From a virus: a DNA stretch of 64,000 nucleotides. Below the pieces are notes generated by a model. The model was not told where the DNA came from and ran no database searches. It worked only from the letters and a program-made list of their open reading frames with translations. Made by a program: the position numbers and the translations under genes. The stretch covers positions 1 to 64,000 of the IMG/VR virus record IMGVR_UViG_3300021197_000485, one strand, 5' to 3'. Positions 1 to 64,000 of the stretch are shown here, one piece after another; position 1 is the stretch's first letter, and each line of letters opens with the position of its first letter.

Positions 1-24
1 CGGGTTCGAATCCCGGCCCCTCCT
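1..24 (+). tRNA. tRNA, 3' part only (cut by window edge)
   Basis: The first bases hold a T-arm (loop TTCGAAT at 5-11, stem partner CCCGG at 12-16) followed by a 7-nt acceptor strand (17-23) and discriminator T24. The anticodon lies outside the window, so the amino acid is unknown. No CCA is encoded. The missing 5' acceptor strand should read about GGAGGGG. Confidence 0.8.
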
Positions 25-166
25 AATATCACGGTGAGCCGTGCGTTAGTATAGAGCGTGAGACTATACCCAATGCAGAACTGGATTAGGGGCGGTGTCA
101 GAGGTCTGTTGAGGTTTGAGTGCTGCCAAGAGTCATAAAGCATTACACAAAATCAAGGAGAATAAA
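25..166 (+). other. Non-coding leader with two small stem-loops
   Basis: No gene is seen between the tRNA and the first small gene. Two hairpins are visible: ACGG-TGAG-CCGT (31-42) and GTATAG/CTATAC (49-69, 9-nt loop). They could be tRNA-processing or leader structures. An AAGGAG Shine-Dalgarno lies just upstream of the ATG at 167. Confidence 0.4.
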
Positions 167-427
167 ATGACTAAGAAACACGGGTTCCAGAAACCCACCC
201 CAGACAACCCTGATGATTCGTATAATTCGTATTGTTGGTTTATGTACCCTGCTATCTCACCCACAGGTGAGTTGTGTGGTACTGTAAAGGAACTGTTCCC
301 TCCCATGATGCAGAATCACACCTACGGTGAGAAGACTGTTACGGAGATCCGAGGCATGGCTATGGATAGACTCAATAGCCTGCATCAGAAGTACGGAACC
401 GAAGAAGTAAAGGTAGAAATGTTATGA
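167..427 (+). CDS. Small early protein, unknown function (86 aa)
   Basis: I chose the ATG at 167 because AAGGAG sits 7-8 nt upstream; an in-frame upstream start at 116 has no ribosome site. The product is a soluble 86-aa protein with no signal peptide or membrane segment and an acidic, charged C-terminus (ends near GTEEVKVEML). I do not recognise the family. It is the first of a run of small genes of the kind phages use in early host takeover; that role is inferred from position only. Confidence 0.65.
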   Translation: MTKKHGFQKPTPDNPDDSYNSYCWFMYPAISPTGELCGTVKELFPPMMQNHTYGEKTVTEIRGMAMDRLNSLHQKYGTEEVKVEML

Positions 428-444
428 TTATTCCACATATGTTC

Positions 445-473
445 TTGATTGGTGCTCGATTGTTTGTTATAAT
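445..473 (+). promoter_or_regulatory. Host sigma70-type promoter
   Basis: TTGATT (445-450), a 17-nt spacer, and a perfect TATAAT (468-473). It lies in the gap just before the gene at 511, so it probably drives the early small-gene run with the host RNA polymerase. Confidence 0.7.
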
Positions 474-510
474 GGAGCCTGTTAGAATGTATCTTTGTTA
501 GGAGACCCTT

Positions 511-861
511 ATGGGTATGGATGTGTATGGTGTTAACGAAGGTACTTACTTTCGTGCTAACTGTTGGGGCTGGCGACCTATCGTTGAGGCTATCTGGGCA
601 GCAGATCAAGGTGAACTACTTAGTGAAGACCTGCTTCAAGCCATGGGATTCAATGACGGTGCTGGTCTACGTAATGAAGTAGCCTGCCATGAACTGGCAG
701 ACAAGCTAGAAGACTGGACCAATGAAAATGTAGAAGATACATACTCACCAGATATCTTTAAGAACGAAGACGGCTCTAACTACTACGGTACAAGTAAGGG
801 CAACCTTCTTGAGTTCGTTGGATTCCTTAGAGAATGTGGTGATGGATTTGAAGTGTGGTAA
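511..861 (+). CDS. Small phage protein beginning MGMDVYG (116 aa)
   Basis: Starts at ATG 511 after a TTAGGAGA ribosome site. The N-terminus MGMDVYG followed by a Tyr-Phe-Arg and Trp-rich stretch (YFRANCWGWRP) is a pattern I recall in many phage and bacterial hypothetical proteins, usually of similar size. No enzyme motif is evident. It is soluble and acidic, and is the first gene after the promoter at 445-473, so it is likely expressed early. Confidence 0.7.
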   Translation: MGMDVYGVNEGTYFRANCWGWRPIVEAIWAADQGELLSEDLLQAMGFNDGAGLRNEVACHELADKLEDWTNENVEDTYSPDIFKNEDGSNYYGTSKGNLLEFVGFLRECGDGFEVW

Positions 862-964
862 AAACTACGTAGACAAGCCTAGACTGTAGTGATGGTGTGT
901 AGTGGCTAGGATGAGGCCATAGAGAGGCCAAGAGTAGAAACATCTCTACTTACTGGAGAACAAA
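862..964 (+). other. Intergenic gap, no gene
   Basis: A 103-nt spacer with a weak stem-loop (GTAGA/TCTAC near 935-950) and a TGGAGAA ribosome site for the next gene. No convincing promoter is seen. Confidence 0.4.
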
Positions 965-1231
965 ATGCTAAAAGAGTTTTACGAAAACAATCCCAACCCT
1001 AACCTGTTGGGTAAAGTAATTAACCCCCCTTTGACAAGGCTTCAAGAAGTGTCTAATGTATATGAACCTATTGAAGCCTATACAGAAAAATGGAAACATG
1101 TAGAAGACAGCAAGACAAGAACTTATGTTTCTGCTAATGCCATCCCCGGCACCAGAAAACGTAACGATCTTCCCCCTCTTTATATACAATGGAAAGAGGA
1201 CTGGAAGACTCGGCGTGACAAAATACGATAA
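965..1231 (+). CDS. Small early protein, unknown function (88 aa)
   Basis: ATG 965 follows CTGGAGAACAAA, a good ribosome site. The 88-aa product is rich in Lys, Arg, Pro and Trp, soluble, and basic toward its end (WKTRRDKIR). No family recognised. The next small gene starts inside its last codons in another frame. Confidence 0.55.
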   Translation: MLKEFYENNPNPNLLGKVINPPLTRLQEVSNVYEPIEAYTEKWKHVEDSKTRTYVSANAIPGTRKRNDLPPLYIQWKEDWKTRRDKIR

Positions 1232-1376
1232 ATACAGCCAAGCCCTAAAGGCATTGGTCAAACATGCAAACAAACACAAGTGGTCTAATTCAGAGTTAGA
1301 TCAATGGATGGATAAAAATAGAGAACCTACTCTACTAATTGCTAGAGTTAACAAACTAACTGGAGATAATAAATGA
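1215..1376 (+). CDS. Small basic protein, unknown function (53 aa)
   Basis: I place the start at GTG 1215, overlapping the previous gene by 17 nt. A longer reading from 1125 has an N-terminus that merely shadows the upstream gene. The product begins VTKYDKYSQALKALVKH and looks helical and basic. The ribosome site (AGAGGA) is rather far away, so translational coupling is likely. Its stop overlaps the next ATG by 4 nt. Function unknown. Confidence 0.45.
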   Translation: MTKYDKYSQALKALVKHANKHKWSNSELDQWMDKNREPTLLIARVNKLTGDNK

Positions 1377-1681
1377 CTCATTGTGGATACTTCCCAGCCT
1401 GTGCTTTCTTCACTTTCTATTTGGAGAATGATAACCTTTGCGTTGATGGTAAAGGTTCCGTAACTGGTGATGGGTATTGTGAGGACAGTTCATGGGATTC
1501 CCCCGGCTGTACTGATTACGAAATGAATTATGATACCCTAGAGATTGAAGGCTACATGTCTACGAAGGAAGGTAACTTTGAAGACTACGAAAAGCTAAGT
1601 CTTTACGGGCAAGAGGCTTACGATTTCCTCTGTGAAAACGGATGGGATGAGGAAGTAACATGGGGTGCTGACCTTGATTGA
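1373..1681 (+). CDS. Acidic small protein, unknown function (102 aa)
   Basis: Starts in an ATGA overlap with the previous stop. The product is very acidic, with six cysteines (C4, C10, C24 and others further on) and many Asp, Glu, Tyr and Trp. No recognised domain. Acidic small early phage proteins are sometimes DNA mimics or inhibitors of host enzymes, but nothing here proves that role. Confidence 0.6.
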   Translation: MTHCGYFPACAFFTFYLENDNLCVDGKGSVTGDGYCEDSSWDSPGCTDYEMNYDTLEIEGYMSTKEGNFEDYEKLSLYGQEAYDFLCENGWDEEVTWGADLD

Positions 1682-2015
1682 AGCAGTCTTACTTAAAACT
1701 ATTGAAGAAACAAAAACTAGAACCGCTAGGTTGTATAGACTCATTGGCGATACCCTTGCGGTATTGGATCATGAAACGCTAGAAGTGTCTAATGAAACAA
1801 GATACTTTATAGCGTCTAGAGTACACGCCAGTGATCATGGAGATTGGGAAACCCTTTTGTTTCCTGCGGACAAAGATGGAAACATTCTAAACTTCCTAGA
1901 AGTTTGGGGTATTAGAGGATGGGAACCTATCTATAAAACAGTACAGGAATTTATCGACGAAAGGAATTATAGCTATGCAGAACGACTATGTTATAACGAA
2001 AATTCTGTGGACTGA
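1665..2015 (+). CDS. Small early protein, unknown function (116 aa)
   Basis: Starts at GTG 1665 with GAGGAAG upstream, overlapping the previous gene by 17 nt. It appears to be a mixed alpha/beta soluble protein (TARLYRLIGDTLAVLDHETLE near the N-terminus). No family recognised. The next gene starts 41 nt before its stop in another frame. Confidence 0.5.
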   Translation: MLTLIEAVLLKTIEETKTRTARLYRLIGDTLAVLDHETLEVSNETRYFIASRVHASDHGDWETLLFPADKDGNILNFLEVWGIRGWEPIYKTVQEFIDERNYSYAERLCYNENSVD

Positions 2016-2223
2016 CGCAGAAACATATGGAGATTCTTCTTGGATGAGACTTGAAGAAGGTATTGAGCAAGCCAATACTCCACCACCGTTGATGTCTAGC
2101 GTAGGCTGGGTATTGTATCAAGATAACGACTACATTGCTATTACTTCTGACCTTGGGCCTGAAGAGTGTGGTCAAATTACTAAGATTCCAAAGACTATGA
2201 TTAAGGAAATTGAAACACTATGA
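1975..2223 (+). CDS. Small conserved-looking phage protein (82 aa)
   Basis: ATG 1975 lies about 10 nt after AAGGA. The pattern SSVGW-VLYQDNDYIAITSDL followed by TKIPKTMIKEIETL resembles a small beta-barrel-like phage protein I have seen next to replication or early genes in other podoviruses; the family has no assigned function that I can name. Its stop overlaps the next start (ATGA). Confidence 0.55.
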   Translation: MQNDYVITKILWTDAETYGDSSWMRLEEGIEQANTPPPLMSSVGWVLYQDNDYIAITSDLGPEECGQITKIPKTMIKEIETL

Positions 2224-2504
2224 GTGCAATTTATGAGATTACGGACACTGTACGATCTTACGTATATCAATCCTGTTGGTATATGGAAGTTCAAAATGAT
2301 ACAGGTGCGAACGAAAATGAAATGGACACAGCAGTAGAACCCTTGATTGATAATATTGCTGATGATGTTTGGTCTGACCTTGAGATTCTAATTGAAGGAT
2401 GGCTTGACCGGCATGGTGAGCGATACAAGGAAGATCTCCTTGCAAATGTTATGGTAGAAATTAATGCAAAGGAAAACGATGACTACTACACATTGGAAGA
2501 CTGA
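2220..2504 (+). CDS. Acidic small protein, unknown function (94 aa)
   Basis: Begins in an ATGA overlap with the previous gene. The product is strongly acidic and predicted helical (DTAVEPLIDNIADDVWSDLEI). No membrane segment, no known motif. It overlaps the next gene by 26 nt. Confidence 0.55.
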   Translation: MSAIYEITDTVRSYVYQSCWYMEVQNDTGANENEMDTAVEPLIDNIADDVWSDLEILIEGWLDRHGERYKEDLLANVMVEINAKENDDYYTLED

Positions 2505-2787
2505 TGATTGGAAGACTGAGACTGGCCTCGATATGTGGGGTAACGACGAAGGCAACCCCATGTATGGTATCCCGCCTAGCGATGATCCTTATTGGGAGGA
2601 TCGACACACCAAAGACTTTGATGAAGAGTCTTATTGGCTACGTCGTGAGGCTGAGTACTGGTTCGTAGTAGCCAAGAGTATGTACGTAGCTGCTGGTGGA
2701 CATAAACTGTGTTCCTTTGGTGCTAAGACTTTGTTTGAATCATACTCTATGTTCTTTGAGGAGAAAAACTATGGACCTCTTGACTGA
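2479..2787 (+). CDS. Trp/Tyr-rich acidic small protein (102 aa)
   Basis: I chose ATG 2479 (preceded by AAGGAAAACG) over an upstream in-frame ATG at 2464 with no ribosome site. The product is unusually rich in Trp, Tyr, Asp and Glu in its first 60 residues, then more hydrophobic (AKSMYVAAGGHKLCSFGAK). No family recognised. Confidence 0.55.
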   Translation: MTTTHWKTDDWKTETGLDMWGNDEGNPMYGIPPSDDPYWEDRHTKDFDEESYWLRREAEYWFVVAKSMYVAAGGHKLCSFGAKTLFESYSMFFEEKNYGPLD

Positions 2788-2914
2788 ACCTAACTGGAAA
2801 AATGTTGCAGAAAATTTCTGGTATGCTGCCTTCCATGGAGATAACGATCTCATGGAGCACATGATAGAAAGATACACTGATTGGTTTGATGAGGATGATA
2901 CAGATGTCGAATAA
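2771..2914 (+). CDS. Very small acidic protein (47 aa)
   Basis: ATG 2771 sits behind GAGGAGAAAAACT, a strong ribosome site, inside the end of the previous gene. The product is a helical acidic peptide ending DEDDTDVE. Function unknown. Confidence 0.45.
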   Translation: MDLLTEPNWKNVAENFWYAAFHGDNDLMEHMIERYTDWFDEDDTDVE

Positions 2915-3149
2915 AGTATTTGAAGTAAGAATCAATGTCACAAGTACAACGTGGGACAGTGCCTATGCTTATGTCGAAGCCAAGACTGAGGAAGAAGCAA
3001 AGGAAATGTTCGAAGAAAATCCCTACAACTTTGAATGGGATGGGTGGGAAACCCATGACAGTGAGACTCGTGACTGGGAAGTTGATAGCATAGAGTATGA
3101 TGAGTTCATGACTAACCGTATGAAGGAGAAGAACAGTGAAGAAGTTTGA
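2904..3149 (+). CDS. Small beta-alpha protein, paralog of next gene (81 aa)
   Basis: Starts at ATG 2904 after GATGAGGATGATACAG. The opening pattern KVFEVRINV...AYAYVEAKTEEEAKEMF (a strand, a strand, then an acidic helix) closely matches the start of the neighbouring gene at 3136, so the two look like a tandem duplication. The fold resembles small phage proteins that hold short sensory strands, but no function is known to me. Overlaps both neighbours by 11-14 nt. Confidence 0.6.
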   Translation: MSNKVFEVRINVTSTTWDSAYAYVEAKTEEEAKEMFEENPYNFEWDGWETHDSETRDWEVDSIEYDEFMTNRMKEKNSEEV

Positions 3150-3420
3150 AGTGTATATCAATGTCGAAGATGTATACTCGTTCCGGGTAGAAGCTGAAGA
3201 CACTGAACAAGTAGATGAAATCATTCAAGCAATGTTTGATGAGTACGGAATGGACTTCCATTCCTTCTTGGCAGACCGCCGAGCTGATAAGGGTAGGCAT
3301 GATGTCCTGTCTGATTATCAGATTGATATCCTTGAGATCATTCCTGCTGATCAGGCTGACCAAATCATTATGGAAAATAAACTTACCGAACGAATGATGC
3401 ATGAGGACCTTGATGACTAA
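3136..3420 (+). CDS. Small beta-alpha protein, paralog of previous gene (94 aa)
   Basis: GTG 3136 follows GAAGGAGAAGAACA. It begins KKFEVYINVEDVYSFRVEAE, parallel to the start of the gene at 2904, followed by a similar acidic helix. The remainder differs and is longer. Function unknown; likely translated by coupling with the upstream gene. Confidence 0.6.
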   Translation: MKKFEVYINVEDVYSFRVEAEDTEQVDEIIQAMFDEYGMDFHSFLADRRADKGRHDVLSDYQIDILEIIPADQADQIIMENKLTERMMHEDLDD

Positions 3421-3625
3421 CCCACAATATGGTATACTATTATTTGGTGATGGTCATGAAGATGGTACTTGGATGTCAGAGGGATGGTTTCAAGATGAGT
3501 TTAGTGAGTGGCACCCTATCCCTGCCTTGTACAAAACTCTAAGAGAAGCAAAAAGTGATGCAACTCTCTTCCAAAAAGATAGCAAGTATAAATATATTCC
3601 TACAAAATATAAAGAAATGTCTTGA
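3413..3625 (+). CDS. Small protein, unknown function (70 aa)
   Basis: I prefer ATG 3413 (GAGGACC upstream) to an in-frame ATG at 3401. It begins MTNPQYGILLFGDG and contains a Trp-rich centre and a basic end. Family unknown. The stop is followed at once by a strong promoter. Confidence 0.5.
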   Translation: MTNPQYGILLFGDGHEDGTWMSEGWFQDEFSEWHPIPALYKTLREAKSDATLFQKDSKYKYIPTKYKEMS

Positions 3626-3649
3626 CTTACGTCGATAACAATGTATAAT
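3622..3649 (+). promoter_or_regulatory. Host sigma70-type promoter
   Basis: TTGACT (3622-3627, 5 of 6 consensus), a 16-nt spacer, then perfect TATAAT (3644-3649). It overlaps the stop of the previous gene and precedes the genes at 3664-4964, so the DUF932 gene is probably transcribed by the host polymerase early in infection. Confidence 0.75.
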
Positions 3650-3663
3650 ACATAGGACATAGG

Positions 3664-3858
3664 ATGAAACAGATTCAAATTACAATTAGTAAACGCGCAT
3701 TAGATGAACTCCTTAAACTTAACCACATACAAGATTACACAGACGATGGATTCGTCTTTAAAGAAGAAGCTGGGTGGATTCCGGCTGGTGATATCTTGGA
3801 GAATATGATTTATTCGGAGGTTTCGTATGAGGAGAAGAAGACAGGACGACAAGACTAA
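3664..3858 (+). CDS. Small early protein, unknown function (64 aa)
   Basis: First gene after the promoter at 3622-3649. ATG 3664 follows ATAGGACATAGG. The start MKQIQITISKRALDELLKLNHI suggests a strand then a helix. No recognised family. Overlaps the next gene by 32 nt. Confidence 0.55.
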   Translation: MKQIQITISKRALDELLKLNHIQDYTDDGFVFKEEAGWIPAGDILENMIYSEVSYEEKKTGRQD

Positions 3859-4009
3859 ATCAGACTATACTCGTCCAAAAAAGAAAAGAAAATACCCTAC
3901 CCGTAAGAAGGTAAAGGATACCCTACGTGATTGGGAATCTACGGATTGGGAAAATTTAACTAGTGATAAAATCGAAGGAAACAACGATGCACGAAATGAC
4001 AGAGAATGA
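3827..4009 (+). CDS. Small, very basic protein (60 aa)
   Basis: ATG 3827 follows TTCGGAGGTTTCGT. The first 30 residues are dominated by Arg and Lys (MRRRRQDDKTK..., then KKKRKYPTRKK), ending in an acidic stretch. It may bind nucleic acid; this is inferred from charge only. Overlaps both neighbours. Confidence 0.45.
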   Translation: MRRRRQDDKTKSDYTRPKKKRKYPTRKKVKDTLRDWESTDWENLTSDKIEGNNDARNDRE

Positions 4010-4964
4010 TTCTGCCGCATATTTCAAGTTCCCTGCATGGCATGGCCTTGGCAATGTCATCGAAGATCCCATTGATATCTGGGATGGTATGACACAGGCC
4101 GGTCTTGATTGGTCTGTTAGCAAACACAAGGGTATCTCGGTTGGTGGTAATGGATACATTTACTCCCCCGACTACCATGCTATAGTACGTGACGATACTA
4201 ATACTATTCTTGGTATTGTAAGTGAGCAGTACAAAATTCTTCAGAACGAAGAAATCTTTCGTCTTGCTCAATGCTTTGGCTCTGATGCCAAGGTAGAAAG
4301 CGCTGGCTCTATTCAGGATGGTCGTAAGATCTACCTGCTTCTTAGAGGCACCCCGTTTGATGCTATCCAAGGTGATACTGTCGAGCGATACATGGCCCTA
4401 CTGTGGGGACACGACGGTACGCTGTCGGCTCACATGTTCCCTACTTCCATCCGTGTTGTGTGTAAGAACACCATGGACATGGCGATGGGTTCGGCAAGTA
4501 GGAAGGTTATTATTAAACACTCTGGAGATATCGAGAGCAAGCTTGAGTTTGCTCGTGAGGCTATCTCTAGATTCAAAGAGACTGGTAGTTTGTTTGCAGT
4601 GAACACTCAGCAACTTGCGGCTGTTCCTACTGACACTGCTACTATTAATAAGTTCTTCTGGAATATCTTTGAGAGTATGCACGGAGCAATCCCTGTTAAT
4701 CCAACGACTGAGAAAGAAGAACTACAGAAGGTAAAGGCTGTAACTACAATGTCCAAGTGGGTAGAAACCCTTGAGGATGAAGCCAAAGACTTTGGCGTTA
4801 ACCTTTGGATTGCAGCAAATGCCGTGACGAATGACATCCAACACAGCGTTGGTTCCCGTGGACGCAAGAAGACCCCCGCTTCTGCTGCCTATGGTAACCT
4901 TGTTGGTAAGGGTGCTAAGGATTCGTCTAAGGTACTTGCCGCAGCTATTCAAATGGCAAAGTAA
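3987..4964 (+). CDS. DUF932-family phage/plasmid protein (325 aa)
   Basis: Starts at ATG 3987 behind GAAGGAAACAACG. Hallmarks of the DUF932 (TIGR03299) family are visible: an early AWHGLG motif, a central VSEQYKILQNEEIF stretch, RVVCKNTMDMA in the middle, and a polar helical C-terminus. Family members occur widely in phages and plasmids and are about 300-400 aa long; their biochemical role is not firmly established. It is the last gene before a GC-rich stem-loop and is probably read from the promoter at 3622. Confidence 0.85.
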   Translation: MHEMTENDSAAYFKFPAWHGLGNVIEDPIDIWDGMTQAGLDWSVSKHKGISVGGNGYIYSPDYHAIVRDDTNTILGIVSEQYKILQNEEIFRLAQCFGSDAKVESAGSIQDGRKIYLLLRGTPFDAIQGDTVERYMALLWGHDGTLSAHMFPTSIRVVCKNTMDMAMGSASRKVIIKHSGDIESKLEFAREAISRFKETGSLFAVNTQQLAAVPTDTATINKFFWNIFESMHGAIPVNPTTEKEELQKVKAVTTMSKWVETLEDEAKDFGVNLWIAANAVTNDIQHSVGSRGRKKTPASAAYGNLVGKGAKDSSKVLAAAIQMAK

Positions 4965-4979
4965 ACAGCTAATCGAACG

Positions 4980-5018
4980 GGGGGTGGGGATTCAATCGCG
5001 AGTAAGCGCCCCACCCCC
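4980..5018 (+). terminator. Strong GC stem-loop, terminator-like
   Basis: GGGGGTGGGG (4980-4989) pairs perfectly with CCCCACCCCC (5009-5018) around a 19-nt loop. No T-run follows, so it may be a termination, pausing or RNA-processing/stability hairpin rather than a textbook intrinsic terminator. It separates the early block from the RNA polymerase block. Confidence 0.6.
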
Positions 5019-5040
5019 TTAGTAGATCAAGGAGAAACTT

Positions 5041-5331
5041 ATGGAACGTGAACATGACCAAGGTTATGGTGGCACTTTCAATGCACACAAACATTGGAAG
5101 AAGCTAAGAGAAAAACACAGGAAAGACGACGCTCACCGGGCAAGAGGTGGTAGTAGAATTTGGAAGCCTGAAGTATACCGTTCAACTGGTGCTGGCAAAG
5201 GCGATGTTGAAAGAGAATCTAACGTACCCAAAGAACTCTATGATTTAAATTTTGATCTTGCTTTTGGTAATATTACACGGGAAGAGTACGAAACAAAACT
5301 TAAGGAACTTACTAGTGAAAACATGGAATAG
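5041..5331 (+). CDS. Small charged protein upstream of RNA polymerase (96 aa)
   Basis: ATG 5041 follows AAGGAGAAACTT. The product is highly charged, His/Lys/Arg-rich in the first half (NAHKHWKKLREKHRKDD) and acidic helical in the second. No family recognised. It overlaps the RNA polymerase gene by 17 nt, which suggests translational coupling. Confidence 0.6.
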   Translation: MEREHDQGYGGTFNAHKHWKKLREKHRKDDAHRARGGSRIWKPEVYRSTGAGKGDVERESNVPKELYDLNFDLAFGNITREEYETKLKELTSENME

Positions 5332-7759
5332 TTTACCTGAGTCTGTACAATTAACAAAAATAGAATCCCAATATGATTATGAACGTAAGATGTTAGATTA
5401 CGGTCGAGAAAGATATTGGCGTGACTATAACAGAGCACCCGACGAGGGTATCCCTGAACAGGAGCTAATCGATTCTTCTGTTTTGGAACTCGAGTCTGTC
5501 TATCAGGAGTGGATTGATAATGTATGTCAGTCTACCAAGTCTCCTCAATGGTTGTACCCCCTGTTAGAGATAGGCGCTCGTAAGATGGCTGACATAACTA
5601 TGCGTGCCGTCATTCGTAGCTGGTTCTCTAGTGGATTCTGGGGATACAGATGGAATGAAGAGCAACACACCCCTCCTCTGGCTCAATCCGTAGCTACTCA
5701 GATCGCACAGGATGCTTGTGACATCATGGGGTTTCAACGAGCTAAAGAAACTAAACGTGAAGACTGGATGCGACAGTCTAAGTTTATAAAGAACTGGACT
5801 ACTAAAAGATGTAAGGCATTTGCATTAAAGATGGGTGAGAATATAAACCTGTCCATTAAACAGAAGCATGACTTTGGTCATCACATGTTGCGTATAGCCG
5901 CATGCTCTAACATTATCCTCCTTAATCCTAAGACTATTAAAAAGGGTAAGATGTTTAAGAAGTATACCTTTGTAGAAATACACGGAGATGTACTTAAAGA
6001 ACTGCACCAACGCCATCAACTATTAGAAACATCCTCTCTTATCTATCGACCAATGCTTGCCCCTCCAGAAGAGCATACACTGATTGAATCAGGGGGGTAT
6101 CAGACTATCACCATACGGAAACCCGTAGTACAGGGCTATCGATCCAACTTCTTTGGTGAGTACCCCAAATCCCAGAAGTTTTCCGAGCCTTCTCAATTGG
6201 TGCTGGATGGTTTAAATAATCAAATGAAAACCGAATGGACTATTAATGAGCCCGTGCTTGATGTCATGGAAACCATGTTTGAAAACAACAGTGGCCTAGC
6301 TAACCTCCCCTATTATTCCTTTGAAGAGTTCATGTTTAATGAGCCCTTCCCTAAAGGTGGGTCAAAAGAAGAGCAAGCCATTTGGTGCCAGAAACGTGAA
6401 GAGGCGTGGGGTGAGTGGTATAAGCAGGAGCAAGGCCGTGGCCGTATGCTGGTCAGGATCAAGCTCGCTAAGGATCTTATCCCTCATAAGTTCTTCTATC
6501 ACGTATACACCCTTGACTTTAGAGGCAGGTCTTACACCACCTGTGAGCTACTGTCACCGCAATCTTCTGACCTAGATCGAGGCTTGATCATGTTAAAGAA
6601 TGGGCAGAAGCTGACTGAACGTGGCCGATACTGGCAAAAGATAAACTTAGCTAACCTATTCGATCAAGATAAACTACCATTTAATTTAAGAATTGAGTGG
6701 GTAGATAACAACTGGGCTATGATTAAACGAATATCAGAAGACCCATATAGTAACAGGGAGTGGATTGACGATGCCAAGAAAAAGAATAAATCTTTTCAGC
6801 GTCTTGCTGCTGTTTTTGATATATGCCGGGATGACGGTTATAGCTACATTGCAACTAACCTAGACGGTAAATGCAATGGTAACCAACATCTTAGTGCTAT
6901 CATGGCTGACCCTATCATTGCTAAACTTACCGGCGTGAGTCCCTCACATACCCCAGAAGATTTATATCAACATGTTGCAGATGTAACTACAATGTATTGT
7001 ACTGAACATCAGAATGAAAATGATTGGCATGTAGAGTTTCTTGATCATTGGGAATCAGAAATCCCTAGAAATGTAACCAAACGTTCTACTATGTGTGATG
7101 CGTATGGTCTTACATTTTATGGGATACAGAAATATCTTAAGGTTGAAGGACACTTAGATTGGATAGCCAGAGAAAGAGTTGGTGGTGCTATTGTAGAGTT
7201 GGCGAGAGCTATACAAGCTAGCCTTAACTCTTCTCTTGTAGAGCCTAACAAAGCCAAGTCTTATTTAAAGTCAGTTACTTCTAAAGCAAACGAACTTAAT
7301 AAACACTTAAGCTGGACTACACCCAGCGGATTTAAGGTAGTACATTACTACAACCAAGTACAAACTCGTCGTTCCTTAGCAAAATTGTTTAACAATAAGG
7401 AACTTACTTTCTTTGTGCGCACCTGTGATGTGGATACAAGAGGGGCAATACAAGCTATCTCCCCTAACTTTGTACACTCATTAGATGCTGCACATATGTT
7501 TATGACTATAAAGGGGATGGCCTTGAAAGGTATTGAAGATTACTGTATGATACACGACTCCTTTGGTTGTCACCCCAATCAAGTGGATGATATGCTTCTT
7601 TGTATTAAAGAAGAATTCTTAAAGATACATAGTGAAAATCAGTTGGAAAAATTTAAGATAGAGATTGAACATCAATTAGGAATCCAACTGCCACCTATCC
7701 CTGAGAGGGGAAACTTAGATTTGTCCGGGGTACTAGAGTCCCAATACTTCTTCGCATAA
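5315..7759 (+). CDS. T7-like single-subunit DNA-directed RNA polymerase (814 aa)
   Basis: I place the start at GTG 5315 (AAGGAA 8 nt upstream); an upstream in-frame start overlaps the previous gene. The single-subunit RNA polymerase motifs are complete: DFRGR (401-405), motif A with D517 in LDGKCNGNQH, motif B with R585, K589 and Y597 in TKRSTMCDAYG, and motif C D748 in IHDSFG; HSLDAAHM precedes motif C as in T7. The protein ends SQYFFA, like the FAFA foot of T7 RNA polymerase. At 814 aa it is somewhat shorter than T7's 883. It should transcribe middle and late phage genes from phage promoters; I could not identify those promoters by eye. Confidence 0.97.
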   Translation: MKTWNSLPESVQLTKIESQYDYERKMLDYGRERYWRDYNRAPDEGIPEQELIDSSVLELESVYQEWIDNVCQSTKSPQWLYPLLEIGARKMADITMRAVIRSWFSSGFWGYRWNEEQHTPPLAQSVATQIAQDACDIMGFQRAKETKREDWMRQSKFIKNWTTKRCKAFALKMGENINLSIKQKHDFGHHMLRIAACSNIILLNPKTIKKGKMFKKYTFVEIHGDVLKELHQRHQLLETSSLIYRPMLAPPEEHTLIESGGYQTITIRKPVVQGYRSNFFGEYPKSQKFSEPSQLVLDGLNNQMKTEWTINEPVLDVMETMFENNSGLANLPYYSFEEFMFNEPFPKGGSKEEQAIWCQKREEAWGEWYKQEQGRGRMLVRIKLAKDLIPHKFFYHVYTLDFRGRSYTTCELLSPQSSDLDRGLIMLKNGQKLTERGRYWQKINLANLFDQDKLPFNLRIEWVDNNWAMIKRISEDPYSNREWIDDAKKKNKSFQRLAAVFDICRDDGYSYIATNLDGKCNGNQHLSAIMADPIIAKLTGVSPSHTPEDLYQHVADVTTMYCTEHQNENDWHVEFLDHWESEIPRNVTKRSTMCDAYGLTFYGIQKYLKVEGHLDWIARERVGGAIVELARAIQASLNSSLVEPNKAKSYLKSVTSKANELNKHLSWTTPSGFKVVHYYNQVQTRRSLAKLFNNKELTFFVRTCDVDTRGAIQAISPNFVHSLDAAHMFMTIKGMALKGIEDYCMIHDSFGCHPNQVDDMLLCIKEEFLKIHSENQLEKFKIEIEHQLGIQLPPIPERGNLDLSGVLESQYFFA

Positions 7760-7769
7760 GGAGAGTGAC

Positions 7770-8015
7770 ATGACGCATTTAATAGTAGACAATGAAGGTG
7801 AAATTGAAATCAGTATTGATATGGCTGTTGGACTAGCCAAACTATCAAAGGAACCTATTACATTAGAGCTTTCGTTTCCTAGTGTTGGGTTAATGAAAAT
7901 TTTCTCGGCTAATTTATTTAACTCTTTCATTACTCGAAAAGTTCCAAGCGATAATAAGTTAGAATTAATTTTAAATATTCCTGAGGAGGGAAGCGATGAC
8001 CTTTTCAGACCCTGA
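7770..8015 (+). CDS. Small protein, paralog of gene at 8078 (81 aa)
   Basis: ATG 7770 follows AAGGAGAGTGAC. The stretch EGEIEISIDMAVGLAKL...LSFPSVGLMKIFSANLF aligns by eye with the gene at 8078 (EGDLELGIKTMLRLAVL...LCFPSQGLCQIFFENVL), showing an old tandem duplication. Function unknown. Confidence 0.65.
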   Translation: MTHLIVDNEGEIEISIDMAVGLAKLSKEPITLELSFPSVGLMKIFSANLFNSFITRKVPSDNKLELILNIPEEGSDDLFRP

Positions 8016-8100
8016 TTACTTTTACGTAGAGGTTGAAGAAGGAGATGGGATCTGTATTGATATACCAGATTCCTATTATGATGATGAAGATATCGATTGA
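7996..8100 (+). CDS. Tiny acidic protein (34 aa)
   Basis: ATG 7996 has an excellent ribosome site (GAGGAGGGAAGCG) and lies between two paralogous genes, overlapping both. The product is strongly acidic (ends SYYDDEDID) and begins MTFSDPDYFYVEVEE. It may be a real micro-protein, or the site may mainly couple translation to the gene at 8078. Function unknown. Confidence 0.45.
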   Translation: MTFSDPDYFYVEVEEGDGICIDIPDSYYDDEDID

Positions 8101-8296
8101 GAGTGAGGGAGATCTTGAACTAGGTATTAAAACCATGTTAAGGTTAGCAGTATTAGACGGTAAGAAAACCGTAATGCTTTGTTTCCCTAGTCAAGGGCTA
8201 TGTCAAATCTTTTTCGAGAATGTACTCGAAACATTTGAGTTGTTAGATATAAAAGATCCCGTAAACATTGATGCTATTCTGGTCATGCCAGAATGA
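8078..8296 (+). CDS. Small protein, paralog of gene at 7770 (72 aa)
   Basis: Three consecutive ATG codons (8078, 8081, 8084) could start it; aligning with the paralog favours 8078-8081. No clear ribosome site is seen, so translation is probably coupled to the tiny gene it overlaps. It contains EGDLELGIKTMLRLAV and LCFPSQGLCQIFF. Function unknown. Confidence 0.6.
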   Translation: MMMKISIESEGDLELGIKTMLRLAVLDGKKTVMLCFPSQGLCQIFFENVLETFELLDIKDPVNIDAILVMPE

Positions 8297-8306
8297 GGAG
8301 TTAATT

Positions 8307-8969
8307 ATGAGTAGAGTATTAGTTATAGGTGACCTACACCTACCAGCAGAACGTGAGGATTACCTCGAGTTTTGTAAACATCTAAAGAAAAAGTACAAGA
8401 CAACTGAAACAGTTTTTATTGGTGATGTATTAGATCATCATGCTATTTCTTTTCACCAGAAGAATCCTGATGCTGACTCCGCAGTTGCAGAGTATCACAG
8501 GTCAATGGTGAACATGAAGGCTTGGAAGAAGTCGTTCCCTAATGCTAAGGTATGCATTGGTAATCATGACGAAAGAATCCAAAGACTGTCAGGCTCCGCT
8601 GGTATTCCAGCAATGTACTTAAAGGATTACTCAGAAATATTTGACACACCTAATTGGGAGTGGGGATATGAGTGGGTAATAGATAACGTTACGTACACCC
8701 ATGGTACTGGTACTTCTTCAGGAAATACTCCGGCATTCAATGCCGCCAAGGTTAGAGCACAGAGCACTGTCAGTGGACACGTTCACTCCGTAGCTTCAAT
8801 CAATTGGATGCGTGGTCCTAATGGGCAAAAGATTTTTGGTTTTAATGTTCCCTGTGGGGTTGACATGCACCACAAATTAATGTATTATAGTAAGAACTTT
8901 CTAAAGAAGCCAGTCAACGGGGCTGGCGTAGTAATTGATGGACATCCTTACATGGAGATTATGGACTAA
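8307..8969 (+). CDS. Calcineurin-like metallophosphoesterase (220 aa)
   Basis: ATG 8307 follows GAGGAGTTAATT. The five metallophosphoesterase blocks are visible in order: GDLHLP (D9, H11), IGDVLDHH, GNHDERI, a later THGTG, and SGHVHS. These residues bind the two-metal centre. Phage members of this family are often placed in replication modules and may act as nucleases or phosphatases; the substrate cannot be told from sequence. Its TAA stop overlaps the next ATG by one base. Confidence 0.88.
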   Translation: MSRVLVIGDLHLPAEREDYLEFCKHLKKKYKTTETVFIGDVLDHHAISFHQKNPDADSAVAEYHRSMVNMKAWKKSFPNAKVCIGNHDERIQRLSGSAGIPAMYLKDYSEIFDTPNWEWGYEWVIDNVTYTHGTGTSSGNTPAFNAAKVRAQSTVSGHVHSVASINWMRGPNGQKIFGFNVPCGVDMHHKLMYYSKNFLKKPVNGAGVVIDGHPYMEIMD

Positions 8970-9160
8970 TGGATGAACAGAACACACAAGTAGCAGCGGA
9001 CCCGGATAGTATTTGGATTCCGCTCGAAGAAGTAGAGAAGTTTGTGGCACACATTCGTAATATGCTTGCCATGACAATTGATAGTATTGACAGCTCAATG
9101 GAAGCTGTAAAGAATCATGTTAACACAGAAGGAGATAATAATGATGACAACGAAGATTAA
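8969..9160 (+). CDS. Small acidic protein before ssDNA-binding gene (63 aa)
   Basis: ATG 8969 overlaps the preceding TAA and follows GGAGATTATG. A predicted helix (residues about 18-50) with Met-rich faces is followed by a tail of Asp, Glu and Asn (ends EGDNNDDNED). No family recognised. Overlaps the ssDNA-binding gene by 20 nt. Confidence 0.55.
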   Translation: MDEQNTQVAADPDSIWIPLEEVEKFVAHIRNMLAMTIDSIDSSMEAVKNHVNTEGDNNDDNED

Positions 9161-9665
9161 CCCTTTCACCACTGACACCCTTGAGGTTAAGTGGGCTCAC
9201 CTCCACGCACCGGATGACAAGTTCGGAGCAGACTCAGCTAACCACAACATCACTGTTGTTGTTGACGAAGAGCTTCAGAAGAAGCTGGATCAACTGGTGC
9301 AAGAAAATGGCGCCACCAAAATCAACGGCCTTCGTACCGATGATGATGGCTTGGTTACCCTTAAGGCAAAGTCAAAGACTTTTGTCAAGAAGGATGTTCG
9401 TGTATTCCCTTGTCGGGATGCTGGTGCTAGTCGCACTGAAGCAGTTCCGTTTGGTGGAGATGCAGTTCGCCTTCGCCTTGCCCCTGCGTTGCTTACGCGG
9501 GATGGCTCAATGAGCCTGTACTTGAATGGCGTTCAGATCATTACGAAGAACGCCTTCGAGGATAGCGGCTTCGAAGCCACCGATGGTTTCGATGGTTCTA
9601 ACTTCATCCCTCCAACGGAGAAGAATGAAGAATCCGACGAAACCGTAGATGATATGCCATTCTGA
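9141..9665 (+). CDS. Phage single-stranded DNA-binding protein (174 aa)
   Basis: ATG 9141 follows GAAGGAGATAATA. The N-terminal part suggests an OB-fold (TDTLEVKWAHLHAPDDKFG..., later MSLYLNGVQII), and the C-terminus is an acidic tail ending DDMPF, the classic protein-interaction tip of ssDNA-binding proteins (compare DDIPF). It should coat ssDNA during replication and contact the polymerase and helicase, as T7 gp2.5 does. It lies directly upstream of a RusA-like resolvase, whose start overlaps its stop. Confidence 0.85.
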   Translation: MMTTKINPFTTDTLEVKWAHLHAPDDKFGADSANHNITVVVDEELQKKLDQLVQENGATKINGLRTDDDGLVTLKAKSKTFVKKDVRVFPCRDAGASRTEAVPFGGDAVRLRLAPALLTRDGSMSLYLNGVQIITKNAFEDSGFEATDGFDGSNFIPPTEKNEESDETVDDMPF

Positions 9666-10048
9666 TGCCAGAGTGGCTATTCCCTCTTAGTCCTGTAGCA
9701 GCAAGTAGGCCCCGTGTTTCACGGCACGGGGCTTACTTTGCTGGCCCTTATAAATACTTCAGGGCTGAGTGTACCGAAGTTATTCCTCTAATTCTTGGGG
9801 ATTCCTTTGAGCCATATGATGAACCTTTAAAGGTTGATGTTGAAATTTATGTTAAGCAACCCAAGAAAACTAAATTACTCGTACCAAAAGCAGACATTGA
9901 TAACTATCTTAAGGCTATCTTCGATGTGCTTAATGGTAAACTGTGGAGAGATGACACCTTAATTCATGAGGTCTATGCTGTTAAAAGCTGGGATCGCAAG
10001 GGTGGACATGGTTACTTTACTGTTGGAGTAGATCCGTTAGGCCAGTAG
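9665..10048 (+). CDS. RusA-like Holliday junction resolvase (127 aa)
   Basis: ATG 9665 overlaps the stop of the ssDNA-binding gene. The RusA signature is seen: a PVAASRPRV start region, then PKADIDNYLKAIFDVLNG with the catalytic Asp pair, and WRDDTLI further on. Length fits the RusA family (about 120 aa). It should resolve branched DNA during recombination or before packaging, replacing the T7 gp3 role. Its last 10 bases form the 5' end of a tRNA gene. Confidence 0.88.
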   Translation: MPEWLFPLSPVAASRPRVSRHGAYFAGPYKYFRAECTEVIPLILGDSFEPYDEPLKVDVEIYVKQPKKTKLLVPKADIDNYLKAIFDVLNGKLWRDDTLIHEVYAVKSWDRKGGHGYFTVGVDPLGQ

Positions 10049-10111
10049 CTCAGCGGTCAGAGCATGCGGCTCATAATCGCTTGGTCCCCGGTTCGAATCC
10101 GGGCTGGCCTA
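10039..10111 (+). tRNA. tRNA-Ile2 (anticodon CAU), AUA-decoding candidate
   Basis: Full cloverleaf: acceptor AGGCCAG/CTGGCCT, D-arm GCTC/GAGC, anticodon CAT (10072-10074), T-arm CCCGG/CCGGG, discriminator A, no encoded CCA. The anticodon-to-variable stretch CTCATAATCGCTTGGTC is the one I recall from E. coli ileX (minor tRNA-Ile with lysidine-modified CAU), not from elongator tRNA-Met. It therefore most likely reads AUA. Its 5' strand overlaps the end of the RusA gene. Confidence 0.85.
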
Positions 10112-10112
10112 C

Positions 10113-10174
10113 TATAAGAGTATGCGAACTGCTGCGACGGCGAAAGCCTTAGTGCTGGGGGACATGCTCTTATA
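10113..10174 (+). ncRNA. Structured spacer RNA between tRNAs
   Basis: TATAAGAGTATG (10113-10124) pairs with CATGCTCTTATA (10163-10174), 12 bp with one G-T. Inside is GGC-GAAA-GCC (10139-10148), a GNRA tetraloop hairpin. There is no T-arm or anticodon arm, so it is not a tRNA. It may be a stable small RNA like T4 RNAs C and D, or only a processing structure; its last base is the first base of tRNA-Arg. Confidence 0.5.
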
Positions 10175-10246
10175 CTCCGGTAGCTCAGGGGACAGAGCAA
10201 CGGCCTTCTAAGCCGTGGGTCGTAGGTTCGAATCCTACTCGGAGTG
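10174..10246 (+). tRNA. tRNA-Arg (anticodon UCU)
   Basis: Cloverleaf: acceptor ACTCCGG/TCGGAGT, D-arm GCTC/GAGC, anticodon stem ACGGC/GCCGT with loop CTTCTAA (anticodon TCT at 10207-10209), T-arm GTAGG/CCTAC, discriminator G, no CCA. It reads AGA, a codon used heavily in the phage structural genes. Confidence 0.95.
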
Positions 10247-10250
10247 CTTT

Positions 10251-10334
10251 GCCCTTGTGGCGGAACTGGCAGACGCGACAGACTTAAAATCTGTTTCCCG
10301 TTAGGGAGTATGGGTTCGAGTCCCATCGAGGGTA
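10251..10334 (+). tRNA. tRNA-Leu (anticodon UAA)
   Basis: Class II tRNA with a long variable arm. Acceptor GCCCTTG/CGAGGGT, anticodon stem ACAGA/TCTGT with loop CTTAAAA (anticodon TAA at 10285-10287), T-arm ATGGG/CCCAT, discriminator A. It reads UUA, abundant in this AT-leaning genome. Confidence 0.95.
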
Positions 10335-10352
10335 TTAAAGAAAGGAATTTAA

Positions 10353-10742
10353 ATGATTAAGTACTTGACAATCTTAGTGACTTCCCTTATACTATACGGA
10401 TGTTCAACAACCAAGATGATAAACCCAACGACTGGCACATTGGAGGCAATGGCAACCGCTACTACAAGCGGCACTTGCTCCCCAATGCTCAGCTGGTTAG
10501 GTGGAGTATGCATCCTTGCAGGGATGGCACTTCTAGTTATATCGCGTGGCACGATGGGTTGGAGGCCACTTATTGGCGGAAGCGTTTTTCTGCTGATTAA
10601 CTATGCAATTTCTTTATATGCTAGTTGGTTTTTTATACCAGTCGCTATATGTACCGGGGCATTGAGCCTCGCTTGGGCTGGTAAAGTTATTTGGAAAATT
10701 GTCAACGATGACAAAATTAAACTTAAGGAGCTTAAGTTATGA
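10353..10742 (+). CDS. Membrane lipoprotein with several TM segments (129 aa)
   Basis: ATG 10353 follows AAGGAATTTAA. The N-terminus is a short lipoprotein signal with a lipobox (LILYGC, lipidated C17). Two to three further hydrophobic segments follow (about residues 45-65, 72-92, 93-113), then a basic tail. A lipoprotein with several membrane spans is unusual. It may take part in lysis (holin- or spanin-like) or superinfection exclusion; neither is shown. It is coupled by an ATGA overlap to another small membrane protein. Confidence 0.7.
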   Translation: MIKYLTILVTSLILYGCSTTKMINPTTGTLEAMATATTSGTCSPMLSWLGGVCILAGMALLVISRGTMGWRPLIGGSVFLLINYAISLYASWFFIPVAICTGALSLAWAGKVIWKIVNDDKIKLKELKL

Positions 10743-10882
10743 TGGAATGGATTAACTCTGCGCTTGGTACTACGTTCTACAGTATTGTAGTATTTGTTGC
10801 TGGCGCTATGATTGGAGCACCTCTCTGGTGCTGGATGAAAAGCAAGTGTCCCTTTATGTCTAAGTGTGAGAAGTGTCACTAA
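10739..10882 (+). CDS. Cys-rich single-span membrane protein (47 aa)
   Basis: ATG 10739 is in an ATGA overlap with the lipoprotein gene, with TTAAGGAG upstream. It has one membrane span (about residues 13-31) and a short C-terminal tail containing five cysteines, including CEKC. The tail could bind a metal or form disulfides. With its neighbour it makes a two-gene membrane unit of unknown function. Confidence 0.6.
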   Translation: MMEWINSALGTTFYSIVVFVAGAMIGAPLWCWMKSKCPFMSKCEKCH

Positions 10883-10891
10883 GGAGTTTTA

Positions 10892-12613
10892 ATGTCTAAT
10901 GTAATTGAACGAGAACAGTGTCCTGTCTGCGCTAGCCGTGGGCAGGACACTTCTCGTGACAACTTGGCTGTATATGACGATGGTCATAAGTATTGCTATT
11001 CTTGTAATCACTATGTAAATGGAAACATGAAAAGAATGATTGATAATAAACCACAAACAACCAGTAATGGTTTACGTTTTCTCTCTGGTAGTATTACTGC
11101 CTTAGGTGAACGTAGAATTAATGAGAAGACCGCTAGGTTCTATGACTACCAAGTCCTCTCATCTAATGGAAAGAGAGTAGAGATTGCTTCTTTCTTTTCC
11201 GAAGGACGGATCATTGCCCAGAAACTGCGTGGACCTAATAAGGTTTTCCAGTGGAGGGGTGAGACATCTAATAGCCCATTGTGGGGACAGCACCTTTGGA
11301 AGAGTAAGAAAGGTAAGCGTCTTGTTATTACTGAGGGTGAGATTGACTGCATGAGTGTGAGTCAGCTCTTGGATAATAAGTGGCCTGTAGTTAGCCTGCC
11401 TAACGGTGCGGCTGGGGCTGAGCGTGCTATCCGTGACAACCTTGAGTTTGTCAGTAGCTACGAAGAAGTTGTCTTGATGTTTGATCAGGATGATGCGGGC
11501 AAAGATGCGGCTAAGAAAGTTGCAGAGCTCCTGCCTCCCGGTAAGTGTAAGATTGCTAGCCTCCCTTACAAAGATGCGAATGAGTGTCTTGTAAAGAATG
11601 CAGGTAAGGCTGTTGTGCAGGCCATGTGGGAAGCACAGCAGTATTCTCCCGATGAGATCTTGCATGTATCTAAGGTTGCTAACACTGAATCAATGGATAA
11701 TGTGAGAGTATACCCCTTCCCGTTTGATAACCTGTCTGAGTTTCTTCTTGGTCAGCGTAGTGGGGAGATTACACTATGGGCCTCAGGTACAGGCAGTGGT
11801 AAGTCTACCATACTTCGTGAGATCATCCACCACCACCTTGAAGAAGGTCGTAGTGTTGGTGCTATCATGCTTGAAGAATCACCGCAGGAAACTGTAGATG
11901 ATATTGTATCTTTGATCTTGAACAAACCAGTACGTGCTATTAGAGCTAAGAAGATTATGAATGATCTTCGTGTTAAGCTTGGTAAGGATCCAATTAGTAT
12001 TGATGTAATTGATGATCTAACTGATGAGGAGTATGCCCATGCAAGGCAACATCTTGAGAACTCATCACTGTATGTATACGATCACCTTGGTAACAATGCT
12101 TTGCAAAACCTTTGTGCTCGTATTGAATTCATGGCTGTATCATTGCAGGTAGATGTGATTGTTATTGATCACATTACTGCGGCAGCTGCTGGTCTTCTGA
12201 CTAGTGAGAATGATTTCGATGGTGGTTCTTCTGAACGACTCCTGATTGATAACATCATGAAGGAACTAAGAGCCCTTGTCTCTCGTACTGGTGTACGGAT
12301 TGATGTTGTGTCGCAGCTCAAGAAAACCAACAAGGCATACGAAGAGGGTGATCGTATTACCCTACAAGATCTGCGTGGCTCTGGTTCTCTAGCCAGTGTA
12401 CCAAACACTGTCATTGCTCTTGAGCGTGATAGGCAAAACCCTGACTCAAGAGTTTCTAATACTACTATTGTTCGTGTTCTAAAGAATAGACTAACGGGTA
12501 AATCTGGTATTGCTACCTGCTTGTTCTTTGATCATGGTACAGGTAGAATGAAGGAGCTTGACTTTGCAATGGATGATGAAGGTCGAATTGTAAACGATTG
12601 GGGTGAAGCGTGA
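10892..12613 (+). CDS. T7 gp4-like primase-helicase (573 aa)
   Basis: ATG 10892 follows AAGGAGTTTT. Domains in order: a zinc-binding motif (C10, C13, C35, C38), a TOPRIM primase domain (VITEGEID, then MFDQDDAGKDAA), and a RecA-like hexameric helicase with Walker A ASGTGSGKST (K304), Walker B VDVIVIDHI and a RLTG motif near the end. Length matches T7 gp4 (566 aa). It unwinds DNA at the fork and makes primers for the phage polymerase encoded two genes downstream. Confidence 0.96.
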   Translation: MSNVIEREQCPVCASRGQDTSRDNLAVYDDGHKYCYSCNHYVNGNMKRMIDNKPQTTSNGLRFLSGSITALGERRINEKTARFYDYQVLSSNGKRVEIASFFSEGRIIAQKLRGPNKVFQWRGETSNSPLWGQHLWKSKKGKRLVITEGEIDCMSVSQLLDNKWPVVSLPNGAAGAERAIRDNLEFVSSYEEVVLMFDQDDAGKDAAKKVAELLPPGKCKIASLPYKDANECLVKNAGKAVVQAMWEAQQYSPDEILHVSKVANTESMDNVRVYPFPFDNLSEFLLGQRSGEITLWASGTGSGKSTILREIIHHHLEEGRSVGAIMLEESPQETVDDIVSLILNKPVRAIRAKKIMNDLRVKLGKDPISIDVIDDLTDEEYAHARQHLENSSLYVYDHLGNNALQNLCARIEFMAVSLQVDVIVIDHITAAAAGLLTSENDFDGGSSERLLIDNIMKELRALVSRTGVRIDVVSQLKKTNKAYEEGDRITLQDLRGSGSLASVPNTVIALERDRQNPDSRVSNTTIVRVLKNRLTGKSGIATCLFFDHGTGRMKELDFAMDDEGRIVNDWGEA

Positions 12614-13257
12614 TAGTAGTAACCGGTGCAGGTAGGTGTGGGTCTAGTCTTATGATGCAGACCCTACACCTGCTTGGGGTTCCTATGATTGGGGATCCGG
12701 AAAAGGATCAAGGTCGTAATACTTTAATGAGCGAAGATTCTAGTGGAGAACTACGCAAACAAATTATTAACATGAACCCTAAGGGTTACTGGGAACTTGC
12801 TATCAAAGACATCTATAATATGATAGACTTTGGTTGGCCCGACCATGAGGGTAAGGCTATTAAAATAATGGGCGCTGCTTTCACAGAACTTAACACACCT
12901 GATATTGAAAAAGTTATTTATTGTAAGAGAAGAGATAGAGATGTGCAAGCAAGGGGGTTACATAAACTTTCACAGGTTGACTTACAAATTAAAGAGGAGA
13001 CTAACTCTTCTAATGTGTATGTCAATTGGTTTAAGGGAAAGACAGTTGATGATGTTTACTCAAGACAAGAGTTGACATTGAAGCATATTGATTATATAAT
13101 TAAACACGATAAGATCCCGACCCTTAATGTTGTGTTTGAAGATATTGTAACCAATCCCACGGTGGAGATTGAAAGAGTAGTCCAGTTTCTAAACTTAGAT
13201 GTGGATATTTCTAAGGCTGTAAATAATGTGGATGTACGAAATGAGATTAGCGTTTGA
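12610..13257 (+). CDS. Sulfotransferase-like P-loop protein (215 aa)
   Basis: GTG 12610 overlaps the helicase stop. The N-terminus VVTGAGRCGSSLMMQTLHLL fits the 5'-phosphosulfate-binding loop of sulfotransferases, and a later RRDRDVQARGLHKL with a C-terminal VVFEDIVTNP also matches the family's layout (the latter resembles the usual V-YEDL-xxP element). The acceptor substrate is unknown. It sits between the helicase and DNA polymerase genes. It could alternatively be a kinase-like P-loop protein. Confidence 0.7.
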   Translation: MIVVTGAGRCGSSLMMQTLHLLGVPMIGDPEKDQGRNTLMSEDSSGELRKQIINMNPKGYWELAIKDIYNMIDFGWPDHEGKAIKIMGAAFTELNTPDIEKVIYCKRRDRDVQARGLHKLSQVDLQIKEETNSSNVYVNWFKGKTVDDVYSRQELTLKHIDYIIKHDKIPTLNVVFEDIVTNPTVEIERVVQFLNLDVDISKAVNNVDVRNEISV

Positions 13258-14938
13258 CATTGAATCAGATGGGTTAAACGAAATTATTATTGACAAGAAG
13301 GGTAATGCTGTGCCAGAAGGTACGCAGGTATGGTGTCTTGTAGCACAAGATATCGATACTGAAAACAGATGGACATTCAGAGGTAACGACATTGACTGTG
13401 GTGTAGAGTTACTTCGGAATGCTGAGTTAATTATTGGACATAACATCATCATGTTTGACATTCCTTTCTTAGAAAGACTATACGGTCCAATCAAAACAAA
13501 GGCTATTGATACTCTTATTGTATCTAAGCTTATGTATCCAGACAGACAAGACCATCCCCTTGGTGGTAACTCACTAGAATGCTGGGGGAAACACTTGGGT
13601 CGAGAGAAGATTGACTTCTCCGATGGCTGGGATCAATTCACAGAAGACATGATGACGTATTGTATCAGAGATGTTGAGGTTACAGTTGATATATTTAAAG
13701 CTCAAGAAAAGTTTATGAGTGAGTTCCCTAGGTCTGTACAGCTTGAGCATATGGTATCTCAAATTATTGCACGTCAAATTTCTAATGGTATTGGGTTTGA
13801 TATTAATGCTGCTGATAAACTAGAACAAGATTTGTTTATGGAGAAGGTTGTAATTGAAGATGAAATGTCTCAAATATTTCCCCCTATTGTGGAAGAAAGA
13901 TGGTCTGAGAAAACTGGAAAGCAACTTAAGGATAAGGTTACACACTTTAATCCTTCTTCACGGCAACAGATTGCCGACAGGCTTACAAAGAAGTATGGAT
14001 GGAATCCTCCTAAGACAGAAAAGGGAAACCCTAAGGTTGATGCTGCGGTACTTAAGAAACTTCCGTATACAGAAGCTAAGTCTTTGGTTAGATACTTTGA
14101 TATACAGAAACTTTTGGGTATGGTTTCTGATTGGATTAACCGTGCTCGTAATTCTAGGGACGGCAGAATACATGGTTCAGTTAACCCACAAGGTACTGTA
14201 ACTGGACGCATGACTGCATCCCAACCAAACCTACAGCAAGTGAGTAGTGACTCTAGATCTCGTGAGTTGTTCGTCCCTCGTGAGGGCTGGGTACAAGTGG
14301 GGATTGATGCGTCTGGTTTAGAGGCAAGGCTTCTAGCTAACCGTATGGCTCCGTGGGATAATGGTGAGTACGGAAGAGCTGTAGTCGATGGAGATATTCA
14401 TTCAACTAACATGCAAGCTACTGGTATTAAAGAAAGGGCTGTCGTTAAGACATTCTTTTATGGATTTATCTACGGTGCTGGAGATGCTAAGGTTGGTAAG
14501 ATCATTGGCAAGAACGCACGGGCAGGTAAAGAATTAAAGGAAAAGTTCTTGACTAGTATGCCTGCACTAAAAGAATTAATTGAGAATGTTAAGTTTCAAG
14601 TAGCAAAGAAGGGAACTATTACCTTGCTTGACAAGCGTGAGGTTCCTTGCCGTGCTGCTCACAAGGCACTGAATGTCCAACTACAGGGCGATGGTGCTAT
14701 CTTAATGAAGTTAGCCCAGTGTTTGTTTAGTGCAGAGTTAAATAAGAAGTTTAGGAATAAGTTTGCTTTCATGGCAACAGTCCATGATGAATGGCAAATC
14801 GAATGCGATCCTTCTATTGCCAAAGAAGTTGGTGAAATAGGTAAGGCTTGTATAACTGATGCGGGTAGTAGACTAGGTTGTCTTGTACCCATGGACGGGG
14901 ATTATCGAATAGGAAGGAATTGGTCAGAATGCCATTAG
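13241..14938 (+). CDS. Family A (T7-like) DNA polymerase with 3'-5' exonuclease (565 aa)
   Basis: I choose ATG 13241 (MRLAFDIESDG); earlier in-frame starts only extend into the previous gene. Exonuclease motifs: FDIESD (D6, E8), GHNIIMFDIPFL, and YCIRDVEVTVD. Polymerase motifs: A, GIDASGLEAR (D356); B, KTFFYGFIYG (K403, Y407); C, VHDEWQ (D516). At 565 aa it is shorter than T7 gp5 (704 aa), like other compact podovirus enzymes. It replicates the phage genome; whether it uses host thioredoxin cannot be decided from sequence. Confidence 0.96.
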   Translation: MRLAFDIESDGLNEIIIDKKGNAVPEGTQVWCLVAQDIDTENRWTFRGNDIDCGVELLRNAELIIGHNIIMFDIPFLERLYGPIKTKAIDTLIVSKLMYPDRQDHPLGGNSLECWGKHLGREKIDFSDGWDQFTEDMMTYCIRDVEVTVDIFKAQEKFMSEFPRSVQLEHMVSQIIARQISNGIGFDINAADKLEQDLFMEKVVIEDEMSQIFPPIVEERWSEKTGKQLKDKVTHFNPSSRQQIADRLTKKYGWNPPKTEKGNPKVDAAVLKKLPYTEAKSLVRYFDIQKLLGMVSDWINRARNSRDGRIHGSVNPQGTVTGRMTASQPNLQQVSSDSRSRELFVPREGWVQVGIDASGLEARLLANRMAPWDNGEYGRAVVDGDIHSTNMQATGIKERAVVKTFFYGFIYGAGDAKVGKIIGKNARAGKELKEKFLTSMPALKELIENVKFQVAKKGTITLLDKREVPCRAAHKALNVQLQGDGAILMKLAQCLFSAELNKKFRNKFAFMATVHDEWQIECDPSIAKEVGEIGKACITDAGSRLGCLVPMDGDYRIGRNWSECH

Positions 14939-15267
14939 ATACAGTTACAACATTACGGATCTATATTGCAGGTCCCATGCGGGGATACGAGAATAACAAC
15001 CACGAAGCCTTTGATCTTGCGGAAAAGTTCTTAGCAAGTAAGAGGGTTTGGAATCCCGTCAACCCAGCACGGGTAGATAGGGAAGCTGGAGTGGACCCTA
15101 CTGATAACATGACTAAGCTTGAACTAAAGGATGCATTAAAGAGAGATGTAGACCTTGTCTTTGAGTGTGAGTGTATGTACATGTTACGAGGATGGGAAAA
15201 AAGTGAGGGCGCTAGAATGGAACACGCTCTTGCTGTTGCTTTGGGATTAGGTATTCAATATCAATGA
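14929..15267 (+). CDS. DUF4406 nucleoside 2-deoxyribosyltransferase-like protein (112 aa)
   Basis: ATG 14929 overlaps the polymerase stop and follows AGGAAGGAATTGGTCAGA. The pattern RIYIAGPMRG...NHEAFDLAEKFL...VWNPVNPA and, at the end, MLRGWEKSEGARMEHALA is that of DUF4406, related to nucleoside 2-deoxyribosyltransferases. A nucleotide-salvage or modification role is likely. It overlaps the next gene by 4 nt. Confidence 0.85.
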   Translation: MPLDTVTTLRIYIAGPMRGYENNNHEAFDLAEKFLASKRVWNPVNPARVDREAGVDPTDNMTKLELKDALKRDVDLVFECECMYMLRGWEKSEGARMEHALAVALGLGIQYQ

Positions 15268-15773
15268 GTACACGATGGGTGTCATTTAAGAAACCATCTC
15301 TTAGTTATGCTTTTCAAAAAGCTAATGTAAGTGTTGTCTTCTATGATAATAAATATTTTATTGGGAAAGTAATTAGCTTTTTTAACTGGACACGGCTTCA
15401 CCATTGTGGTATAATATTCACTATAGACGGTCAATCGGTCTTATTAATGTGTGAAAAGAATCGCAAATCAAGATTCGTTGATGCTGATATGTTTCATAAA
15501 AAATTCTACTATCCCACACACAAACTAGAACTAGGGGATGCAATGGTTTCTATTGGACAACTAACTAACTATCTAAAAATTCCTTATATAGGTGACTCAA
15601 GAAGTGTTGGTGTCTGGTATCTACTTACTAGACCCATCTTTAGATGTAAGTCTTTGCAACCTAAGACTTGCTCATTGTTAGTGTCTAATTTTCTAAGGTT
15701 GTGTGGCTTTGGTGTGCGAGATTGCGTTACGCCTAAACAATTATATAGAGAGGTACAAAAACTATGCAGTTAA
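15264..15773 (+). CDS. Possible permuted papain/NlpC-P60-like protein (169 aa)
   Basis: ATG 15264 overlaps the previous stop by 4 nt. It has H46-H47-C-G-I-I in a likely strand and, much later, TCSLLVSNFL with C136. A histidine before the cysteine, followed by helix-forming residues after the Cys, is the arrangement of the permuted papain-like (YiiX/YaeF) NlpC/P60 branch. If so, it would be a thiol hydrolase of peptidoglycan or amide bonds, and it might be the phage's endolysin or an accessory enzyme, since no classical endolysin is seen here. The match is by eye and weak. Confidence 0.45.
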   Translation: MSTRWVSFKKPSLSYAFQKANVSVVFYDNKYFIGKVISFFNWTRLHHCGIIFTIDGQSVLLMCEKNRKSRFVDADMFHKKFYYPTHKLELGDAMVSIGQLTNYLKIPYIGDSRSVGVWYLLTRPIFRCKSLQPKTCSLLVSNFLRLCGFGVRDCVTPKQLYREVQKLCS

Positions 15774-16483
15774 TTGTAATTGCAGGACAAGCCGGAGTGG
15801 GTAAGACAACTCTTGCTCATTATATAGCACAAAATGCTTTTGAAATTGGGCTTGTACCGAAGATACTTTCCTTTGCCGGTCCTCTTAAGGAAGAGGCAGC
15901 AGCCAAAGGATTTGATAAAGAAACGCACCCCCAAGAATACCGAGAGTATTGTCAACGGGAAGGCGTATTAAAGAGAGAAGAGGATCCAGACTATTGGATC
16001 CATAAGTTTGAAGATCAACTTGAAGCTATTTCAATTCAAGAGACTAAAGATCTTAGAGCTGGTAAATCTTATTGGGAACGCTGTGTTATCGTAGATGACT
16101 GCCGTTTTCTTAATGAGTTAAACACCAGTAGGAAATGGAATGCGAGGTTAATCTTTATGTCCTACGGAAACCGACCAATGAATGACCCAGATGGAGAGTG
16201 GCGACAGCACCCCTCCGAAGAACTGGCTAGTCGTGTGGATAATGAGGAAGAAGATTACCGTGATATGTTTAGCCATAGAATTATAAACAACAAGACAGAG
16301 AATGACTTAGAAGACAAGGCTAAATTTATGACTCCTATTTGGTGTGGTGTTCACGTAGAACCCATCGAAGATACTAAACCCTCTTTAAATAAATACATTG
16401 AGGAGTTAATTGATTTACTTATGTTGGAAGATCTAGACGATGAGCCGGAAGAAAACGAAGAGTACGAAGAAGAAGCCGACTAA
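15764..16483 (+). CDS. Deoxynucleoside monophosphate kinase-like P-loop protein (239 aa)
   Basis: ATG 15764 follows GAGAGGTACAAAAACT and overlaps the previous gene by 10 nt. A clear Walker A, GQAGVGKTTLA, lies at the N-terminus; FAGPLKEEAAAKGFD after it and VIVDDCRFLNEL further on match phage dNMP kinases. The C-terminus is a long acidic tail (DLDDEPEENEEYEEEAD). It should phosphorylate dNMPs to feed the ribonucleotide reductase/DNA polymerase pathway. Overlaps the exonuclease gene by 44 nt. Confidence 0.75.
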   Translation: MQLIVIAGQAGVGKTTLAHYIAQNAFEIGLVPKILSFAGPLKEEAAAKGFDKETHPQEYREYCQREGVLKREEDPDYWIHKFEDQLEAISIQETKDLRAGKSYWERCVIVDDCRFLNELNTSRKWNARLIFMSYGNRPMNDPDGEWRQHPSEELASRVDNEEEDYRDMFSHRIINNKTENDLEDKAKFMTPIWCGVHVEPIEDTKPSLNKYIEELIDLLMLEDLDDEPEENEEYEEEAD

Positions 16484-17216
16484 AGCCTACCTTGATGGTG
16501 ACATCTTAATCTATAAGGCAGCTTTTTGGGCGGACTCAGAGAACCCGGATCTAATTCCAGACAAGGTTGAGCGTGATATCAAACGATGGTTGCCTGAGGG
16601 GGTCGATAAGTATATTATCACCCTTTCATGTAGCCGTAAAGAAAACTTTCGTAGAAGCATCTGGCCTAATTATAAATTGTTTCGGGATGATTTATATAGG
16701 CCGGAGTATTTAGATGAGGTACGAGAGCATATCATTGAAACTTATGACTGCCTTGCTTTTGATACTATAGAAGCTGATGATATCATGGGTATCTATGCCT
16801 CCTCAAATCGGGGTATTGCTGTAACGATTGATAAAGATCTAAAGGGGGTACGAGGCTGGCACTTTAATCCAGACAAGGATAAGGAGCCAAGGTATATTTC
16901 TCCTGACGAAGCCGAAAGATTTTTCTGTGAGCAATGGTTAACTGGAGATAGTACTGATGGTATACCGGGACTGTGGAGAATAGGTCCCAAGAAGGCCCAG
17001 AAATTTCTAAAGGAGTGGGAAGAAGAGGGATTAGATTGGCATGAGGAGATCATGAAAATCTATACCGAAGAGAAATATCACCCTAAGGATACGTGTGGAT
17101 TGGATTCTAAAACACTAGCCATAGTAATGGGACAGTGTGTACGGATACTATCTAATGAGAATTTTAATTTAAAAACTAAAAAACTAACGCTTTGGAACCC
17201 TAAAGTTGGGCTATAA
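16440..17216 (+). CDS. 5'-3' exonuclease (T7 gp6 / FEN-like) (258 aa)
   Basis: ATG 16440 lies within the end of the kinase gene. After a Lys-rich start (SRKKTKSTKKKPTK), FEN-family acidic motifs appear: YLDGDILIYKAA, DTIEADDIMG, VTIDKDLKG, then a helix-hairpin-helix DNA-binding element (DSTDGIPGLWRIGPKKAQKFL). The enzyme should remove RNA primers and degrade DNA 5' to 3', as T7 gp6 does in replication, recombination and host DNA breakdown. Confidence 0.9.
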   Translation: MSRKKTKSTKKKPTKAYLDGDILIYKAAFWADSENPDLIPDKVERDIKRWLPEGVDKYIITLSCSRKENFRRSIWPNYKLFRDDLYRPEYLDEVREHIIETYDCLAFDTIEADDIMGIYASSNRGIAVTIDKDLKGVRGWHFNPDKDKEPRYISPDEAERFFCEQWLTGDSTDGIPGLWRIGPKKAQKFLKEWEEEGLDWHEEIMKIYTEEKYHPKDTCGLDSKTLAIVMGQCVRILSNENFNLKTKKLTLWNPKVGL

Positions 17217-17236
17217 AGTATAAAGGAGTAAGGTTA

Positions 17237-19147
17237 ATGGACAACTTTGAGCAGTTCATAGTTAAGAGTAGGTATTGTAAGTGGATTCCTGAGCAAAATA
17301 GGCGGGAAGATTGGTCGGAAACGGTAAGTCGGTTCATGAATTATATGTTAAATCGATTTGAATTGAACCATTCCCAAAAGGACTTAAAGGAAATTTGGAA
17401 TTTAATTGAGAAACGAGAGATATTCCCCTCAATGCGAGCGCTAATGACCGCTGGGTCAGCTGCTGATGTTGATGATGTATGTCTTTATAACTGCTCTTAT
17501 GTTGCTGTTGATGAGATTAGATCCTTTAGCGATATCATGTATATCCTTTGTTGCGGTACAGGTGTAGGCTTTTCTTGTGAAGAAGAAAATACCAGCAAAC
17601 TTCCTGATATCCCAGAGGAAATTGTACGTGATACAGAACAAACTATTGTGGTCCCTGATTCTAGGGTAGGGTGGGCAGAGTCGTTTAAGCAGCTCCTAAC
17701 CCTTCTGTATGAGGGAACACACCCAACGTGGGATACTTCAAACATTAGGCCCGCTGGCACTAGGCTTAAGACCTTTGGTGGGAGGGCCAGTGGGCCGGAA
17801 CCACTCGAGCGTTTGTTTAGATATGTAGTCAATACATTCATGGCAGCTCAAGGTCGTAAGCTTACTTCACTTGAGGTACATGATATTGTCTGCCTTACTG
17901 GAGAGATAGTAATTGCTGGTGCTGTTCGTAGATCTGCCTTGATTTCATTAAGTGATCTTCATGATAGTGACATGGCAACTGCCAAGTCTGGTCCATGGTG
18001 GGAAACCTCAGGCCACCGTAGTCTTGCTAATAACTCAGCGGTCTACGACAAGAAGCCATCTCTTAGTGAGTTCATGAAAGAATGGTCTACTATGTACGAG
18101 TCCCGTAGTGGGGAGCGAGGCATCTGTAATCGTCAATCATTATCATGGCTGGCGGAACGCAGCGGTAGAGAGACTGAAGGAATTAGATTTGGTACTAATC
18201 CTTGCAGTGAGATTATTCTTAGACCCAAACAATTTTGTAATTTAACAGAGGTTGTTGTCCGACCGGATGACACACTTGAAACTCTTTCAGAAAAGGTAAG
18301 GTATGCAACTATTCTTGGAACTATTCAGTCTGGCTGCACTAGATTTTCTTACCTCGACAACGACTGGCTTACGAACTGCGAAGAAGAACGCCTCCTTGGG
18401 GTTTCTTTTACTGGTGTTTTTGATAATAAACTTATGGCCGGACAGAACGGGCTACCCAAACTTCGTCATACTTTAAAGAAGCTAAAGGAAGTTGCTGAGG
18501 AAACTAATCTTACGTGGTCAGATGCTCTTGGTATCCCTGCAAGCAAGGCTATTACTTGCTGCAAGCCAAGTGGAACAACCTCTTGTGTAGCAGGAACTTC
18601 TTCTGGTATGCATCCTAGATATAGTGAGTACTATATTCGCAGGGTTCGTGTAGACACAAAGGATCCTATCTGTCAATTTATGATTGATCATGATATACCC
18701 CATGAGATTTGTTCGGCTAGACCAGATGCCACCATGGTGTTTAGTTTCCCTATGAAATCTCCTGAGGGTTCTATTACCCAAAAGAATTTAGATCCAATAG
18801 AACATCTAGAACTTTGGTTAGAGTATCAAAAGACTTGGTGTGATCACAAGCCGTCTATTACTGTATCGTACTCTGACGAAAACTTCCTTAAGGTTGGTCA
18901 ATGGGTGTGGGAAAATTGGGATTACGTAAGCGGGATTTCATTTCTCCCTTACAGTGATCATGTATATGAGCAGGCTCCCTTTGAGCCTGTTGGTCCTAGA
19001 GATTATAATTTATTAAAGATTGCTATGCCTGACAAGATCGACTGGTCTAAGCTATCTTCTTATGAAACCGAGGACACAACAACACAGACACAGACTTTAG
19101 CATGTACCGGGGGCTCATGTGAAGTCGTAGATTTAGTGGAGCCTTGA
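17237..19147 (+). CDS. nrdJ: Adenosylcobalamin-dependent (class II) ribonucleotide reductase (636 aa)
   Basis: ATG 17237 follows AAGGAGTAAGGTTA. It matches the monomeric class II enzyme: redox C86 (YNCSYVA), catalytic N321-P-C323-x-E325, redox C334 eleven residues after C323 (same spacing as C408/C419 in the Lactobacillus enzyme), PSGTTSCVAGTSSGMHPR, and a C-terminal CTGGSC relay (C-x4-C). Shorter than the usual 700-plus. It makes dNTPs or dNDPs from ribonucleotides without oxygen, but needs vitamin B12 from the host. Confidence 0.93.
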   Translation: MDNFEQFIVKSRYCKWIPEQNRREDWSETVSRFMNYMLNRFELNHSQKDLKEIWNLIEKREIFPSMRALMTAGSAADVDDVCLYNCSYVAVDEIRSFSDIMYILCCGTGVGFSCEEENTSKLPDIPEEIVRDTEQTIVVPDSRVGWAESFKQLLTLLYEGTHPTWDTSNIRPAGTRLKTFGGRASGPEPLERLFRYVVNTFMAAQGRKLTSLEVHDIVCLTGEIVIAGAVRRSALISLSDLHDSDMATAKSGPWWETSGHRSLANNSAVYDKKPSLSEFMKEWSTMYESRSGERGICNRQSLSWLAERSGRETEGIRFGTNPCSEIILRPKQFCNLTEVVVRPDDTLETLSEKVRYATILGTIQSGCTRFSYLDNDWLTNCEEERLLGVSFTGVFDNKLMAGQNGLPKLRHTLKKLKEVAEETNLTWSDALGIPASKAITCCKPSGTTSCVAGTSSGMHPRYSEYYIRRVRVDTKDPICQFMIDHDIPHEICSARPDATMVFSFPMKSPEGSITQKNLDPIEHLELWLEYQKTWCDHKPSITVSYSDENFLKVGQWVWENWDYVSGISFLPYSDHVYEQAPFEPVGPRDYNLLKIAMPDKIDWSKLSSYETEDTTTQTQTLACTGGSCEVVDLVEP

Positions 19148-19381
19148 ATGTCTTTACACAATACAGATACAATTTATAGAAAACTTAGAATGAATGCTAG
19201 TGTTCTTCCTCCTGAGATCCTTCTTTTAATTAGGAATTTAGATGAACGACTTACTACAATGGAGAAGATGTTAAATGAAGAAGAAACTAGAACAGAGGAA
19301 CTTAGCCCCAATCGACGAAAATCTGATAAGTTATCTGAGGGAGAAGTATCCCCCTCTAATTTACAAACTGGATCAGACTAA
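19148..19381 (+). CDS. Small protein after RNR (77 aa)
   Basis: ATG 19148 follows the RNR stop directly, so it is probably translated by re-initiation. A helical N-terminal half with PPEILLLIRNLDERLTTMEKML is followed by a polar tail. Function unknown. It shares 107 nt with the next gene in another frame. Confidence 0.45.
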   Translation: MSLHNTDTIYRKLRMNASVLPPEILLLIRNLDERLTTMEKMLNEEETRTEELSPNRRKSDKLSEGEVSPSNLQTGSD

Positions 19382-19475
19382 TTTAGAATACATAAATGAA
19401 TCAATCTTTCGTGCGGGACAAATAGATGTTATTGAAAAGATTGAAGCTATATTTAAAAACCAACGAAAGGGTTAA
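19275..19475 (+). CDS. Small protein in overlapping frame (66 aa)
   Basis: ATG 19275 follows ATGGAGAAGATGTTAA, a fair ribosome site. The product begins MKKKLEQRNLAPIDENLISYL and continues in a helical charged sequence to KIEAIFKNQRKG. The large overlap with 19148-19381 means both may be expressed or one may be spurious. This one continues up to the next gene. Confidence 0.5.
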   Translation: MKKKLEQRNLAPIDENLISYLREKYPPLIYKLDQTNLEYINESIFRAGQIDVIEKIEAIFKNQRKG

Positions 19476-19478
19476 CAT

Positions 19479-19952
19479 ATGGGATGGGTTAGTGATTTAT
19501 TCGGCGGCGGAGCTAAGGATGCGGGTAGGAAGAGAATGAAGAAACAGAAATCCTACTATGAAAATGCATTGTCTCAACAGGGTAACTATTACACGAATTT
19601 ATTAAATAGAATGCAATCTAACATGCAATCGCTACAGTCTAGTGCTAATCTTCAAGCAGAAAGTATGCAGGCAGAAGCTAACAAAGCTCTTGCAGAACAA
19701 CGTAAAGCATACCAAAGACAGGCCAGAGCAGTTGCTAAGCAAAGAAAGACAGCTGCTTTTGCTTTGGAAAACAGACAGACCAAAAAGGTAATGCAAGCTA
19801 AGTCTAAAATGGTTAGAGATTCTGTTTTAAATACCGGTGAGACTATTAGTGGTGGTCGAGGCAGTGTTATGGGAAGAGCTTATAAGCCTAAGAGAAGATT
19901 AGCTTCCAAGGGTAACAAGAGATCTGGCCGTGGGGGCTCAAGGCCCGCTTAA
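19479..19952 (+). CDS. Ala/Gln/Lys-rich probable virion protein (157 aa)
   Basis: Starts at ATG 19479. An N-terminal MGWVSDLFGGGAKDAG is followed by a long coiled-coil region (about residues 20-105, rich in Gln, Ala, Lys) and a basic Gly/Arg tail (GRGGSRPA). As the first gene before the portal it is probably a structural or assembly factor. Proteins starting GWxSDLFGGG are common among phage minor virion proteins. Exact role unknown. Confidence 0.6.
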   Translation: MGWVSDLFGGGAKDAGRKRMKKQKSYYENALSQQGNYYTNLLNRMQSNMQSLQSSANLQAESMQAEANKALAEQRKAYQRQARAVAKQRKTAAFALENRQTKKVMQAKSKMVRDSVLNTGETISGGRGSVMGRAYKPKRRLASKGNKRSGRGGSRPA

Positions 19953-19971
19953 TTAAGGAAGGAAATATATT

Positions 19972-20361
19972 ATGGTATTTGGAAGCGGTGGCGGTGGATT
20001 TGACATGCCTGATCAACCCGCATATGAGCCAATGACTTTTGAACAGCATTCATTGTTGTTAGATAAAGAGGCTGAGATTGCAAATCTTCGGGATGAGCAG
20101 CAAAGAAATTTTATACTTGAACAAGAAGAAATGCGTTTACAACAAGAAGAAGCAGATCGATTACGAATCCAACAAGAGCAGACTGCAAATGAAATGGAAC
20201 TAAGGCAGCAAGAACAAGAAGCAGCCGGAGCATCCTTGGATACAGGTGTCGATATTATTGAAGCTGATGTTGATGATGTGGTTGCAAACATGTATGGCGC
20301 ATTACTTGGAGGTGTTGAAGCTGGCGGTGAGGCTGCCGGTGGTGAACCCGTCCCTGAATAA
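19972..20361 (+). CDS. Coiled-coil protein before portal (129 aa)
   Basis: ATG 19972 follows AAGGAAGGAAATATATT. After VFGSGGGGFDMPDQPAYEP comes a Glu/Gln-rich coiled coil (about residues 25-85), then a Gly/Ala/Glu-rich acidic tail ending PVPE. It may assist portal or head assembly; inferred from position only. Confidence 0.6.
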   Translation: MVFGSGGGGFDMPDQPAYEPMTFEQHSLLLDKEAEIANLRDEQQRNFILEQEEMRLQQEEADRLRIQQEQTANEMELRQQEQEAAGASLDTGVDIIEADVDDVVANMYGALLGGVEAGGEAAGGEPVPE

Positions 20362-20372
20362 GGAATAACTAA

Positions 20373-21965
20373 ATGGATAACATTGCTCAAAGATACAATA
20401 TCCTAGACTCTCTACGTGAAAACAAGTTAGAGAGAGCAAGATATTGCGCGTCTTTAACAGTACCCTCTCTTCTTCCTCCAAGTAATTGGAATGAACAGAG
20501 TCAACTTCCTCAGCCCTATAGTTCAGTCCCAGCTCGGGGCGTAACCGCTATGGCTAGTAGAATGTTATCCGCTCTCCTTCCTTTAAACGACATGCCTTTC
20601 TTTAAGTTTGACCTGTCTTCTGGAGTGAATCCCGAAACAGAAATCGTACAATACCTAGAGAACCTAAGCTTTCAGGTCTACAATAAACTATCTAGTGGTA
20701 ACATTAGAGAATCTATTTATCAAGCTCTCCAACATTTGATTGTTGTTGGAGATGTTATGTTAATTATGGGTGACGATATGAGCTTCCGGCTTATTAGATT
20801 AGATCGTTTTGTTTGTAGGCGAGATGTGTACGGTGATCTTGAGGAAGTTATTTATATTGAGTATGAAACAGATCCTGCCGTGATTGAAAGCAACGAGCTA
20901 TTAAATACCCTTGGTATTGGTGAGCACGATAAGCATGGCTATAAGTCAATCTATACGTGTGCTTATAAGGATAAGGGTATTTGGAAAGTTAAGAAAGAAG
21001 ATCAGGACGGTAATGTTATTGAGACAGGTGAGTACATAGTACCTCCCTTTGTTGTCTTGCGATGGTCTGGTATCCCCGGTGAAAACTATGGTAGATCCCA
21101 TTGTGAAGATGTCATTGGTGATATTAAAACTCTTGAAGGGTTTACTGAGGGATTAATCCATGGCATTACAGCTTCGTCTATCTTTTGGATTGGAGTCGAC
21201 CCGACTGGTATGGCAGAGATTGATGACATTGCTAAGTCACCTACTGGAAACTTTGTCTCCGCTAGACCAAATGAAATCCATACTGTCTCCCCTTCCACAA
21301 CAATGAACCCACAAATTTCTTCGGTTCAAGCAGGGGTTGAGATACTTCGGAATGAAATAGGTAAAGCTTTCCTTTTAGATTCAGCAAGTATGCCTCAGGG
21401 TGAGCGGGTAACCGCTACTGCTGTACGTATGATTGGACAAGAGCTTGAGAATGTTTTAGGCGGAGCTTTCTCTGCAATTGCTAGAGATTTAATGAAGCCC
21501 GTAGTATCTAGAACTGTCTTTATTATGACAACTAATGGAGATGTTGATGAACGAATTCGTGATTTGTTTATGACTGAAGAAGGATTACTTAGTGTAGAAA
21601 TTGTAACGGGTCTTCAGGCACTGAGCCGTGACAGTGATCTTCAGAAGTTAATGCAGATGGGTGAGATGGTAAGAAACTTACCTGAGAGTGCTATCGCATC
21701 CTTTAGGTGGGATCAGTATGGCAAGGCGTTAATAACATCACTTGGATTTAACTCAGAGAATTGGATTAAATCTGAAGAGGATGTTAAGAGAGAAGAACAG
21801 GAACGAGCCGCACAGATGGCTCAGTTACAAGGCCAGCAACAGCAACAGATGATGGGACAGCAGGCAGCCGCACAGGTTGCACAACAGGCTGCTATGCAAG
21901 ACTTAGAACAAACTGGTGGACAAGGAATCCAGCAGGTAATGCAGCAAATGGGGGTTAACCAATGA
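20373..21965 (+). CDS. Head-tail connector (portal), T7 gp8-like (530 aa)
   Basis: ATG 20373 follows AAGGAATAACTAA. The opening QRYNILDSLRENKLERARYCASLTVP and the following PYSSVPARGVTAMASRMLSALLP are hallmark portal features of T7-type phages; the length is close to T7 gp8 (536 aa). The C-terminus is a Gln-rich stretch (GQQQQQMMGQQAAAQ). Twelve copies would form the ring through which DNA is packed and ejected. Its stop overlaps the next start by 4 nt. Confidence 0.93.
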   Translation: MDNIAQRYNILDSLRENKLERARYCASLTVPSLLPPSNWNEQSQLPQPYSSVPARGVTAMASRMLSALLPLNDMPFFKFDLSSGVNPETEIVQYLENLSFQVYNKLSSGNIRESIYQALQHLIVVGDVMLIMGDDMSFRLIRLDRFVCRRDVYGDLEEVIYIEYETDPAVIESNELLNTLGIGEHDKHGYKSIYTCAYKDKGIWKVKKEDQDGNVIETGEYIVPPFVVLRWSGIPGENYGRSHCEDVIGDIKTLEGFTEGLIHGITASSIFWIGVDPTGMAEIDDIAKSPTGNFVSARPNEIHTVSPSTTMNPQISSVQAGVEILRNEIGKAFLLDSASMPQGERVTATAVRMIGQELENVLGGAFSAIARDLMKPVVSRTVFIMTTNGDVDERIRDLFMTEEGLLSVEIVTGLQALSRDSDLQKLMQMGEMVRNLPESAIASFRWDQYGKALITSLGFNSENWIKSEEDVKREEQERAAQMAQLQGQQQQQMMGQQAAAQVAQQAAMQDLEQTGGQGIQQVMQQMGVNQ

Positions 21966-22375
21966 GTGCTGAACAACAACCAAATGCTTTTGTTAAAAGA
22001 TCACAAGGTGCAGTGGCAGCAGTAGCTTCCTCAAATGCTTCGTTGTCTTTAACAAGCGCTACAAATAGTTTACGCAGTGCTACTATTACAGATAATATTA
22101 ATGGAAAGAAATTACATGTTTGTATTGATGTTGTGACTGCGTTCAGCACAGCAGCTGATACCCCAGTTTATTTAGAAGGATCTATTGATGGCTCAAGTTG
22201 GGCTGTCGTAGGAACTCTTTCAACAGACTTTGTACCTTCAACTGTTGGACCTAGATTTTTTACAATTGATCTTACTGACGTTAGCTCAGTACCATACTTT
22301 GTAATTCACTTCAATTCAAGTGGAAAGGGAATTGGTACTTCAGGTTCGTGTACATTCCATCACTACTTCACTTAA
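21962..22375 (+). CDS. Beta-rich capsid or decoration-type protein, copy 1 (137 aa)
   Basis: Starts in an ATGA overlap with the portal. Ser/Thr/Ala-rich and predicted all-beta. It is paralogous to the next gene: LEGSIDGSSWAVVGTL matches LEGSFDGTNFGALVTL, and VPYFVIHFNSSGKGIGTSGS matches IPYFRIHFNASGLNLGTGS. Between portal and scaffold genes, such small beta proteins are usually head decoration or fibre components; the role here is inferred. Confidence 0.65.
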   Translation: MSAEQQPNAFVKRSQGAVAAVASSNASLSLTSATNSLRSATITDNINGKKLHVCIDVVTAFSTAADTPVYLEGSIDGSSWAVVGTLSTDFVPSTVGPRFFTIDLTDVSSVPYFVIHFNSSGKGIGTSGSCTFHHYFT

Positions 22376-22390
22376 CTAAGGAGGCATTAA

Positions 22391-22813
22391 ATGGCCGTTA
22401 TTCAAATTTCAGATACTGCTTGGACTAGTAGTACTGTCAATAGTCAAACAATATATACATCGGCCACGTCTCAGGCTGCATCAGCTGTAGGTGCATCGAA
22501 TAGCTTAGTGTCTGGAAACATTACAAGCAATCTGGCAGGTAAGAAGATTCTTATTTCGCATACTATTGCTACCGGATACGCTGATGTAGTAGCAACTTTA
22601 GTTCTTGAAGGTTCTTTTGATGGAACTAATTTCGGAGCTCTTGTTACTTTAGATGCAGATACTCAACCCAACAACGCAGCTACTGAAACTTATGTAGCTG
22701 ACCTGACAAACTATACTTCGATTCCTTACTTTAGGATTCATTTTAATGCTAGCGGTCTAAACTTAGGCACGGGTAGCGCAACTTCTGTTTTTAAATATGC
22801 TTTCACTGCTTAA
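22391..22813 (+). CDS. Beta-rich capsid or decoration-type protein, copy 2 (140 aa)
   Basis: ATG 22391 follows AAGGAGGCATTAA, one of the strongest ribosome sites in the window, suggesting abundant expression. Paralog of the gene at 21962 with the same block order (LEGSFDG, then TSIPYFRIHFNASG). Predicted beta-sandwich. Probably a virion surface protein. Confidence 0.65.
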   Translation: MAVIQISDTAWTSSTVNSQTIYTSATSQAASAVGASNSLVSGNITSNLAGKKILISHTIATGYADVVATLVLEGSFDGTNFGALVTLDADTQPNNAATETYVADLTNYTSIPYFRIHFNASGLNLGTGSATSVFKYAFTA

Positions 22814-22824
22814 GGGGGTGATCT

Positions 22825-23088
22825 TTGTACGATAAATATATTAAGGCTGCGGCTGTTACTCCGCATGATTCCAACACTATCTCTGGATTTACTGGGAGTG
22901 GGTGGGATGCTATGTACGTAGGAGTAAGTGGCAATGTTACTATGCAACTTGAAGGTGACAGTGCTGCCGTTTTGTTTAAGAATATGGTTCAAGGAACTGT
23001 GTACCCTATTGCTCCTCAAATAGTTAAGGCAACTGGGACCGCAGCAACTGATATTGTAGTTCTTGAATCGGGTGGGACTTATTCGTAA
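22825..23088 (+). CDS. Small beta virion protein (87 aa)
   Basis: TTG 22825 is the likely start (AAGGGGGTGATC upstream); no ATG fits. Sequence pattern: DKYIKAAAVTPHDSN..., DAMYVGVSGNVTMQLEGD, VYPIAPQIVKATGTAATDIVVLE. This resembles a small beta-barrel family common next to phage head genes. Its last base is shared with the next gene, which carries the same fold split by a large insert. Confidence 0.65.
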   Translation: MYDKYIKAAAVTPHDSNTISGFTGSGWDAMYVGVSGNVTMQLEGDSAAVLFKNMVQGTVYPIAPQIVKATGTAATDIVVLESGGTYS

Positions 23089-24047
23089 TGCCTAGTAAAT
23101 ACACCAAAGCAGTTGCTGTTACGCCTAGTGATGGTTCTGATTTAACTACCCCAGCTGACGCTATTTTTGTAGGTGATGGATGTTATACAGATAGTACTAC
23201 CTCCCTCCACACCTCTCTTACAACCGATGCAGGTGAACCAGAGGGTTGGTGGAGAGCTGATAACGTTTCATCTGGGTTTATGGTTGGTCAAGGAAGTAAA
23301 AACACACGAGCAACTAGAGCTTCTCAAGGTGGTGTTTCTGGACCGGGAGTAGATGCTACCGGTATTAATGGAAAACCTATGATGACTTTTTCAACTAACA
23401 AGTATTTATCCATAGCAGACTCAGCTGAGTTTCGATTAAGCGATGATGATTTTAGTTTAGTTATTGTATTTAAATTGGATGCAGTAAATACTGAACAATT
23501 TATTTGGTGTAAGGATAACTTAAACAGTGACTGGGGTTTATATGTTAATTCAAGTGGTATCTTAAACTTTAAAACCTCTGACTCCCCTGATTTAGTTACG
23601 GATAGTGCTATCTCTGCGGATACTTGGTATATCTGTGAGATAACTAAGGATGGTGATGATGGTTTTATGTATCTTAATGGCGTCTTAACAGATACCGCAA
23701 CCAATGGGTTTGATACATTTGATGCAGACTTAACAGATGTTATGTATGTTGGGTGTAGGCAAGGTTCTTCGTCATTAAGTAGGTTTGTTGCTGGAGATAT
23801 ACCTGAGTTTATGATGTGGACCGGAGGTAGTAAGCTATCTTCTGGTGATAGAACTAGGCTTATGGGTTATCTAAATGACAGATACTTTAACACAACCCGA
23901 TTTGTAGATGTATCTACTATTGCTTCAGGTAATACAAGTAATGTCGATACTGATCGTTTGGAGAGGGGTGTAGTTCATCCCTTAAAAGTTTCACGGATAC
24001 GTAGTACCGGTACAAATGGCTCAAGTATAGTAGCTTTATACGAGTAG
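23088..24047 (+). CDS. Virion protein with a LamG/lectin-like domain inserted (319 aa)
   Basis: ATG 23088 overlaps the previous stop by one base. Residues 1-30 (SKYTKAVAVTPSDGSDL...ADAIFVG) and residues about 271-319 (GVVHPLKVSRIRSTGTNGSSIVALYE) match the two halves of the neighbouring 87-aa protein. Between them lies a concanavalin/LamG-like region (WWRADNVSSG, FSLVIVFKLD, WGLYVNSSGILNF, TWYICEITKDGDDGFMYLNG, then GDIPEFMMW). It is probably a surface-exposed sugar- or ligand-binding spike on the head. Confidence 0.7.
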   Translation: MPSKYTKAVAVTPSDGSDLTTPADAIFVGDGCYTDSTTSLHTSLTTDAGEPEGWWRADNVSSGFMVGQGSKNTRATRASQGGVSGPGVDATGINGKPMMTFSTNKYLSIADSAEFRLSDDDFSLVIVFKLDAVNTEQFIWCKDNLNSDWGLYVNSSGILNFKTSDSPDLVTDSAISADTWYICEITKDGDDGFMYLNGVLTDTATNGFDTFDADLTDVMYVGCRQGSSSLSRFVAGDIPEFMMWTGGSKLSSGDRTRLMGYLNDRYFNTTRFVDVSTIASGNTSNVDTDRLERGVVHPLKVSRIRSTGTNGSSIVALYE

Positions 24048-24057
24048 GAGTATTGAT

Positions 24058-24264
24058 ATGGATGTTAATGGGTGGGACCAGTATAAGAAATTAGTTATAC
24101 ATGAGTTAGAACGTAATAATAATAGACTTGAAAAACTTGATCAAAGGTTAGCCAGTATTGAACACCGGTTAGCTGTACTACATACGAAGATGTATGTGGC
24201 TGCCTTTGCGGCAAGTTTAATTCTAACTGCGGGGGTAAACTTTATCTTCGCGGCACTTAAGTAA
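24058..24264 (+). CDS. Coiled-coil plus single membrane span protein (68 aa)
   Basis: ATG 24058 follows GTAGGAGTATTGAT. Residues about 10-45 form an amphipathic coiled coil (NNNRLEKLDQRLASIEHRLAVLHTK) and residues about 45-66 a membrane span ending in a lysine (AAFAASLILTAGVNFIFAALK). This layout recalls small phage holin-like or hemolysin-XhlA-like proteins. Holin function is possible, not shown. Confidence 0.6.
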   Translation: MDVNGWDQYKKLVIHELERNNNRLEKLDQRLASIEHRLAVLHTKMYVAAFAASLILTAGVNFIFAALK

Positions 24265-24294
24265 TCAGACTCTCGACGGGGGAATAATCTGATA
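24263..24294 (+). other. Short inverted repeat before scaffold gene
   Basis: ATCAGA and TCTGAT flank about 20 nt in the gap before the scaffold gene, just upstream of its ribosome site (ATAGGAGATTTTA). It might form a weak leader hairpin. Confidence 0.25.
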
Positions 24295-24304
24295 GGAGAT
24301 TTTA

Positions 24305-25258
24305 ATGACTGAACAGAACAACGAGTATGTGACTCCTCATTCCGAGGATACGCCTGATGTATTACAGGAACAAATTACGGAACAGGAACAATCACTGACG
24401 AGCGATCCTAATGAGATCGCGCATATGAAGGAAAGACAGGCGTTTGAAACCTATGTTCAAACTAGTGGAGAAGGTATTCCTGAAAATTTTAAGGATGCCT
24501 CAGCTTGGTTTGATAGTTTAAAGGAAGCACAAAAGCAGTATACCCAGTCTAGGCAAGAGGTTGCTGACCTTAAGTCTCAGTACATGGAAAACGGTGCGGT
24601 TAATCCTAGCTATCAAGAATCTCCAGCACCTACTCCTGAAGTAGATACTCCAGAGCCTATGTTAACTGACGAATTAAGAATACCCAACACTCCAAATCCT
24701 GAGACTGAGACCCCTACTGTAAAGGGTGTTCCAGAAGAAGAATATATGAAGTGGGGTACTGAGCTAGCTACCACTGGAACCCTGTCAGATGAAACCAGAC
24801 AAAATATTAAGTCTATGACTGGTTTTACTGAGGGTATGATTGATGATTATGAGATGGCTCAACATGCAAGACTTAAGAATAGATTCGACGAAGCCTCACA
24901 GGTTGTCGGTGGCCGAGAAAACATGGACAAGATGTTCAAGTGGGCTACTGCTAACTTAAATCAGGCTGAACGCGATGCAATTAATACTGGATTGTCTTCT
25001 CCTCAGTATGATATTACTCTTCGAGGTTTAGCTGCTAAGTATAATGAAGCGGTAACTGCTCCTAAGGCCAATGAGCCTACCACTTCACCTAGAAACTTAG
25101 CCGCAGTACCTGCCAGTGAAACTGGGTATATAGGTTATAAAACTCAAAGAGAATTTAAGGCTGACAGAAACAATCCTAAGTATAGGTTGGATAAGAATTT
25201 CCGTAATGCAGTTGAAGAGCGAATGGCTCGAACTGATTGGAATACCTTACCAGCTTAA
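24305..25258 (+). CDS. Capsid assembly scaffolding protein, T7 gp9-like (317 aa)
   Basis: ATG 24305 follows GATAGGAGATTTTA. Acidic, Pro/Glu-rich N-terminal half (about residues 1-155), then a helical region with the T7-scaffold pattern (QVVGGRENMDKMFKWATANLNQAERDAINTGL) and a basic C-terminus (YKTQREFKADRNNPKYRLDK) that would dock on the capsid protein. It lies directly before the major capsid gene, as in T7 (gp9-gp10). Length is close to T7's 307 aa. Confidence 0.88.
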   Translation: MTEQNNEYVTPHSEDTPDVLQEQITEQEQSLTSDPNEIAHMKERQAFETYVQTSGEGIPENFKDASAWFDSLKEAQKQYTQSRQEVADLKSQYMENGAVNPSYQESPAPTPEVDTPEPMLTDELRIPNTPNPETETPTVKGVPEEEYMKWGTELATTGTLSDETRQNIKSMTGFTEGMIDDYEMAQHARLKNRFDEASQVVGGRENMDKMFKWATANLNQAERDAINTGLSSPQYDITLRGLAAKYNEAVTAPKANEPTTSPRNLAAVPASETGYIGYKTQREFKADRNNPKYRLDKNFRNAVEERMARTDWNTLPA

Positions 25259-25445
25259 GAAGGGAAGACGGACCCACATTTGGAACTGTGTGAACAGGAT
25301 GTGATCCCTCCTAGTGAATTCTAGGACAATGGATGCACCGACCAATACAAATCCGCCTCAGAGAAGGACTCCTTTGGAATAATCCTAGCTGTTGAATCAT
25401 AATCCGTGATAATAGTTTTATTTTATTTCAACAAAGGAGACTTAA
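25259..25445 (+). promoter_or_regulatory. Leader of the major capsid gene
   Basis: A 187-nt non-coding gap, long for this gene-dense region, ending in a strong AAGGAG site. It includes a possible weak promoter (TTGGAA 25374-25379, 18 nt, CATAAT 25398-25403) and a possible hairpin (GTTGAA near 25391 with TTCAAC near 25428). A late phage promoter is expected here because capsid is made in large amounts, but I cannot pick out its consensus. Confidence 0.4.
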
Positions 25446-26717
25446 ATGTCTAACTTAACACAGGGGCAATTAGCCTATCGTGAAAATGTAGCTTCTCCCA
25501 CCTCGGGCTTACCTTTTAGCTCTGGAGATTCTGCGGGAACTGGACAGGCTGGTAAGCTTTGGCTTCCAATTTGGTCAGGCGAAGTTATTAATGCGTATGA
25601 TGAATTTAATATGTTTGAAAAGGTCGTTACATCCAGAGTTATTCCAAGCGGAACGACGATGGAATTCCCAATTACTGGTACTGTTAACCTGAACCCTTCG
25701 TGGGATGCAGGTGAAGAGTTAATCGGTGGTTCGGATGCTCATACCTCGACGTTCGCAGTCACCTTGGACAAGCGTCCAATGGCTGCTCACTTCGAGCTTG
25801 ACAACGTTGACCTTATGCTGACCCAGTGGGAGTATCGTAACGAACTGGCAAGACAGTCTGCTCTGACTTTGGCTAACACCAGAGACAAGCAGCTCTACTC
25901 TTACCTTGTTCGTGCGGGTGTCACTAGTCAGATCACTAACGATCCTCGTCCTAGTTTAAACTTGGACAGTGCGTTATATGGTGATGATGGCAGTGGTTCA
26001 AAGAAGCTTTCTTCATGGGGTACTGCTGGTGCTGCTGCGGCTGACCGAGCAACTGGTGCTCTTTCAGCTCTTGAAAACATTGAGAAGTATATTGTCTTCC
26101 TTCAGGAAAACAGTATCCCTTACAGCCAGTTATTTATGGCCGTGAGTCCTCAGTGCTTCATGGACATCCGTGCGTTGGGTGTTGCAAGAGCTTCGGGAGA
26201 CCTTAACTCCGGTGGCCGTCAGCTCTACTTCGGTGGTAACACTGATGGTGGCTTTGGTACTGGTTTGGGTAATCACCTGACCGATGCTTATGGTCAGATG
26301 CATGACTCGCTTGAGTACATGGGTTGCACCATCATCAAGACGAACCACGGTTCGGACCAGCTCAGAGACACCTCTGGTGGTACGACCCTTGGTGAAGCCA
26401 AGTACAACCTTGACTTCTTAATGGGTATGACAGACTCAGGTACGGAAACTACTGGTGTTCGTGCTGTTATGTTTACCCCTGATGCAGTTGCCTCCCTTAG
26501 ACTTCAGGGTCTTAAGGTTGACACTGTTGATGACGTGCGTCGAAACACGACCTTCACGGTCGCTTCGATGATGCAGGGTACGGGCGTTCTTCGTCCCGAG
26601 TGTGCTGCAATTATCCACGCGGGTAATGCAGCTCACGCTGACAACGACACAAGGGCAGAGCTTCGAGGAGCTTCTAAGCTTGATGTTGATGCTGACGGTT
26701 ACGCTCAGCAGTCCTGA
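25446..26717 (+). CDS. Major capsid protein, T7 gp10-like (423 aa)
   Basis: ATG 25446 follows AAAGGAGACTTAA. The sequence has the podovirus HK97-fold layout: a Gly/Ser-rich start, KLWLPIWSGEVINAYDEFNMFEKVVTSR, then PIPS-like GTTMEFPITGTVNLN, TLDKRPMAAHFELDNVDLML, and a C-terminal VLRPECAAII region. It follows scaffold and precedes a terminator. G+C and codon choice are slightly higher than in neighbours, as expected for a highly expressed gene. No second, frameshifted capsid form is evident. Confidence 0.93.
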   Translation: MSNLTQGQLAYRENVASPTSGLPFSSGDSAGTGQAGKLWLPIWSGEVINAYDEFNMFEKVVTSRVIPSGTTMEFPITGTVNLNPSWDAGEELIGGSDAHTSTFAVTLDKRPMAAHFELDNVDLMLTQWEYRNELARQSALTLANTRDKQLYSYLVRAGVTSQITNDPRPSLNLDSALYGDDGSGSKKLSSWGTAGAAAADRATGALSALENIEKYIVFLQENSIPYSQLFMAVSPQCFMDIRALGVARASGDLNSGGRQLYFGGNTDGGFGTGLGNHLTDAYGQMHDSLEYMGCTIIKTNHGSDQLRDTSGGTTLGEAKYNLDFLMGMTDSGTETTGVRAVMFTPDAVASLRLQGLKVDTVDDVRRNTTFTVASMMQGTGVLRPECAAIIHAGNAAHADNDTRAELRGASKLDVDADGYAQQS

Positions 26718-26759
26718 TTGAACTAGTGTAACAGTTCGTTACGCTATTTATGCACAAAT

Positions 26760-26796
26760 CCCCCGCTGCCCCAAGTGGGTGGCGGGGGACTTTTTA
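26760..26796 (+). terminator. Rho-independent terminator after capsid gene
   Basis: CCCCCGC (26760-26766) pairs with GCGGGGG (26782-26788), extended inside by TGCCC/GGGTG (two wobbles), loop CAAGT, then ACTTTTTAT. A textbook intrinsic terminator, in the same place as the T7 late terminator after gene 10. It would set capsid transcripts higher than tail transcripts. Confidence 0.92.
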
Positions 26797-26811
26797 TATA
26801 GGGAGATTCTT

Positions 26812-27471
26812 GTGGGCGTTATATCTAGACTTGATGCTGTAAATCATATGTTATTAATGGCAGGAGAATCCCTTGTTTCTGATTTAGAAAATAACAGTGG
26901 ATTAGATACGGAAGTATCTGAGTTTATTTTAGATCAGTTTGTTGATGATTTTCAACTAAGAGGAATTGCTAATAATAATTTTTGTAAGAAAGTAACATTG
27001 ACTACTGAGGGTAAGATCCTATTACCCGCTAATACTATTTCAGCAGAACTTATCTCACATCATACAAATGATGATGAGGGGTGGAAGATAGTTGGTTTAG
27101 TAAAAGGAAATCCAGATAAGTATCTGTTCAACGTAACAGATCAGACTGATATTTGGAAACCAGATATAGATTACTATGTTGATATCATCCATACTATTCA
27201 ATGGAATGATATGGATACTCCCGTACAACGAGGTATTCTTTCGGCGGCTGCTAGACAATACCAAATGGTTACGCAAGGAGACGGGGATGCAGACATTTAT
27301 CTCCAAGGCTTAGAAAATATGTACGTCACGGGAGCAAAGGCATCTATTCTAGATGATAAGAATAGGAATGTATTTGACTCGGGTACTGGAAAACTTAAGG
27401 CTATCTTAAACAGAAGACTTGGTACTAATGATCCGGCAAGGTTTCGGTTCTGGCGTACTACAGGAGGATAA
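26812..27471 (+). CDS. Tail tubular protein A, T7 gp11-like (219 aa)
   Basis: GTG 26812 follows TATAGGGAGATTCTT; an earlier in-frame ATG (26779) lies in the terminator stem. The opening VGVISRLDAVNHMLLMAGESLVSDLE is typical of the podovirus adaptor/gatekeeper family. Length fits T7 gp11 (196 aa). It should form the dodecameric ring joining the portal to the tail nozzle. Confidence 0.9.
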   Translation: MGVISRLDAVNHMLLMAGESLVSDLENNSGLDTEVSEFILDQFVDDFQLRGIANNNFCKKVTLTTEGKILLPANTISAELISHHTNDDEGWKIVGLVKGNPDKYLFNVTDQTDIWKPDIDYYVDIIHTIQWNDMDTPVQRGILSAAARQYQMVTQGDGDADIYLQGLENMYVTGAKASILDDKNRNVFDSGTGKLKAILNRRLGTNDPARFRFWRTTGG

Positions 27472-27474
27472 TTA

Positions 27475-30183
27475 ATGGTCAATCAACAGCCTTCACGAAA
27501 TAAACGAACATCATATTTTCCAGTAAAACTTCCTATTAACACCCTTAGTGCTGGTGTTGGTAGGCAAGCTCCTACAAAGAGATTGCCTACCGAAGCAGAA
27601 GAGTTGACAAATATGTTTTGTTCCACCGAAAGGTCAATTGATAAACGTTCTGGTTTTCACCCATTAAAGGATACATCTTTCTCTGCTTTAGGTATTACCA
27701 ATATTTCTGATAAGGATTTATGGTACTATTGGTTTGAAGTTAGTGAAGATGTAAATTATTTAATTGTTGTAGATTACAAAGCAACGGATCTTGAATCAGA
27801 TCTTATGTGGGTCTTTAGTGTGGACCGTAATGATTTTAGTATACAAGCAGTTGAAACAGGGTTTGATATAGATAGAGACTGCCGAGCTTATATCACATAC
27901 GGAAGTAACGTACCAGAAAATAAAGCTAAGGATGTTCTTAGGGCTGTTAGTATTGGTTCTACTGTTGTTGTATTAAATACATTAGTTCGTGCAGGATTTA
28001 CTTCTGATGGTGTTGAACGAACTATAGACAGTGAGGATGGAGAAGAACAGACTGGATACTTCTTACACAATCTTGATGGGTCTTTATCAAATGTTATAGA
28101 CAATAAAGGCAAGCCAGAAACATATGAAACCACAGTTAAGGTAGATCCCGCTGGAGTAGCACAGTATTGGAATAATACTACAAACTTTACATGGGGTGAA
28201 GAAGCTATTTATGAAGACAAAATTTACAAAGTTAAATCAGATCTGGGTTCTGCTGCATTACCCGGACCTTTTGTTGAAAGTACAGTTGGAAATCCATCAT
28301 CTAGCAGCAAATGGGAAGAGGTAACTGACAGAGTTCCTGAATTTATACCGGTTGAAGAGTACATCTACCCGGATCCAGATAAATTATATTTAGGACAAGC
28401 AGTCGCAAAGTTTAGTGATTTAAGATTTCCTCCAAATGGTAATGGTACATTTGTTGAAGGAAGTTTAGGCGATACATTCTTGCATAACGGTGCCGAAGAA
28501 ATGCTATCCTATCTATATCCTTTGGCTGGTCCTACAACCGATGGTTATCGAGGGCGAGGTAAGATCTATTATCTGTCTCAAGCATACTTAGCAAATGCTC
28601 CGGGTTGGTATCGTGTCGTTAACGAGGTAACTAAACCTTACCTGTCTAAAATCAGAACTCCAGATAAGATGTCACTGTTAGATAGTAGACGAATGCCAAT
28701 GCAGATTTTTATCTCTACTATTCCTTCTGATAATCTACCTAATGGGGGTTGGCGGATACGAGAAATTGGGTGGGATCCTAGGACTGCTGGGACTTATATC
28801 AATAACCCCGGACCATCCGCATTTAGTGATGATGAAGGAGAGGCTGTTCAAAAAGAATTAAAGGCAATTGCTTTCTATCGAGATAGGTTATTTCTTTCTA
28901 CGGATGATAATTTATTTTCAAGTAAACTAGGGGATTTTGATAACTTCTTTATTACTGATCCAGCAACAATTGAGTTTAGAGATCCTATTGACCTTAAGGT
29001 TTCTTCTAATAAGTATACACCTATTACTTGGTTAATTCCTTATAGAGATTTCCTTTTCCTCGCTACATCGGGAGAGACTCAGTACGAATTAATGGGTTCA
29101 GAGAATCAAATCTCTCCATTGTCAGCTGAGATTGCACCTACAGCTTTCTACCCAATGACATCTGCAATACAACCTATGTTATTAAACAATAACTTATTCT
29201 TCTATGCTCATAATAGATTGTATATTTATTTTGGAAGTAGTACTGATTCGCCTCAACAAGCTTATGAGGTATCTCGATCCGCTCCTAACTATTTACCTAG
29301 AGAGTTCTGGACAGTAACCTCCTCCTCTGCACATAATACATTATTTGTTGTAGAAGAATCTAGTGGAAACCCAACTAATAATATCTTTTGTTTTAGAAAT
29401 GTTATATCACAAGATCAGATTCTTCAAAACGCTTTCTTTAAATTTGAAACATCGACTGGAAACATACAATCACTAAACGCAATGGGAGACTATTTGTTTG
29501 CGGTGACACAGGAAGAAGTTGAGGGAACACCACAACTTACTTTACAAAAGATGTATTTATATCCAGATGATCTAGATAGACCTAGACTAGACAAACATAT
29601 GATAGTGTCTGCCGAAACATCCTTTAATTCTTCTACGAATAAAACTAATTTTACAATTACAGGTGGTTTAAACTCTTGGGATACAGGCGTTGTACGATCT
29701 GGAAATTCTATTGGTAGTATAATTAATTTAAGTTATGTAACTATTGACGGAACCGATGTGATATATGAAGCAAGTGGTGATTGGACTGGTGCAAATTCAT
29801 TATGGGTTGGTTCTAAATATGAAGCAACAGCAGAGTTATCAACTTTGTTTGTTAGAGATGAGTCTAATAATGTAATACCCGGATCCTTTAACTTAAGATA
29901 TGCAGTATTCAGGCACTTTAATACTGGTCTGTATGATGTCGAGGTTTCTAGAAAACAAAGAGAGTCAGTTACGTATACATTTAATCCAAATATTTTAGGA
30001 TCAGTTAGCTCTACTTTCGGAGCAGATATTCTAGATGAAAACGGTACGTTTAAGTTTAGTATACTTGGATTTACCGATGATATTACAATCAAAATCAAAT
30101 CAGATTACCCCCATGCTATGAATATAACTAACATGGAATTTACCGGTAAGTTTAAGAGGCTTCCGCACTTCTTAACTTCTTAG
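27475..30183 (+). CDS. Tail tubular protein B (nozzle), T7 gp12-like (902 aa)
   Basis: ATG 27475 follows AGGAGGATAATTA. Characteristic nozzle features: an N-terminal TNMFCSTERSIDKRSGF (the family's 'EQ..N...' consensus-map region), DNLFSSKLGDFDNFF, and WLIPYRDFLFLATSGETQYEL in the beta-propeller part. Predicted all-beta. T7 gp12 is 794 aa; this one is about 100 aa longer. Six copies should form the tail nozzle to which fibres attach. Confidence 0.92.
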   Translation: MVNQQPSRNKRTSYFPVKLPINTLSAGVGRQAPTKRLPTEAEELTNMFCSTERSIDKRSGFHPLKDTSFSALGITNISDKDLWYYWFEVSEDVNYLIVVDYKATDLESDLMWVFSVDRNDFSIQAVETGFDIDRDCRAYITYGSNVPENKAKDVLRAVSIGSTVVVLNTLVRAGFTSDGVERTIDSEDGEEQTGYFLHNLDGSLSNVIDNKGKPETYETTVKVDPAGVAQYWNNTTNFTWGEEAIYEDKIYKVKSDLGSAALPGPFVESTVGNPSSSSKWEEVTDRVPEFIPVEEYIYPDPDKLYLGQAVAKFSDLRFPPNGNGTFVEGSLGDTFLHNGAEEMLSYLYPLAGPTTDGYRGRGKIYYLSQAYLANAPGWYRVVNEVTKPYLSKIRTPDKMSLLDSRRMPMQIFISTIPSDNLPNGGWRIREIGWDPRTAGTYINNPGPSAFSDDEGEAVQKELKAIAFYRDRLFLSTDDNLFSSKLGDFDNFFITDPATIEFRDPIDLKVSSNKYTPITWLIPYRDFLFLATSGETQYELMGSENQISPLSAEIAPTAFYPMTSAIQPMLLNNNLFFYAHNRLYIYFGSSTDSPQQAYEVSRSAPNYLPREFWTVTSSSAHNTLFVVEESSGNPTNNIFCFRNVISQDQILQNAFFKFETSTGNIQSLNAMGDYLFAVTQEEVEGTPQLTLQKMYLYPDDLDRPRLDKHMIVSAETSFNSSTNKTNFTITGGLNSWDTGVVRSGNSIGSIINLSYVTIDGTDVIYEASGDWTGANSLWVGSKYEATAELSTLFVRDESNNVIPGSFNLRYAVFRHFNTGLYDVEVSRKQRESVTYTFNPNILGSVSSTFGADILDENGTFKFSILGFTDDITIKIKSDYPHAMNITNMEFTGKFKRLPHFLTS

Positions 30184-30196
30184 AGGAGAAACACTC

Positions 30197-33100
30197 GTGG
30201 CGTATAACAACACTTCAAACAAGTCTACTTTTGTTAAAAAGACAGGCGCTGATGTAATTAATAATAATTATGTAGTTGATTACAGTAGTCTTATTAACCC
30301 AGATGATAGACTTAGTATGTCAATAGATGATCAAGATGAAATCGTAGTCGTAAGAAAGTTTGACGAAAGTACTATTGTAGATGCAGACTTTACCTCTGCT
30401 ATTACGGCAAGCGAAGCTTGGTCCGCTTATACTCTGCCAAGAGATAGTGACAGTGGAAGCCCTATGTATACTATAGATTCTGCTAATAAAACAATTACAT
30501 TCTCAACTACAGCGAGTGATTGGGACTGGACTACAAGTCAAAGTGGGCGTGGTGCGGTAATTACTTTACCAAGTATAGCGTCAGGAGATACCATTTATGT
30601 TTTGCGGAAGACATATAGTTTAACAAAGCTGGTTGAGTTTACGAGTGGCTCAAGAATTAATTCAGATAACTTAAACTTTATTGTAGATCAGTTGTTGTTC
30701 TCTGTACAAGAGGCTATAGATTCTGTGTACAACCTACACGAATGGAACCCGGTTTTAGATACGTTAAGTGGTGTCCCCAGTTTAGATAGTTCGGGGTTGT
30801 TAAGAACTAGCCAACTCAATATCAGCGCAGAAGACGGAATTCAAGGTACAGGAAAAGCAACCGATAAGATTCGATTAAACCTAGCGGACGATTCTATGGT
30901 AATTTCAGGGGAACAGGTTAAGGTTAACACGAGTGATGTCCTAACCTCTACTTCTACTACCCAACCTTTATCTGCAAACCAAGGTAAAACATTAGATGAG
31001 AAGATAACTTCCATAGGTGGTGCTTTAGTTTACAAGGGAACCTTTGATATTTCTAGTGGCGCAGGTACTTCAGCCCCAAGCAGTCCATCAACTGGACATA
31101 CTTATGATGTGGTGGGTACTGGTACGCATACAATGTCAAACTTAAACAGTCTTAGCTTAACAGCTGGAGACATCATTAGATACTCTGGATCTACTTGGGT
31201 AGAAGTTACTCAAGCAGCAACAATTAGGGCTGATGGAACTATTGCTTTAAGTGGTGATTGGGATGCAGGATCTGCTCGAACAATTCAAGCTGAAACCGTA
31301 GCTGCAACTGACTCAAGTCGCGCTCTTGCTACTACTGCACATGTTAAGAGTTTAGATGTTGCCGACTTCAACGATGTAACGGACTATGGTGCTGGGACAA
31401 ATGGACATATATTAAAGAGAATATCTGGAGCTTGGGTAAGTGTAGATCCTGATGACGGAACTAATGGTATTTCTATACATAATCTTAAGGATGTACAAGA
31501 TAGCGCAGCAAGTACCGGACAATTCTTAAAGTGGACTGGGTCAACATGGGAGGCTTCTGCTGCTGGTGTCACAAACCTTGCAAATGTTTCGGCTGGTACT
31601 AATGATGGAACAACTGACGATGCTTCCTCAGTAACAACTGCATTAAATAATGCTGGTATTGCTGGAGGATCTGCATCTACATCTTCTATTCTTGGATCCA
31701 CTGATTTCCAAGGAAGACACTATGGTGTTAATAGTAGTATTGAGACTTTTACTAAGTCAGATTTTCAGTGGAGACACGGTAAATTTAACTGGACTAAGAG
31801 TAATTCCGCCAGCGATACAATGCTCAAATGCCCTAGTGAAACTAGTGTAGTTACTTATGTAGATACTACAGCCGGATCAACCGGAGATTTATTTATTACA
31901 GTTAACTCTTCTACAAACATTCTAGCAGAAGATTTAATCCAAATTTACACTACGTCGGCAGCTGATAGCTCTAATCCTGATGTAACTAAAACAAGAACTG
32001 ATGGGTCAATCAATCAATTTGAGTTACATTTTGTGGACAGAGTAGATGGAAATGTGTTGTGGTTAAAAGAACCTTTGTTACATAGTTATGCTACTGGTAC
32101 AGACAATAGTCGAGTAGCTAAGAAGGGATCGTCTACAAATGCTCAGCAACAGCCTCACGATATTATTATCGAAGACCTTGTATTTGACGATACTCTACAT
32201 CATTGGTCTACAATTGCTCATAGTAGTATAGCTTTTAATCAAGCCACCTTTGGCAATAGTGACATTAGTGTTACATGGCCCGTAAATCATGGTTTAACAG
32301 ACGGAGCCAAAGCAACCTTTGTTGATCTTATGATTGATCATGATAACACCAGCTCTAGTTGGTCAGCTACTCCTGAATGGGACTGGTTAAACAACAAGAC
32401 TATGGCTATTGACATTGATCCAGCCACTGCTACTCTAACAGCAAATGATGGTGATGCAGCTCATGGATTAACTGCGGGGCAGAAGGTTAATATTATAAGT
32501 ACTGATGGTACAAGTATAGATTACTTTGTCTCTGATACCTCAGATGGTGGGGTGGCGCACTTAAGTGCGGTAACAGCGGGTGCAACGTTAAAGGCTACTG
32601 GTTCTATTACGGCTACTCTAACAGGAGGAGCAACAGGTATTGCTGTTGGTTTCAATGTCGGTAGTGGGGTAACCCAGAATGCTTTTCTTGTTCTTCTAAA
32701 GGCAGCAATTGAACACGCTAATGGTCATAATGGCAAGATTACGGTTAGTGCTGTACCTACAGAAGCAGACGGAAACCAAGCTATTACGTTAACGCAGGCT
32801 GTGGAAGGAGACGGGAACACTAGTATTACAGATACCTTAGCAACCGTTACAAAAACAAACTTTACTGGAGGAAGTACAACAGAGTTTGAAGCTAACTTTA
32901 GTGGAGGAGGAGCCGGAACTTGGGCTTCGGGTGTGAGTGGGACAGCAACTAATACTGGAAATATTCTTGGTATTATTGGAAGTAGTATTGGTGTACATAT
33001 TGAGAATGGATATAGGATTTTGTTTAAGCGTTGTAGATTTAAGGGCTTTGCTCAGGGACAGGTTAAGTTAACTGGGTGTAAGGATGTAACTTTTGAGGAC

Positions 33101-35098
33101 TGTGAGTTCGACAGCCTTAAGTGGACAGGAACTGCGGGCAATGCAGTGGTCCTAAAGCAGTGTCGAGATATTGCATTTAAGGGATGTACTTTTAGGAATG
33201 TAAGTCATGGCATTGCTTATGACGGGACCGGATCCTATACTTCCCTAATGGGTCTTGTAGTCGAGAACTGTAAGTTTATTGGGGTAACATCAGGTATTCG
33301 AGATATCAATAATGGTATCTTGTGGGATGCTAAGGTGTATAACTCCGAGTTTAAATGTGTTTCCTTTAACTCTTATAGAAACTATCCTATAGCTGACACA
33401 GAAATCTATGCAACTCCTACCGCAGTAAAATTAGTTGGTATGAAAATTGACATTGATCATTGTAATTGTGATGGTACTACTTACTGGGATAGTGTTGCGT
33501 ATAGCCAAGCACCTAATCAAAGCCAAACCGCTAATTATGGAACAGGCTCTGGATGGTCTACCCGATGGAGATCTTACAGTACCCAAGATTATGAATCCAG
33601 AGATTTAACTGGTGTATTGCAACCATCTGCGGCTTACGGTATTAAGATTGTTACTACAGGTGGTTTTGATTTAGGTTTTATAAACTCAGATACAGCATGG
33701 ACAACTTATACATCTGCGGTAAAGAAAGCTAATACCTGCCGAGCCGTTAATATATCAAATTGTAATGTTAATGCATGGCTTTGTGGTATTCATATTAGTG
33801 CTGAAGTTGGTTTAGGTTCTGCAAGTAGAAATTATACTAACGGTGTTCATGTTTTAAATAATGTAATTGAGAGTTTGTGTAATTGTGTTACCGTGTATGG
33901 CGGTCAAACAAATAATGCTGGGATTAGAAACTTTAAACTTAACGATAACTCAATTATTTTAGCTAAGACTGGTTTGGTTTCTAGATTCCCCGGTATTAGA
34001 AAGCTACAAGGTTTGTGTGGTTCGTCTGCACAAGGCTTGGTTGTTAACTGTACTACTGCCGTAGAGTATGCAGAAGGACCTGCGGTTCCTCAGTTTGCTC
34101 ATGCAGTCAGATTTTGGTGTGATATTAAACAGGGGTATTTCCCAGCTGTAGATGATGACGCAAGAACAGTTCAAAACCAAGATTTAGAATTCTTTAGAAA
34201 CTCCTTTAAAATGTACGGTCCTTCTACCCAAAATACTTTAAGTAAAGAAAATTCTGAAAGCTGGGATGGGGCTGGACTTGAGCAAGACTTAATATATAAC
34301 TCTACCACCACATCTTCTTTCCGTTGTAGAAGTGCAGCAGAAGAAATAACTTCTAGTAGAGAAATGGAAATACCTCAAACAGGACATAATATTATCTGGG
34401 GAAGACATACTGGCGGAGAATCTTGGAACCAATTGTTTACTGAATCTCCCAGTCGTATAATTCCCACGGTTAAAGTTACAAGAATACAAAATACAAATAA
34501 TCTTATAATTAAAGATAATACTTTCCTTAATTATTTCCAAGGGGCGATATACCATAACCATATTTTACAACAGTACGGTTCAAGAATTGCTGGGCAGGCT
34601 ACTGGGTGGGGAAGTAACGCGAGGATTTGGTATGCATCGTCATATAATCCAAACTCTGGTATGTACCCTTCTATAGGACATTCTATGATTTTAAATAACA
34701 TTGTCTTAAACAGATGCACTACACATGATGATGAGGACCAAGCCGATGGCAGCGAAGTTCAGTACACACAATGTGAACCTGTTGTAAGTTGGGGAGAAAC
34801 GGATTTGAATCAAGGTGTTTACTATAGATTATCTTCTATCCTTTTTGGGAAGGGTGGACGAACGGAAACGGCTCATGAACTAGGTTTGGCTACAGTTACT
34901 ACTGGGTGGAATTTACAACTGGCCGTGCAAAGCAGCACCCAGACGCCCGACCCAGAAAATCTAAACGCAAAGAATCAATTTACAGGTAACCTATGCTATG
35001 GAAATAACTACAACCTTAGTGAAACTATGGAGAGTAGGGTAGTTAACCAATCAAATGTATCTATTGCAAGTGGTAGTAATATTCAGATGTCAACGTAA
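30197..35098 (+). CDS. Tail fibre/spike with T7-like anchor and beta-helix (1633 aa)
   Basis: GTG 30197 follows TAGAGGAGAAACACTC. Residues about 30-175 resemble the T7 gp17 tail-anchor domain (VYVLRKT.../FTSGSRINSDNLNFIVDQLLFSVQEA). Then come fibre-shaft repeats (TSTTQPLSANQGKTLDEKI, NLKDVQDSAAS) and, around 930-1300, a right-handed beta-helix (NGYRILFKRCRFKGF, VTFEDCEFDSL, IAFKGCTFRNV, VVENCKFIGV). Beta-helices of this kind are often receptor-binding or carbohydrate-degrading spikes. About three times longer than T7 gp17; it probably determines host range. Confidence 0.9.
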   Translation: MAYNNTSNKSTFVKKTGADVINNNYVVDYSSLINPDDRLSMSIDDQDEIVVVRKFDESTIVDADFTSAITASEAWSAYTLPRDSDSGSPMYTIDSANKTITFSTTASDWDWTTSQSGRGAVITLPSIASGDTIYVLRKTYSLTKLVEFTSGSRINSDNLNFIVDQLLFSVQEAIDSVYNLHEWNPVLDTLSGVPSLDSSGLLRTSQLNISAEDGIQGTGKATDKIRLNLADDSMVISGEQVKVNTSDVLTSTSTTQPLSANQGKTLDEKITSIGGALVYKGTFDISSGAGTSAPSSPSTGHTYDVVGTGTHTMSNLNSLSLTAGDIIRYSGSTWVEVTQAATIRADGTIALSGDWDAGSARTIQAETVAATDSSRALATTAHVKSLDVADFNDVTDYGAGTNGHILKRISGAWVSVDPDDGTNGISIHNLKDVQDSAASTGQFLKWTGSTWEASAAGVTNLANVSAGTNDGTTDDASSVTTALNNAGIAGGSASTSSILGSTDFQGRHYGVNSSIETFTKSDFQWRHGKFNWTKSNSASDTMLKCPSETSVVTYVDTTAGSTGDLFITVNSSTNILAEDLIQIYTTSAADSSNPDVTKTRTDGSINQFELHFVDRVDGNVLWLKEPLLHSYATGTDNSRVAKKGSSTNAQQQPHDIIIEDLVFDDTLHHWSTIAHSSIAFNQATFGNSDISVTWPVNHGLTDGAKATFVDLMIDHDNTSSSWSATPEWDWLNNKTMAIDIDPATATLTANDGDAAHGLTAGQKVNIISTDGTSIDYFVSDTSDGGVAHLSAVTAGATLKATGSITATLTGGATGIAVGFNVGSGVTQNAFLVLLKAAIEHANGHNGKITVSAVPTEADGNQAITLTQAVEGDGNTSITDTLATVTKTNFTGGSTTEFEANFSGGGAGTWASGVSGTATNTGNILGIIGSSIGVHIENGYRILFKRCRFKGFAQGQVKLTGCKDVTFEDCEFDSLKWTGTAGNAVVLKQCRDIAFKGCTFRNVSHGIAYDGTGSYTSLMGLVVENCKFIGVTSGIRDINNGILWDAKVYNSEFKCVSFNSYRNYPIADTEIYATPTAVKLVGMKIDIDHCNCDGTTYWDSVAYSQAPNQSQTANYGTGSGWSTRWRSYSTQDYESRDLTGVLQPSAAYGIKIVTTGGFDLGFINSDTAWTTYTSAVKKANTCRAVNISNCNVNAWLCGIHISAEVGLGSASRNYTNGVHVLNNVIESLCNCVTVYGGQTNNAGIRNFKLNDNSIILAKTGLVSRFPGIRKLQGLCGSSAQGLVVNCTTAVEYAEGPAVPQFAHAVRFWCDIKQGYFPAVDDDARTVQNQDLEFFRNSFKMYGPSTQNTLSKENSESWDGAGLEQDLIYNSTTTSSFRCRSAAEEITSSREMEIPQTGHNIIWGRHTGGESWNQLFTESPSRIIPTVKVTRIQNTNNLIIKDNTFLNYFQGAIYHNHILQQYGSRIAGQATGWGSNARIWYASSYNPNSGMYPSIGHSMILNNIVLNRCTTHDDEDQADGSEVQYTQCEPVVSWGETDLNQGVYYRLSSILFGKGGRTETAHELGLATVTTGWNLQLAVQSSTQTPDPENLNAKNQFTGNLCYGNNYNLSETMESRVVNQSNVSIASGSNIQMST

Positions 35099-35109
35099 TA
35101 GGATAATTT

Positions 35110-35325
35110 ATGAATAAAAATAAACTAAATAAGTTAAATGATTTTCTACTAGATTCATTATTAATGGATTTAAATGACCCGCAGAAATGTACTCCGGGTT
35201 TGTATCAAGTTATTCGGGGATACCTGAATGATAACATTGAGTTATTAGATAGCATTCCTAAGGAAGCATTAGACTCTTTAGAAGCTAAGTTATCTGATAA
35301 CGTCCCTTTTAAATTTGGAGGATAA
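35110..35325 (+). CDS. Probable small terminase subunit, T7 gp18-like (71 aa)
   Basis: ATG 35110 follows TAGGATAATTT. The pattern LLDSLLMDLNDPQKCTPGLYQVIRGYLNDNIELL resembles small terminase proteins of podoviruses, and it comes after the fibre and before the large terminase as in T7 (gp17-gp18-gp19). T7 gp18 is 89 aa. It would recognise phage DNA for packaging. Six very basic genes separate it from the large subunit. Confidence 0.7.
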   Translation: MNKNKLNKLNDFLLDSLLMDLNDPQKCTPGLYQVIRGYLNDNIELLDSIPKEALDSLEAKLSDNVPFKFGG

Positions 35326-35329
35326 GAAC

Positions 35330-35446
35330 ATGAAGAAGGCAAAGAAGACTAATCGTAAGGCTGCAAAGATGAACTCAAAGTCAAAGAATCCTAAGAAGAA
35401 TGCTAAGCCTAAGGCAGGTATGAAGAAGACAATGGGTGGGTATTAA
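35330..35446 (+). CDS. Lysine-rich micro-protein 1 (38 aa)
   Basis: ATG 35330 lies just after the small terminase stop (GGAGGATAAGAAC). About 40% Lys plus Asn, ending MKKTMGGY. Too short for a domain. It is the first of six basic genes with tight spacing; its stop overlaps the next ATG (TAATG). Likely a DNA- or capsid-interacting protein, inferred from charge. Confidence 0.6.
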   Translation: MKKAKKTNRKAAKMNSKSKNPKKNAKPKAGMKKTMGGY

Positions 35447-35583
35447 TGGCTAAGAAAAAGAAAGCCTTTAAGAAACATACAATGTATTCTAAAGCGGGTA
35501 AAAGCAAAACGGCTAATACATATGCTGAACACCTAGCTCTTAAGAAAAAAGGATGGGGACATAAGAAACCAGCAAAGAAGTAG
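35446..35583 (+). CDS. Lysine-rich micro-protein 2 (45 aa)
   Basis: ATG 35446 overlaps the previous stop. Strongly basic (MAKKKKAFKKHTMYSK..., ends WGHKKPAKK). Contains TANTYAEHLALKKKGWG. No recognised family. Confidence 0.6.
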   Translation: MAKKKKAFKKHTMYSKAGKSKTANTYAEHLALKKKGWGHKKPAKK

Positions 35584-35592
35584 GGGGTTAAA

Positions 35593-35883
35593 ATGGCTAA
35601 GAGAAAGAGTTCATCTAAAGGAAAGAAGAGTAAGAGTAAAGGCGCTATGAAGGGGTGTAATATTGGGAATGGGTGTAAGAGTAAAAAGGGTGGTCTGACT
35701 GCTAAGGGCAGAAGAATGATTAACCGGAAGACTGGATCTAAACTCAAAGCCCCTCAACCGGGTGGTGGCGCTCGCAAGAAAAGTTACTGTGCTCGTTCTC
35801 TTGGGCAGATGAAGAAATTTCCTAAGGCAGCTAAGAACCCTAACAGTCGTTTACGAAAAGCTCGTAGAAGATGGAAGTGTTAA
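35593..35883 (+). CDS. Basic protein with GGLTAKGRRMINRKTGS motif (96 aa)
   Basis: ATG 35593 follows TAGGGGGTTAAA. A Lys/Ser-rich start precedes a motif (GGLTAKGRRMINRKTGSKLKAP) that I recall from a small phage-associated family (DUF6321-like), followed by KKSYCARSLGQMKKFPKAAKNPNSRLRKARRRW. Family function unknown; found in marine phages and large viruses. The protein is suited to bind nucleic acid. Confidence 0.65.
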   Translation: MAKRKSSSKGKKSKSKGAMKGCNIGNGCKSKKGGLTAKGRRMINRKTGSKLKAPQPGGGARKKSYCARSLGQMKKFPKAAKNPNSRLRKARRRWKC

Positions 35884-35885
35884 TC

Positions 35886-36041
35886 ATGGCTAAAAAGAAA
35901 AAAGCAAAACGAGATGCATGTTACCATAAGGTAAAGAGTAGGTATACTAAATGGCCTTCTGCTTATGCTTCCGGTGCGTTAGTTAAATGCCGTAAGGTTG
36001 GAGCTAAAAACTGGGGTAATAAATCAAGGAAGAAAAAGTAA
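35886..36041 (+). CDS. Basic micro-protein with CYHKVKSRY motif (51 aa)
   Basis: ATG 35886, two bases after the previous stop. Core: DACYHKVKSRYTKWPSAYASGALVKC, then RKVGAKNWG, a compact motif I recall in many phage and environmental proteins, with two cysteines. Stop overlaps the next ATG by one base. Function unknown. Confidence 0.65.
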   Translation: MAKKKKAKRDACYHKVKSRYTKWPSAYASGALVKCRKVGAKNWGNKSRKKK

Positions 36042-36265
36042 TGGCTAAAAAGAAAGAAGGATTAAAAAAGTGGTTTAGCCGTAACGATGGTAAGGGCTGG
36101 ATTGATTGTAAGACAGGTAAGCCTTGTGGCCGAAAGTCAGCTAAGGGTAAAAGTAAGAGACCGTACCCAGCATGCCGTCCTACAAAAGCTCAATGTAACT
36201 CTTCAGCCAAACAAAAAAAGGGACCAAAGCGTATTAGCTGGAAAAAGAAAAAGGGGAAAAAGTAA
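36041..36265 (+). CDS. DUF5872-like basic protein (74 aa)
   Basis: ATG 36041 overlaps the previous stop (TAATG). Pattern LKKWFSRNDGKGWIDCKTG, then KPCGRKS and RPYPACRPTKAQC, matches what I remember as DUF5872, with four cysteines that could bind a metal. Very Lys-rich C-terminus. Function unknown. Confidence 0.7.
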   Translation: MAKKKEGLKKWFSRNDGKGWIDCKTGKPCGRKSAKGKSKRPYPACRPTKAQCNSSAKQKKGPKRISWKKKKGKK

Positions 36266-36384
36266 TGGCATATAAAAAGTTTAAATGTGCGTGCGGAACT
36301 ACTCAGAGTAGAACTAATAAACATGCCGTTAAGTTTGTTAATAAACCCACTAAAATGGTACACATGAAGAGAGGGAAAAAGTAA
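36265..36384 (+). CDS. Basic micro-protein with CxC motif (39 aa)
   Basis: ATG 36265 in a TAATG overlap. Begins MAYKKFKCACGTTQSRTNKH and ends HMKRGKK. Two near-adjacent cysteines. Last of the six basic genes, 3 nt before the large terminase start. Confidence 0.6.
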   Translation: MAYKKFKCACGTTQSRTNKHAVKFVNKPTKMVHMKRGKK

Positions 36385-36387
36385 ATA

Positions 36388-38082
36388 ATGAATATTCCTC
36401 AAGAAATGGTAGATGATTTTCGTAATCATTTATGGGCGTGTTTTAAGTATCTAGGTTTAGGAGATCCAACAGCCGCACAGTATGCAATGGCTGATGCTCT
36501 TCAGAATGGCCCAGTTGACATGCAGCTCCAAGCAGGGAGAGGGTTTGGTAAGTCGGTTATTACAGCCTGCTTAGCTTCATGGTTCCTGTTACAAGATGCA
36601 AATACTACTATCATGGTAGTTTCTGCAACAGGTAACAAGGCAACTGAATTTATCTCCATGACCCGTAAGATTTTAGACTTAGTCCCCTACTGTGAACATC
36701 TTCGACCGGGAGATCATACTACAGATAATGCATTTGCATTTAATGTTGAGGCTAGGACTAAGATTGGGCAGGACAAATCTTGTTATGCTCGTGGTATTAC
36801 TTCACAGATTACTGGTTCGCACGCAGACTATGTAATTGGGGATGATATTGAGATTGAAGGAAACTGTGAAACTGCTAATGCTAGAAATAAATTAATGAAC
36901 AAGGTTGCAGAGTTTGAGCAGATTAGAAATGTAGGTGGTAGAGTTATATTTTTAGGTACACCACAAATTAAAGACTCTATTTATAATCAGTTAAAGTCGG
37001 GCTATAAAGTAACAAAGTTTCCTGCGGTTATACCGGATAAAACTAACCCAACAGAATGTGAAGATGTTAATGAGTGGGTGTTAGGTTTGTCAGGAGATAC
37101 CGGTGAACCCACACAACCAGAAAGATTTCCCATGGAAGTTCTTATGGAACGTATGGCTAAGATCGGTCCTAAGTTATTTGCACTCCACTATAAACTTGAT
37201 ACCTCATTAGCGGACTTTGAGAAGTTCCCATTACGTCTTGCTGATTTAATTGTTATTGATGTAAATCCAGAAGTGTGTCCTGAGAAAATTGTATGGTCTT
37301 CTTCAAAACCTATGAGGGGAGTACCTTTGTTTGGTTTATCGGGAGATTTAATCTACGAACCTATGTGGGTATCAGATAATTATATCCCTTATGTACAGAG
37401 AGTAATGTACGTCGATCCCTCGGGAAGAGGTGAGGATGAAACTGCTGTCTGTGTTGCCTCGTTTGCCAATGGGTATGTATTTATTCATGAAGTAATTGGA
37501 TATTCGGGTGGGTATGAAAAGGGAATACTAAAGAAAATAGCTAGACTAGCCTACGATTATCAAGTAAATGTAATAAGGGTTGAAAGTAACTTCGGGGATG
37601 CAATGTTTTGTCAGCTATTAGCCCCTGTTGTGTATGATATATGTGGTCAAGTAGCGATTGAAGACTATAGGGTCAGTGGTCGCAAGGAAGCTAGAATAAT
37701 TTCTGCTCTAGAACCTGTTATGTCTAGCCATAGACTGGTCTTTGACCGAAAGGCTATTTGTCAAGAAGAAACACAAAAGCAAATTACTAGAATATTCGAC
37801 AAAAGAGGTGCTTTACCCAAGGATGATAGGGTAGATGTACTCTCGGCAGCGGTTTCCCACTGGGAAGACATGCTTTCGGCAGATGTAGACTCTATTATCC
37901 AACACAATCGAGAGCAAGAACGAGTAGATTTAGTAAAAACTTGGATGGATGATGACCGAAGGATGGGCTTGTGGGGCAATAGGCTGTCTGGAGCATGCAT
38001 TCTCACATCTAAGGAGCCTCCTCCTGACCCTAATAAACAACGATGGGGAGCAGGAAGGCGACAGAACAGGAAGTGGTCCTAG
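36388..38082 (+). CDS. Large terminase subunit, T7 gp19-like (564 aa)
   Basis: ATG 36388 follows GAGAGGGAAAAAGTAAATA. The ATPase has Walker A AGRGFGKS (K55) and Walker B YVIGDDIE (D152/D153), and the nuclease domain has MYVDPSGRGEDET (D343) and a late DDRVDVLSAA. Length matches T7 gp19 (586 aa). It pumps DNA into the head and cuts concatemers. Confidence 0.95.
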   Translation: MNIPQEMVDDFRNHLWACFKYLGLGDPTAAQYAMADALQNGPVDMQLQAGRGFGKSVITACLASWFLLQDANTTIMVVSATGNKATEFISMTRKILDLVPYCEHLRPGDHTTDNAFAFNVEARTKIGQDKSCYARGITSQITGSHADYVIGDDIEIEGNCETANARNKLMNKVAEFEQIRNVGGRVIFLGTPQIKDSIYNQLKSGYKVTKFPAVIPDKTNPTECEDVNEWVLGLSGDTGEPTQPERFPMEVLMERMAKIGPKLFALHYKLDTSLADFEKFPLRLADLIVIDVNPEVCPEKIVWSSSKPMRGVPLFGLSGDLIYEPMWVSDNYIPYVQRVMYVDPSGRGEDETAVCVASFANGYVFIHEVIGYSGGYEKGILKKIARLAYDYQVNVIRVESNFGDAMFCQLLAPVVYDICGQVAIEDYRVSGRKEARIISALEPVMSSHRLVFDRKAICQEETQKQITRIFDKRGALPKDDRVDVLSAAVSHWEDMLSADVDSIIQHNREQERVDLVKTWMDDDRRMGLWGNRLSGACILTSKEPPPDPNKQRWGAGRRQNRKWS

Positions 38083-38095
38083 GAAGCACTAGGAT

Positions 38096-38120
38096 GGCGT
38101 CTAAGGGCGTTTTATTTTTA
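38096..38120 (+). terminator. Weak hairpin plus T-rich tract after large terminase
   Basis: GGCGTC (38096-38101) can pair with GGCGTT (38106-38111) using wobbles around TAAG, followed by TTTATTTTTA. The stem is weak, but the position after the terminase and before the ejection block suggests a terminator. A small GCTC-ATAA-GAGC hairpin lies a little downstream, near 38153-38164. Confidence 0.45.
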
Positions 38121-38180
38121 CTACAGTAGGGTACTTTGGTTACCTATTAACGGCTCATAAGAGCTATAAGGAGGCTTGTA

Positions 38181-38999
38181 ATGCCAGCATTATGGATAGG
38201 ACTAGCCAGCGGAGCTATGGGAATTTTTTCCGGTATGCAACAAGCTGAAGCTGGGGCTGAAAGCGCTGCATGGCAACAGTGGGAGCTCCAGCACGCAGCT
38301 GCTAATAGGAGAGCCGAGTGGGAGCATACTGAGTTTGTACGAGAAGGGAAAATTAGAGCCCAGAATCGAATGGTTGCTAAGGAAAATGCCTTAAAGTGGT
38401 TAAAGAATAGAAATGTAGCTGATGCGGCTAATAAGAATAGGGCTGAAGAAGAGTTCTTTATTAGGTATAATTATGATAGGGAGTTATCTAACATCTCTAA
38501 TCAAGTACGTCAAACTAACTCCGCTATTCTTGAGAATTTTAACAAGCGTAATATTAATATGCGAAGTGCAACCTCCAAACGATTAGTAAATATGGCGTTA
38601 GAGAACGCTAATGATTTAATTATTGATGCTAGATATAACAAAGAACTTAAGATGGAGTCTGCTGCCAGAAAACAAGCAGCAGCTTTAGCTAGTCGAGACT
38701 TTGGGTATAAAAACCACACTACATTTATTCCGGGGTTATACCTAGAGAATCCTATCATGTCTCCAGAACAAGCTTATGACTCTACTTACTCCACGGGAAT
38801 GACTTCAGCTCTTATGGGCGGGGTTTCTTCTGGACTTCAGGGCGCGTTACTCGGTGCTCAAATTGGTTCTATGAATGCAGGGGCTGGAGAAATAGCCGGG
38901 CAAATTGAAGGAGATCCTTGGGGATTAAATGCAATAGCTTCGGAATCTACATGGGCAGCTAATGTAAATACAGCAATGGGGGCAACCTATGGACAGTAA
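38181..38999 (+). CDS. Internal virion protein, T7 gp14-like (272 aa)
   Basis: ATG 38181 follows AAGGAGGCTTGTA. A hydrophobic Gly/Ala N-terminus (ALWIGLASGAMGIFSGMQQA) precedes a long coiled coil (residues about 30-170), and hydrophobic Gly-rich stretches appear near 205-240 (ALMGGVSSGLQGALLGAQIG). This fits gp14-type ejection proteins, which form a channel in the outer membrane. T7 gp14 is 196 aa. Confidence 0.75.
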   Translation: MPALWIGLASGAMGIFSGMQQAEAGAESAAWQQWELQHAAANRRAEWEHTEFVREGKIRAQNRMVAKENALKWLKNRNVADAANKNRAEEEFFIRYNYDRELSNISNQVRQTNSAILENFNKRNINMRSATSKRLVNMALENANDLIIDARYNKELKMESAARKQAAALASRDFGYKNHTTFIPGLYLENPIMSPEQAYDSTYSTGMTSALMGGVSSGLQGALLGAQIGSMNAGAGEIAGQIEGDPWGLNAIASESTWAANVNTAMGATYGQ

Positions 39000-40017
39000 T
39001 AGTATTGAAGTATTAAAAAACCTTGCTGGTGTACAAGAAGAATTGCCAACTATGGATGAACGGGATGTTATAGGTGACTTAGAGATTTTACGATTAGATG
39101 ATTGGGACAAGAATACCTCATCTAACTTAAAGCCAGATAGACGATTAGCGGTATTTCAAAATGAGATTGAGTCTAACTTTCGTCACACCCCTAAGTCTAC
39201 TCCTCGTTTTTGGGAGATGAAAGAAAAGCTTTATGCAAATGCTGGAATGAATGGTAAAGAAACAATTACAAAAACCATTCAACGAAAGTTGGATATGCTT
39301 CCAACAATTGATGAGAAGTTAAACTACGCGGCTGATAACGCAAGAACTTGGCCGACTTATGTCAGTCAACAGCAGCTCTTACCTACATTAATTAAACAGC
39401 AAGAAAAGAAGTCTAAGCTTTTGTTTGACTCTCGTTTAAACTCTACCCTTAGTTTTCAAAACATGATTAATAAATTATCGGAAGATCAGGTTTATTTAGA
39501 TCCTGAAATTTCATTAGAGAGTCATGGCGAAGATTTAGTAGAAACATTTCTTTATGGGTATGATGCGTCTGTTAGTTCTAATGGTAGGTTTCAAATTCCA
39601 CTAGAAGGAGCTAACACAGATGTCTGGGCATTGCCTCCGTCTGACTCTTCTGTCATGGAAAGGTTAATAGCAGTTAGTGATCTTCAACCACTTACTCACA
39701 AATTAAAACCCCTTCTTCAAGCAAGTCGAGACAAGGCTCAAGAAGAAGCAAACCTAGTTAGTTTATCTAAGTTTAACCGATTAACAGAACTCCCAAAAGA
39801 ATTTCAAATTCCCACCTTGGTTGATGGAGCGTTACTTTCAGACGATCCTGAATTTTCCACACAAGAAGCTGTTGGTAGAATTATGAAAAAGAATATCAAT
39901 GCCGGAAAGTATAATTCACCTCAGGCTTATGCTAGAGATTACTTTAAAATCATGACCGAGATTACAGGGTATGTTGAATCAAAGGGAAACACTCAAGAAG
40001 GAGACTATCGTGGCTGA
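38989..40017 (+). CDS. Ejection-block protein, unknown (342 aa)
   Basis: ATG 38989 overlaps the previous gene by 11 nt (CCTATGGACAGTAATAG). Soluble, mostly helical and acidic at the start. No known motif. As it sits between the gp14-like protein and larger proteins, it is probably an internal virion protein. Confidence 0.65.
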   Translation: MDSNSIEVLKNLAGVQEELPTMDERDVIGDLEILRLDDWDKNTSSNLKPDRRLAVFQNEIESNFRHTPKSTPRFWEMKEKLYANAGMNGKETITKTIQRKLDMLPTIDEKLNYAADNARTWPTYVSQQQLLPTLIKQQEKKSKLLFDSRLNSTLSFQNMINKLSEDQVYLDPEISLESHGEDLVETFLYGYDASVSSNGRFQIPLEGANTDVWALPPSDSSVMERLIAVSDLQPLTHKLKPLLQASRDKAQEEANLVSLSKFNRLTELPKEFQIPTLVDGALLSDDPEFSTQEAVGRIMKKNINAGKYNSPQAYARDYFKIMTEITGYVESKGNTQEGDYRG

Positions 40018-40372
40018 TGGAATGATAACTGGACCCGTTGGAAATACACCGGAGGGATTGCCGGGATATGCGTATGGTGGAGGAGCAGACTATGGTCAAA
40101 TGCGTATTGTAAATTTCAATACAAGAGCTATCCAAAACTACTACAAGGGTCTTAGTTCTTTTTGGGGAAATACAAACAAGAGTTTTAATAGCATGTTAGG
40201 TACATATCACGCATGGGAAAAATGGAAGTTTGGGGAGGAGCAGGAAATTTTAAAGTACACAATGAATTTAATGAATTCTAACCCAGTGCTTGCAAATGAG
40301 ATGCTTACAAAAACAGAACGGGACAATATAAAAAACCTCTTTGCTAATAGAATGAAAGGGCTTGGGATATGA
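40010..40372 (+). CDS. Small ejection-block protein (120 aa)
   Basis: GTG 40010 has an excellent site (GAAGGAGACTATC) and is preferred to an upstream in-frame ATG at 39971. Starts VADGMITGPVGNTPEG with a Gly-rich region, then helical. No family recognised. Overlaps both neighbours. Confidence 0.6.
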   Translation: MADGMITGPVGNTPEGLPGYAYGGGADYGQMRIVNFNTRAIQNYYKGLSSFWGNTNKSFNSMLGTYHAWEKWKFGEEQEILKYTMNLMNSNPVLANEMLTKTERDNIKNLFANRMKGLGI

Positions 40373-43300
40373 CTATTAGAATGGATTCTTCAGACTACTT
40401 TAAAAACCTAATAGATTCATTAGGAAATCCATACTCTCAATCATCTGAAAATATGGATCATCCCTTGAGTCCGCCTCAATCAGAAATGTTTACAAGATCT
40501 CCAGAGATTAGATCTGATGCTATTGTTAGTATCTCTAATAAGGTAAATACTCCTTTACTTTCGCAGTATATGGACTTAGCAAACAAGGGAGACGTTGCTA
40601 GACCTGCACCATTTGATTGGGGCTCGGGAACTCCAGAATATGTTTCTGAGGTTTTAGCAGAGTCTATGCCTTCAAACAGTCTTCCGTATTTTAATGAGGG
40701 TGCTAAGGCTCAACGAAGGTCAACGGTTAATGTAGATGGGACAATGCTATCTCCAGATGGTGCAGCATTACCTGATATACCTATTAATCAAATGAAAAAC
40801 ATTGATGAACTACAGGCAGACCCAGTTTTTAATTGGACCAACAGAGCCACAGATCCTACTCCTGACTATTTACTTAACGAAGAAGAACTTAAAGCTGTAG
40901 ATATTATTCAACAGTTAGCTTCTCATTCTAGATCAAAGGAATTAAGAACATTTTGGGATGAGTTAGAGTTAGAACGACTAGATCAACTTTCTTCCTTTCC
41001 CGAAGCTGGTGAATCTAGTATGATTACTCAAGCTAGAAGAGATCCTGCTATGTTCGGTTTAGAAATGAAAAAGAAAATTAAATCGTTTACCTACCGTATT
41101 CTAGCAAGTATGGATTATCAACAACCACAGTGGTTTAATACAAATTTATTAGACCCCGGAGCAGTTGAGCAAGGGTCTATGAATGTGTATAGAGATACAC
41201 CTAGTTTTAATGCACTTATTACCTTAACGGGTTTTAATCTTTCGTATGAAGATTCTAAAGACCCTAAGTTAGTTATGGAAGCAGTAGATGATTTTGTTGA
41301 GGATGTTTTTCAAGAAACAGGGCATAGGCAAAACATTATAAGAGGCTTAGCTTTAGGTCGACCTATTCATGACATGGAAGGAAACTATGACTTTATGTCT
41401 TTAGTTCCTGAGAATCCTCTAAAGGAATTAAAGGTGTATGATCCAGAAACTAAAACATTTAATTTAATGGAAGTTTCTGAGGCTTTAGCTGATCCAAAGT
41501 TCCAAGCAAGAGTTGAACAATATCAGCAGGATATAAAGGAAAGAGATAGAATTCATACACATCTATCAAGGCGTCATGAGTTTGGACCACCACGTTATGA
41601 TGTAACAGAAACATGGGGACAATCTCTTCAACGGGTTTTAAAACGTCGTTACGAGAAGAGTGGCATTGGTGCTCAAGCAAATGTTCCTTGGGGAGGAGAA
41701 ACTCAAGTATTAACTAGATTAGCAACTGGCGAAGAGCATAGTAAGAGTTTAGATCGTAGAGGAGAGGCGATAAATTATTCTAAGGCTGCTGAATTTATAG
41801 GTGAATCTAGGGGACCCGAGCGAAACCCAATACCACGTTTTCCTGATATTATAAGAGACTATCCTAATACCTTTATGGAAGATGGTTTAATAGATTATTC
41901 ATATGCTCCAATGAGTGCAGCTTATCAACCACCCATTATGGATAAGTGGGGATGGTGGATACAACCTCCTAGTGATAGAGCCAATGCCGCCGCCTTAGCT
42001 TTAATGTTTCCAATTCGTGAGAAGTTAGAGCATAAAGTAAAAAGAGAAGAATTAAGAATGAACGATTTAACAACTTATTTAGCAAGAGATATTAATGCTG
42101 AAATAGCAGAAACCCCAAACATTAGTAATGCTGAAATGATTCAACTTCACACAGAAAAAGCTTCGCATATAGATTTTGTAATATCTGATTACATTAAGAA
42201 GGCAGAAGAAGGTGCCGATGTTTTTTATGTAGCCAAACCTTTTATTGATGCGGGGATACTTGATAACTCTGTTACAAAAGAAAACTACATCCCAGCTTTA
42301 AAAGCATTCCAAGAAAAACTTAAGCAGGTAATTGAAGAAAATTCTGTGATTTACAGCGAGCTTACTAGCCCTCTTAAGACTTACGATGGATTGATGTTAG
42401 CGGCTATGAATGAAGGATTAGGAACATCTTTTGTAACTCCTAATCAAGTTAATGAATTAGTATTTGCCGCAGTATTGGATAAGGATAAGTTCAGTCGAGG
42501 CGAACGTTTAAATATTTTACGCACTTGGAACATGGCTCATACAACATTTGTTAAACAACTGGAAGACCAGAATGCAGATGTGGGGCTTTCAATGGTAAGC
42601 CCTGAATCGTGGAACAATGGTTTATCTCTAACTAAAAGCGGAGCTATTTGGGGTGCGGGAGGAATATCTTCTAATGAGTCATTTAGAAAAAAGTATTATG
42701 AAAATGATCAACAAGCAATCCTGTTACATAACATATATCAAAAGACATTTACTGATAACTACCTAGCCGAACATAGAGCTCTTTTACCTAATGTAGATGA
42801 TAAGGATATAGCTATACCGCAGTTAGATTTCACAAAACCAATTGACTACAGTACTCTCAGTCCTGTAGCCTTACAGTCTACTACGTCTACTTGGGTTAGA
42901 ATGCTTATAGAAAATCCAATGGTAGAGGGAGTTCCAAACGAAATTGTAAACTGGACTAACTATGTAGATACGGGTCTTGCTTTTGGAAATGATCCTAGCT
43001 CATTTCAAGGTGAGGGGGGTGATGCAAGGCGAGATCATTTTAATAAAGCAGTATTAATGGTAACATACTTTGCTAATAATTTAAGAGAAAATACAAACGT
43101 TCGTACAATTGCTTCTGATTTTGGGTTTACTAAACAAGAATTAATTGCCGCTGATTTAGTTCACACACTTGCAAGGGCTAACGATCCAAGGCTTAATGTT
43201 AATGAAATAGACATAACTTTAGATTTTGGTAGAACCACAGATAAAGTTACTTCTATTCAAGACCAAACTCGACAGCTTTATAAAGTACTTGCTCGTGTTT

Positions 43301-44685
43301 ATGCTGGGGATCCAACATATGATAGAGAGATCGGGAATTATTTTGATGGTGTTCCAACAGCACTAACTAATATTCCATGGGGTTGGCAAGATAATATTGA
43401 TCAGATATTAGAGGTCGACACAGATGGAGATAGTGTCTATAGTAGTTTGGCAGGAAAATTTAGAGATGTTAATATTCGAATGTATGATGATGAAGAATCG
43501 GCTAAACAAGGGATTGCACATTTAGTAGGAACTTCCCCGGCTAAATTAACAAATGAATCATCTCCACTGTGGTATTTTATTGACAAGGAAAAATGGGATG
43601 ACGAATTCAGTGATAGCGTAGATGGAATGAACTTAGCAGCCATGTCTATTATAAAGTTATATGGTTTAGACTCTCGTTTAAGAGAACGAATGGGAATGGC
43701 TTTATATGCTTCCGCAACAGAAATGCAAACACAAACTATGCATGGTCTTGTAGGAATAGCTAAGGCTACTACTATTGAAACCGAAGATGTTCAAATTGTA
43801 GGAGTTGATCAGGATACAAACCAACCCTTAGTTACAAGTCGTCAACTTCCGTTACCTGTAGTAAAAAGAGGTATGGATAATGTCCATGCTGGTATGAGTA
43901 CTCCAGAAGCAATTGGATATGAATGGAATGCAGACACCCCTGAAAATGGTATGTTAGGATGGATAACGTTATTAGATCCAAACGAAAAAAGTGGTAGTTG
44001 GTTTATGAAGGGCTTAAGAGAAAACTTTAGTTCTGATATGGCTGAGTATCAAGGAGTTATTAGTGAAATGCCGGGAGAAACTTATGACGAACGTAAGTTA
44101 AATTTCGAAGCTCTTAGAGAGAGAGCTATTAGAGAAATGTACATGAGCTATTGTTCTCCAGAAGTTATGAAAGCATATCATAATATACCAGACTCTACTA
44201 CTAAGACAGGATCACATGTTCCTTATAAAACCGATATTCATTTAGATGTTTTACGAAGAATGATGTTAGATGATGCATGGCCCTCTAGGCCATATGGAGA
44301 GGGTAGTCCCAATAAACATTTCCAAAAGGGGCTGTATGTAGATAACGACGGTAGCCAAGGAACGTTTGGTGGGGAGCTTGTTGACGGAACAACAGATACA
44401 TGGATATATCGAAAAAACGTAAAGATTCAACCCTTAACCGGTACAGAAATTATGGCTCAAAGCGGCGCAGGAGAAGCTGGCATGGGGCATGTTAAAGTAA
44501 TTAACACTGCAACTCTTGAGCAAGGCGCAGACGTTTTTGATATGCCTGTTGAAATTACTGTACCATGGATTTTATTTGGTGAGCAAAGCACAGAAGAATT
44601 TAAAAGTGAAGTTGAAAAACAAAAAACTAAGGAAAAACTTAATACTACCGTTATGGGTTCTGAATCATTTTATATGTATCAATAA
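40369..44685 (+). CDS. Large internal virion/ejection protein, possibly gp15 equivalent (1438 aa)
   Basis: ATG 40369 overlaps the previous stop by 4 nt. A 1438-aa soluble protein, mainly helical and rich in Asp, Glu and Asn, with no transmembrane segment and no catalytic motif that I can identify. In T7 the corresponding slot holds gp15 (747 aa), which forms part of the internal core and periplasmic conduit. This protein is almost double that length. Function inferred from position only. Confidence 0.65.
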   Translation: MTIRMDSSDYFKNLIDSLGNPYSQSSENMDHPLSPPQSEMFTRSPEIRSDAIVSISNKVNTPLLSQYMDLANKGDVARPAPFDWGSGTPEYVSEVLAESMPSNSLPYFNEGAKAQRRSTVNVDGTMLSPDGAALPDIPINQMKNIDELQADPVFNWTNRATDPTPDYLLNEEELKAVDIIQQLASHSRSKELRTFWDELELERLDQLSSFPEAGESSMITQARRDPAMFGLEMKKKIKSFTYRILASMDYQQPQWFNTNLLDPGAVEQGSMNVYRDTPSFNALITLTGFNLSYEDSKDPKLVMEAVDDFVEDVFQETGHRQNIIRGLALGRPIHDMEGNYDFMSLVPENPLKELKVYDPETKTFNLMEVSEALADPKFQARVEQYQQDIKERDRIHTHLSRRHEFGPPRYDVTETWGQSLQRVLKRRYEKSGIGAQANVPWGGETQVLTRLATGEEHSKSLDRRGEAINYSKAAEFIGESRGPERNPIPRFPDIIRDYPNTFMEDGLIDYSYAPMSAAYQPPIMDKWGWWIQPPSDRANAAALALMFPIREKLEHKVKREELRMNDLTTYLARDINAEIAETPNISNAEMIQLHTEKASHIDFVISDYIKKAEEGADVFYVAKPFIDAGILDNSVTKENYIPALKAFQEKLKQVIEENSVIYSELTSPLKTYDGLMLAAMNEGLGTSFVTPNQVNELVFAAVLDKDKFSRGERLNILRTWNMAHTTFVKQLEDQNADVGLSMVSPESWNNGLSLTKSGAIWGAGGISSNESFRKKYYENDQQAILLHNIYQKTFTDNYLAEHRALLPNVDDKDIAIPQLDFTKPIDYSTLSPVALQSTTSTWVRMLIENPMVEGVPNEIVNWTNYVDTGLAFGNDPSSFQGEGGDARRDHFNKAVLMVTYFANNLRENTNVRTIASDFGFTKQELIAADLVHTLARANDPRLNVNEIDITLDFGRTTDKVTSIQDQTRQLYKVLARVYAGDPTYDREIGNYFDGVPTALTNIPWGWQDNIDQILEVDTDGDSVYSSLAGKFRDVNIRMYDDEESAKQGIAHLVGTSPAKLTNESSPLWYFIDKEKWDDEFSDSVDGMNLAAMSIIKLYGLDSRLRERMGMALYASATEMQTQTMHGLVGIAKATTIETEDVQIVGVDQDTNQPLVTSRQLPLPVVKRGMDNVHAGMSTPEAIGYEWNADTPENGMLGWITLLDPNEKSGSWFMKGLRENFSSDMAEYQGVISEMPGETYDERKLNFEALRERAIREMYMSYCSPEVMKAYHNIPDSTTKTGSHVPYKTDIHLDVLRRMMLDDAWPSRPYGEGSPNKHFQKGLYVDNDGSQGTFGGELVDGTTDTWIYRKNVKIQPLTGTEIMAQSGAGEAGMGHVKVINTATLEQGADVFDMPVEITVPWILFGEQSTEEFKSEVEKQKTKEKLNTTVMGSESFYMYQ

Positions 44686-44729
44686 TAAATTTATTATAAG
44701 TTTAAACACATAAACTAAGGAGATGCTTA

Positions 44730-47700
44730 ATGCCTGACCGCACATGGCACACAAACCCAGTACCACTACGTAGCTCACCCGCTATGTATTTAAATATGTC
44801 TAATAAGGAAGTCGCTGCCGGTAAAGAATTAATTGAGAGTACACCTTGGTATACTCCACAGTTTCAAGATACTTGGCAAGCAGGTGCAGTAGAAACTATT
44901 AATGTTGCTTCGCAAATGGTTCCTAATAGTGCAGATATGTCAAATTCTATCGAGGCAATGGGTGAAGCTTTGCATTCTGATAATGCATGGGAGTATTTAA
45001 ACCGAGATCAAATGAACGAAGCTACTATGTTTGTAGATCCGTATGCACCGGGAGAATGGGTCAGGGGACTCTACAGTGCGTGGGATGCTACAGCAGAACA
45101 GATGCAACAAGACTACCATAGGGGGTACTTAAGTCGTAACATGCCTCATGAGGTATGGGCTGGCAAGGCTATGGTAGGCGGTCGAGATTTAGAAGCAATG
45201 AAAGGAACGATATTAGACTTTGATGACGATGCGGAAAATTTCCTTAAGGATCGAATGACTTCGTCTAAATGGAATACTAAATTTTGGGAAGATGGTAGAC
45301 TACCTATATATAACTTACTGCTAGAGACTCCAGAAGATCTCTTAACTATTGAACCTCCAGAGGGCTGGGATGCAATAGATGCAATGAAGTTCTTTAAGGA
45401 AAAGGATCCAGATGCATTTAAGCGATATAGCTTAGCTTTAGGCGGAGAGCAGGCTCTTATTGATATTACCAAGGATAGTAGGAATCAGTATGAGTTCTTT
45501 TATAGATTAGGTGAAAGCCTTACCTTGAGTACTGTTGGAAAGAGTTTAGCTGTAGCTCAAAGAAACTGGTCCTCAATGGATCACATAGGACATTTTGTTG
45601 GAACATTAGGTGTTCACGGTATTTTAAACGATCCCGATATGATGGCAAGTATGGCTCTTTCTATAGCCTTAGCTATTCCTACGGGTACGGGTAGTTTAGC
45701 AATGGGGGCAATAGCTTTGGGTGCGAAGGCAGCTACCATAGCTAATAGAGGAGTGCGTCTTGCTAAGTATGCAAACCCGGTTATTATGGGATTAGGTAAA
45801 AGTGTAAACTTTACAAGAAAGCTCCAACACTGGCTTCCAGAAAATATAGGTCCCCATTTAATGAAGAACATTCTCTTTAACGGTAAGAGATTTACAGCAT
45901 ATAAAAACCTTAGTGGAATGAAGAAGGTAGGTGTTGTAACTATGGGTAATGTTATCGAGGGTGCGGTAACAGGATCTTTAGCGGAAGTAGCTAACCAGTA
46001 CCAAAAAACAAGTCGAGGTGTGACTGATGAATGGAACTGGGGTGTTGTTGGAATGGGAACACTTCATGAAATGGGATTAAGTATAGTCGTTAACCCTATT
46101 ATGGGGAGAGCATTTAGAGGTCTGGGGTGGGCCGCTTCATTGGGAGGTACAGCTGCTGTACGAAGCATGAGACCTTTAGGTCTTGGCAAGTATGTAGATG
46201 GGTTGTTAGAGGGAGTAAAGAGTTCTTTAGATCCAAATGCTACAGCAAGAAATGTAGCTGTAGTCCAAAGCATGATGACACTACGCGAAGGTTTATCAGG
46301 GTTAGGGTTAGAAGAAGTTTCTAGTCAGGTTGGAACTATCATGAATGTGCTTGCTGCTAATACTGACTTAGATGAAGTAGGTATAGCTAAGGTTCTTGGG
46401 GATTCTGTAACTCCCTTTATTAATTCTACAGGAGCACACACAAACCCAGAATTGACATTTATTGAAGCCATCGTTAAAAACGAAGCTTTTGCAAATGTAG
46501 ACAATGCATTTAAGGCTTCCCTTGAAGGTAAGATAAAGTTAGCTGCACACATTAAAACGCAAGCCGAAAACAGAAATCAAACTATAGATGAGTTTTTAGC
46601 TGACAATGAAAACAAACCAGAAGTGTTGTTGGGTATTGATCTCCTACCAGAGTTTAATGCTTTAAGAGAACAAGCAGGTGGAACTCCCAAATGGAACGCT
46701 ATGAATAGAGATGAGAAGATGGTAGAGATTGGCAAGTTTCTTTTTGAGGCGGCTGAAAGAGAAAACGAGATTACCCAAACTATTACTAAGGAAGTAAAAG
46801 AAGGTGCAGAGGACGCTGGAGTTCCTACTAATACTTTCGGAGGAGCGACTCCCGGCGAAGTTATTGCTCTGGGAAAGAACGCCGCAGAAAAAAAACTAGC
46901 CGACGAACGCAAAAAAGCTAAGGCTGCCCAAGATCAAAACAAAACAAAACCAAAGACAGACAAGGCACGAAAAGCACGGGCAAAGAGAACTAATGATATT
47001 AATAAGAACATAGAAAAGTTAGAAAACTTTTTAGGTTCTCTTGAGGAAATGGAAAACTTAAACAAATCGGGTGCATTGCCTACGCACTTAGTAGAGCAGC
47101 TGAATAGTTTAATAAAACAGGAAGCACGAGTTAGAAGAAAATTAGATGAAATTTTCACTCATAAAGACTTTATTAGAAGAGAAGGCTGGAAGACACTGGC
47201 TGGTGTATTTGAAGATGTCTTTAAACTTACTGGAATAACCGAAGAAAAAATACCACTAAGCCAGTTAGCAACTCCAGAATCAATTGCTGCTCTTGATTCA
47301 ATAATTGAAAACTTTAGAGATAAACCACAAGATTTTATATCGTTTAGAAACAAGTTAGAAAAGTTTGAGGCTGGTAATTTAGATGTTAATGCTTTACAGG
47401 AAAGATTAGACAAAGTAAACTCAGAATTAGGAATAGAAGAAAATAAACAAGACGCATTACAAGAAGTGTTCGACCAGCAAAAAGACATTATGGCAATGTT
47501 AGAATCGCCTGCTATGAAAGCAATAATGATTGAGAATCAAGCTGAAGCACAGGGAATGATTGTAGGTCGAGATGCTATGGATGAAAATCGTAGGATCATT
47601 GCAAGCACAGATGCGGCAGATCTTCATCCAACATTTGAAGAGTGGAAAAGCAGTGTAAAGAAAAGATACGACCCAGATAATAACCTTACAATGGAAGAGG

Positions 47701-50700
47701 TTTTGAAAGAAGCCGAGATTCAAACTGAAGAAGAATGGGCGGCACACACAGAACAGCAGATTGAAGAATTTATAGAAGGACCAGTACGGCATATAGTTAG
47801 AAGAGGTTTAGAGCAGGGGTGGAGACCTGTTGCTAGTAATGCATTTAATGCAGGGAAAAAGGGTGTTTGGTTTAAGGTGGACGATCTCGATATATTCGAA
47901 CCCTTGATGGTTAATGTAGATGGAATTTTCTTCGATGCTAATTTTAATATAGACGAGATAGCAATGATGCGTACACTTCCTTCGCTGCAAACTGCCCCAA
48001 ACAAAAGACGAAAAATTAATAAAATTATACTAAAGGAAAAGTTAATAGTTGGAACAATTGAAACTCCTGATTCTCTAGTATCGTTGGGAAAAGCAAATAC
48101 TGCCGAAGGAACGATTGAACTGAATGAAGACCGGCTGCTTGTATCAGAAGAGCTAGTGGGAAAGACTAAGGCTCGGGAAATGGAAGCACTTGCGAACACT
48201 TTTGGGCATGAAGTAGGTCACTTTCAATTTAATAAATTAAGTAAAAAACAATTAAGTGAATTTAAAAAATTAACCGCAGGTTGGTTTAGTCCGTCTGCAC
48301 AAAACGAGTTAAATGCTGGAGTAATTAAAACAGAAGAACAAATAGACAATGAAAACTTTGCTGAGATATGGGCTGAGATTCTTGATAAACCAAAGTTTAC
48401 TTCAATCTTTACAACTCATCCACTACCGGGGGGTGCGAAAAACGAAGCAGACATTAGAGCTTTTATAAAAAAAGAATTCCAAGACAAGGCAGAAGCGAAT
48501 GGTCCTAATAGATTTAGGGACAGGCCCCCTACTCGTCGCGGTAGTGTACTTATTCCTACCCCCGAAGATTTTACTGAATTAGGGAAAGTAATTGGAAAAC
48601 TTAAGGATAGAATTGAAGTAATTAAGAAGCACATTAACGCACCTAAACATCCGGGCGGTACCGATAATGAAGATCTTAGGGAAGAATCTGTCAATAAGGC
48701 TGAGCTTGAATCGTTGGAATTTAGATTATTAGATTTGTATAGTTCCCGAGATGAGATATGGAAGAAGAGCGGGCTAGCAGATGAGATAAAAGAAGAATCC
48801 GCAAAATTAGAGAAGGATAGGATTCAATACGAACTTGATCGCAATGAACACTTTAGAGGAACCCTTGCTGACCGTAACATGTGGTTTGCTCAGCTTGAGT
48901 CTGTACGTAACTTATTAACAACTAAGAAGAATCTTAAAGCAATGTTGTCTGTAAGAGAACAAGCTTTTGAAGCTGTTGTACAAGAATCCATTGATAATCA
49001 AGTCCCACTTATAAAGGGAGATTTAGTTAACTTCTTACCGATGGATAGTCGGGTTGCAAAGAAATGGCAAGCAAGTATTGAAAAAAATGCAGAGTATGCG
49101 AATCAGCAAATGACTGTACAGGCAGCTAGAGATGTTAGTAAGAAGGCATTTGCAGCTGCAAGAAAAACTGTAAATAGACTTAATGTTGGGGATTTTGATA
49201 CAAGTAATATGGTGTATCCCCCTACCCCAAGAATGTTTAATACTTCTCCTTTACTAAATGAAACAGCAGATGAGGATTTATTATTAGTTCCTATTAATGA
49301 AGACTATTTGACAAGCCCAAGAATGGAAGATGTTGAAGCTATTCAGAATACTGAAGAGGAACTTAAGGCATTTATTTCATTAGCAAGGCAGTTAGAAAAT
49401 GTAAGTGACTCAACTCATATAGATCAGTTTAGTACAATCCATGCCGCTAGGATTTATTCTGCTATGTTTGAAGGAACCAACGACTACTTCTTTAGGGTTG
49501 GGATGGCTCCTCATGTAGTATTTAGAGAGGCTATTAACTCGCCTGATATAGTATCGTCTCTCGAAAGCACCTTTAATACTCAGTTTGAGTCATTAACAGA
49601 AGCGCAATTACGCACTGAAGCTACAAACCTTCGATACAAGATTGATAAGGTTAAGAGAATAGCAGAGGAGCGAGCAGATGCAATTCGAGCTAAGACTGAA
49701 GGATGGGTTAAGGAACCTTGGACTCAACACTTAGATCGCCTGTTAACGAACCTTACTACAGAAGGTAAGAAAGAATCCCTGCATGATCATTACAGAGTAT
49801 TGAATTTATTAGAAGCTATGGAGAGTCTTCAGAAAACAGCTATGGAAGATTTGTTCAGGGTTAATAAGGGATATGCACTTGAGCTTAATGATACTACAGG
49901 AAAACCTTCAAAGACTACAAGCGAGTTTTCAGTATTTAAAAGTGCTGTTATGAAATCTGCTTTGGATAGATATAACGATGCTAGGATGAAAGGTGAGTTT
50001 GATGCTCTAGGTATTGATAGGTTTCAAAAGAATTTAAACTTAACTGAAGATGATTTCCTATATCAAGAGCATGCAATAGGAAAGGTAGATGATTTTGATT
50101 ATGCCGAAAGTATTGTTACGGAAGTAATAAATAATAGGTTAAGTTCTTTACGAGAAGACTTTACTTTGCAATCTTTTGGGGACGGAACATTAGACTATAG
50201 AGATGCCAAGACTCTTGGGGAAGAGATTGTAGATCTTGTCTTTAGAGATAAACCTTACCCCGGAAGAAACTCTTTAGAGTCTGTGGATGGCGGAGCTTTA
50301 GATAGTACTGAATTATATCGGGGAGAGCAGGAGTCCACAAGTACACGAAGACCTCACTGGGGTGAAGGAACAGCTTACGCTCCTATGCCGTTTTGGACTT
50401 TTGCTGGTATGGTTGGAGAATATAAATTTAGAAGTAGAGCATCTCATGTTTTAAATACTCCTTTAACTGAAGAAGGACTTAAGGCAGCCGCAGAGTGGCG
50501 GAAGACTTTAAAGGAACATGCGAACCCCGATGTAGCTGGAGCGGGTTTACCTCTTACCGTAAGACCTAGAGCCGTAGGTGCAACCCTATCTTCGCAAGTT
50601 ATGTCAAGACCGGTATTAAAAGATTTCTTACTTGAGCTCTTTTTAGATATGCCTAATATTGCACACAGTTTTATCAGTGACCAAGAAACTGTATCCAGTG

Positions 50701-53700
50701 AAACTAAAATGTTTAAGTATGATGAGAATTTTGTTTCTGCATTTCCTAGGGTTGATCAAACTCCCACAGGATCCACTCAACATATGATTGGGTCTGGAGA
50801 AGATCTTATTGTACCTTTCGGGCAGATGGGAAATACTTTCGCCCTTGAACTCATGAATCCAGAATTAGAGGGACTTGGTCAGCTAATTATAGATAAAAAT
50901 CAAGAGGCAGTTGAAAAGGGTAAGGCAGCTTGGATGGCACAAAATCCAGACAAGGAGTTTACTTTACTTGATTTATTTGATCCAGTAACTACTACAGATC
51001 AACAGTTTAGTGGACGGTACGTTGGAAAGATGTTAGCATTGGCAGCAGACCCTCAAGGCAGAGCAGCAGTTAAAAATATATTTAAGGAACTAAAAAACAA
51101 TCCTGAAGCTTGGGGAGTTAAGAGTGAAGAGGATCTTTATATTGTCTCAGGACTTTTAATGGCTAGTGAATTCTCTAAAGCAGAAAATCAAAACAAAGCT
51201 GATATACAAACTTTAGGAAAGTTAGGTTCAGTATTTGAAAGCGTAAAGGATTTAAAAACATTAGATGACTGGAATGCTGCATATGCTGCAATGGAAGAAG
51301 GTTCTATTGGACGAAAGAGATTAGATGCTTTACGCGAATACTTTAAGGTTCCTACGATGCGCCGAGACTACGAAGGTGGTGAAGTAGCTTTCCTAAAAGA
51401 CTTTGATTCGGAGCGGGGAAATGAAATAGAAGTATTACGGGACTTAGCAGATGCGTATGACTTAGAACGTTTTACTCAGTCGGAGATTGAAGCACTGGCA
51501 AGATTAACCTATAATAAAGAGTTACGACAGAACGAGGCTCTTATTGACTACGCTCTTATGATGTCGGGTAGGGAAAAGGATCTTGCTCTTCAGTATTTGA
51601 GATTAGATTCATCTTCAAGTTTTGAAGCAAATTTTTGGAAAGAGATGGTTGTTCCAGCAGTACGAGGACCCGGTGTCGTAATCCCAAAGACTAATCCTAT
51701 CTTTAGCTTAGACACTCATCGTCAAGCTTTAGACAACGTTATTCTGGACTGGACTGTAAAAACCTATGGGCAAGAAAACGTTACAGATACAAACATTGCG
51801 AAGGTTAGAAAGAAGTATGATAAGGTTATTAGCGAAGCAAAGTTATTCTTACAAGCTCGTAAGGATGATGGTCTACCTACACTTGAACCCGGTACAACAG
51901 ATTTTGAAACGTACCAGTTAATTTTACATGGTCAGGTAGATGCAAAGGGTAATGAAATTAAGGGATCTGCTGGATTGTCTTATAGGGATATTGGTTTCTT
52001 TAGAGCCTTAAACATGTACAACTCTACTGCTTATAAGCTAGATATGCCTCACATGGAAGAGGTCTCAGAATTACTTGGGTTCAAGGAGTTTAATGCCAAG
52101 GATTGGCTTGGTTTAGAAAATCATTTACTGTATCAATTATTCTTACCTACTCAAAAATCACATCGAACATCTCCAGTCTTTGGTGGAATGGGTATGAATT
52201 CCATGGGTATTGTACTGGAAAGAGTAGCTAGTAATAAGCAAGGCTTTAAGGATTTTATGACTGAGGCTATGGCTAATATTACAGAACCTAGTACTCTTGA
52301 TTATGCGTTTAAGGCTGGGGAATATATTACTCAACATAACTCCGATGCATTTGGTATGTTTGATATAGTTGATAATCCCTATGTAAAGATGAGTAAAATA
52401 GAAGCGGACGCAAAGGTTGACGAAATTATGACCTTGCATGAGATGTTGTATTACGCTCAGGAAGATAAACTTCCAAAGGACATCTATCCAAACTACACAG
52501 TAGAAGATGATCCTAACGCAATGCTTGCGGCAACTCTAACTCAGTGGAAAGATAACTCTATTGAAATGCAAGAACTCCTGCCAGAAATCATAGACTTTGA
52601 AAGAAAGTTATATGATCAAGGCGATGCAGGAAAAGCAATTCTAAAGCTTAAGAAGAAAGCTAATGTTATCTATAACCCCACCGTGGCACGGGATCTGCAA
52701 GTACCTGAACGACATTTCTTTAGCCGAGAAGGGAAAAAGGGAGAGCTGTACGCTGACACAGTGCAGTCCCCTGCGGGCATTCAAACTTCAAGCCCAGCAG
52801 GACCACTCGCTATGATGCCCTTAACTAAACGCTACTCTATTATGGATAAGGGGAATATCCCATTCCAAAGAATTGCATTACAGCGTCAGATTGACAGGAG
52901 ACGTAATTGGCTTAATGTTCGTTTAGATCAACAACTGGTAGAAGAAACTCCCTTACTCAAGGGTACGGAATTTGGGTATGTCTCCCCATATAACAAGGGA
53001 GATCTACCCCAGATGCTAGATGTACCAGAAGACCTGCTTGCAGTAATTCCAGATAATGAGGTAGGACGCGAAGCTTCTAGAATCTACACGAAGGTTTCTA
53101 CGTGGGTTAAAAATAGAGGAATAGATGAAGCGGTCCTACAAGATCCTCACATGTGGCCTTATCTATTAAATGTCATAAAGGTAGAAACTCTACAGTCAGA
53201 ATTAATTACACAGATGTCTTACCAATCTAGGAGATCTGGGGATACATCACGACAAAGAAAAACTGTGGATCATTGGAGACAGCAATGGCTTACTTCCTTG
53301 TTTGAACTTTCTAATGTCTCATATGATATTCAAAACTCTAAAAGACGAGGCGCATCATTAGAAGAGGCTGCATTAAGGATTGGTATAAAGGATCCAGATG
53401 TATTAGGTAAAAGTTATTATGATATCTTTACACGAAACCGTAAACGTAGTAAGGAAGCTAGTGAAAAGAATAGAGAAGGTTATCTATTAATAGATACCCT
53501 ACTACAGCAATCTTTAGAAGCGGGAGTTGTTCCGGGTGCTGAGGGGATGACTATCCGTAATAAGTTTACGGGAGCCAACGAAGGCTTTGTCATTAACCCT
53601 ACCCAATTAGTTGCAAACTCTAAGCAAGCTCATGACTTTATGAAGTTTATGGTAAAGATGTTATGGAACGATGGGATTTATCAAGTCATTAAAAACGATC

Positions 53701-56700
53701 CTATGTATAGTCAATTTAAAAATGATAAGGGACTTACGTCTGATGATATGTCAGTGTTCCCCGAAGACATGAAAAAGGATTTATATGCTAAGGCTGGAGA
53801 ATATGTAAAGAACATGAAGGGGTTTACTTTTGAAGCTAGAGTTACTGAAAAGGGTATTGATATCCTTGATCTTAACCCCCAACAAAACATTAATATGGAA
53901 TTTAACAAGAATACATTTAAGGCTGTACAAAGAAATGCTTTAGCAGAAGCTGGATTTGGCTTAATGGTTATGGCTCCTAGTGAGCTTATAGGACAGAATG
54001 TAGAGCTGGTTATAACGCCCGAACGTGCAATGTTACTGTTGTCTTATCTTGAAAACTTTAGACTTGTAGAAAGAGTAGAGCAGTCAGCTCACACTCGTGT
54101 TCCTACGGGAACAAAGTTAGGAGAAGACGGTACTAGAATCCGTTCAAGAAGTGATGAACAAATAGCACGAGATGCTTTAGCTCCTAATGAAACAGAAGTC
54201 CGTGAGGCTGCTATGATTGAAACAGATGCAGTTAAAAGAATTGTAAGTATGTTGGCAGACAAGACTCCGCTATACACTGTTAATACGGGCGTGCGAAAAA
54301 CAACTGTAATGGGAACAATGGAGTTTCTTAACAATGACTTGTATCGAAGACCGGGAAATCTTTCAGAAGATGGTTCATCAAAGCATGGGTTTGTTGAGGA
54401 TTATCTCGAAGCTTATATCTCTCCAATACAAAAACTACTGCATAACGTAGATAAAAATCAAACAAATATTTTTGATCCATTACTTGTAAGCGAGTTAACC
54501 GATCTTATAGATAGCACGCGCAAGGGTACGAATAGTTTACATACTTCTACTTTAATCCAACTCTCTTTATTGTTACGAGAAACTAAAGTTACTGAGGATG
54601 TAGCTCAAGCATTTCTTGATCCTGATACTTACAACGAAACTGATATTACCACAGGATGGCAAAGAGCCAAAGACTTGGTGCAGCGCGTGTCTGCAATACG
54701 AGAAGCAGGGGGCAGAGGTCATTTCTTTAATACACAAAGAGGTAGGGATCTTACAAGAATTTACCAAGAAGGACTTGCTAACCTTCCGGGTGTGACAAAC
54801 GAAACAAGTCTAACAGAGATTAAACGGCATTTAGAACAATACGCAGCTAGTGTATTACATCAAGACTCTCCCCATAAGGGGCGAGGGGAAGCTCCTACTA
54901 GGTTAAAGGGGTTTACCAAAGAAGAGATTAACGGAGTCTTTGAATATGCTATGGGAGAAGCATATACCTTTGAAGCCTTGAATGATGTAATGGGTATTGA
55001 AGGTGATATTGCTAACACTGTTTCAGAAGAAGCGGTTGACTTTTCTATTAATGATCAATTAGGATTTAATTTTGATACTGCCGGTAAACAAATTAAAAAC
55101 ATTGTTAAGACCCATAAGGATACAATAGACTGGGCAAAGGGTACTAGAAATAACCATGTGTTATCTATGTTACATACAATCGAAGAAGCTGTACAAAATG
55201 ATAAAATTAACTTAAGTCCTAAGGAAGCTCAAATAATGCGGGCTATTATTGTTCGTCAGTACGAAAGAAATAAATCTTTATTGGATGATATCTCTTTAAC
55301 ATTTGAGGAAAGATTCCCATCTCAAGCAATTATTAATGGCCGGTCTGCATCAATTATTATGAACACTGAAGAAATGAAGGGTACTCCATTAACCGCAGTT
55401 AAAATTTTTGCTCATGAGTTAGCTCATATTGGAGCTACTCGTTTCCTTTCGACTAAGGATGGACTAACATGGCTTGCACTATACAGAAGTAAAGCAGGTA
55501 AAGCTTACTTAAGAAAGACTGTGCAAGCATGGCATGGCGGTAGATTTAATCAAGATGCTAAAAAAGAATTTAAAAGATATTTAACAAACCCCGATGAGTT
55601 TATAGCGGGGCTTGTTAGCTACAAATTATTTAATGGGGCTCTGCCAGAAATTCCTAACTTAACTATTCCTGAAGCTAAGGTTTGGAACACAGCAACGAAT
55701 AATGTTCAGAAGATTATACATTGGTTTGCAGGACATTGGAATAGAATTAATACTGTGTTTGTACATTTCCGTAAGGGAAATCCTGAATTATCTAAACAGA
55801 TTGATACACTTACTCTACATACGATGGGGTATGATCCTATGGATGGACCACTTGTTCGATTAGATAATGATTCTACACAGGAAAGATTTGGGTTTAATAG
55901 TATTAATAGACGTTTTGAAAAGATGAGTGATAGCTGGGAGATGTCTACCGCAGACCTTTCTAATACTCTAACAGAGTTTGAAACTTTAAATGCTATGGAA
56001 TCATTAGATCAGAAGCAGCAAATACGATTAGCTGAAACGGCAAATATATTATTTGAGGGTGAGGGGCGTAAGCCTTATGGTGTAACTGGTATTACTCGCA
56101 CAAGAAAACTACAAGAAGAAAGAAATCTTAAAGAGTTTATGCATGACAAGGATGTCTTTAGTGTTGACTTGTATAAGTTACTTAATACTGCTAATCCAAA
56201 TGGCATTCATGCTAACCCTGCTCAAAGAGCAACGGTTGTTGAAATGGCTATTGATAAGATGGAAGAACAATATGGAGAAGCTTTTAGAGGACATGCTGGT
56301 AGTTTCCTTAGTAAACAAGTTAACTCATTACATAATATGCTGGGTTCGGAAAACAAGGGAACCGCTTTAAGTCTGGGAGAAGATTTCTTAACGGGTCCTG
56401 CTGCCAGTAGATTAACATATAACGGATGGCATCCTCTTATGGTTTCCATGTCGGCAATGGTAGATGATCGGGTCGCAATGATGATGGGGCAGTATGCAAA
56501 CATTAATGGCCTTCCATCAGTGACTAAGGCTCTTGGTGAAATCAGAGGCATCTCTACAATTCTTAAGGAACATCGTAGAAGAATGACTAGTATCTTTGGA
56601 AACTTAGCATTTGAATTAAGCGGAAAAACCGCAGGATTATTAAGAACTCCAGAGAGAGAATACTTGTCACACTTAGATGCACAGATTATGTTAAAGATAG

Positions 56701-59700
56701 ATAACCCTACTCATGAATTTGATTTTGATGTAGATGATAATAAGATGTTTGAAAAGCTTAAGCCAGACCAACAAGAATCTATTAAGGACAGTATGGATAA
56801 ATCTGTCACAGCTTTATCATCATATCTAAAGCAGTTAGTTAAGGACGGAGTGTCTGATGGGTCATTTGGTGAGGGGTTTACCGCTGTTGTTCCTTACCGC
56901 CTCAATAATACTATTAGAGTAGAAGACACTAGAGTTAATTTTAAAAGAGAACTTGGTAATGAAATTAAATTACAGATTGTGAATGAACTTAATAATAGCG
57001 ACACATCTATTGAACGTATCGATCCCCTTGTATTCTTTGGTACAAAATCATTACCTCGAATTCATAATAAGGATACTTTACGTACTGACTTAATGAAAAT
57101 GAGAGAAGCAAACCCTCCTTTATATAACTGGGTTATGCAGAAGTTTACTGCCAAGAGAGAAAAACAAAAGGGGGGATCAGTAAAGATTTCTTCGGAAAGT
57201 TTACGACTAACGTTAGAAGAAGAGCTGAGTATTCCTAAGATAGGAGAAACCGGAAAACGGGATGCTAATACTATGGATGAAAATGCTATAGCTATGGTAC
57301 AGTCTCAATGGTCGCAAATTCTTAAAGATATTTCAAGAGGTAAGATTAAGTGGAGTGAGTTAGCTAAGGTAGGCGTAGATGTAAATGCGCTTAAGGTTGT
57401 ATACGAAAACACCATTGAAAGTAAGGATCCAGAGGTAAGGAATTACATGGAGTCTTTACGGGTTGAAGGTATAAAGGCTTATGTTCCTCAGTTTATTTAT
57501 TACCGATCACGCGGAGATATTAATTCTAAGTTTGTTACCCTTGATGAAAACTCAACCCCCATTGATATGCATATTCACAATCTTGCAAATCGTGCTGCTG
57601 TTGGTATGTATTTCCCTAACGATATCTGGAGCATTCCACAGGTTAGTTCTGTACTGGAAAACAATATCCTAAAGGATTTATTTATTTGGAATCCTACTGA
57701 AATTACAGAGGAATTCCGTAAGGGTCTTGGAGACGAAATTCACGAAAGAAAGATGATGAGGGAAAACTTTAACCTTCACGGAACATTTGGAGACTTTGTT
57801 AATTTAGTTTCAGATGTTATTCATGAGCCTCCCTCAGGAGCTTTACGGAGACCGGATGGGACAGAAATGTCTCAGAAGGAAATGAAAGAACTTTCTCGGT
57901 CAGCTCAGGTCTTACACTCTAAGTGGGAAATGACAAAGGGAATCGCAAGACGTACTGAAAGCCCGAGTCCTTTCATGAATGCAATTGCCGACTACGCTCC
58001 CGCTATTACTCGAATTGTATTTGGTAATAACTTATCCTTAGCCTCAGCTATTGTTGAAGGGGGTATTAATGTATTGAGCGAAGGTCTTGGTAGAGGAAAC
58101 TTAAGTGGATCTATCAGAGGATTGCTTGCACCTATTTTAAATATTCCTATAGTCAATAAGGAATTACGAAGACGAGTGGGAGCAGACATTGCATATCATG
58201 TAGAATCTTTAACGCAAAGCTTTATTCCAGATTTTGAAAAACCTGCTAATTCAGAAGCAGACAGTGCGTTGTTAAAGGCAATGAACTGGTCGGGTAGACA
58301 ATCACTGCGCCCCGCTCAGTGGACTATGACTAGCATTGCTTCTCAAAGAGCAGTAAGTACTCGTTTGTTTATTACGGATAATTTAGATAACCTTACAACG
58401 TTAGTGAGAAACATTGAAGAGACTCCGTTAGATATGACAAACCCAAAAGATTTTAAGGCAAGGATGAGAGAGGCTGGCTTTAATATGACAGCAGTCTTAG
58501 AACAAGATCTTAATCTTGTGCGGTATATGTTAAATGCAGGGCTGCTTAGCTCCGGACGTTTCCCGCAAATGAAACGAATGATACGAGATTTCTTAAAACG
58601 AAACCCCGGAGAACGTTATTATGTTATCAATGAAATGCATAGTAGAGTTCTTTTAGACGATCCTAATCAAGCTGACTATAGAACTAATACTGATATTATT
58701 GTGGGACTTAGGGAAGTAGAGAAATCGTTTATTCACGAAGTGATTCTTGAGCCTAAGGCATTTGATATCTTTACTGGTAACCCCGGTTCAACAGGAGAAG
58801 GGGCAAGTATCAGCCCCCTTGATTCGTTATTTGAAATCTTTAGGCGGCACCCCATTCTTTTTGTATCTCAACATGTATTCCGAGGAATGAATGAGAAGCA
58901 CCCCTTGAAGTGGGGATTTGGATTAACCAGCCTTCTTGTTTTAGATATTGTATATATGTTAGCCCTACGTATGTCTCAGGGAGAAAACCCCGAGGATTTA
59001 CTGGATGACTTAGATAATAACAAATTTAAAAATATAGTTATGTATATGTCTCGTCTCCCTATCCTTGGTCGTTGGGGTTCTGAAATTGCAGGCATGGTTG
59101 GAGGAGTCCTCACTGGCTTTGGCGCACAGCCCGCTGGTAGGTTTATTGGAGCAGCAGCTTTAATTACTGCGATTAATCAACTTTACAAGGCAGGCAAGGG
59201 ACTAGCTACAGGTAGTGAATACGCAATACAAGATATGATTAATGCCTTTAGAATCATACCAGTCCTTGGAGACTCAGTGATCCGTACAGGCTTGTACACG
59301 GGACTTAATATGCTAGGCGACCCCTATGACATTCCTAGGCGCAAACGTCGCTCAGGAGGCGGAGGAGGCGGCTACGGACAAAGCGGGGGCTCTGTAGGAA
59401 ACTACGGAATTAATACATTTGATTCTCCCCTGACCTATGAAGGATACTTAGGCGGACTTGCAGCAGAGCTTACGCAGTACGCTCCATTACCTCAACGTAT
59501 GCAGCAGCAGATTTCTAATTTAGCTCCACCTTGGACGGGAGGACAGAATGCTTGGAATGCCACAAGAAACCAAGAACGAGACTCGTATATGGATATGGTG
59601 GAGAATCAAGAACGCACAGAGTTGCAGGATCAGTACGATAGAGATGCAGGGGTTGATCGCAGCATAGATGTTGAACGTGAAACAGAAGGCCCCGGTACTA

Positions 59701-59768
59701 TTGAAGATAAGATTAGAGCACAAAAGGGAAGCAGTGGAGATCTGGCGGATACCCTAGGAATCGACTAG
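44730..59768 (+). CDS. Giant ejection protein with two HExxH motifs and N4-like RNA polymerase motifs (5012 aa)
   Basis: ATG 44730 follows AAGGAGATGCTTA. Visible: a hydrophobic Gly/Ala region (about 302-340), Lys/Glu coiled coils (about 700-960), HEVGH (H1160-H1164, possible third ligand E1212), then, in order, KFRSR (1899-1903), D2009 in VDQTPTGSTQH, R2202-x3-K2206-x-P-x-M-x3-Y2214, and D2539 in HNSDAFG. A second HELAH follows (3562-3566, possible E3623), then C-terminal hydrophobic segments (about 4727-4750, 4785-4815) and a Gly-rich tail (about 4875-4895). The 1903-2539 set fits the order of T7/N4 single-subunit polymerases. As in T7 gp16 (1318 aa), it is probably injected with the DNA. 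It is nearly a quarter of the window. No frameshift is seen. Confidence 0.8.
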   Translation: MPDRTWHTNPVPLRSSPAMYLNMSNKEVAAGKELIESTPWYTPQFQDTWQAGAVETINVASQMVPNSADMSNSIEAMGEALHSDNAWEYLNRDQMNEATMFVDPYAPGEWVRGLYSAWDATAEQMQQDYHRGYLSRNMPHEVWAGKAMVGGRDLEAMKGTILDFDDDAENFLKDRMTSSKWNTKFWEDGRLPIYNLLLETPEDLLTIEPPEGWDAIDAMKFFKEKDPDAFKRYSLALGGEQALIDITKDSRNQYEFFYRLGESLTLSTVGKSLAVAQRNWSSMDHIGHFVGTLGVHGILNDPDMMASMALSIALAIPTGTGSLAMGAIALGAKAATIANRGVRLAKYANPVIMGLGKSVNFTRKLQHWLPENIGPHLMKNILFNGKRFTAYKNLSGMKKVGVVTMGNVIEGAVTGSLAEVANQYQKTSRGVTDEWNWGVVGMGTLHEMGLSIVVNPIMGRAFRGLGWAASLGGTAAVRSMRPLGLGKYVDGLLEGVKSSLDPNATARNVAVVQSMMTLREGLSGLGLEEVSSQVGTIMNVLAANTDLDEVGIAKVLGDSVTPFINSTGAHTNPELTFIEAIVKNEAFANVDNAFKASLEGKIKLAAHIKTQAENRNQTIDEFLADNENKPEVLLGIDLLPEFNALREQAGGTPKWNAMNRDEKMVEIGKFLFEAAERENEITQTITKEVKEGAEDAGVPTNTFGGATPGEVIALGKNAAEKKLADERKKAKAAQDQNKTKPKTDKARKARAKRTNDINKNIEKLENFLGSLEEMENLNKSGALPTHLVEQLNSLIKQEARVRRKLDEIFTHKDFIRREGWKTLAGVFEDVFKLTGITEEKIPLSQLATPESIAALDSIIENFRDKPQDFISFRNKLEKFEAGNLDVNALQERLDKVNSELGIEENKQDALQEVFDQQKDIMAMLESPAMKAIMIENQAEAQGMIVGRDAMDENRRIIASTDAADLHPTFEEWKSSVKKRYDPDNNLTMEEVLKEAEIQTEEEWAAHTEQQIEEFIEGPVRHIVRRGLEQGWRPVASNAFNAGKKGVWFKVDDLDIFEPLMVNVDGIFFDANFNIDEIAMMRTLPSLQTAPNKRRKINKIILKEKLIVGTIETPDSLVSLGKANTAEGTIELNEDRLLVSEELVGKTKAREMEALANTFGHEVGHFQFNKLSKKQLSEFKKLTAGWFSPSAQNELNAGVIKTEEQIDNENFAEIWAEILDKPKFTSIFTTHPLPGGAKNEADIRAFIKKEFQDKAEANGPNRFRDRPPTRRGSVLIPTPEDFTELGKVIGKLKDRIEVIKKHINAPKHPGGTDNEDLREESVNKAELESLEFRLLDLYSSRDEIWKKSGLADEIKEESAKLEKDRIQYELDRNEHFRGTLADRNMWFAQLESVRNLLTTKKNLKAMLSVREQAFEAVVQESIDNQVPLIKGDLVNFLPMDSRVAKKWQASIEKNAEYANQQMTVQAARDVSKKAFAAARKTVNRLNVGDFDTSNMVYPPTPRMFNTSPLLNETADEDLLLVPINEDYLTSPRMEDVEAIQNTEEELKAFISLARQLENVSDSTHIDQFSTIHAARIYSAMFEGTNDYFFRVGMAPHVVFREAINSPDIVSSLESTFNTQFESLTEAQLRTEATNLRYKIDKVKRIAEERADAIRAKTEGWVKEPWTQHLDRLLTNLTTEGKKESLHDHYRVLNLLEAMESLQKTAMEDLFRVNKGYALELNDTTGKPSKTTSEFSVFKSAVMKSALDRYNDARMKGEFDALGIDRFQKNLNLTEDDFLYQEHAIGKVDDFDYAESIVTEVINNRLSSLREDFTLQSFGDGTLDYRDAKTLGEEIVDLVFRDKPYPGRNSLESVDGGALDSTELYRGEQESTSTRRPHWGEGTAYAPMPFWTFAGMVGEYKFRSRASHVLNTPLTEEGLKAAAEWRKTLKEHANPDVAGAGLPLTVRPRAVGATLSSQVMSRPVLKDFLLELFLDMPNIAHSFISDQETVSSETKMFKYDENFVSAFPRVDQTPTGSTQHMIGSGEDLIVPFGQMGNTFALELMNPELEGLGQLIIDKNQEAVEKGKAAWMAQNPDKEFTLLDLFDPVTTTDQQFSGRYVGKMLALAADPQGRAAVKNIFKELKNNPEAWGVKSEEDLYIVSGLLMASEFSKAENQNKADIQTLGKLGSVFESVKDLKTLDDWNAAYAAMEEGSIGRKRLDALREYFKVPTMRRDYEGGEVAFLKDFDSERGNEIEVLRDLADAYDLERFTQSEIEALARLTYNKELRQNEALIDYALMMSGREKDLALQYLRLDSSSSFEANFWKEMVVPAVRGPGVVIPKTNPIFSLDTHRQALDNVILDWTVKTYGQENVTDTNIAKVRKKYDKVISEAKLFLQARKDDGLPTLEPGTTDFETYQLILHGQVDAKGNEIKGSAGLSYRDIGFFRALNMYNSTAYKLDMPHMEEVSELLGFKEFNAKDWLGLENHLLYQLFLPTQKSHRTSPVFGGMGMNSMGIVLERVASNKQGFKDFMTEAMANITEPSTLDYAFKAGEYITQHNSDAFGMFDIVDNPYVKMSKIEADAKVDEIMTLHEMLYYAQEDKLPKDIYPNYTVEDDPNAMLAATLTQWKDNSIEMQELLPEIIDFERKLYDQGDAGKAILKLKKKANVIYNPTVARDLQVPERHFFSREGKKGELYADTVQSPAGIQTSSPAGPLAMMPLTKRYSIMDKGNIPFQRIALQRQIDRRRNWLNVRLDQQLVEETPLLKGTEFGYVSPYNKGDLPQMLDVPEDLLAVIPDNEVGREASRIYTKVSTWVKNRGIDEAVLQDPHMWPYLLNVIKVETLQSELITQMSYQSRRSGDTSRQRKTVDHWRQQWLTSLFELSNVSYDIQNSKRRGASLEEAALRIGIKDPDVLGKSYYDIFTRNRKRSKEASEKNREGYLLIDTLLQQSLEAGVVPGAEGMTIRNKFTGANEGFVINPTQLVANSKQAHDFMKFMVKMLWNDGIYQVIKNDPMYSQFKNDKGLTSDDMSVFPEDMKKDLYAKAGEYVKNMKGFTFEARVTEKGIDILDLNPQQNINMEFNKNTFKAVQRNALAEAGFGLMVMAPSELIGQNVELVITPERAMLLLSYLENFRLVERVEQSAHTRVPTGTKLGEDGTRIRSRSDEQIARDALAPNETEVREAAMIETDAVKRIVSMLADKTPLYTVNTGVRKTTVMGTMEFLNNDLYRRPGNLSEDGSSKHGFVEDYLEAYISPIQKLLHNVDKNQTNIFDPLLVSELTDLIDSTRKGTNSLHTSTLIQLSLLLRETKVTEDVAQAFLDPDTYNETDITTGWQRAKDLVQRVSAIREAGGRGHFFNTQRGRDLTRIYQEGLANLPGVTNETSLTEIKRHLEQYAASVLHQDSPHKGRGEAPTRLKGFTKEEINGVFEYAMGEAYTFEALNDVMGIEGDIANTVSEEAVDFSINDQLGFNFDTAGKQIKNIVKTHKDTIDWAKGTRNNHVLSMLHTIEEAVQNDKINLSPKEAQIMRAIIVRQYERNKSLLDDISLTFEERFPSQAIINGRSASIIMNTEEMKGTPLTAVKIFAHELAHIGATRFLSTKDGLTWLALYRSKAGKAYLRKTVQAWHGGRFNQDAKKEFKRYLTNPDEFIAGLVSYKLFNGALPEIPNLTIPEAKVWNTATNNVQKIIHWFAGHWNRINTVFVHFRKGNPELSKQIDTLTLHTMGYDPMDGPLVRLDNDSTQERFGFNSINRRFEKMSDSWEMSTADLSNTLTEFETLNAMESLDQKQQIRLAETANILFEGEGRKPYGVTGITRTRKLQEERNLKEFMHDKDVFSVDLYKLLNTANPNGIHANPAQRATVVEMAIDKMEEQYGEAFRGHAGSFLSKQVNSLHNMLGSENKGTALSLGEDFLTGPAASRLTYNGWHPLMVSMSAMVDDRVAMMMGQYANINGLPSVTKALGEIRGISTILKEHRRRMTSIFGNLAFELSGKTAGLLRTPEREYLSHLDAQIMLKIDNPTHEFDFDVDDNKMFEKLKPDQQESIKDSMDKSVTALSSYLKQLVKDGVSDGSFGEGFTAVVPYRLNNTIRVEDTRVNFKRELGNEIKLQIVNELNNSDTSIERIDPLVFFGTKSLPRIHNKDTLRTDLMKMREANPPLYNWVMQKFTAKREKQKGGSVKISSESLRLTLEEELSIPKIGETGKRDANTMDENAIAMVQSQWSQILKDISRGKIKWSELAKVGVDVNALKVVYENTIESKDPEVRNYMESLRVEGIKAYVPQFIYYRSRGDINSKFVTLDENSTPIDMHIHNLANRAAVGMYFPNDIWSIPQVSSVLENNILKDLFIWNPTEITEEFRKGLGDEIHERKMMRENFNLHGTFGDFVNLVSDVIHEPPSGALRRPDGTEMSQKEMKELSRSAQVLHSKWEMTKGIARRTESPSPFMNAIADYAPAITRIVFGNNLSLASAIVEGGINVLSEGLGRGNLSGSIRGLLAPILNIPIVNKELRRRVGADIAYHVESLTQSFIPDFEKPANSEADSALLKAMNWSGRQSLRPAQWTMTSIASQRAVSTRLFITDNLDNLTTLVRNIEETPLDMTNPKDFKARMREAGFNMTAVLEQDLNLVRYMLNAGLLSSGRFPQMKRMIRDFLKRNPGERYYVINEMHSRVLLDDPNQADYRTNTDIIVGLREVEKSFIHEVILEPKAFDIFTGNPGSTGEGASISPLDSLFEIFRRHPILFVSQHVFRGMNEKHPLKWGFGLTSLLVLDIVYMLALRMSQGENPEDLLDDLDNNKFKNIVMYMSRLPILGRWGSEIAGMVGGVLTGFGAQPAGRFIGAAALITAINQLYKAGKGLATGSEYAIQDMINAFRIIPVLGDSVIRTGLYTGLNMLGDPYDIPRRKRRSGGGGGGYGQSGGSVGNYGINTFDSPLTYEGYLGGLAAELTQYAPLPQRMQQQISNLAPPWTGGQNAWNATRNQERDSYMDMVENQERTELQDQYDRDAGVDRSIDVERETEGPGTIEDKIRAQKGSSGDLADTLGID

Positions 59769-59881
59769 GGGGTCACGAATTTGTCTGGGTGGAGGGGTAG
59801 GATGCCGTTACCAGCATCCCCCCCTTACCCCTATGCCGATGGGGGGTCTACCATCGGCTACCAACTACACGGAGGTGTAGC
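59769..59881 (+). promoter_or_regulatory. Three consecutive stem-loops; last one presents the SD in its loop
   Basis: H1: GGGGTAGGATGC (59793-59804) with GCATCC...TACCCC (59813-59831, 7-nt bulge). H2: GCCGATGG/CCATCGGC (59835-59858, perfect 8 bp). H3: CTACAC-GGAG-GTGTAG (59865-59880) with the Shine-Dalgarno GGAGG starting in the loop, one base before the ATG at 59882. H1 may end or process the giant-gene transcript; H3 likely regulates the next gene. Confidence 0.65.
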
Positions 59882-60136
59882 ATGTCTAATGCTAACATCA
59901 ACCCGGCAGACGCTCCTTCTGAGTTCAAGTGCGGTCATTGTCCCAAAACAATGACACAGCGTGAGGTCAGAGCGATGTGTACTGACGAATCCGATGAGCC
60001 CGCTTATCTTATCTGTTCTAGTTGCATCGAGCAATTGAATCAGGAGAATGAGCTGGTGATCGAAAGCGAAACTCCCTTGGTCATTCATGGTCAAGGAGCG
60101 TACGCTGTTAAGATCATGCCATCGGATATCAGCTGA
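59882..60136 (+). CDS. Small zinc-ribbon-like protein (84 aa)
   Basis: ATG 59882 with GGAGG 6 nt upstream, inside a hairpin. Two Cys pairs, C17-GH-C20 and C45-SS-C48, suit a zinc ribbon or treble clef; C33 lies between. The C-terminus is strand-rich (LVIESETPLVIHGQGAYAVKIM). Function unknown. It is the first gene of the G+C-richer end region. Confidence 0.65.
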   Translation: MSNANINPADAPSEFKCGHCPKTMTQREVRAMCTDESDEPAYLICSSCIEQLNQENELVIESETPLVIHGQGAYAVKIMPSDIS

Positions 60137-60436
60137 CTGCTGACAATCTCAACGATGCTCTCTCAAAGTGAGAGGGTATCTATTGGGATTCTCATCCCAG
60201 CTGGGCATTGAGCCCAGCGTGAGAACCTTGTGTGATCAAGGAAGAGTGATCACAAGGAAGGGTGCAGACGCCACCGTAGGCGTTTCACTAGCATCCCTCC
60301 GCAACATAGGGAGCTTTACCGCTCACGATTCACCGCTGTGAAGCTGGTGGCTATCTTACTCCCAATGGGAGTCTACCTTGTATCCTAACATCGTGTTAGG
60401 ATAAACCTTCTAGTTCTACAGACTTAGGATAACTTT
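60137..60436 (+). ncRNA. 300-nt leader packed with stem-loops
   Basis: No gene. Hairpins in order: CTCTCTC/GAGAGGG (60158-60176), TTCTCA/TGAGAA enclosing GCTGGGC/GCCCAGC (60189-60225), CCTTGTGTGATCA/TGATCACAAGG (60226-60257), GGGTGC...ACGCC/GGCGT...GCATCC (60260-60297), TTCAC/GTGAA (60329-60342), ACTCCC-AAT-GGGAGT (60358-60372), TATCCTAACA-TCG-TGTTAGGATA (60381-60403). It is probably a structured 5' leader or stable RNA of the 641-aa gene. Confidence 0.7.
60381..60436 (+). promoter_or_regulatory. Candidate anti-SD translational switch
   Basis: TATCCTAA (60381-60388) can pair with TGTTAGGATA in its own hairpin (60394-60403) or, equally well over 8 bp, with TTAGGATA at 60424-60431, which contains the AGGAT ribosome site of the gene at 60437. 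The two pairings are mutually exclusive. Confidence 0.5.
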
Positions 60437-62362
60437 ATGCACCCTAAAGTGTACAAAGAAATCAAAGCTCTGGCGGACAACCTCATGCCTCACCAAAGGA
60501 ATATGTCACCCATCGCTGCGGCGATTGACGTGGTCCTTGAAGGATGGCTGGAGTTGCAGCTCCATAATGGTCGGGATCTTCCCGGTCTTATTGAGCGATT
60601 CCGCGGAGCCATCATTCTCTTGGCTAACTTCATCTCTGTTACAGAGCGTGGAGGAAAGCCTGTTGACATCAAGGATGTTCATGAGCAGTTGTTCGCAACT
60701 CTCTACAACCATCCCATGATCACGCAGGTATCCAAGAAGGATCCCTTCTCTCGTGAGCCTGTCTCTAACTCAGGTCTGTCCAAGATGACGATGCTTCGGC
60801 TTCCCATCCTGTCCAACTTGATTGGCGATAGGCGAGTAGAAACGTGTGAGATGATGTCATCCTCCCCACTCTTCTTTAACGGAAGAGCTACGGAGAGGAT
60901 GCTGGAGTATCGTAACTCTCTGCCTGAAAAGGTTCTGCGAGGTACGAATGCTGCCCTCTTCCCACAAGAACAGTTCTTCCCCAATTCATTGGTGGAGAGC
61001 TTCTACTCGTATGGCGAGTCTGCGGTTTACATGGATCACCACACCACTGACCGTGGTGCGGGCAGAACCTTTCCTCGTAACGGTAACTGTACTCTGACAG
61101 GGCCAAGGATCAACTTGGCTGTGATGGGGTACGAACCATACGAGGTTACGGATTCCATGAGACCTCGACTCGTGCGACATCTCAAGCAGGCCTACGGCAT
61201 CACGCCCAAGGACTGTGAGAGAATCGCCGTTGACTGGAAGGACTACCTCCGAAATGATGGAGATCCTGATGTTGTACGCATTGCGTGTGACGTTGATGAT
61301 CTTCTGTCAGGTCGTACTAACAAGATGTCAACCATCTTGGAGTGCGATATGCCGTCTTGCGGCATCATGGATGGTGCAGCTCTTGCTCGACATGCCCGGT
61401 TTAACGTTCTGTTTAACATGGCGGACTCAGAGTGGAGACACTGTCGGCATATCATGTCTGACTTTCTCGGAGATCCCACCAGTCTGGGTGGTGGTATTCG
61501 GTTCCTTGTGGATCGAAACTACGCCACTCATGGGAAAGATCTGGACTCCTTCCTCGCACGTAGTGTGTGTTCGGAGGAGGAAGGAATGCTTAAGAGCGGC
61601 ATGTCACCGGTTAACTACGGTGCCATGGAAAAGACTCTTGCGTGTGCATTCCTTGATCTGGAAGCTGATGGAGAGGAGTTGATTGGGAGTGATCCCAAAC
61701 CTTCTTCACTCCTGATGGCTCAACTTGACCGCCGTGGTCTTAGCTTGTCTTCGCAAGGGGACAAGGAAGAAGCGGTTAAGTGGGTGACTCAGAATGTTGC
61801 ACGTCCTTTCTTGGGCGTGTATCGTCAGCAGTTTCCTTGGGCTCCCAGTAACCACGCTCACATGATGCGTTGGTATGCTTCAGAGTTTGCCTCTGCTATG
61901 GCAAACGATGGCTACCCCAGCGTGTCGCTTGTGGAGTGGGCTGGCGCTCATGTCGTTGTGCCTCATTACTATGAGGGCAAGAAACGAACGCTGACCATTC
62001 GCATCCCCAAGCCGGGAGGGTTCGGTCCAAAAGCCGGATCCGCCACGGTTCAGGTTACTCCGTACACAGAAGATCCGGAAGGATACGGCTGTGCTACGAA
62101 GTTCCTGTTCTTTGCAGACGGAACTAAGATGGCTGATTGCCAGCTTAGTCTGCACAAGAAGGGTTTCCAGAGCGAGCAGAAGTTCGACTGCGTTCTGGTA
62201 GGGGCTAACGCCCTTGGTGAGGTTAACTCTTCCATGCTGGATGCTCACCGCATTCTTCATGGAGAGGATGTCCTGTCCAAGTTGACAGGGCAGAGAACTC
62301 AGGGTACTACCCTGAACTTCTCAGACGATGTTGTATGCATTCGCTGCGGCGAAGACATCTGA
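60437..62362 (+). CDS. Possible divergent single-subunit RNA polymerase-like protein (641 aa)
   Basis: ATG 60437 follows TTAGGATAACTTT. No confident family. By eye, ssRNAP-like elements occur in order: DRGAGR (205-210), D304 in ECDMPSCGIMDGAAL (like D-x4-G-I of motif A), K386-x7-Y394-G in KSGMSPVNYG (motif B spacing), LVEW-AGAHVVVPHYYEGKKR (like the T7 VHWVTPDGFPV element), and NSSMLDAHR (like HSQDGSH). A proper motif C is missing; the protein ends VVCIRCGEDI. It could be a split or inactive polymerase, or unrelated. G+C-richer than the phage genes upstream. Confidence 0.6.
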   Translation: MHPKVYKEIKALADNLMPHQRNMSPIAAAIDVVLEGWLELQLHNGRDLPGLIERFRGAIILLANFISVTERGGKPVDIKDVHEQLFATLYNHPMITQVSKKDPFSREPVSNSGLSKMTMLRLPILSNLIGDRRVETCEMMSSSPLFFNGRATERMLEYRNSLPEKVLRGTNAALFPQEQFFPNSLVESFYSYGESAVYMDHHTTDRGAGRTFPRNGNCTLTGPRINLAVMGYEPYEVTDSMRPRLVRHLKQAYGITPKDCERIAVDWKDYLRNDGDPDVVRIACDVDDLLSGRTNKMSTILECDMPSCGIMDGAALARHARFNVLFNMADSEWRHCRHIMSDFLGDPTSLGGGIRFLVDRNYATHGKDLDSFLARSVCSEEEGMLKSGMSPVNYGAMEKTLACAFLDLEADGEELIGSDPKPSSLLMAQLDRRGLSLSSQGDKEEAVKWVTQNVARPFLGVYRQQFPWAPSNHAHMMRWYASEFASAMANDGYPSVSLVEWAGAHVVVPHYYEGKKRTLTIRIPKPGGFGPKAGSATVQVTPYTEDPEGYGCATKFLFFADGTKMADCQLSLHKKGFQSEQKFDCVLVGANALGEVNSSMLDAHRILHGEDVLSKLTGQRTQGTTLNFSDDVVCIRCGEDI

Positions 62363-62459
62363 CCTCTCGTCTAACCGCCGACCTTGGGATGGGCTAGAGC
62401 CATCCCAAGGCTTTCTGTGGGAAGATATGTTGTCTTCCCTTAACCCAAAGGAGTCTGCT
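62363..62459 (+). promoter_or_regulatory. Two perfect stem-loops before gene 62460
   Basis: CCTTGGGATGG/CCATCCCAAGG (62382-62410, 11 bp, loop GCTAGAG) and GGGAAGA/TCTTCCC (62419-62439, 7 bp, loop TATGTTG). The left arm CCTTGGG can also pair, with one bulge, to CCCAAAGG at the AAAGGAG ribosome site, so it may act as a switch. Confidence 0.6.
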
Positions 62460-63116
62460 ATGACAGACCCAATCTCATTGTTTGGATCCGAAACCGATGG
62501 ATCCTTGGACGCACAGCCCGCAACGAGTGTGCAGCACACAGGTGACCAGTCCCCTATGGCTTTTCACCTGATGCCTGAACACACCAACTACGGGATTTCG
62601 CTCATCTGTATTACGGCCCATGGTGTTGACATCATCCGTAATGGACGAGTGACAACTGCTGCAAACTCTCGCACTGTCAGCATTCGACCGCTGAGTGTCG
62701 AGATGATCCCCAAGGGTTCCGTTAAGTTCAACGGTTCCCGAGCTCAGGCGATCCACTTCTTGAATCAGCATATGATCAAGGAGGAAGATTTGGAGAAGGA
62801 AGGTATCATGCCTCCTCTGCAAATCATGGCTCTCCTGCAAATGGCGAACCTGCCATTGGGTACTCGTCCCTCAAGTCTGTGGACATTCCAGCAAGGAATC
62901 CCCACATTCGAGGTACAGAACAGTACGGGACATCGGAGACTGACCTACCTGCTGACTTGGCAGGCATTCCCTGAATGCCAATTCCAGTTCAGCTCCGGTT
63001 GGCATCCCGGCTCCACTCCTGACGGTCTTCTGAAGAAGAACTGGTGGAAGGACTTTCGCAATACTCATGGAGGCACCTCTGTGATTGCGAACGCTCCAAC
63101 CGTTTCGGTCCTCTGA
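62460..63116 (+). CDS. Unknown protein downstream of the 641-aa gene (218 aa)
   Basis: ATG 62460 has a good ribosome site (AAAGGAGTCTGCT) and is preferred to an upstream in-frame start inside the hairpins. Mixed strand/helix, with GISLICITAHGVDIIRNGR near 40-58 and a Trp-rich C-terminal half (SSLWTFQQGIPTFEVQ, SGWHPGST). No recognised family. It may partner with the 641-aa protein, since they are consecutive and share the stem-loop leader style. Confidence 0.6.
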   Translation: MTDPISLFGSETDGSLDAQPATSVQHTGDQSPMAFHLMPEHTNYGISLICITAHGVDIIRNGRVTTAANSRTVSIRPLSVEMIPKGSVKFNGSRAQAIHFLNQHMIKEEDLEKEGIMPPLQIMALLQMANLPLGTRPSSLWTFQQGIPTFEVQNSTGHRRLTYLLTWQAFPECQFQFSSGWHPGSTPDGLLKKNWWKDFRNTHGGTSVIANAPTVSVL

Positions 63117-63240
63117 TGTAAAGACCGCCCAAGCCCGGAGGTGGAGAGCTTTGTGCTCTCCCCTCCCTCAGCCACACTCGAAGGACTGTGTCTGAGGGAG
63201 GCCCATACTGGGTTTCTATATGACGATATGATTTGCTCTA
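63117..63240 (+). terminator. Two overlapping, mutually exclusive stem-loops
   Basis: Stem A: GGAGG-T-GGAGAGC (63137-63149) with GCTCTCC-CCTCC (63155-63166). Stem B: CCTCCCTCAG (63162-63171) with CTGAGGGAGG (63192-63201), extended by ACAC/GTGT. Both need CCTCC at 63162-63166. No T-run. Terminator-, attenuator- or processing-like. Confidence 0.55.
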
Positions 63241-63458
63241 TTGAAGAGTGGAGACCATACCACCGCTTCGCGGCCTAGGACCTACTCATTACCTATAGTA
63301 CTACCCCTAGTATCTACCACTACTACTACCCCCTATATCTAGTATGTACCTATAGTTGGGGTTATAGATATAGTCTACCTATAGTCTTTACCCTAGGTTG
63401 TATATATATTTTATAATAGGTAGTGGTACAGACTTAGTTCTGTCCTATGTCCTAAGGA
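63241..63458 (+). repeat. AT-rich island with three ACCTATAGT repeats
   Basis: About 200 nt without genes, built from CTA/TAC/TAT-rich sequence. ACCTATAGT occurs at 63291-63299, 63348-63356 and 63377-63385, each with the palindrome CTATAG. It is bounded by GC-rich hairpins on both sides. Possible origin, phage-polymerase promoter array or packaging-related site. Confidence 0.5.
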
Positions 63459-63607
63459 GCCCTCCGGGCCTTTAGCCGACCTTCGGTCGGCATGGTGACC
63501 CGCAGGTCGTGCGGGTCGTTCACGTTGGGTGGTTCGCTGGATCTCGTTGTTCGAGATAGCCGCTACAGGACTGATGAATTTCCAACAAAGTGAAAGGAAT
63601 GAGGACT
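63459..63607 (+). promoter_or_regulatory. GC-rich stem-loop cluster before gene 63608
   Basis: GCCC-TCC-GGGC (63459-63469), GCCGACC-TTC-GGTCGGC (63475-63491, 7 bp), GACCCGCA/TGCGGGTC (63497-63517, 8 bp), ATCTCG/CGAGAT (63541-63557). Several have 3-nt loops. Ends with AATGAGGACT, the ribosome site of the next gene. Confidence 0.6.
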
Positions 63608-63811
63608 ATGAGTCTTCTCGAAAAGAACAAAGAGCGTCTTCGTGCCGTTGGTATCGAGGTTTCAGACAAGAAGCCGAAGTCCGACCGCACGATGAGTGAG
63701 TACACGGACGCAGAACTCACCTCCATCGCGTTGAATCCCTCGGGTCCGACGCCGGAAACACAGGAACGAGCCCTGACTTTGCTCGAGGAGAGGCACGGAA
63801 CCCCCGCGTAA
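63608..63811 (+). CDS. Small charged protein (67 aa)
   Basis: ATG 63608 follows GAATGAGGACT; an in-frame ATG at 63590 has no ribosome site. Begins SLLEKNKERLRAVGIEVSD and ends with a helix (TPETQERALTLLEERHGTPA). Soluble, no family recognised. Its TAA stop lies in the loop of a terminator-like hairpin. Confidence 0.6.
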   Translation: MSLLEKNKERLRAVGIEVSDKKPKSDRTMSEYTDAELTSIALNPSGPTPETQERALTLLEERHGTPA

Positions 63812-63828
63812 GCGAGGGTCTGCTCTTT
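63801..63828 (+). terminator. Terminator-like hairpin over the stop codon
   Basis: CCCCCGC (63801-63807) pairs with GCGAGGG (63812-63818), one C-A mismatch, with a GTAA loop that contains the stop codon, followed by TCTGCTCTTTT. Confidence 0.5.
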
Positions 63829-63900
63829 TCCAAACGTAGGAGTTACGCATAGGACACCCGTCGATAACGGTGCAGCATAAATCCTACAGACATCCCTCGC
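63812..63900 (+). ncRNA. Candidate nested structured RNA
   Basis: GCGAGGGTCTG (63812-63822) pairs with CAGA-CAT-CCCTCGC (63887-63900, 3-nt bulge). Inside, GTAGGA (63836-63841) pairs with TCCTAC (63882-63887), sharing one base with the outer stem, and CACC/GGTG closes an apical loop. No open frame of note. Alternative pairing with the hairpin at 63801 is possible. Confidence 0.45.
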
Positions 63901-64000
63901 CAGAGGAACCCGCACAAGCCAGACCTGAGCGGTGAAGGATGGACGTTATCTGTATTGATAACACTAGGTGCTCTAACAGAGACTTGTGTAGACGACCGCC
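63901..64000 (+). other. Non-coding end of window
   Basis: No gene. A perfect GTTATC-TGTATT-GATAAC hairpin lies at 63945-63962 and a small CTCT-AAC-AGAG at 63971-63981. Confidence 0.35.

Follow-up and report, generated by a model that had tools for sequence, protein, structure and literature searches.

The giant presumed ejection protein of a T7-type phage probably carries, at residues ~2040-2300 and probably within a larger surrounding domain, a module related to, but strongly diverged from, the single-subunit virion RNA polymerase (vRNAP) of N4 phages, as judged from residue conservation and profile alignment. We consider it likely that this module shares common descent with the N4/T7-type RNA polymerases (RNAPs), and we regard the evidence as evenly balanced on whether it is a catalytically active polymerase; that it works like the N4 vRNAP is plausible. 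An initial annotation had proposed an N4-type virion polymerase in the ejection protein, a kinship that is supported by conservation and by a profile match from motif A to motif B. We do not assign the module to the N4 vRNAP family, since a search for motif C after motif B turned up no canonical one.

The giant gene and its relatives

The window, the whole stretch of DNA analysed here, comprises 64,000 nucleotides of a virus record of 64,258 bases. The genome has a T7-type gene set (early RNAP, helicase-primase, family A DNA polymerase, portal, capsid, tail and terminase), and the giant gene is the final large gene of the structural block, after the portal, capsid, tail and terminase genes.

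44730..59768, + strand: open reading frame of the giant protein, 5012 aa, presumed ejection protein
49167..53369, + strand: family-wide conserved region, residues 1480-2880, holding the polymerase-like module (alignments with relatives)

Single-sequence searches with the giant protein gave no match in Pfam, PHROGs, PDB sequences, phage records or viral contigs. In searches of Pfam and PHROGs, no member of the giant-protein family matched the N4 vRNAP domain models (PF21867, PF21624, PF21894 and PF21769), all four of which N4 itself does match. A search with the terminase gene as query yielded 53 related viral contigs. Homologues of the region were collected by searches of those records, followed by motif B pattern scans and further terminase scans, and the final alignment holds 20 sequences (19 relatives and the giant protein), 19-51% identical to the reference L075 and most of them only ~20-30% identical. 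When 84,980 bacterial and archaeal genomes were scanned for the pattern, there were 72 matches, none of them a relative.

The region and RNAP2, a second T7-like polymerase, are far less conserved than three other genes of the phage. Identity among the relatives is mostly 70-86% for the terminase, 59-88% for the DNA polymerase and 65-68% for the early RNAP, compared with 19-30% identity to the window's sequence for the giant-protein region and 11-17% for RNAP2. Since the terminase, DNA polymerase and early RNAP are so much better conserved, the residues that stay invariant in the giant-protein region are informative.

Invariant residues and the match to N4 motifs A and B

Across residues 1480-2300, several Gly and two Pro are invariant in 17 sequences, and apart from these two amino acids only R1903, D1984, D2090, Y2137, R2202, K2206 and Y2214 are. 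In the full alignment R1903, D1984, D2090, R2202, K2206 and Y2214 are kept in 20/20 sequences.

50436..50438, + strand: R1903, candidate counterpart of N4 R424, the T/DxxGR arginine; invariant in 17/17 and 20/20
50679..50681, + strand: D1984 in F-I-[H/Q]-D, motif C candidate if the palm is permuted; invariant in 20/20
50997..51014, + strand: motif A, D2090-QQF-S-G, pairing with N4 D559-GVT-N-G in the profile alignment
51132..51140, + strand: D2135-L-Y2137, pairing with N4 D610-L-Y612 in the profile alignment
51333..51380, + strand: motif B, R2202-x3-K2206-x7-Y2214-x-G-G, pairing with N4 R666/K670/Y678 in the profile alignment

The pairings come from comparing a profile of 17-20 relatives with one of 20 Schitoviridae vRNAPs, with column shuffles as controls. 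The profile columns were taken from the query after a comparison of the whole region based on majority columns had found nothing, and the first query-column comparison paired D2090, D-L-Y2137 and motif B with N4 D559, D-L-Y and motif B unprompted. The stretch from motif A to motif B scored 32.0 (single-comparison E 0.00046, probability 33%), with 100 column shuffles reaching at most 18.4; a wider core scored 31.5-32.6, with 150 shuffles at or below 21.4 and the reversed profile at 19.0.

Beyond the invariant D2090, motif A keeps its S in 15/20 and G2095 in 16/20 sequences, and D2135 and Y2137 are found in 18/20 and 19/20. The module thus has in common with N4 gp50 and the Schitoviridae vRNAPs a motif A of the form D-x3-[S/N]-G, a D-x-Y, and a motif B of the form R-x3-K-x-P-x5-Y-G-x-G, in the same order and at near-equal spacing (D2090 to K2206, 116 residues; N4 D559 to K670, 111). 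The D-x3-S-G around D2090 resembles the E-x-D559-G-x-T-N-G of N4. The residues preceding D2090 are unlike the hydrophobic strand before motif A of known enzymes. There is little identity to the N4 vRNAP outside the motifs.

The strings on which the initial annotation was built are all present as numbered by translation and pattern matching: KFRSR (1899-1903), DQTPTGSTQH with D2009, R2202-EYFK2206-VPTMRRD-Y2214, and QHNSDAFG with D2539. Its motif B was borne out, both by the invariance of R2202, K2206 and Y2214 (each 20/20) and by the profile alignment with N4. Two of its four motifs vary among the homologues, while R1903 and motif B are kept. D2009 (50754..50756), which it took for motif A, belongs to a segment that is missing or different in most of the relatives (NTKENPMPLAF, NTAENPQPLAI), and at D2539 (52344..52346), its motif C, the relatives show D, E, S, K or A. 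Judged from the alignment, these two resemble polymerase motifs by chance, in this sequence alone. The long A-to-B distance of 197 residues noted at the time disappears once D2090 is read as motif A. For its first motif, KFRSR, the invariance of R1903 speaks in favour, and the profile comparison with N4 vRNAPs gives no support on its own; the giant-protein family lacks the N-P-Q-x2-K block found after this motif in N4 vRNAPs.

A candidate second catalytic aspartate

In N4 vRNAPs, motif B is followed by [F/H]-D-[G/A] with an invariant aspartate, D951. The giant-protein family alignment contains no invariant Asp beyond motif B. Several candidates were considered and rejected: D2458 is Q or I in some relatives, D2969 is E in one relative, and the F-D near residue 3034 is E in the window's protein and other residues elsewhere. 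A motif C-like match at residues 4340-4387 (score 22.3) was taken as chance, because no invariant Asp lies there and it was one of ~125 windows tested.

The only invariant Asp besides D2090 is D1984, which lies between R1903 and D2090 and is preceded by H in 10/20 and Q in 7/20 sequences. It is our best guess, from conservation, for the second metal-binding aspartate, and reading it as motif C implies the permuted order C-A-B. The match of D1984 to the N4 motif C is not significant (20/60 shuffles score as well), the motif being too short, and its surroundings look helical; for these reasons the permuted palm is kept as a hypothesis. No permuted palm is known to us among enzymes of the T7/N4 class, and none came up in a literature search of limited extent. 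The RNA-dependent RNA polymerases of birnaviruses and permutotetraviruses do place motif C before motif A (PMC4666646). They would share the C-before-A order with the giant protein if D1984 is motif C; they are RNA-templated enzymes of RNA viruses and belong to a different family, and the permutation in the giant protein is only hypothetical. An active single-subunit virion RNAP in the giant protein, its palm circularly permuted so that D1984 stands ahead of D2090 and K2206/Y2214, is in our estimate quite unlikely; if true, the phage would use three single-subunit RNA polymerases and inject one of them.

The missing motif C is also where an alternative finds its footing, namely that the module descends from an N4-type polymerase and is now dead or repurposed, having kept the fingers and motif B as a nucleic-acid-binding surface, lost motif C and ceased to polymerise. 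Such a module would bind incoming DNA or help DNA through the ejection channel. The absence of both a canonical motif C and the NPQ..K block fits this reading, as does the presence of two other T7-like RNAPs that could do all of the phage's transcription. Host-like promoter candidates in the early region point the same way: a near-consensus host-type candidate (11/12) at 3622-3649 means that an injected polymerase is not obviously needed. It is hard, however, to explain without selection on catalysis why D2090 and R2202/K2206/Y2214 are kept in 20/20 sequences at ~20-30% identity, and we consider a dead descendant rather unlikely.

Shared descent or coincidence

An unrelated helical domain of an ejection protein, in which R-x3-K-x7-Y and D-x3-S-G arose coincidentally, would also account for a similarity that is motif-sized only. 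The HH-suite probability for the N4 match is 33% at best, and a single shuffle scored 31 when compared with an unrelated target; because of that shuffle, and of a margin that is real but not huge, the N4 relationship is not called proven. Two AlphaFold models were poor and mostly helical (mean pLDDT 65 and 58), and Foldseek searches of both of these poor models against the PDB gave no match. Against convergence, the three motifs align jointly, in order, at near-N4 spacing and without prompting, and the scores are on a par with the 29-37 that N4 reaches by the same method when compared with the true T7-like RNAPs from these phages. The module also scores best within the whole giant protein: when the N4 A-B profile was scanned over its full length, the two best windows were those at 2001 (29.8) and 2081 (29.6), with the next unrelated window at 23.4. 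Convergence is, on this evidence, unlikely.

The giant-protein family also matched RNAP2 at motif B, with a score of 27.4 (13.9 for the best shuffle), and three early RNAPs alone only weakly (19.0; shuffles up to 17.0). Relative to the T7-like RNAPs of PF00940, the module shares the motif A and motif B pattern, is undetected by PF00940 and is matched by T7-like profiles mainly at motif B. Identity of the module as a family A DNA polymerase was considered and gave no match (profile score 13.8).

Two T7-like polymerases in the same genome

The initial annotation had named one T7-like polymerase elsewhere in this genome (5315-7759), which was confirmed as RNAP1, and had missed a second, RNAP2. 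The phage has two true T7-like RNAPs besides the giant-protein module.

5252..7759, + strand: RNAP1, early T7-like RNA polymerase (PF00940 E 2.3e-73; phrog_414 E 6.6e-154)
60437..62362, + strand: RNAP2, 641 aa, diverged T7-like single-subunit RNAP (family invariants, HMM and profile)

In 11 relatives of RNAP2 the T7-like catalytic positions R210, D304, K386 and D584 (motif C) are invariant, and Y394 and D561 nearly so. The leave-one-out HMM gave an E of 2.8e-31, three family members match PF00940 directly (best E 3.1e-49), and the family profile scored 138.8 against the early RNAPs (probability 99%). The RNAP2 gene directly follows the giant gene, both in this phage and in relatives.

If a polymerase is packaged, it could be RNAP2, with the giant protein merely delivering it. 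RNAP2 carries every catalytic motif including D584, its gene keeps its place after the giant gene, and it diverges as fast as the giant protein does. A packaged RNAP2 would leave unexplained why the giant protein has invariant polymerase motifs of its own, and we hold this reading to be improbable. Speaking against a need for an injected enzyme, a search of region 1-5250 for N4-style hairpins with 3-nt loops found no excess (1 found; shuffled mean 0.9).

Fused peptidase motifs and comparison with known virion polymerases

The giant protein also carries zincin-type peptidase motifs.

55413..55427, + strand: HELAH, residues 3562-3566, zincin peptidase motif (alignment, motif list)
55596-55598, + strand: E3623, likely third zincin ligand (15/15 in the alignment)
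48207..48221, + strand: HEVGH, residues 1160-1164, second HEXXH motif, present in few relatives (motif list)

HELAH keeps its position across the family (H3562 in 14/15, E3563 in 15/15), and HEXXH is absent from the giant proteins of three relatives that also lack the polymerase-like module. N4-like RNAPs are almost always fused to a HEXXH-type peptidase and have been reported only from N4-like phages or prophages (PMC5512222), and N4 gp50 is an ejected protein of ~3500 residues (PMC12633501). The giant protein is presumably of the same giant virion type and has a fused HEXXH peptidase motif, in a phage that is T7-type and not N4-type.

The virion RNAP of the Thermus phage P23-45 is fused to the tape measure and is related to cellular multisubunit RNAPs (PMC10770324). 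In both phages a virion protein of ~5000 residues brings an RNA polymerase into the host, presumably so in the present case. The module differs in being of the single-subunit type and in residing in a T7-type phage, whereas the P23-45 enzyme is multisubunit-related and tape-fused.

The combined results suggest a model of early infection in which the giant protein would be packaged in the virion and enter the cell with the DNA, where the zincin would perhaps cut its own giant protein. The polymerase module, if active, would transcribe the first-entering DNA as infection begins, alongside the host enzyme and ahead of RNAP1. The middle genes would then fall to RNAP1, while RNAP2 would perhaps act late or be packaged. 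The missing canonical motif C poses the question of whether the module is a dead enzyme or has a rewired active site. A relative of the N4-type polymerase in the ejection protein of a T7-type phage with two T7-like RNAPs besides would, if true, link the two best-studied phage transcription strategies and point to exchange of polymerase modules among ejection proteins.

The second RNA polymerase gene and its surroundings

Downstream of the gene for the presumed ejection protein (the giant gene), after 668 bases, lies RNAP2, the phage's second T7-like RNA polymerase gene, which has diverged strongly.

59769-60436: gap that separates RNAP2 from the giant gene
60437-62362 (+): RNAP2, 3' of the giant gene
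10039-10334: three consecutive tRNA genes

Relatives carry RNAP2 at the same location, downstream of the giant gene, and the identity of the window copy to theirs is only 11-17%. Four related giant proteins (L088-L091, from records G014, G020, G021 and G019; 3808-4650 aa) are devoid of the region resembling N4 virion RNA polymerase, and the zincin peptidase motif HEXXH is also absent from the three of them examined. The downstream second polymerase is clearly canonical in G014 and G020 (PF00940, 98.8 and 169.8 bits).

Additional inserts occur past the homolog of residue 3330 in the giant proteins of some relatives (L080, L081, L082 and L087). Judged by eye, they resemble either a DnaQ-type exonuclease (INVDIETN, ISIDIETT) or a PD-D/ExK nuclease (IIDVKTKK).

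The right end of the window (about 59500-64000) shows an abrupt rise in G+C, from about 38% up to 51%, together with a loss of GC skew. The early region holds a near-consensus host-type promoter candidate at 3622-3649 (TTGACT-16-TATAAT).

The predicted folding of the gap preceding RNAP2 is much stronger than that of shuffled sequence (z -6.3), and the gap contains several perfect hairpins with 3-nt loops, for example TATCCTAACA-TCG-TGTTAGGATA at 60381. These hairpins could be hairpin promoters or structured RNA.
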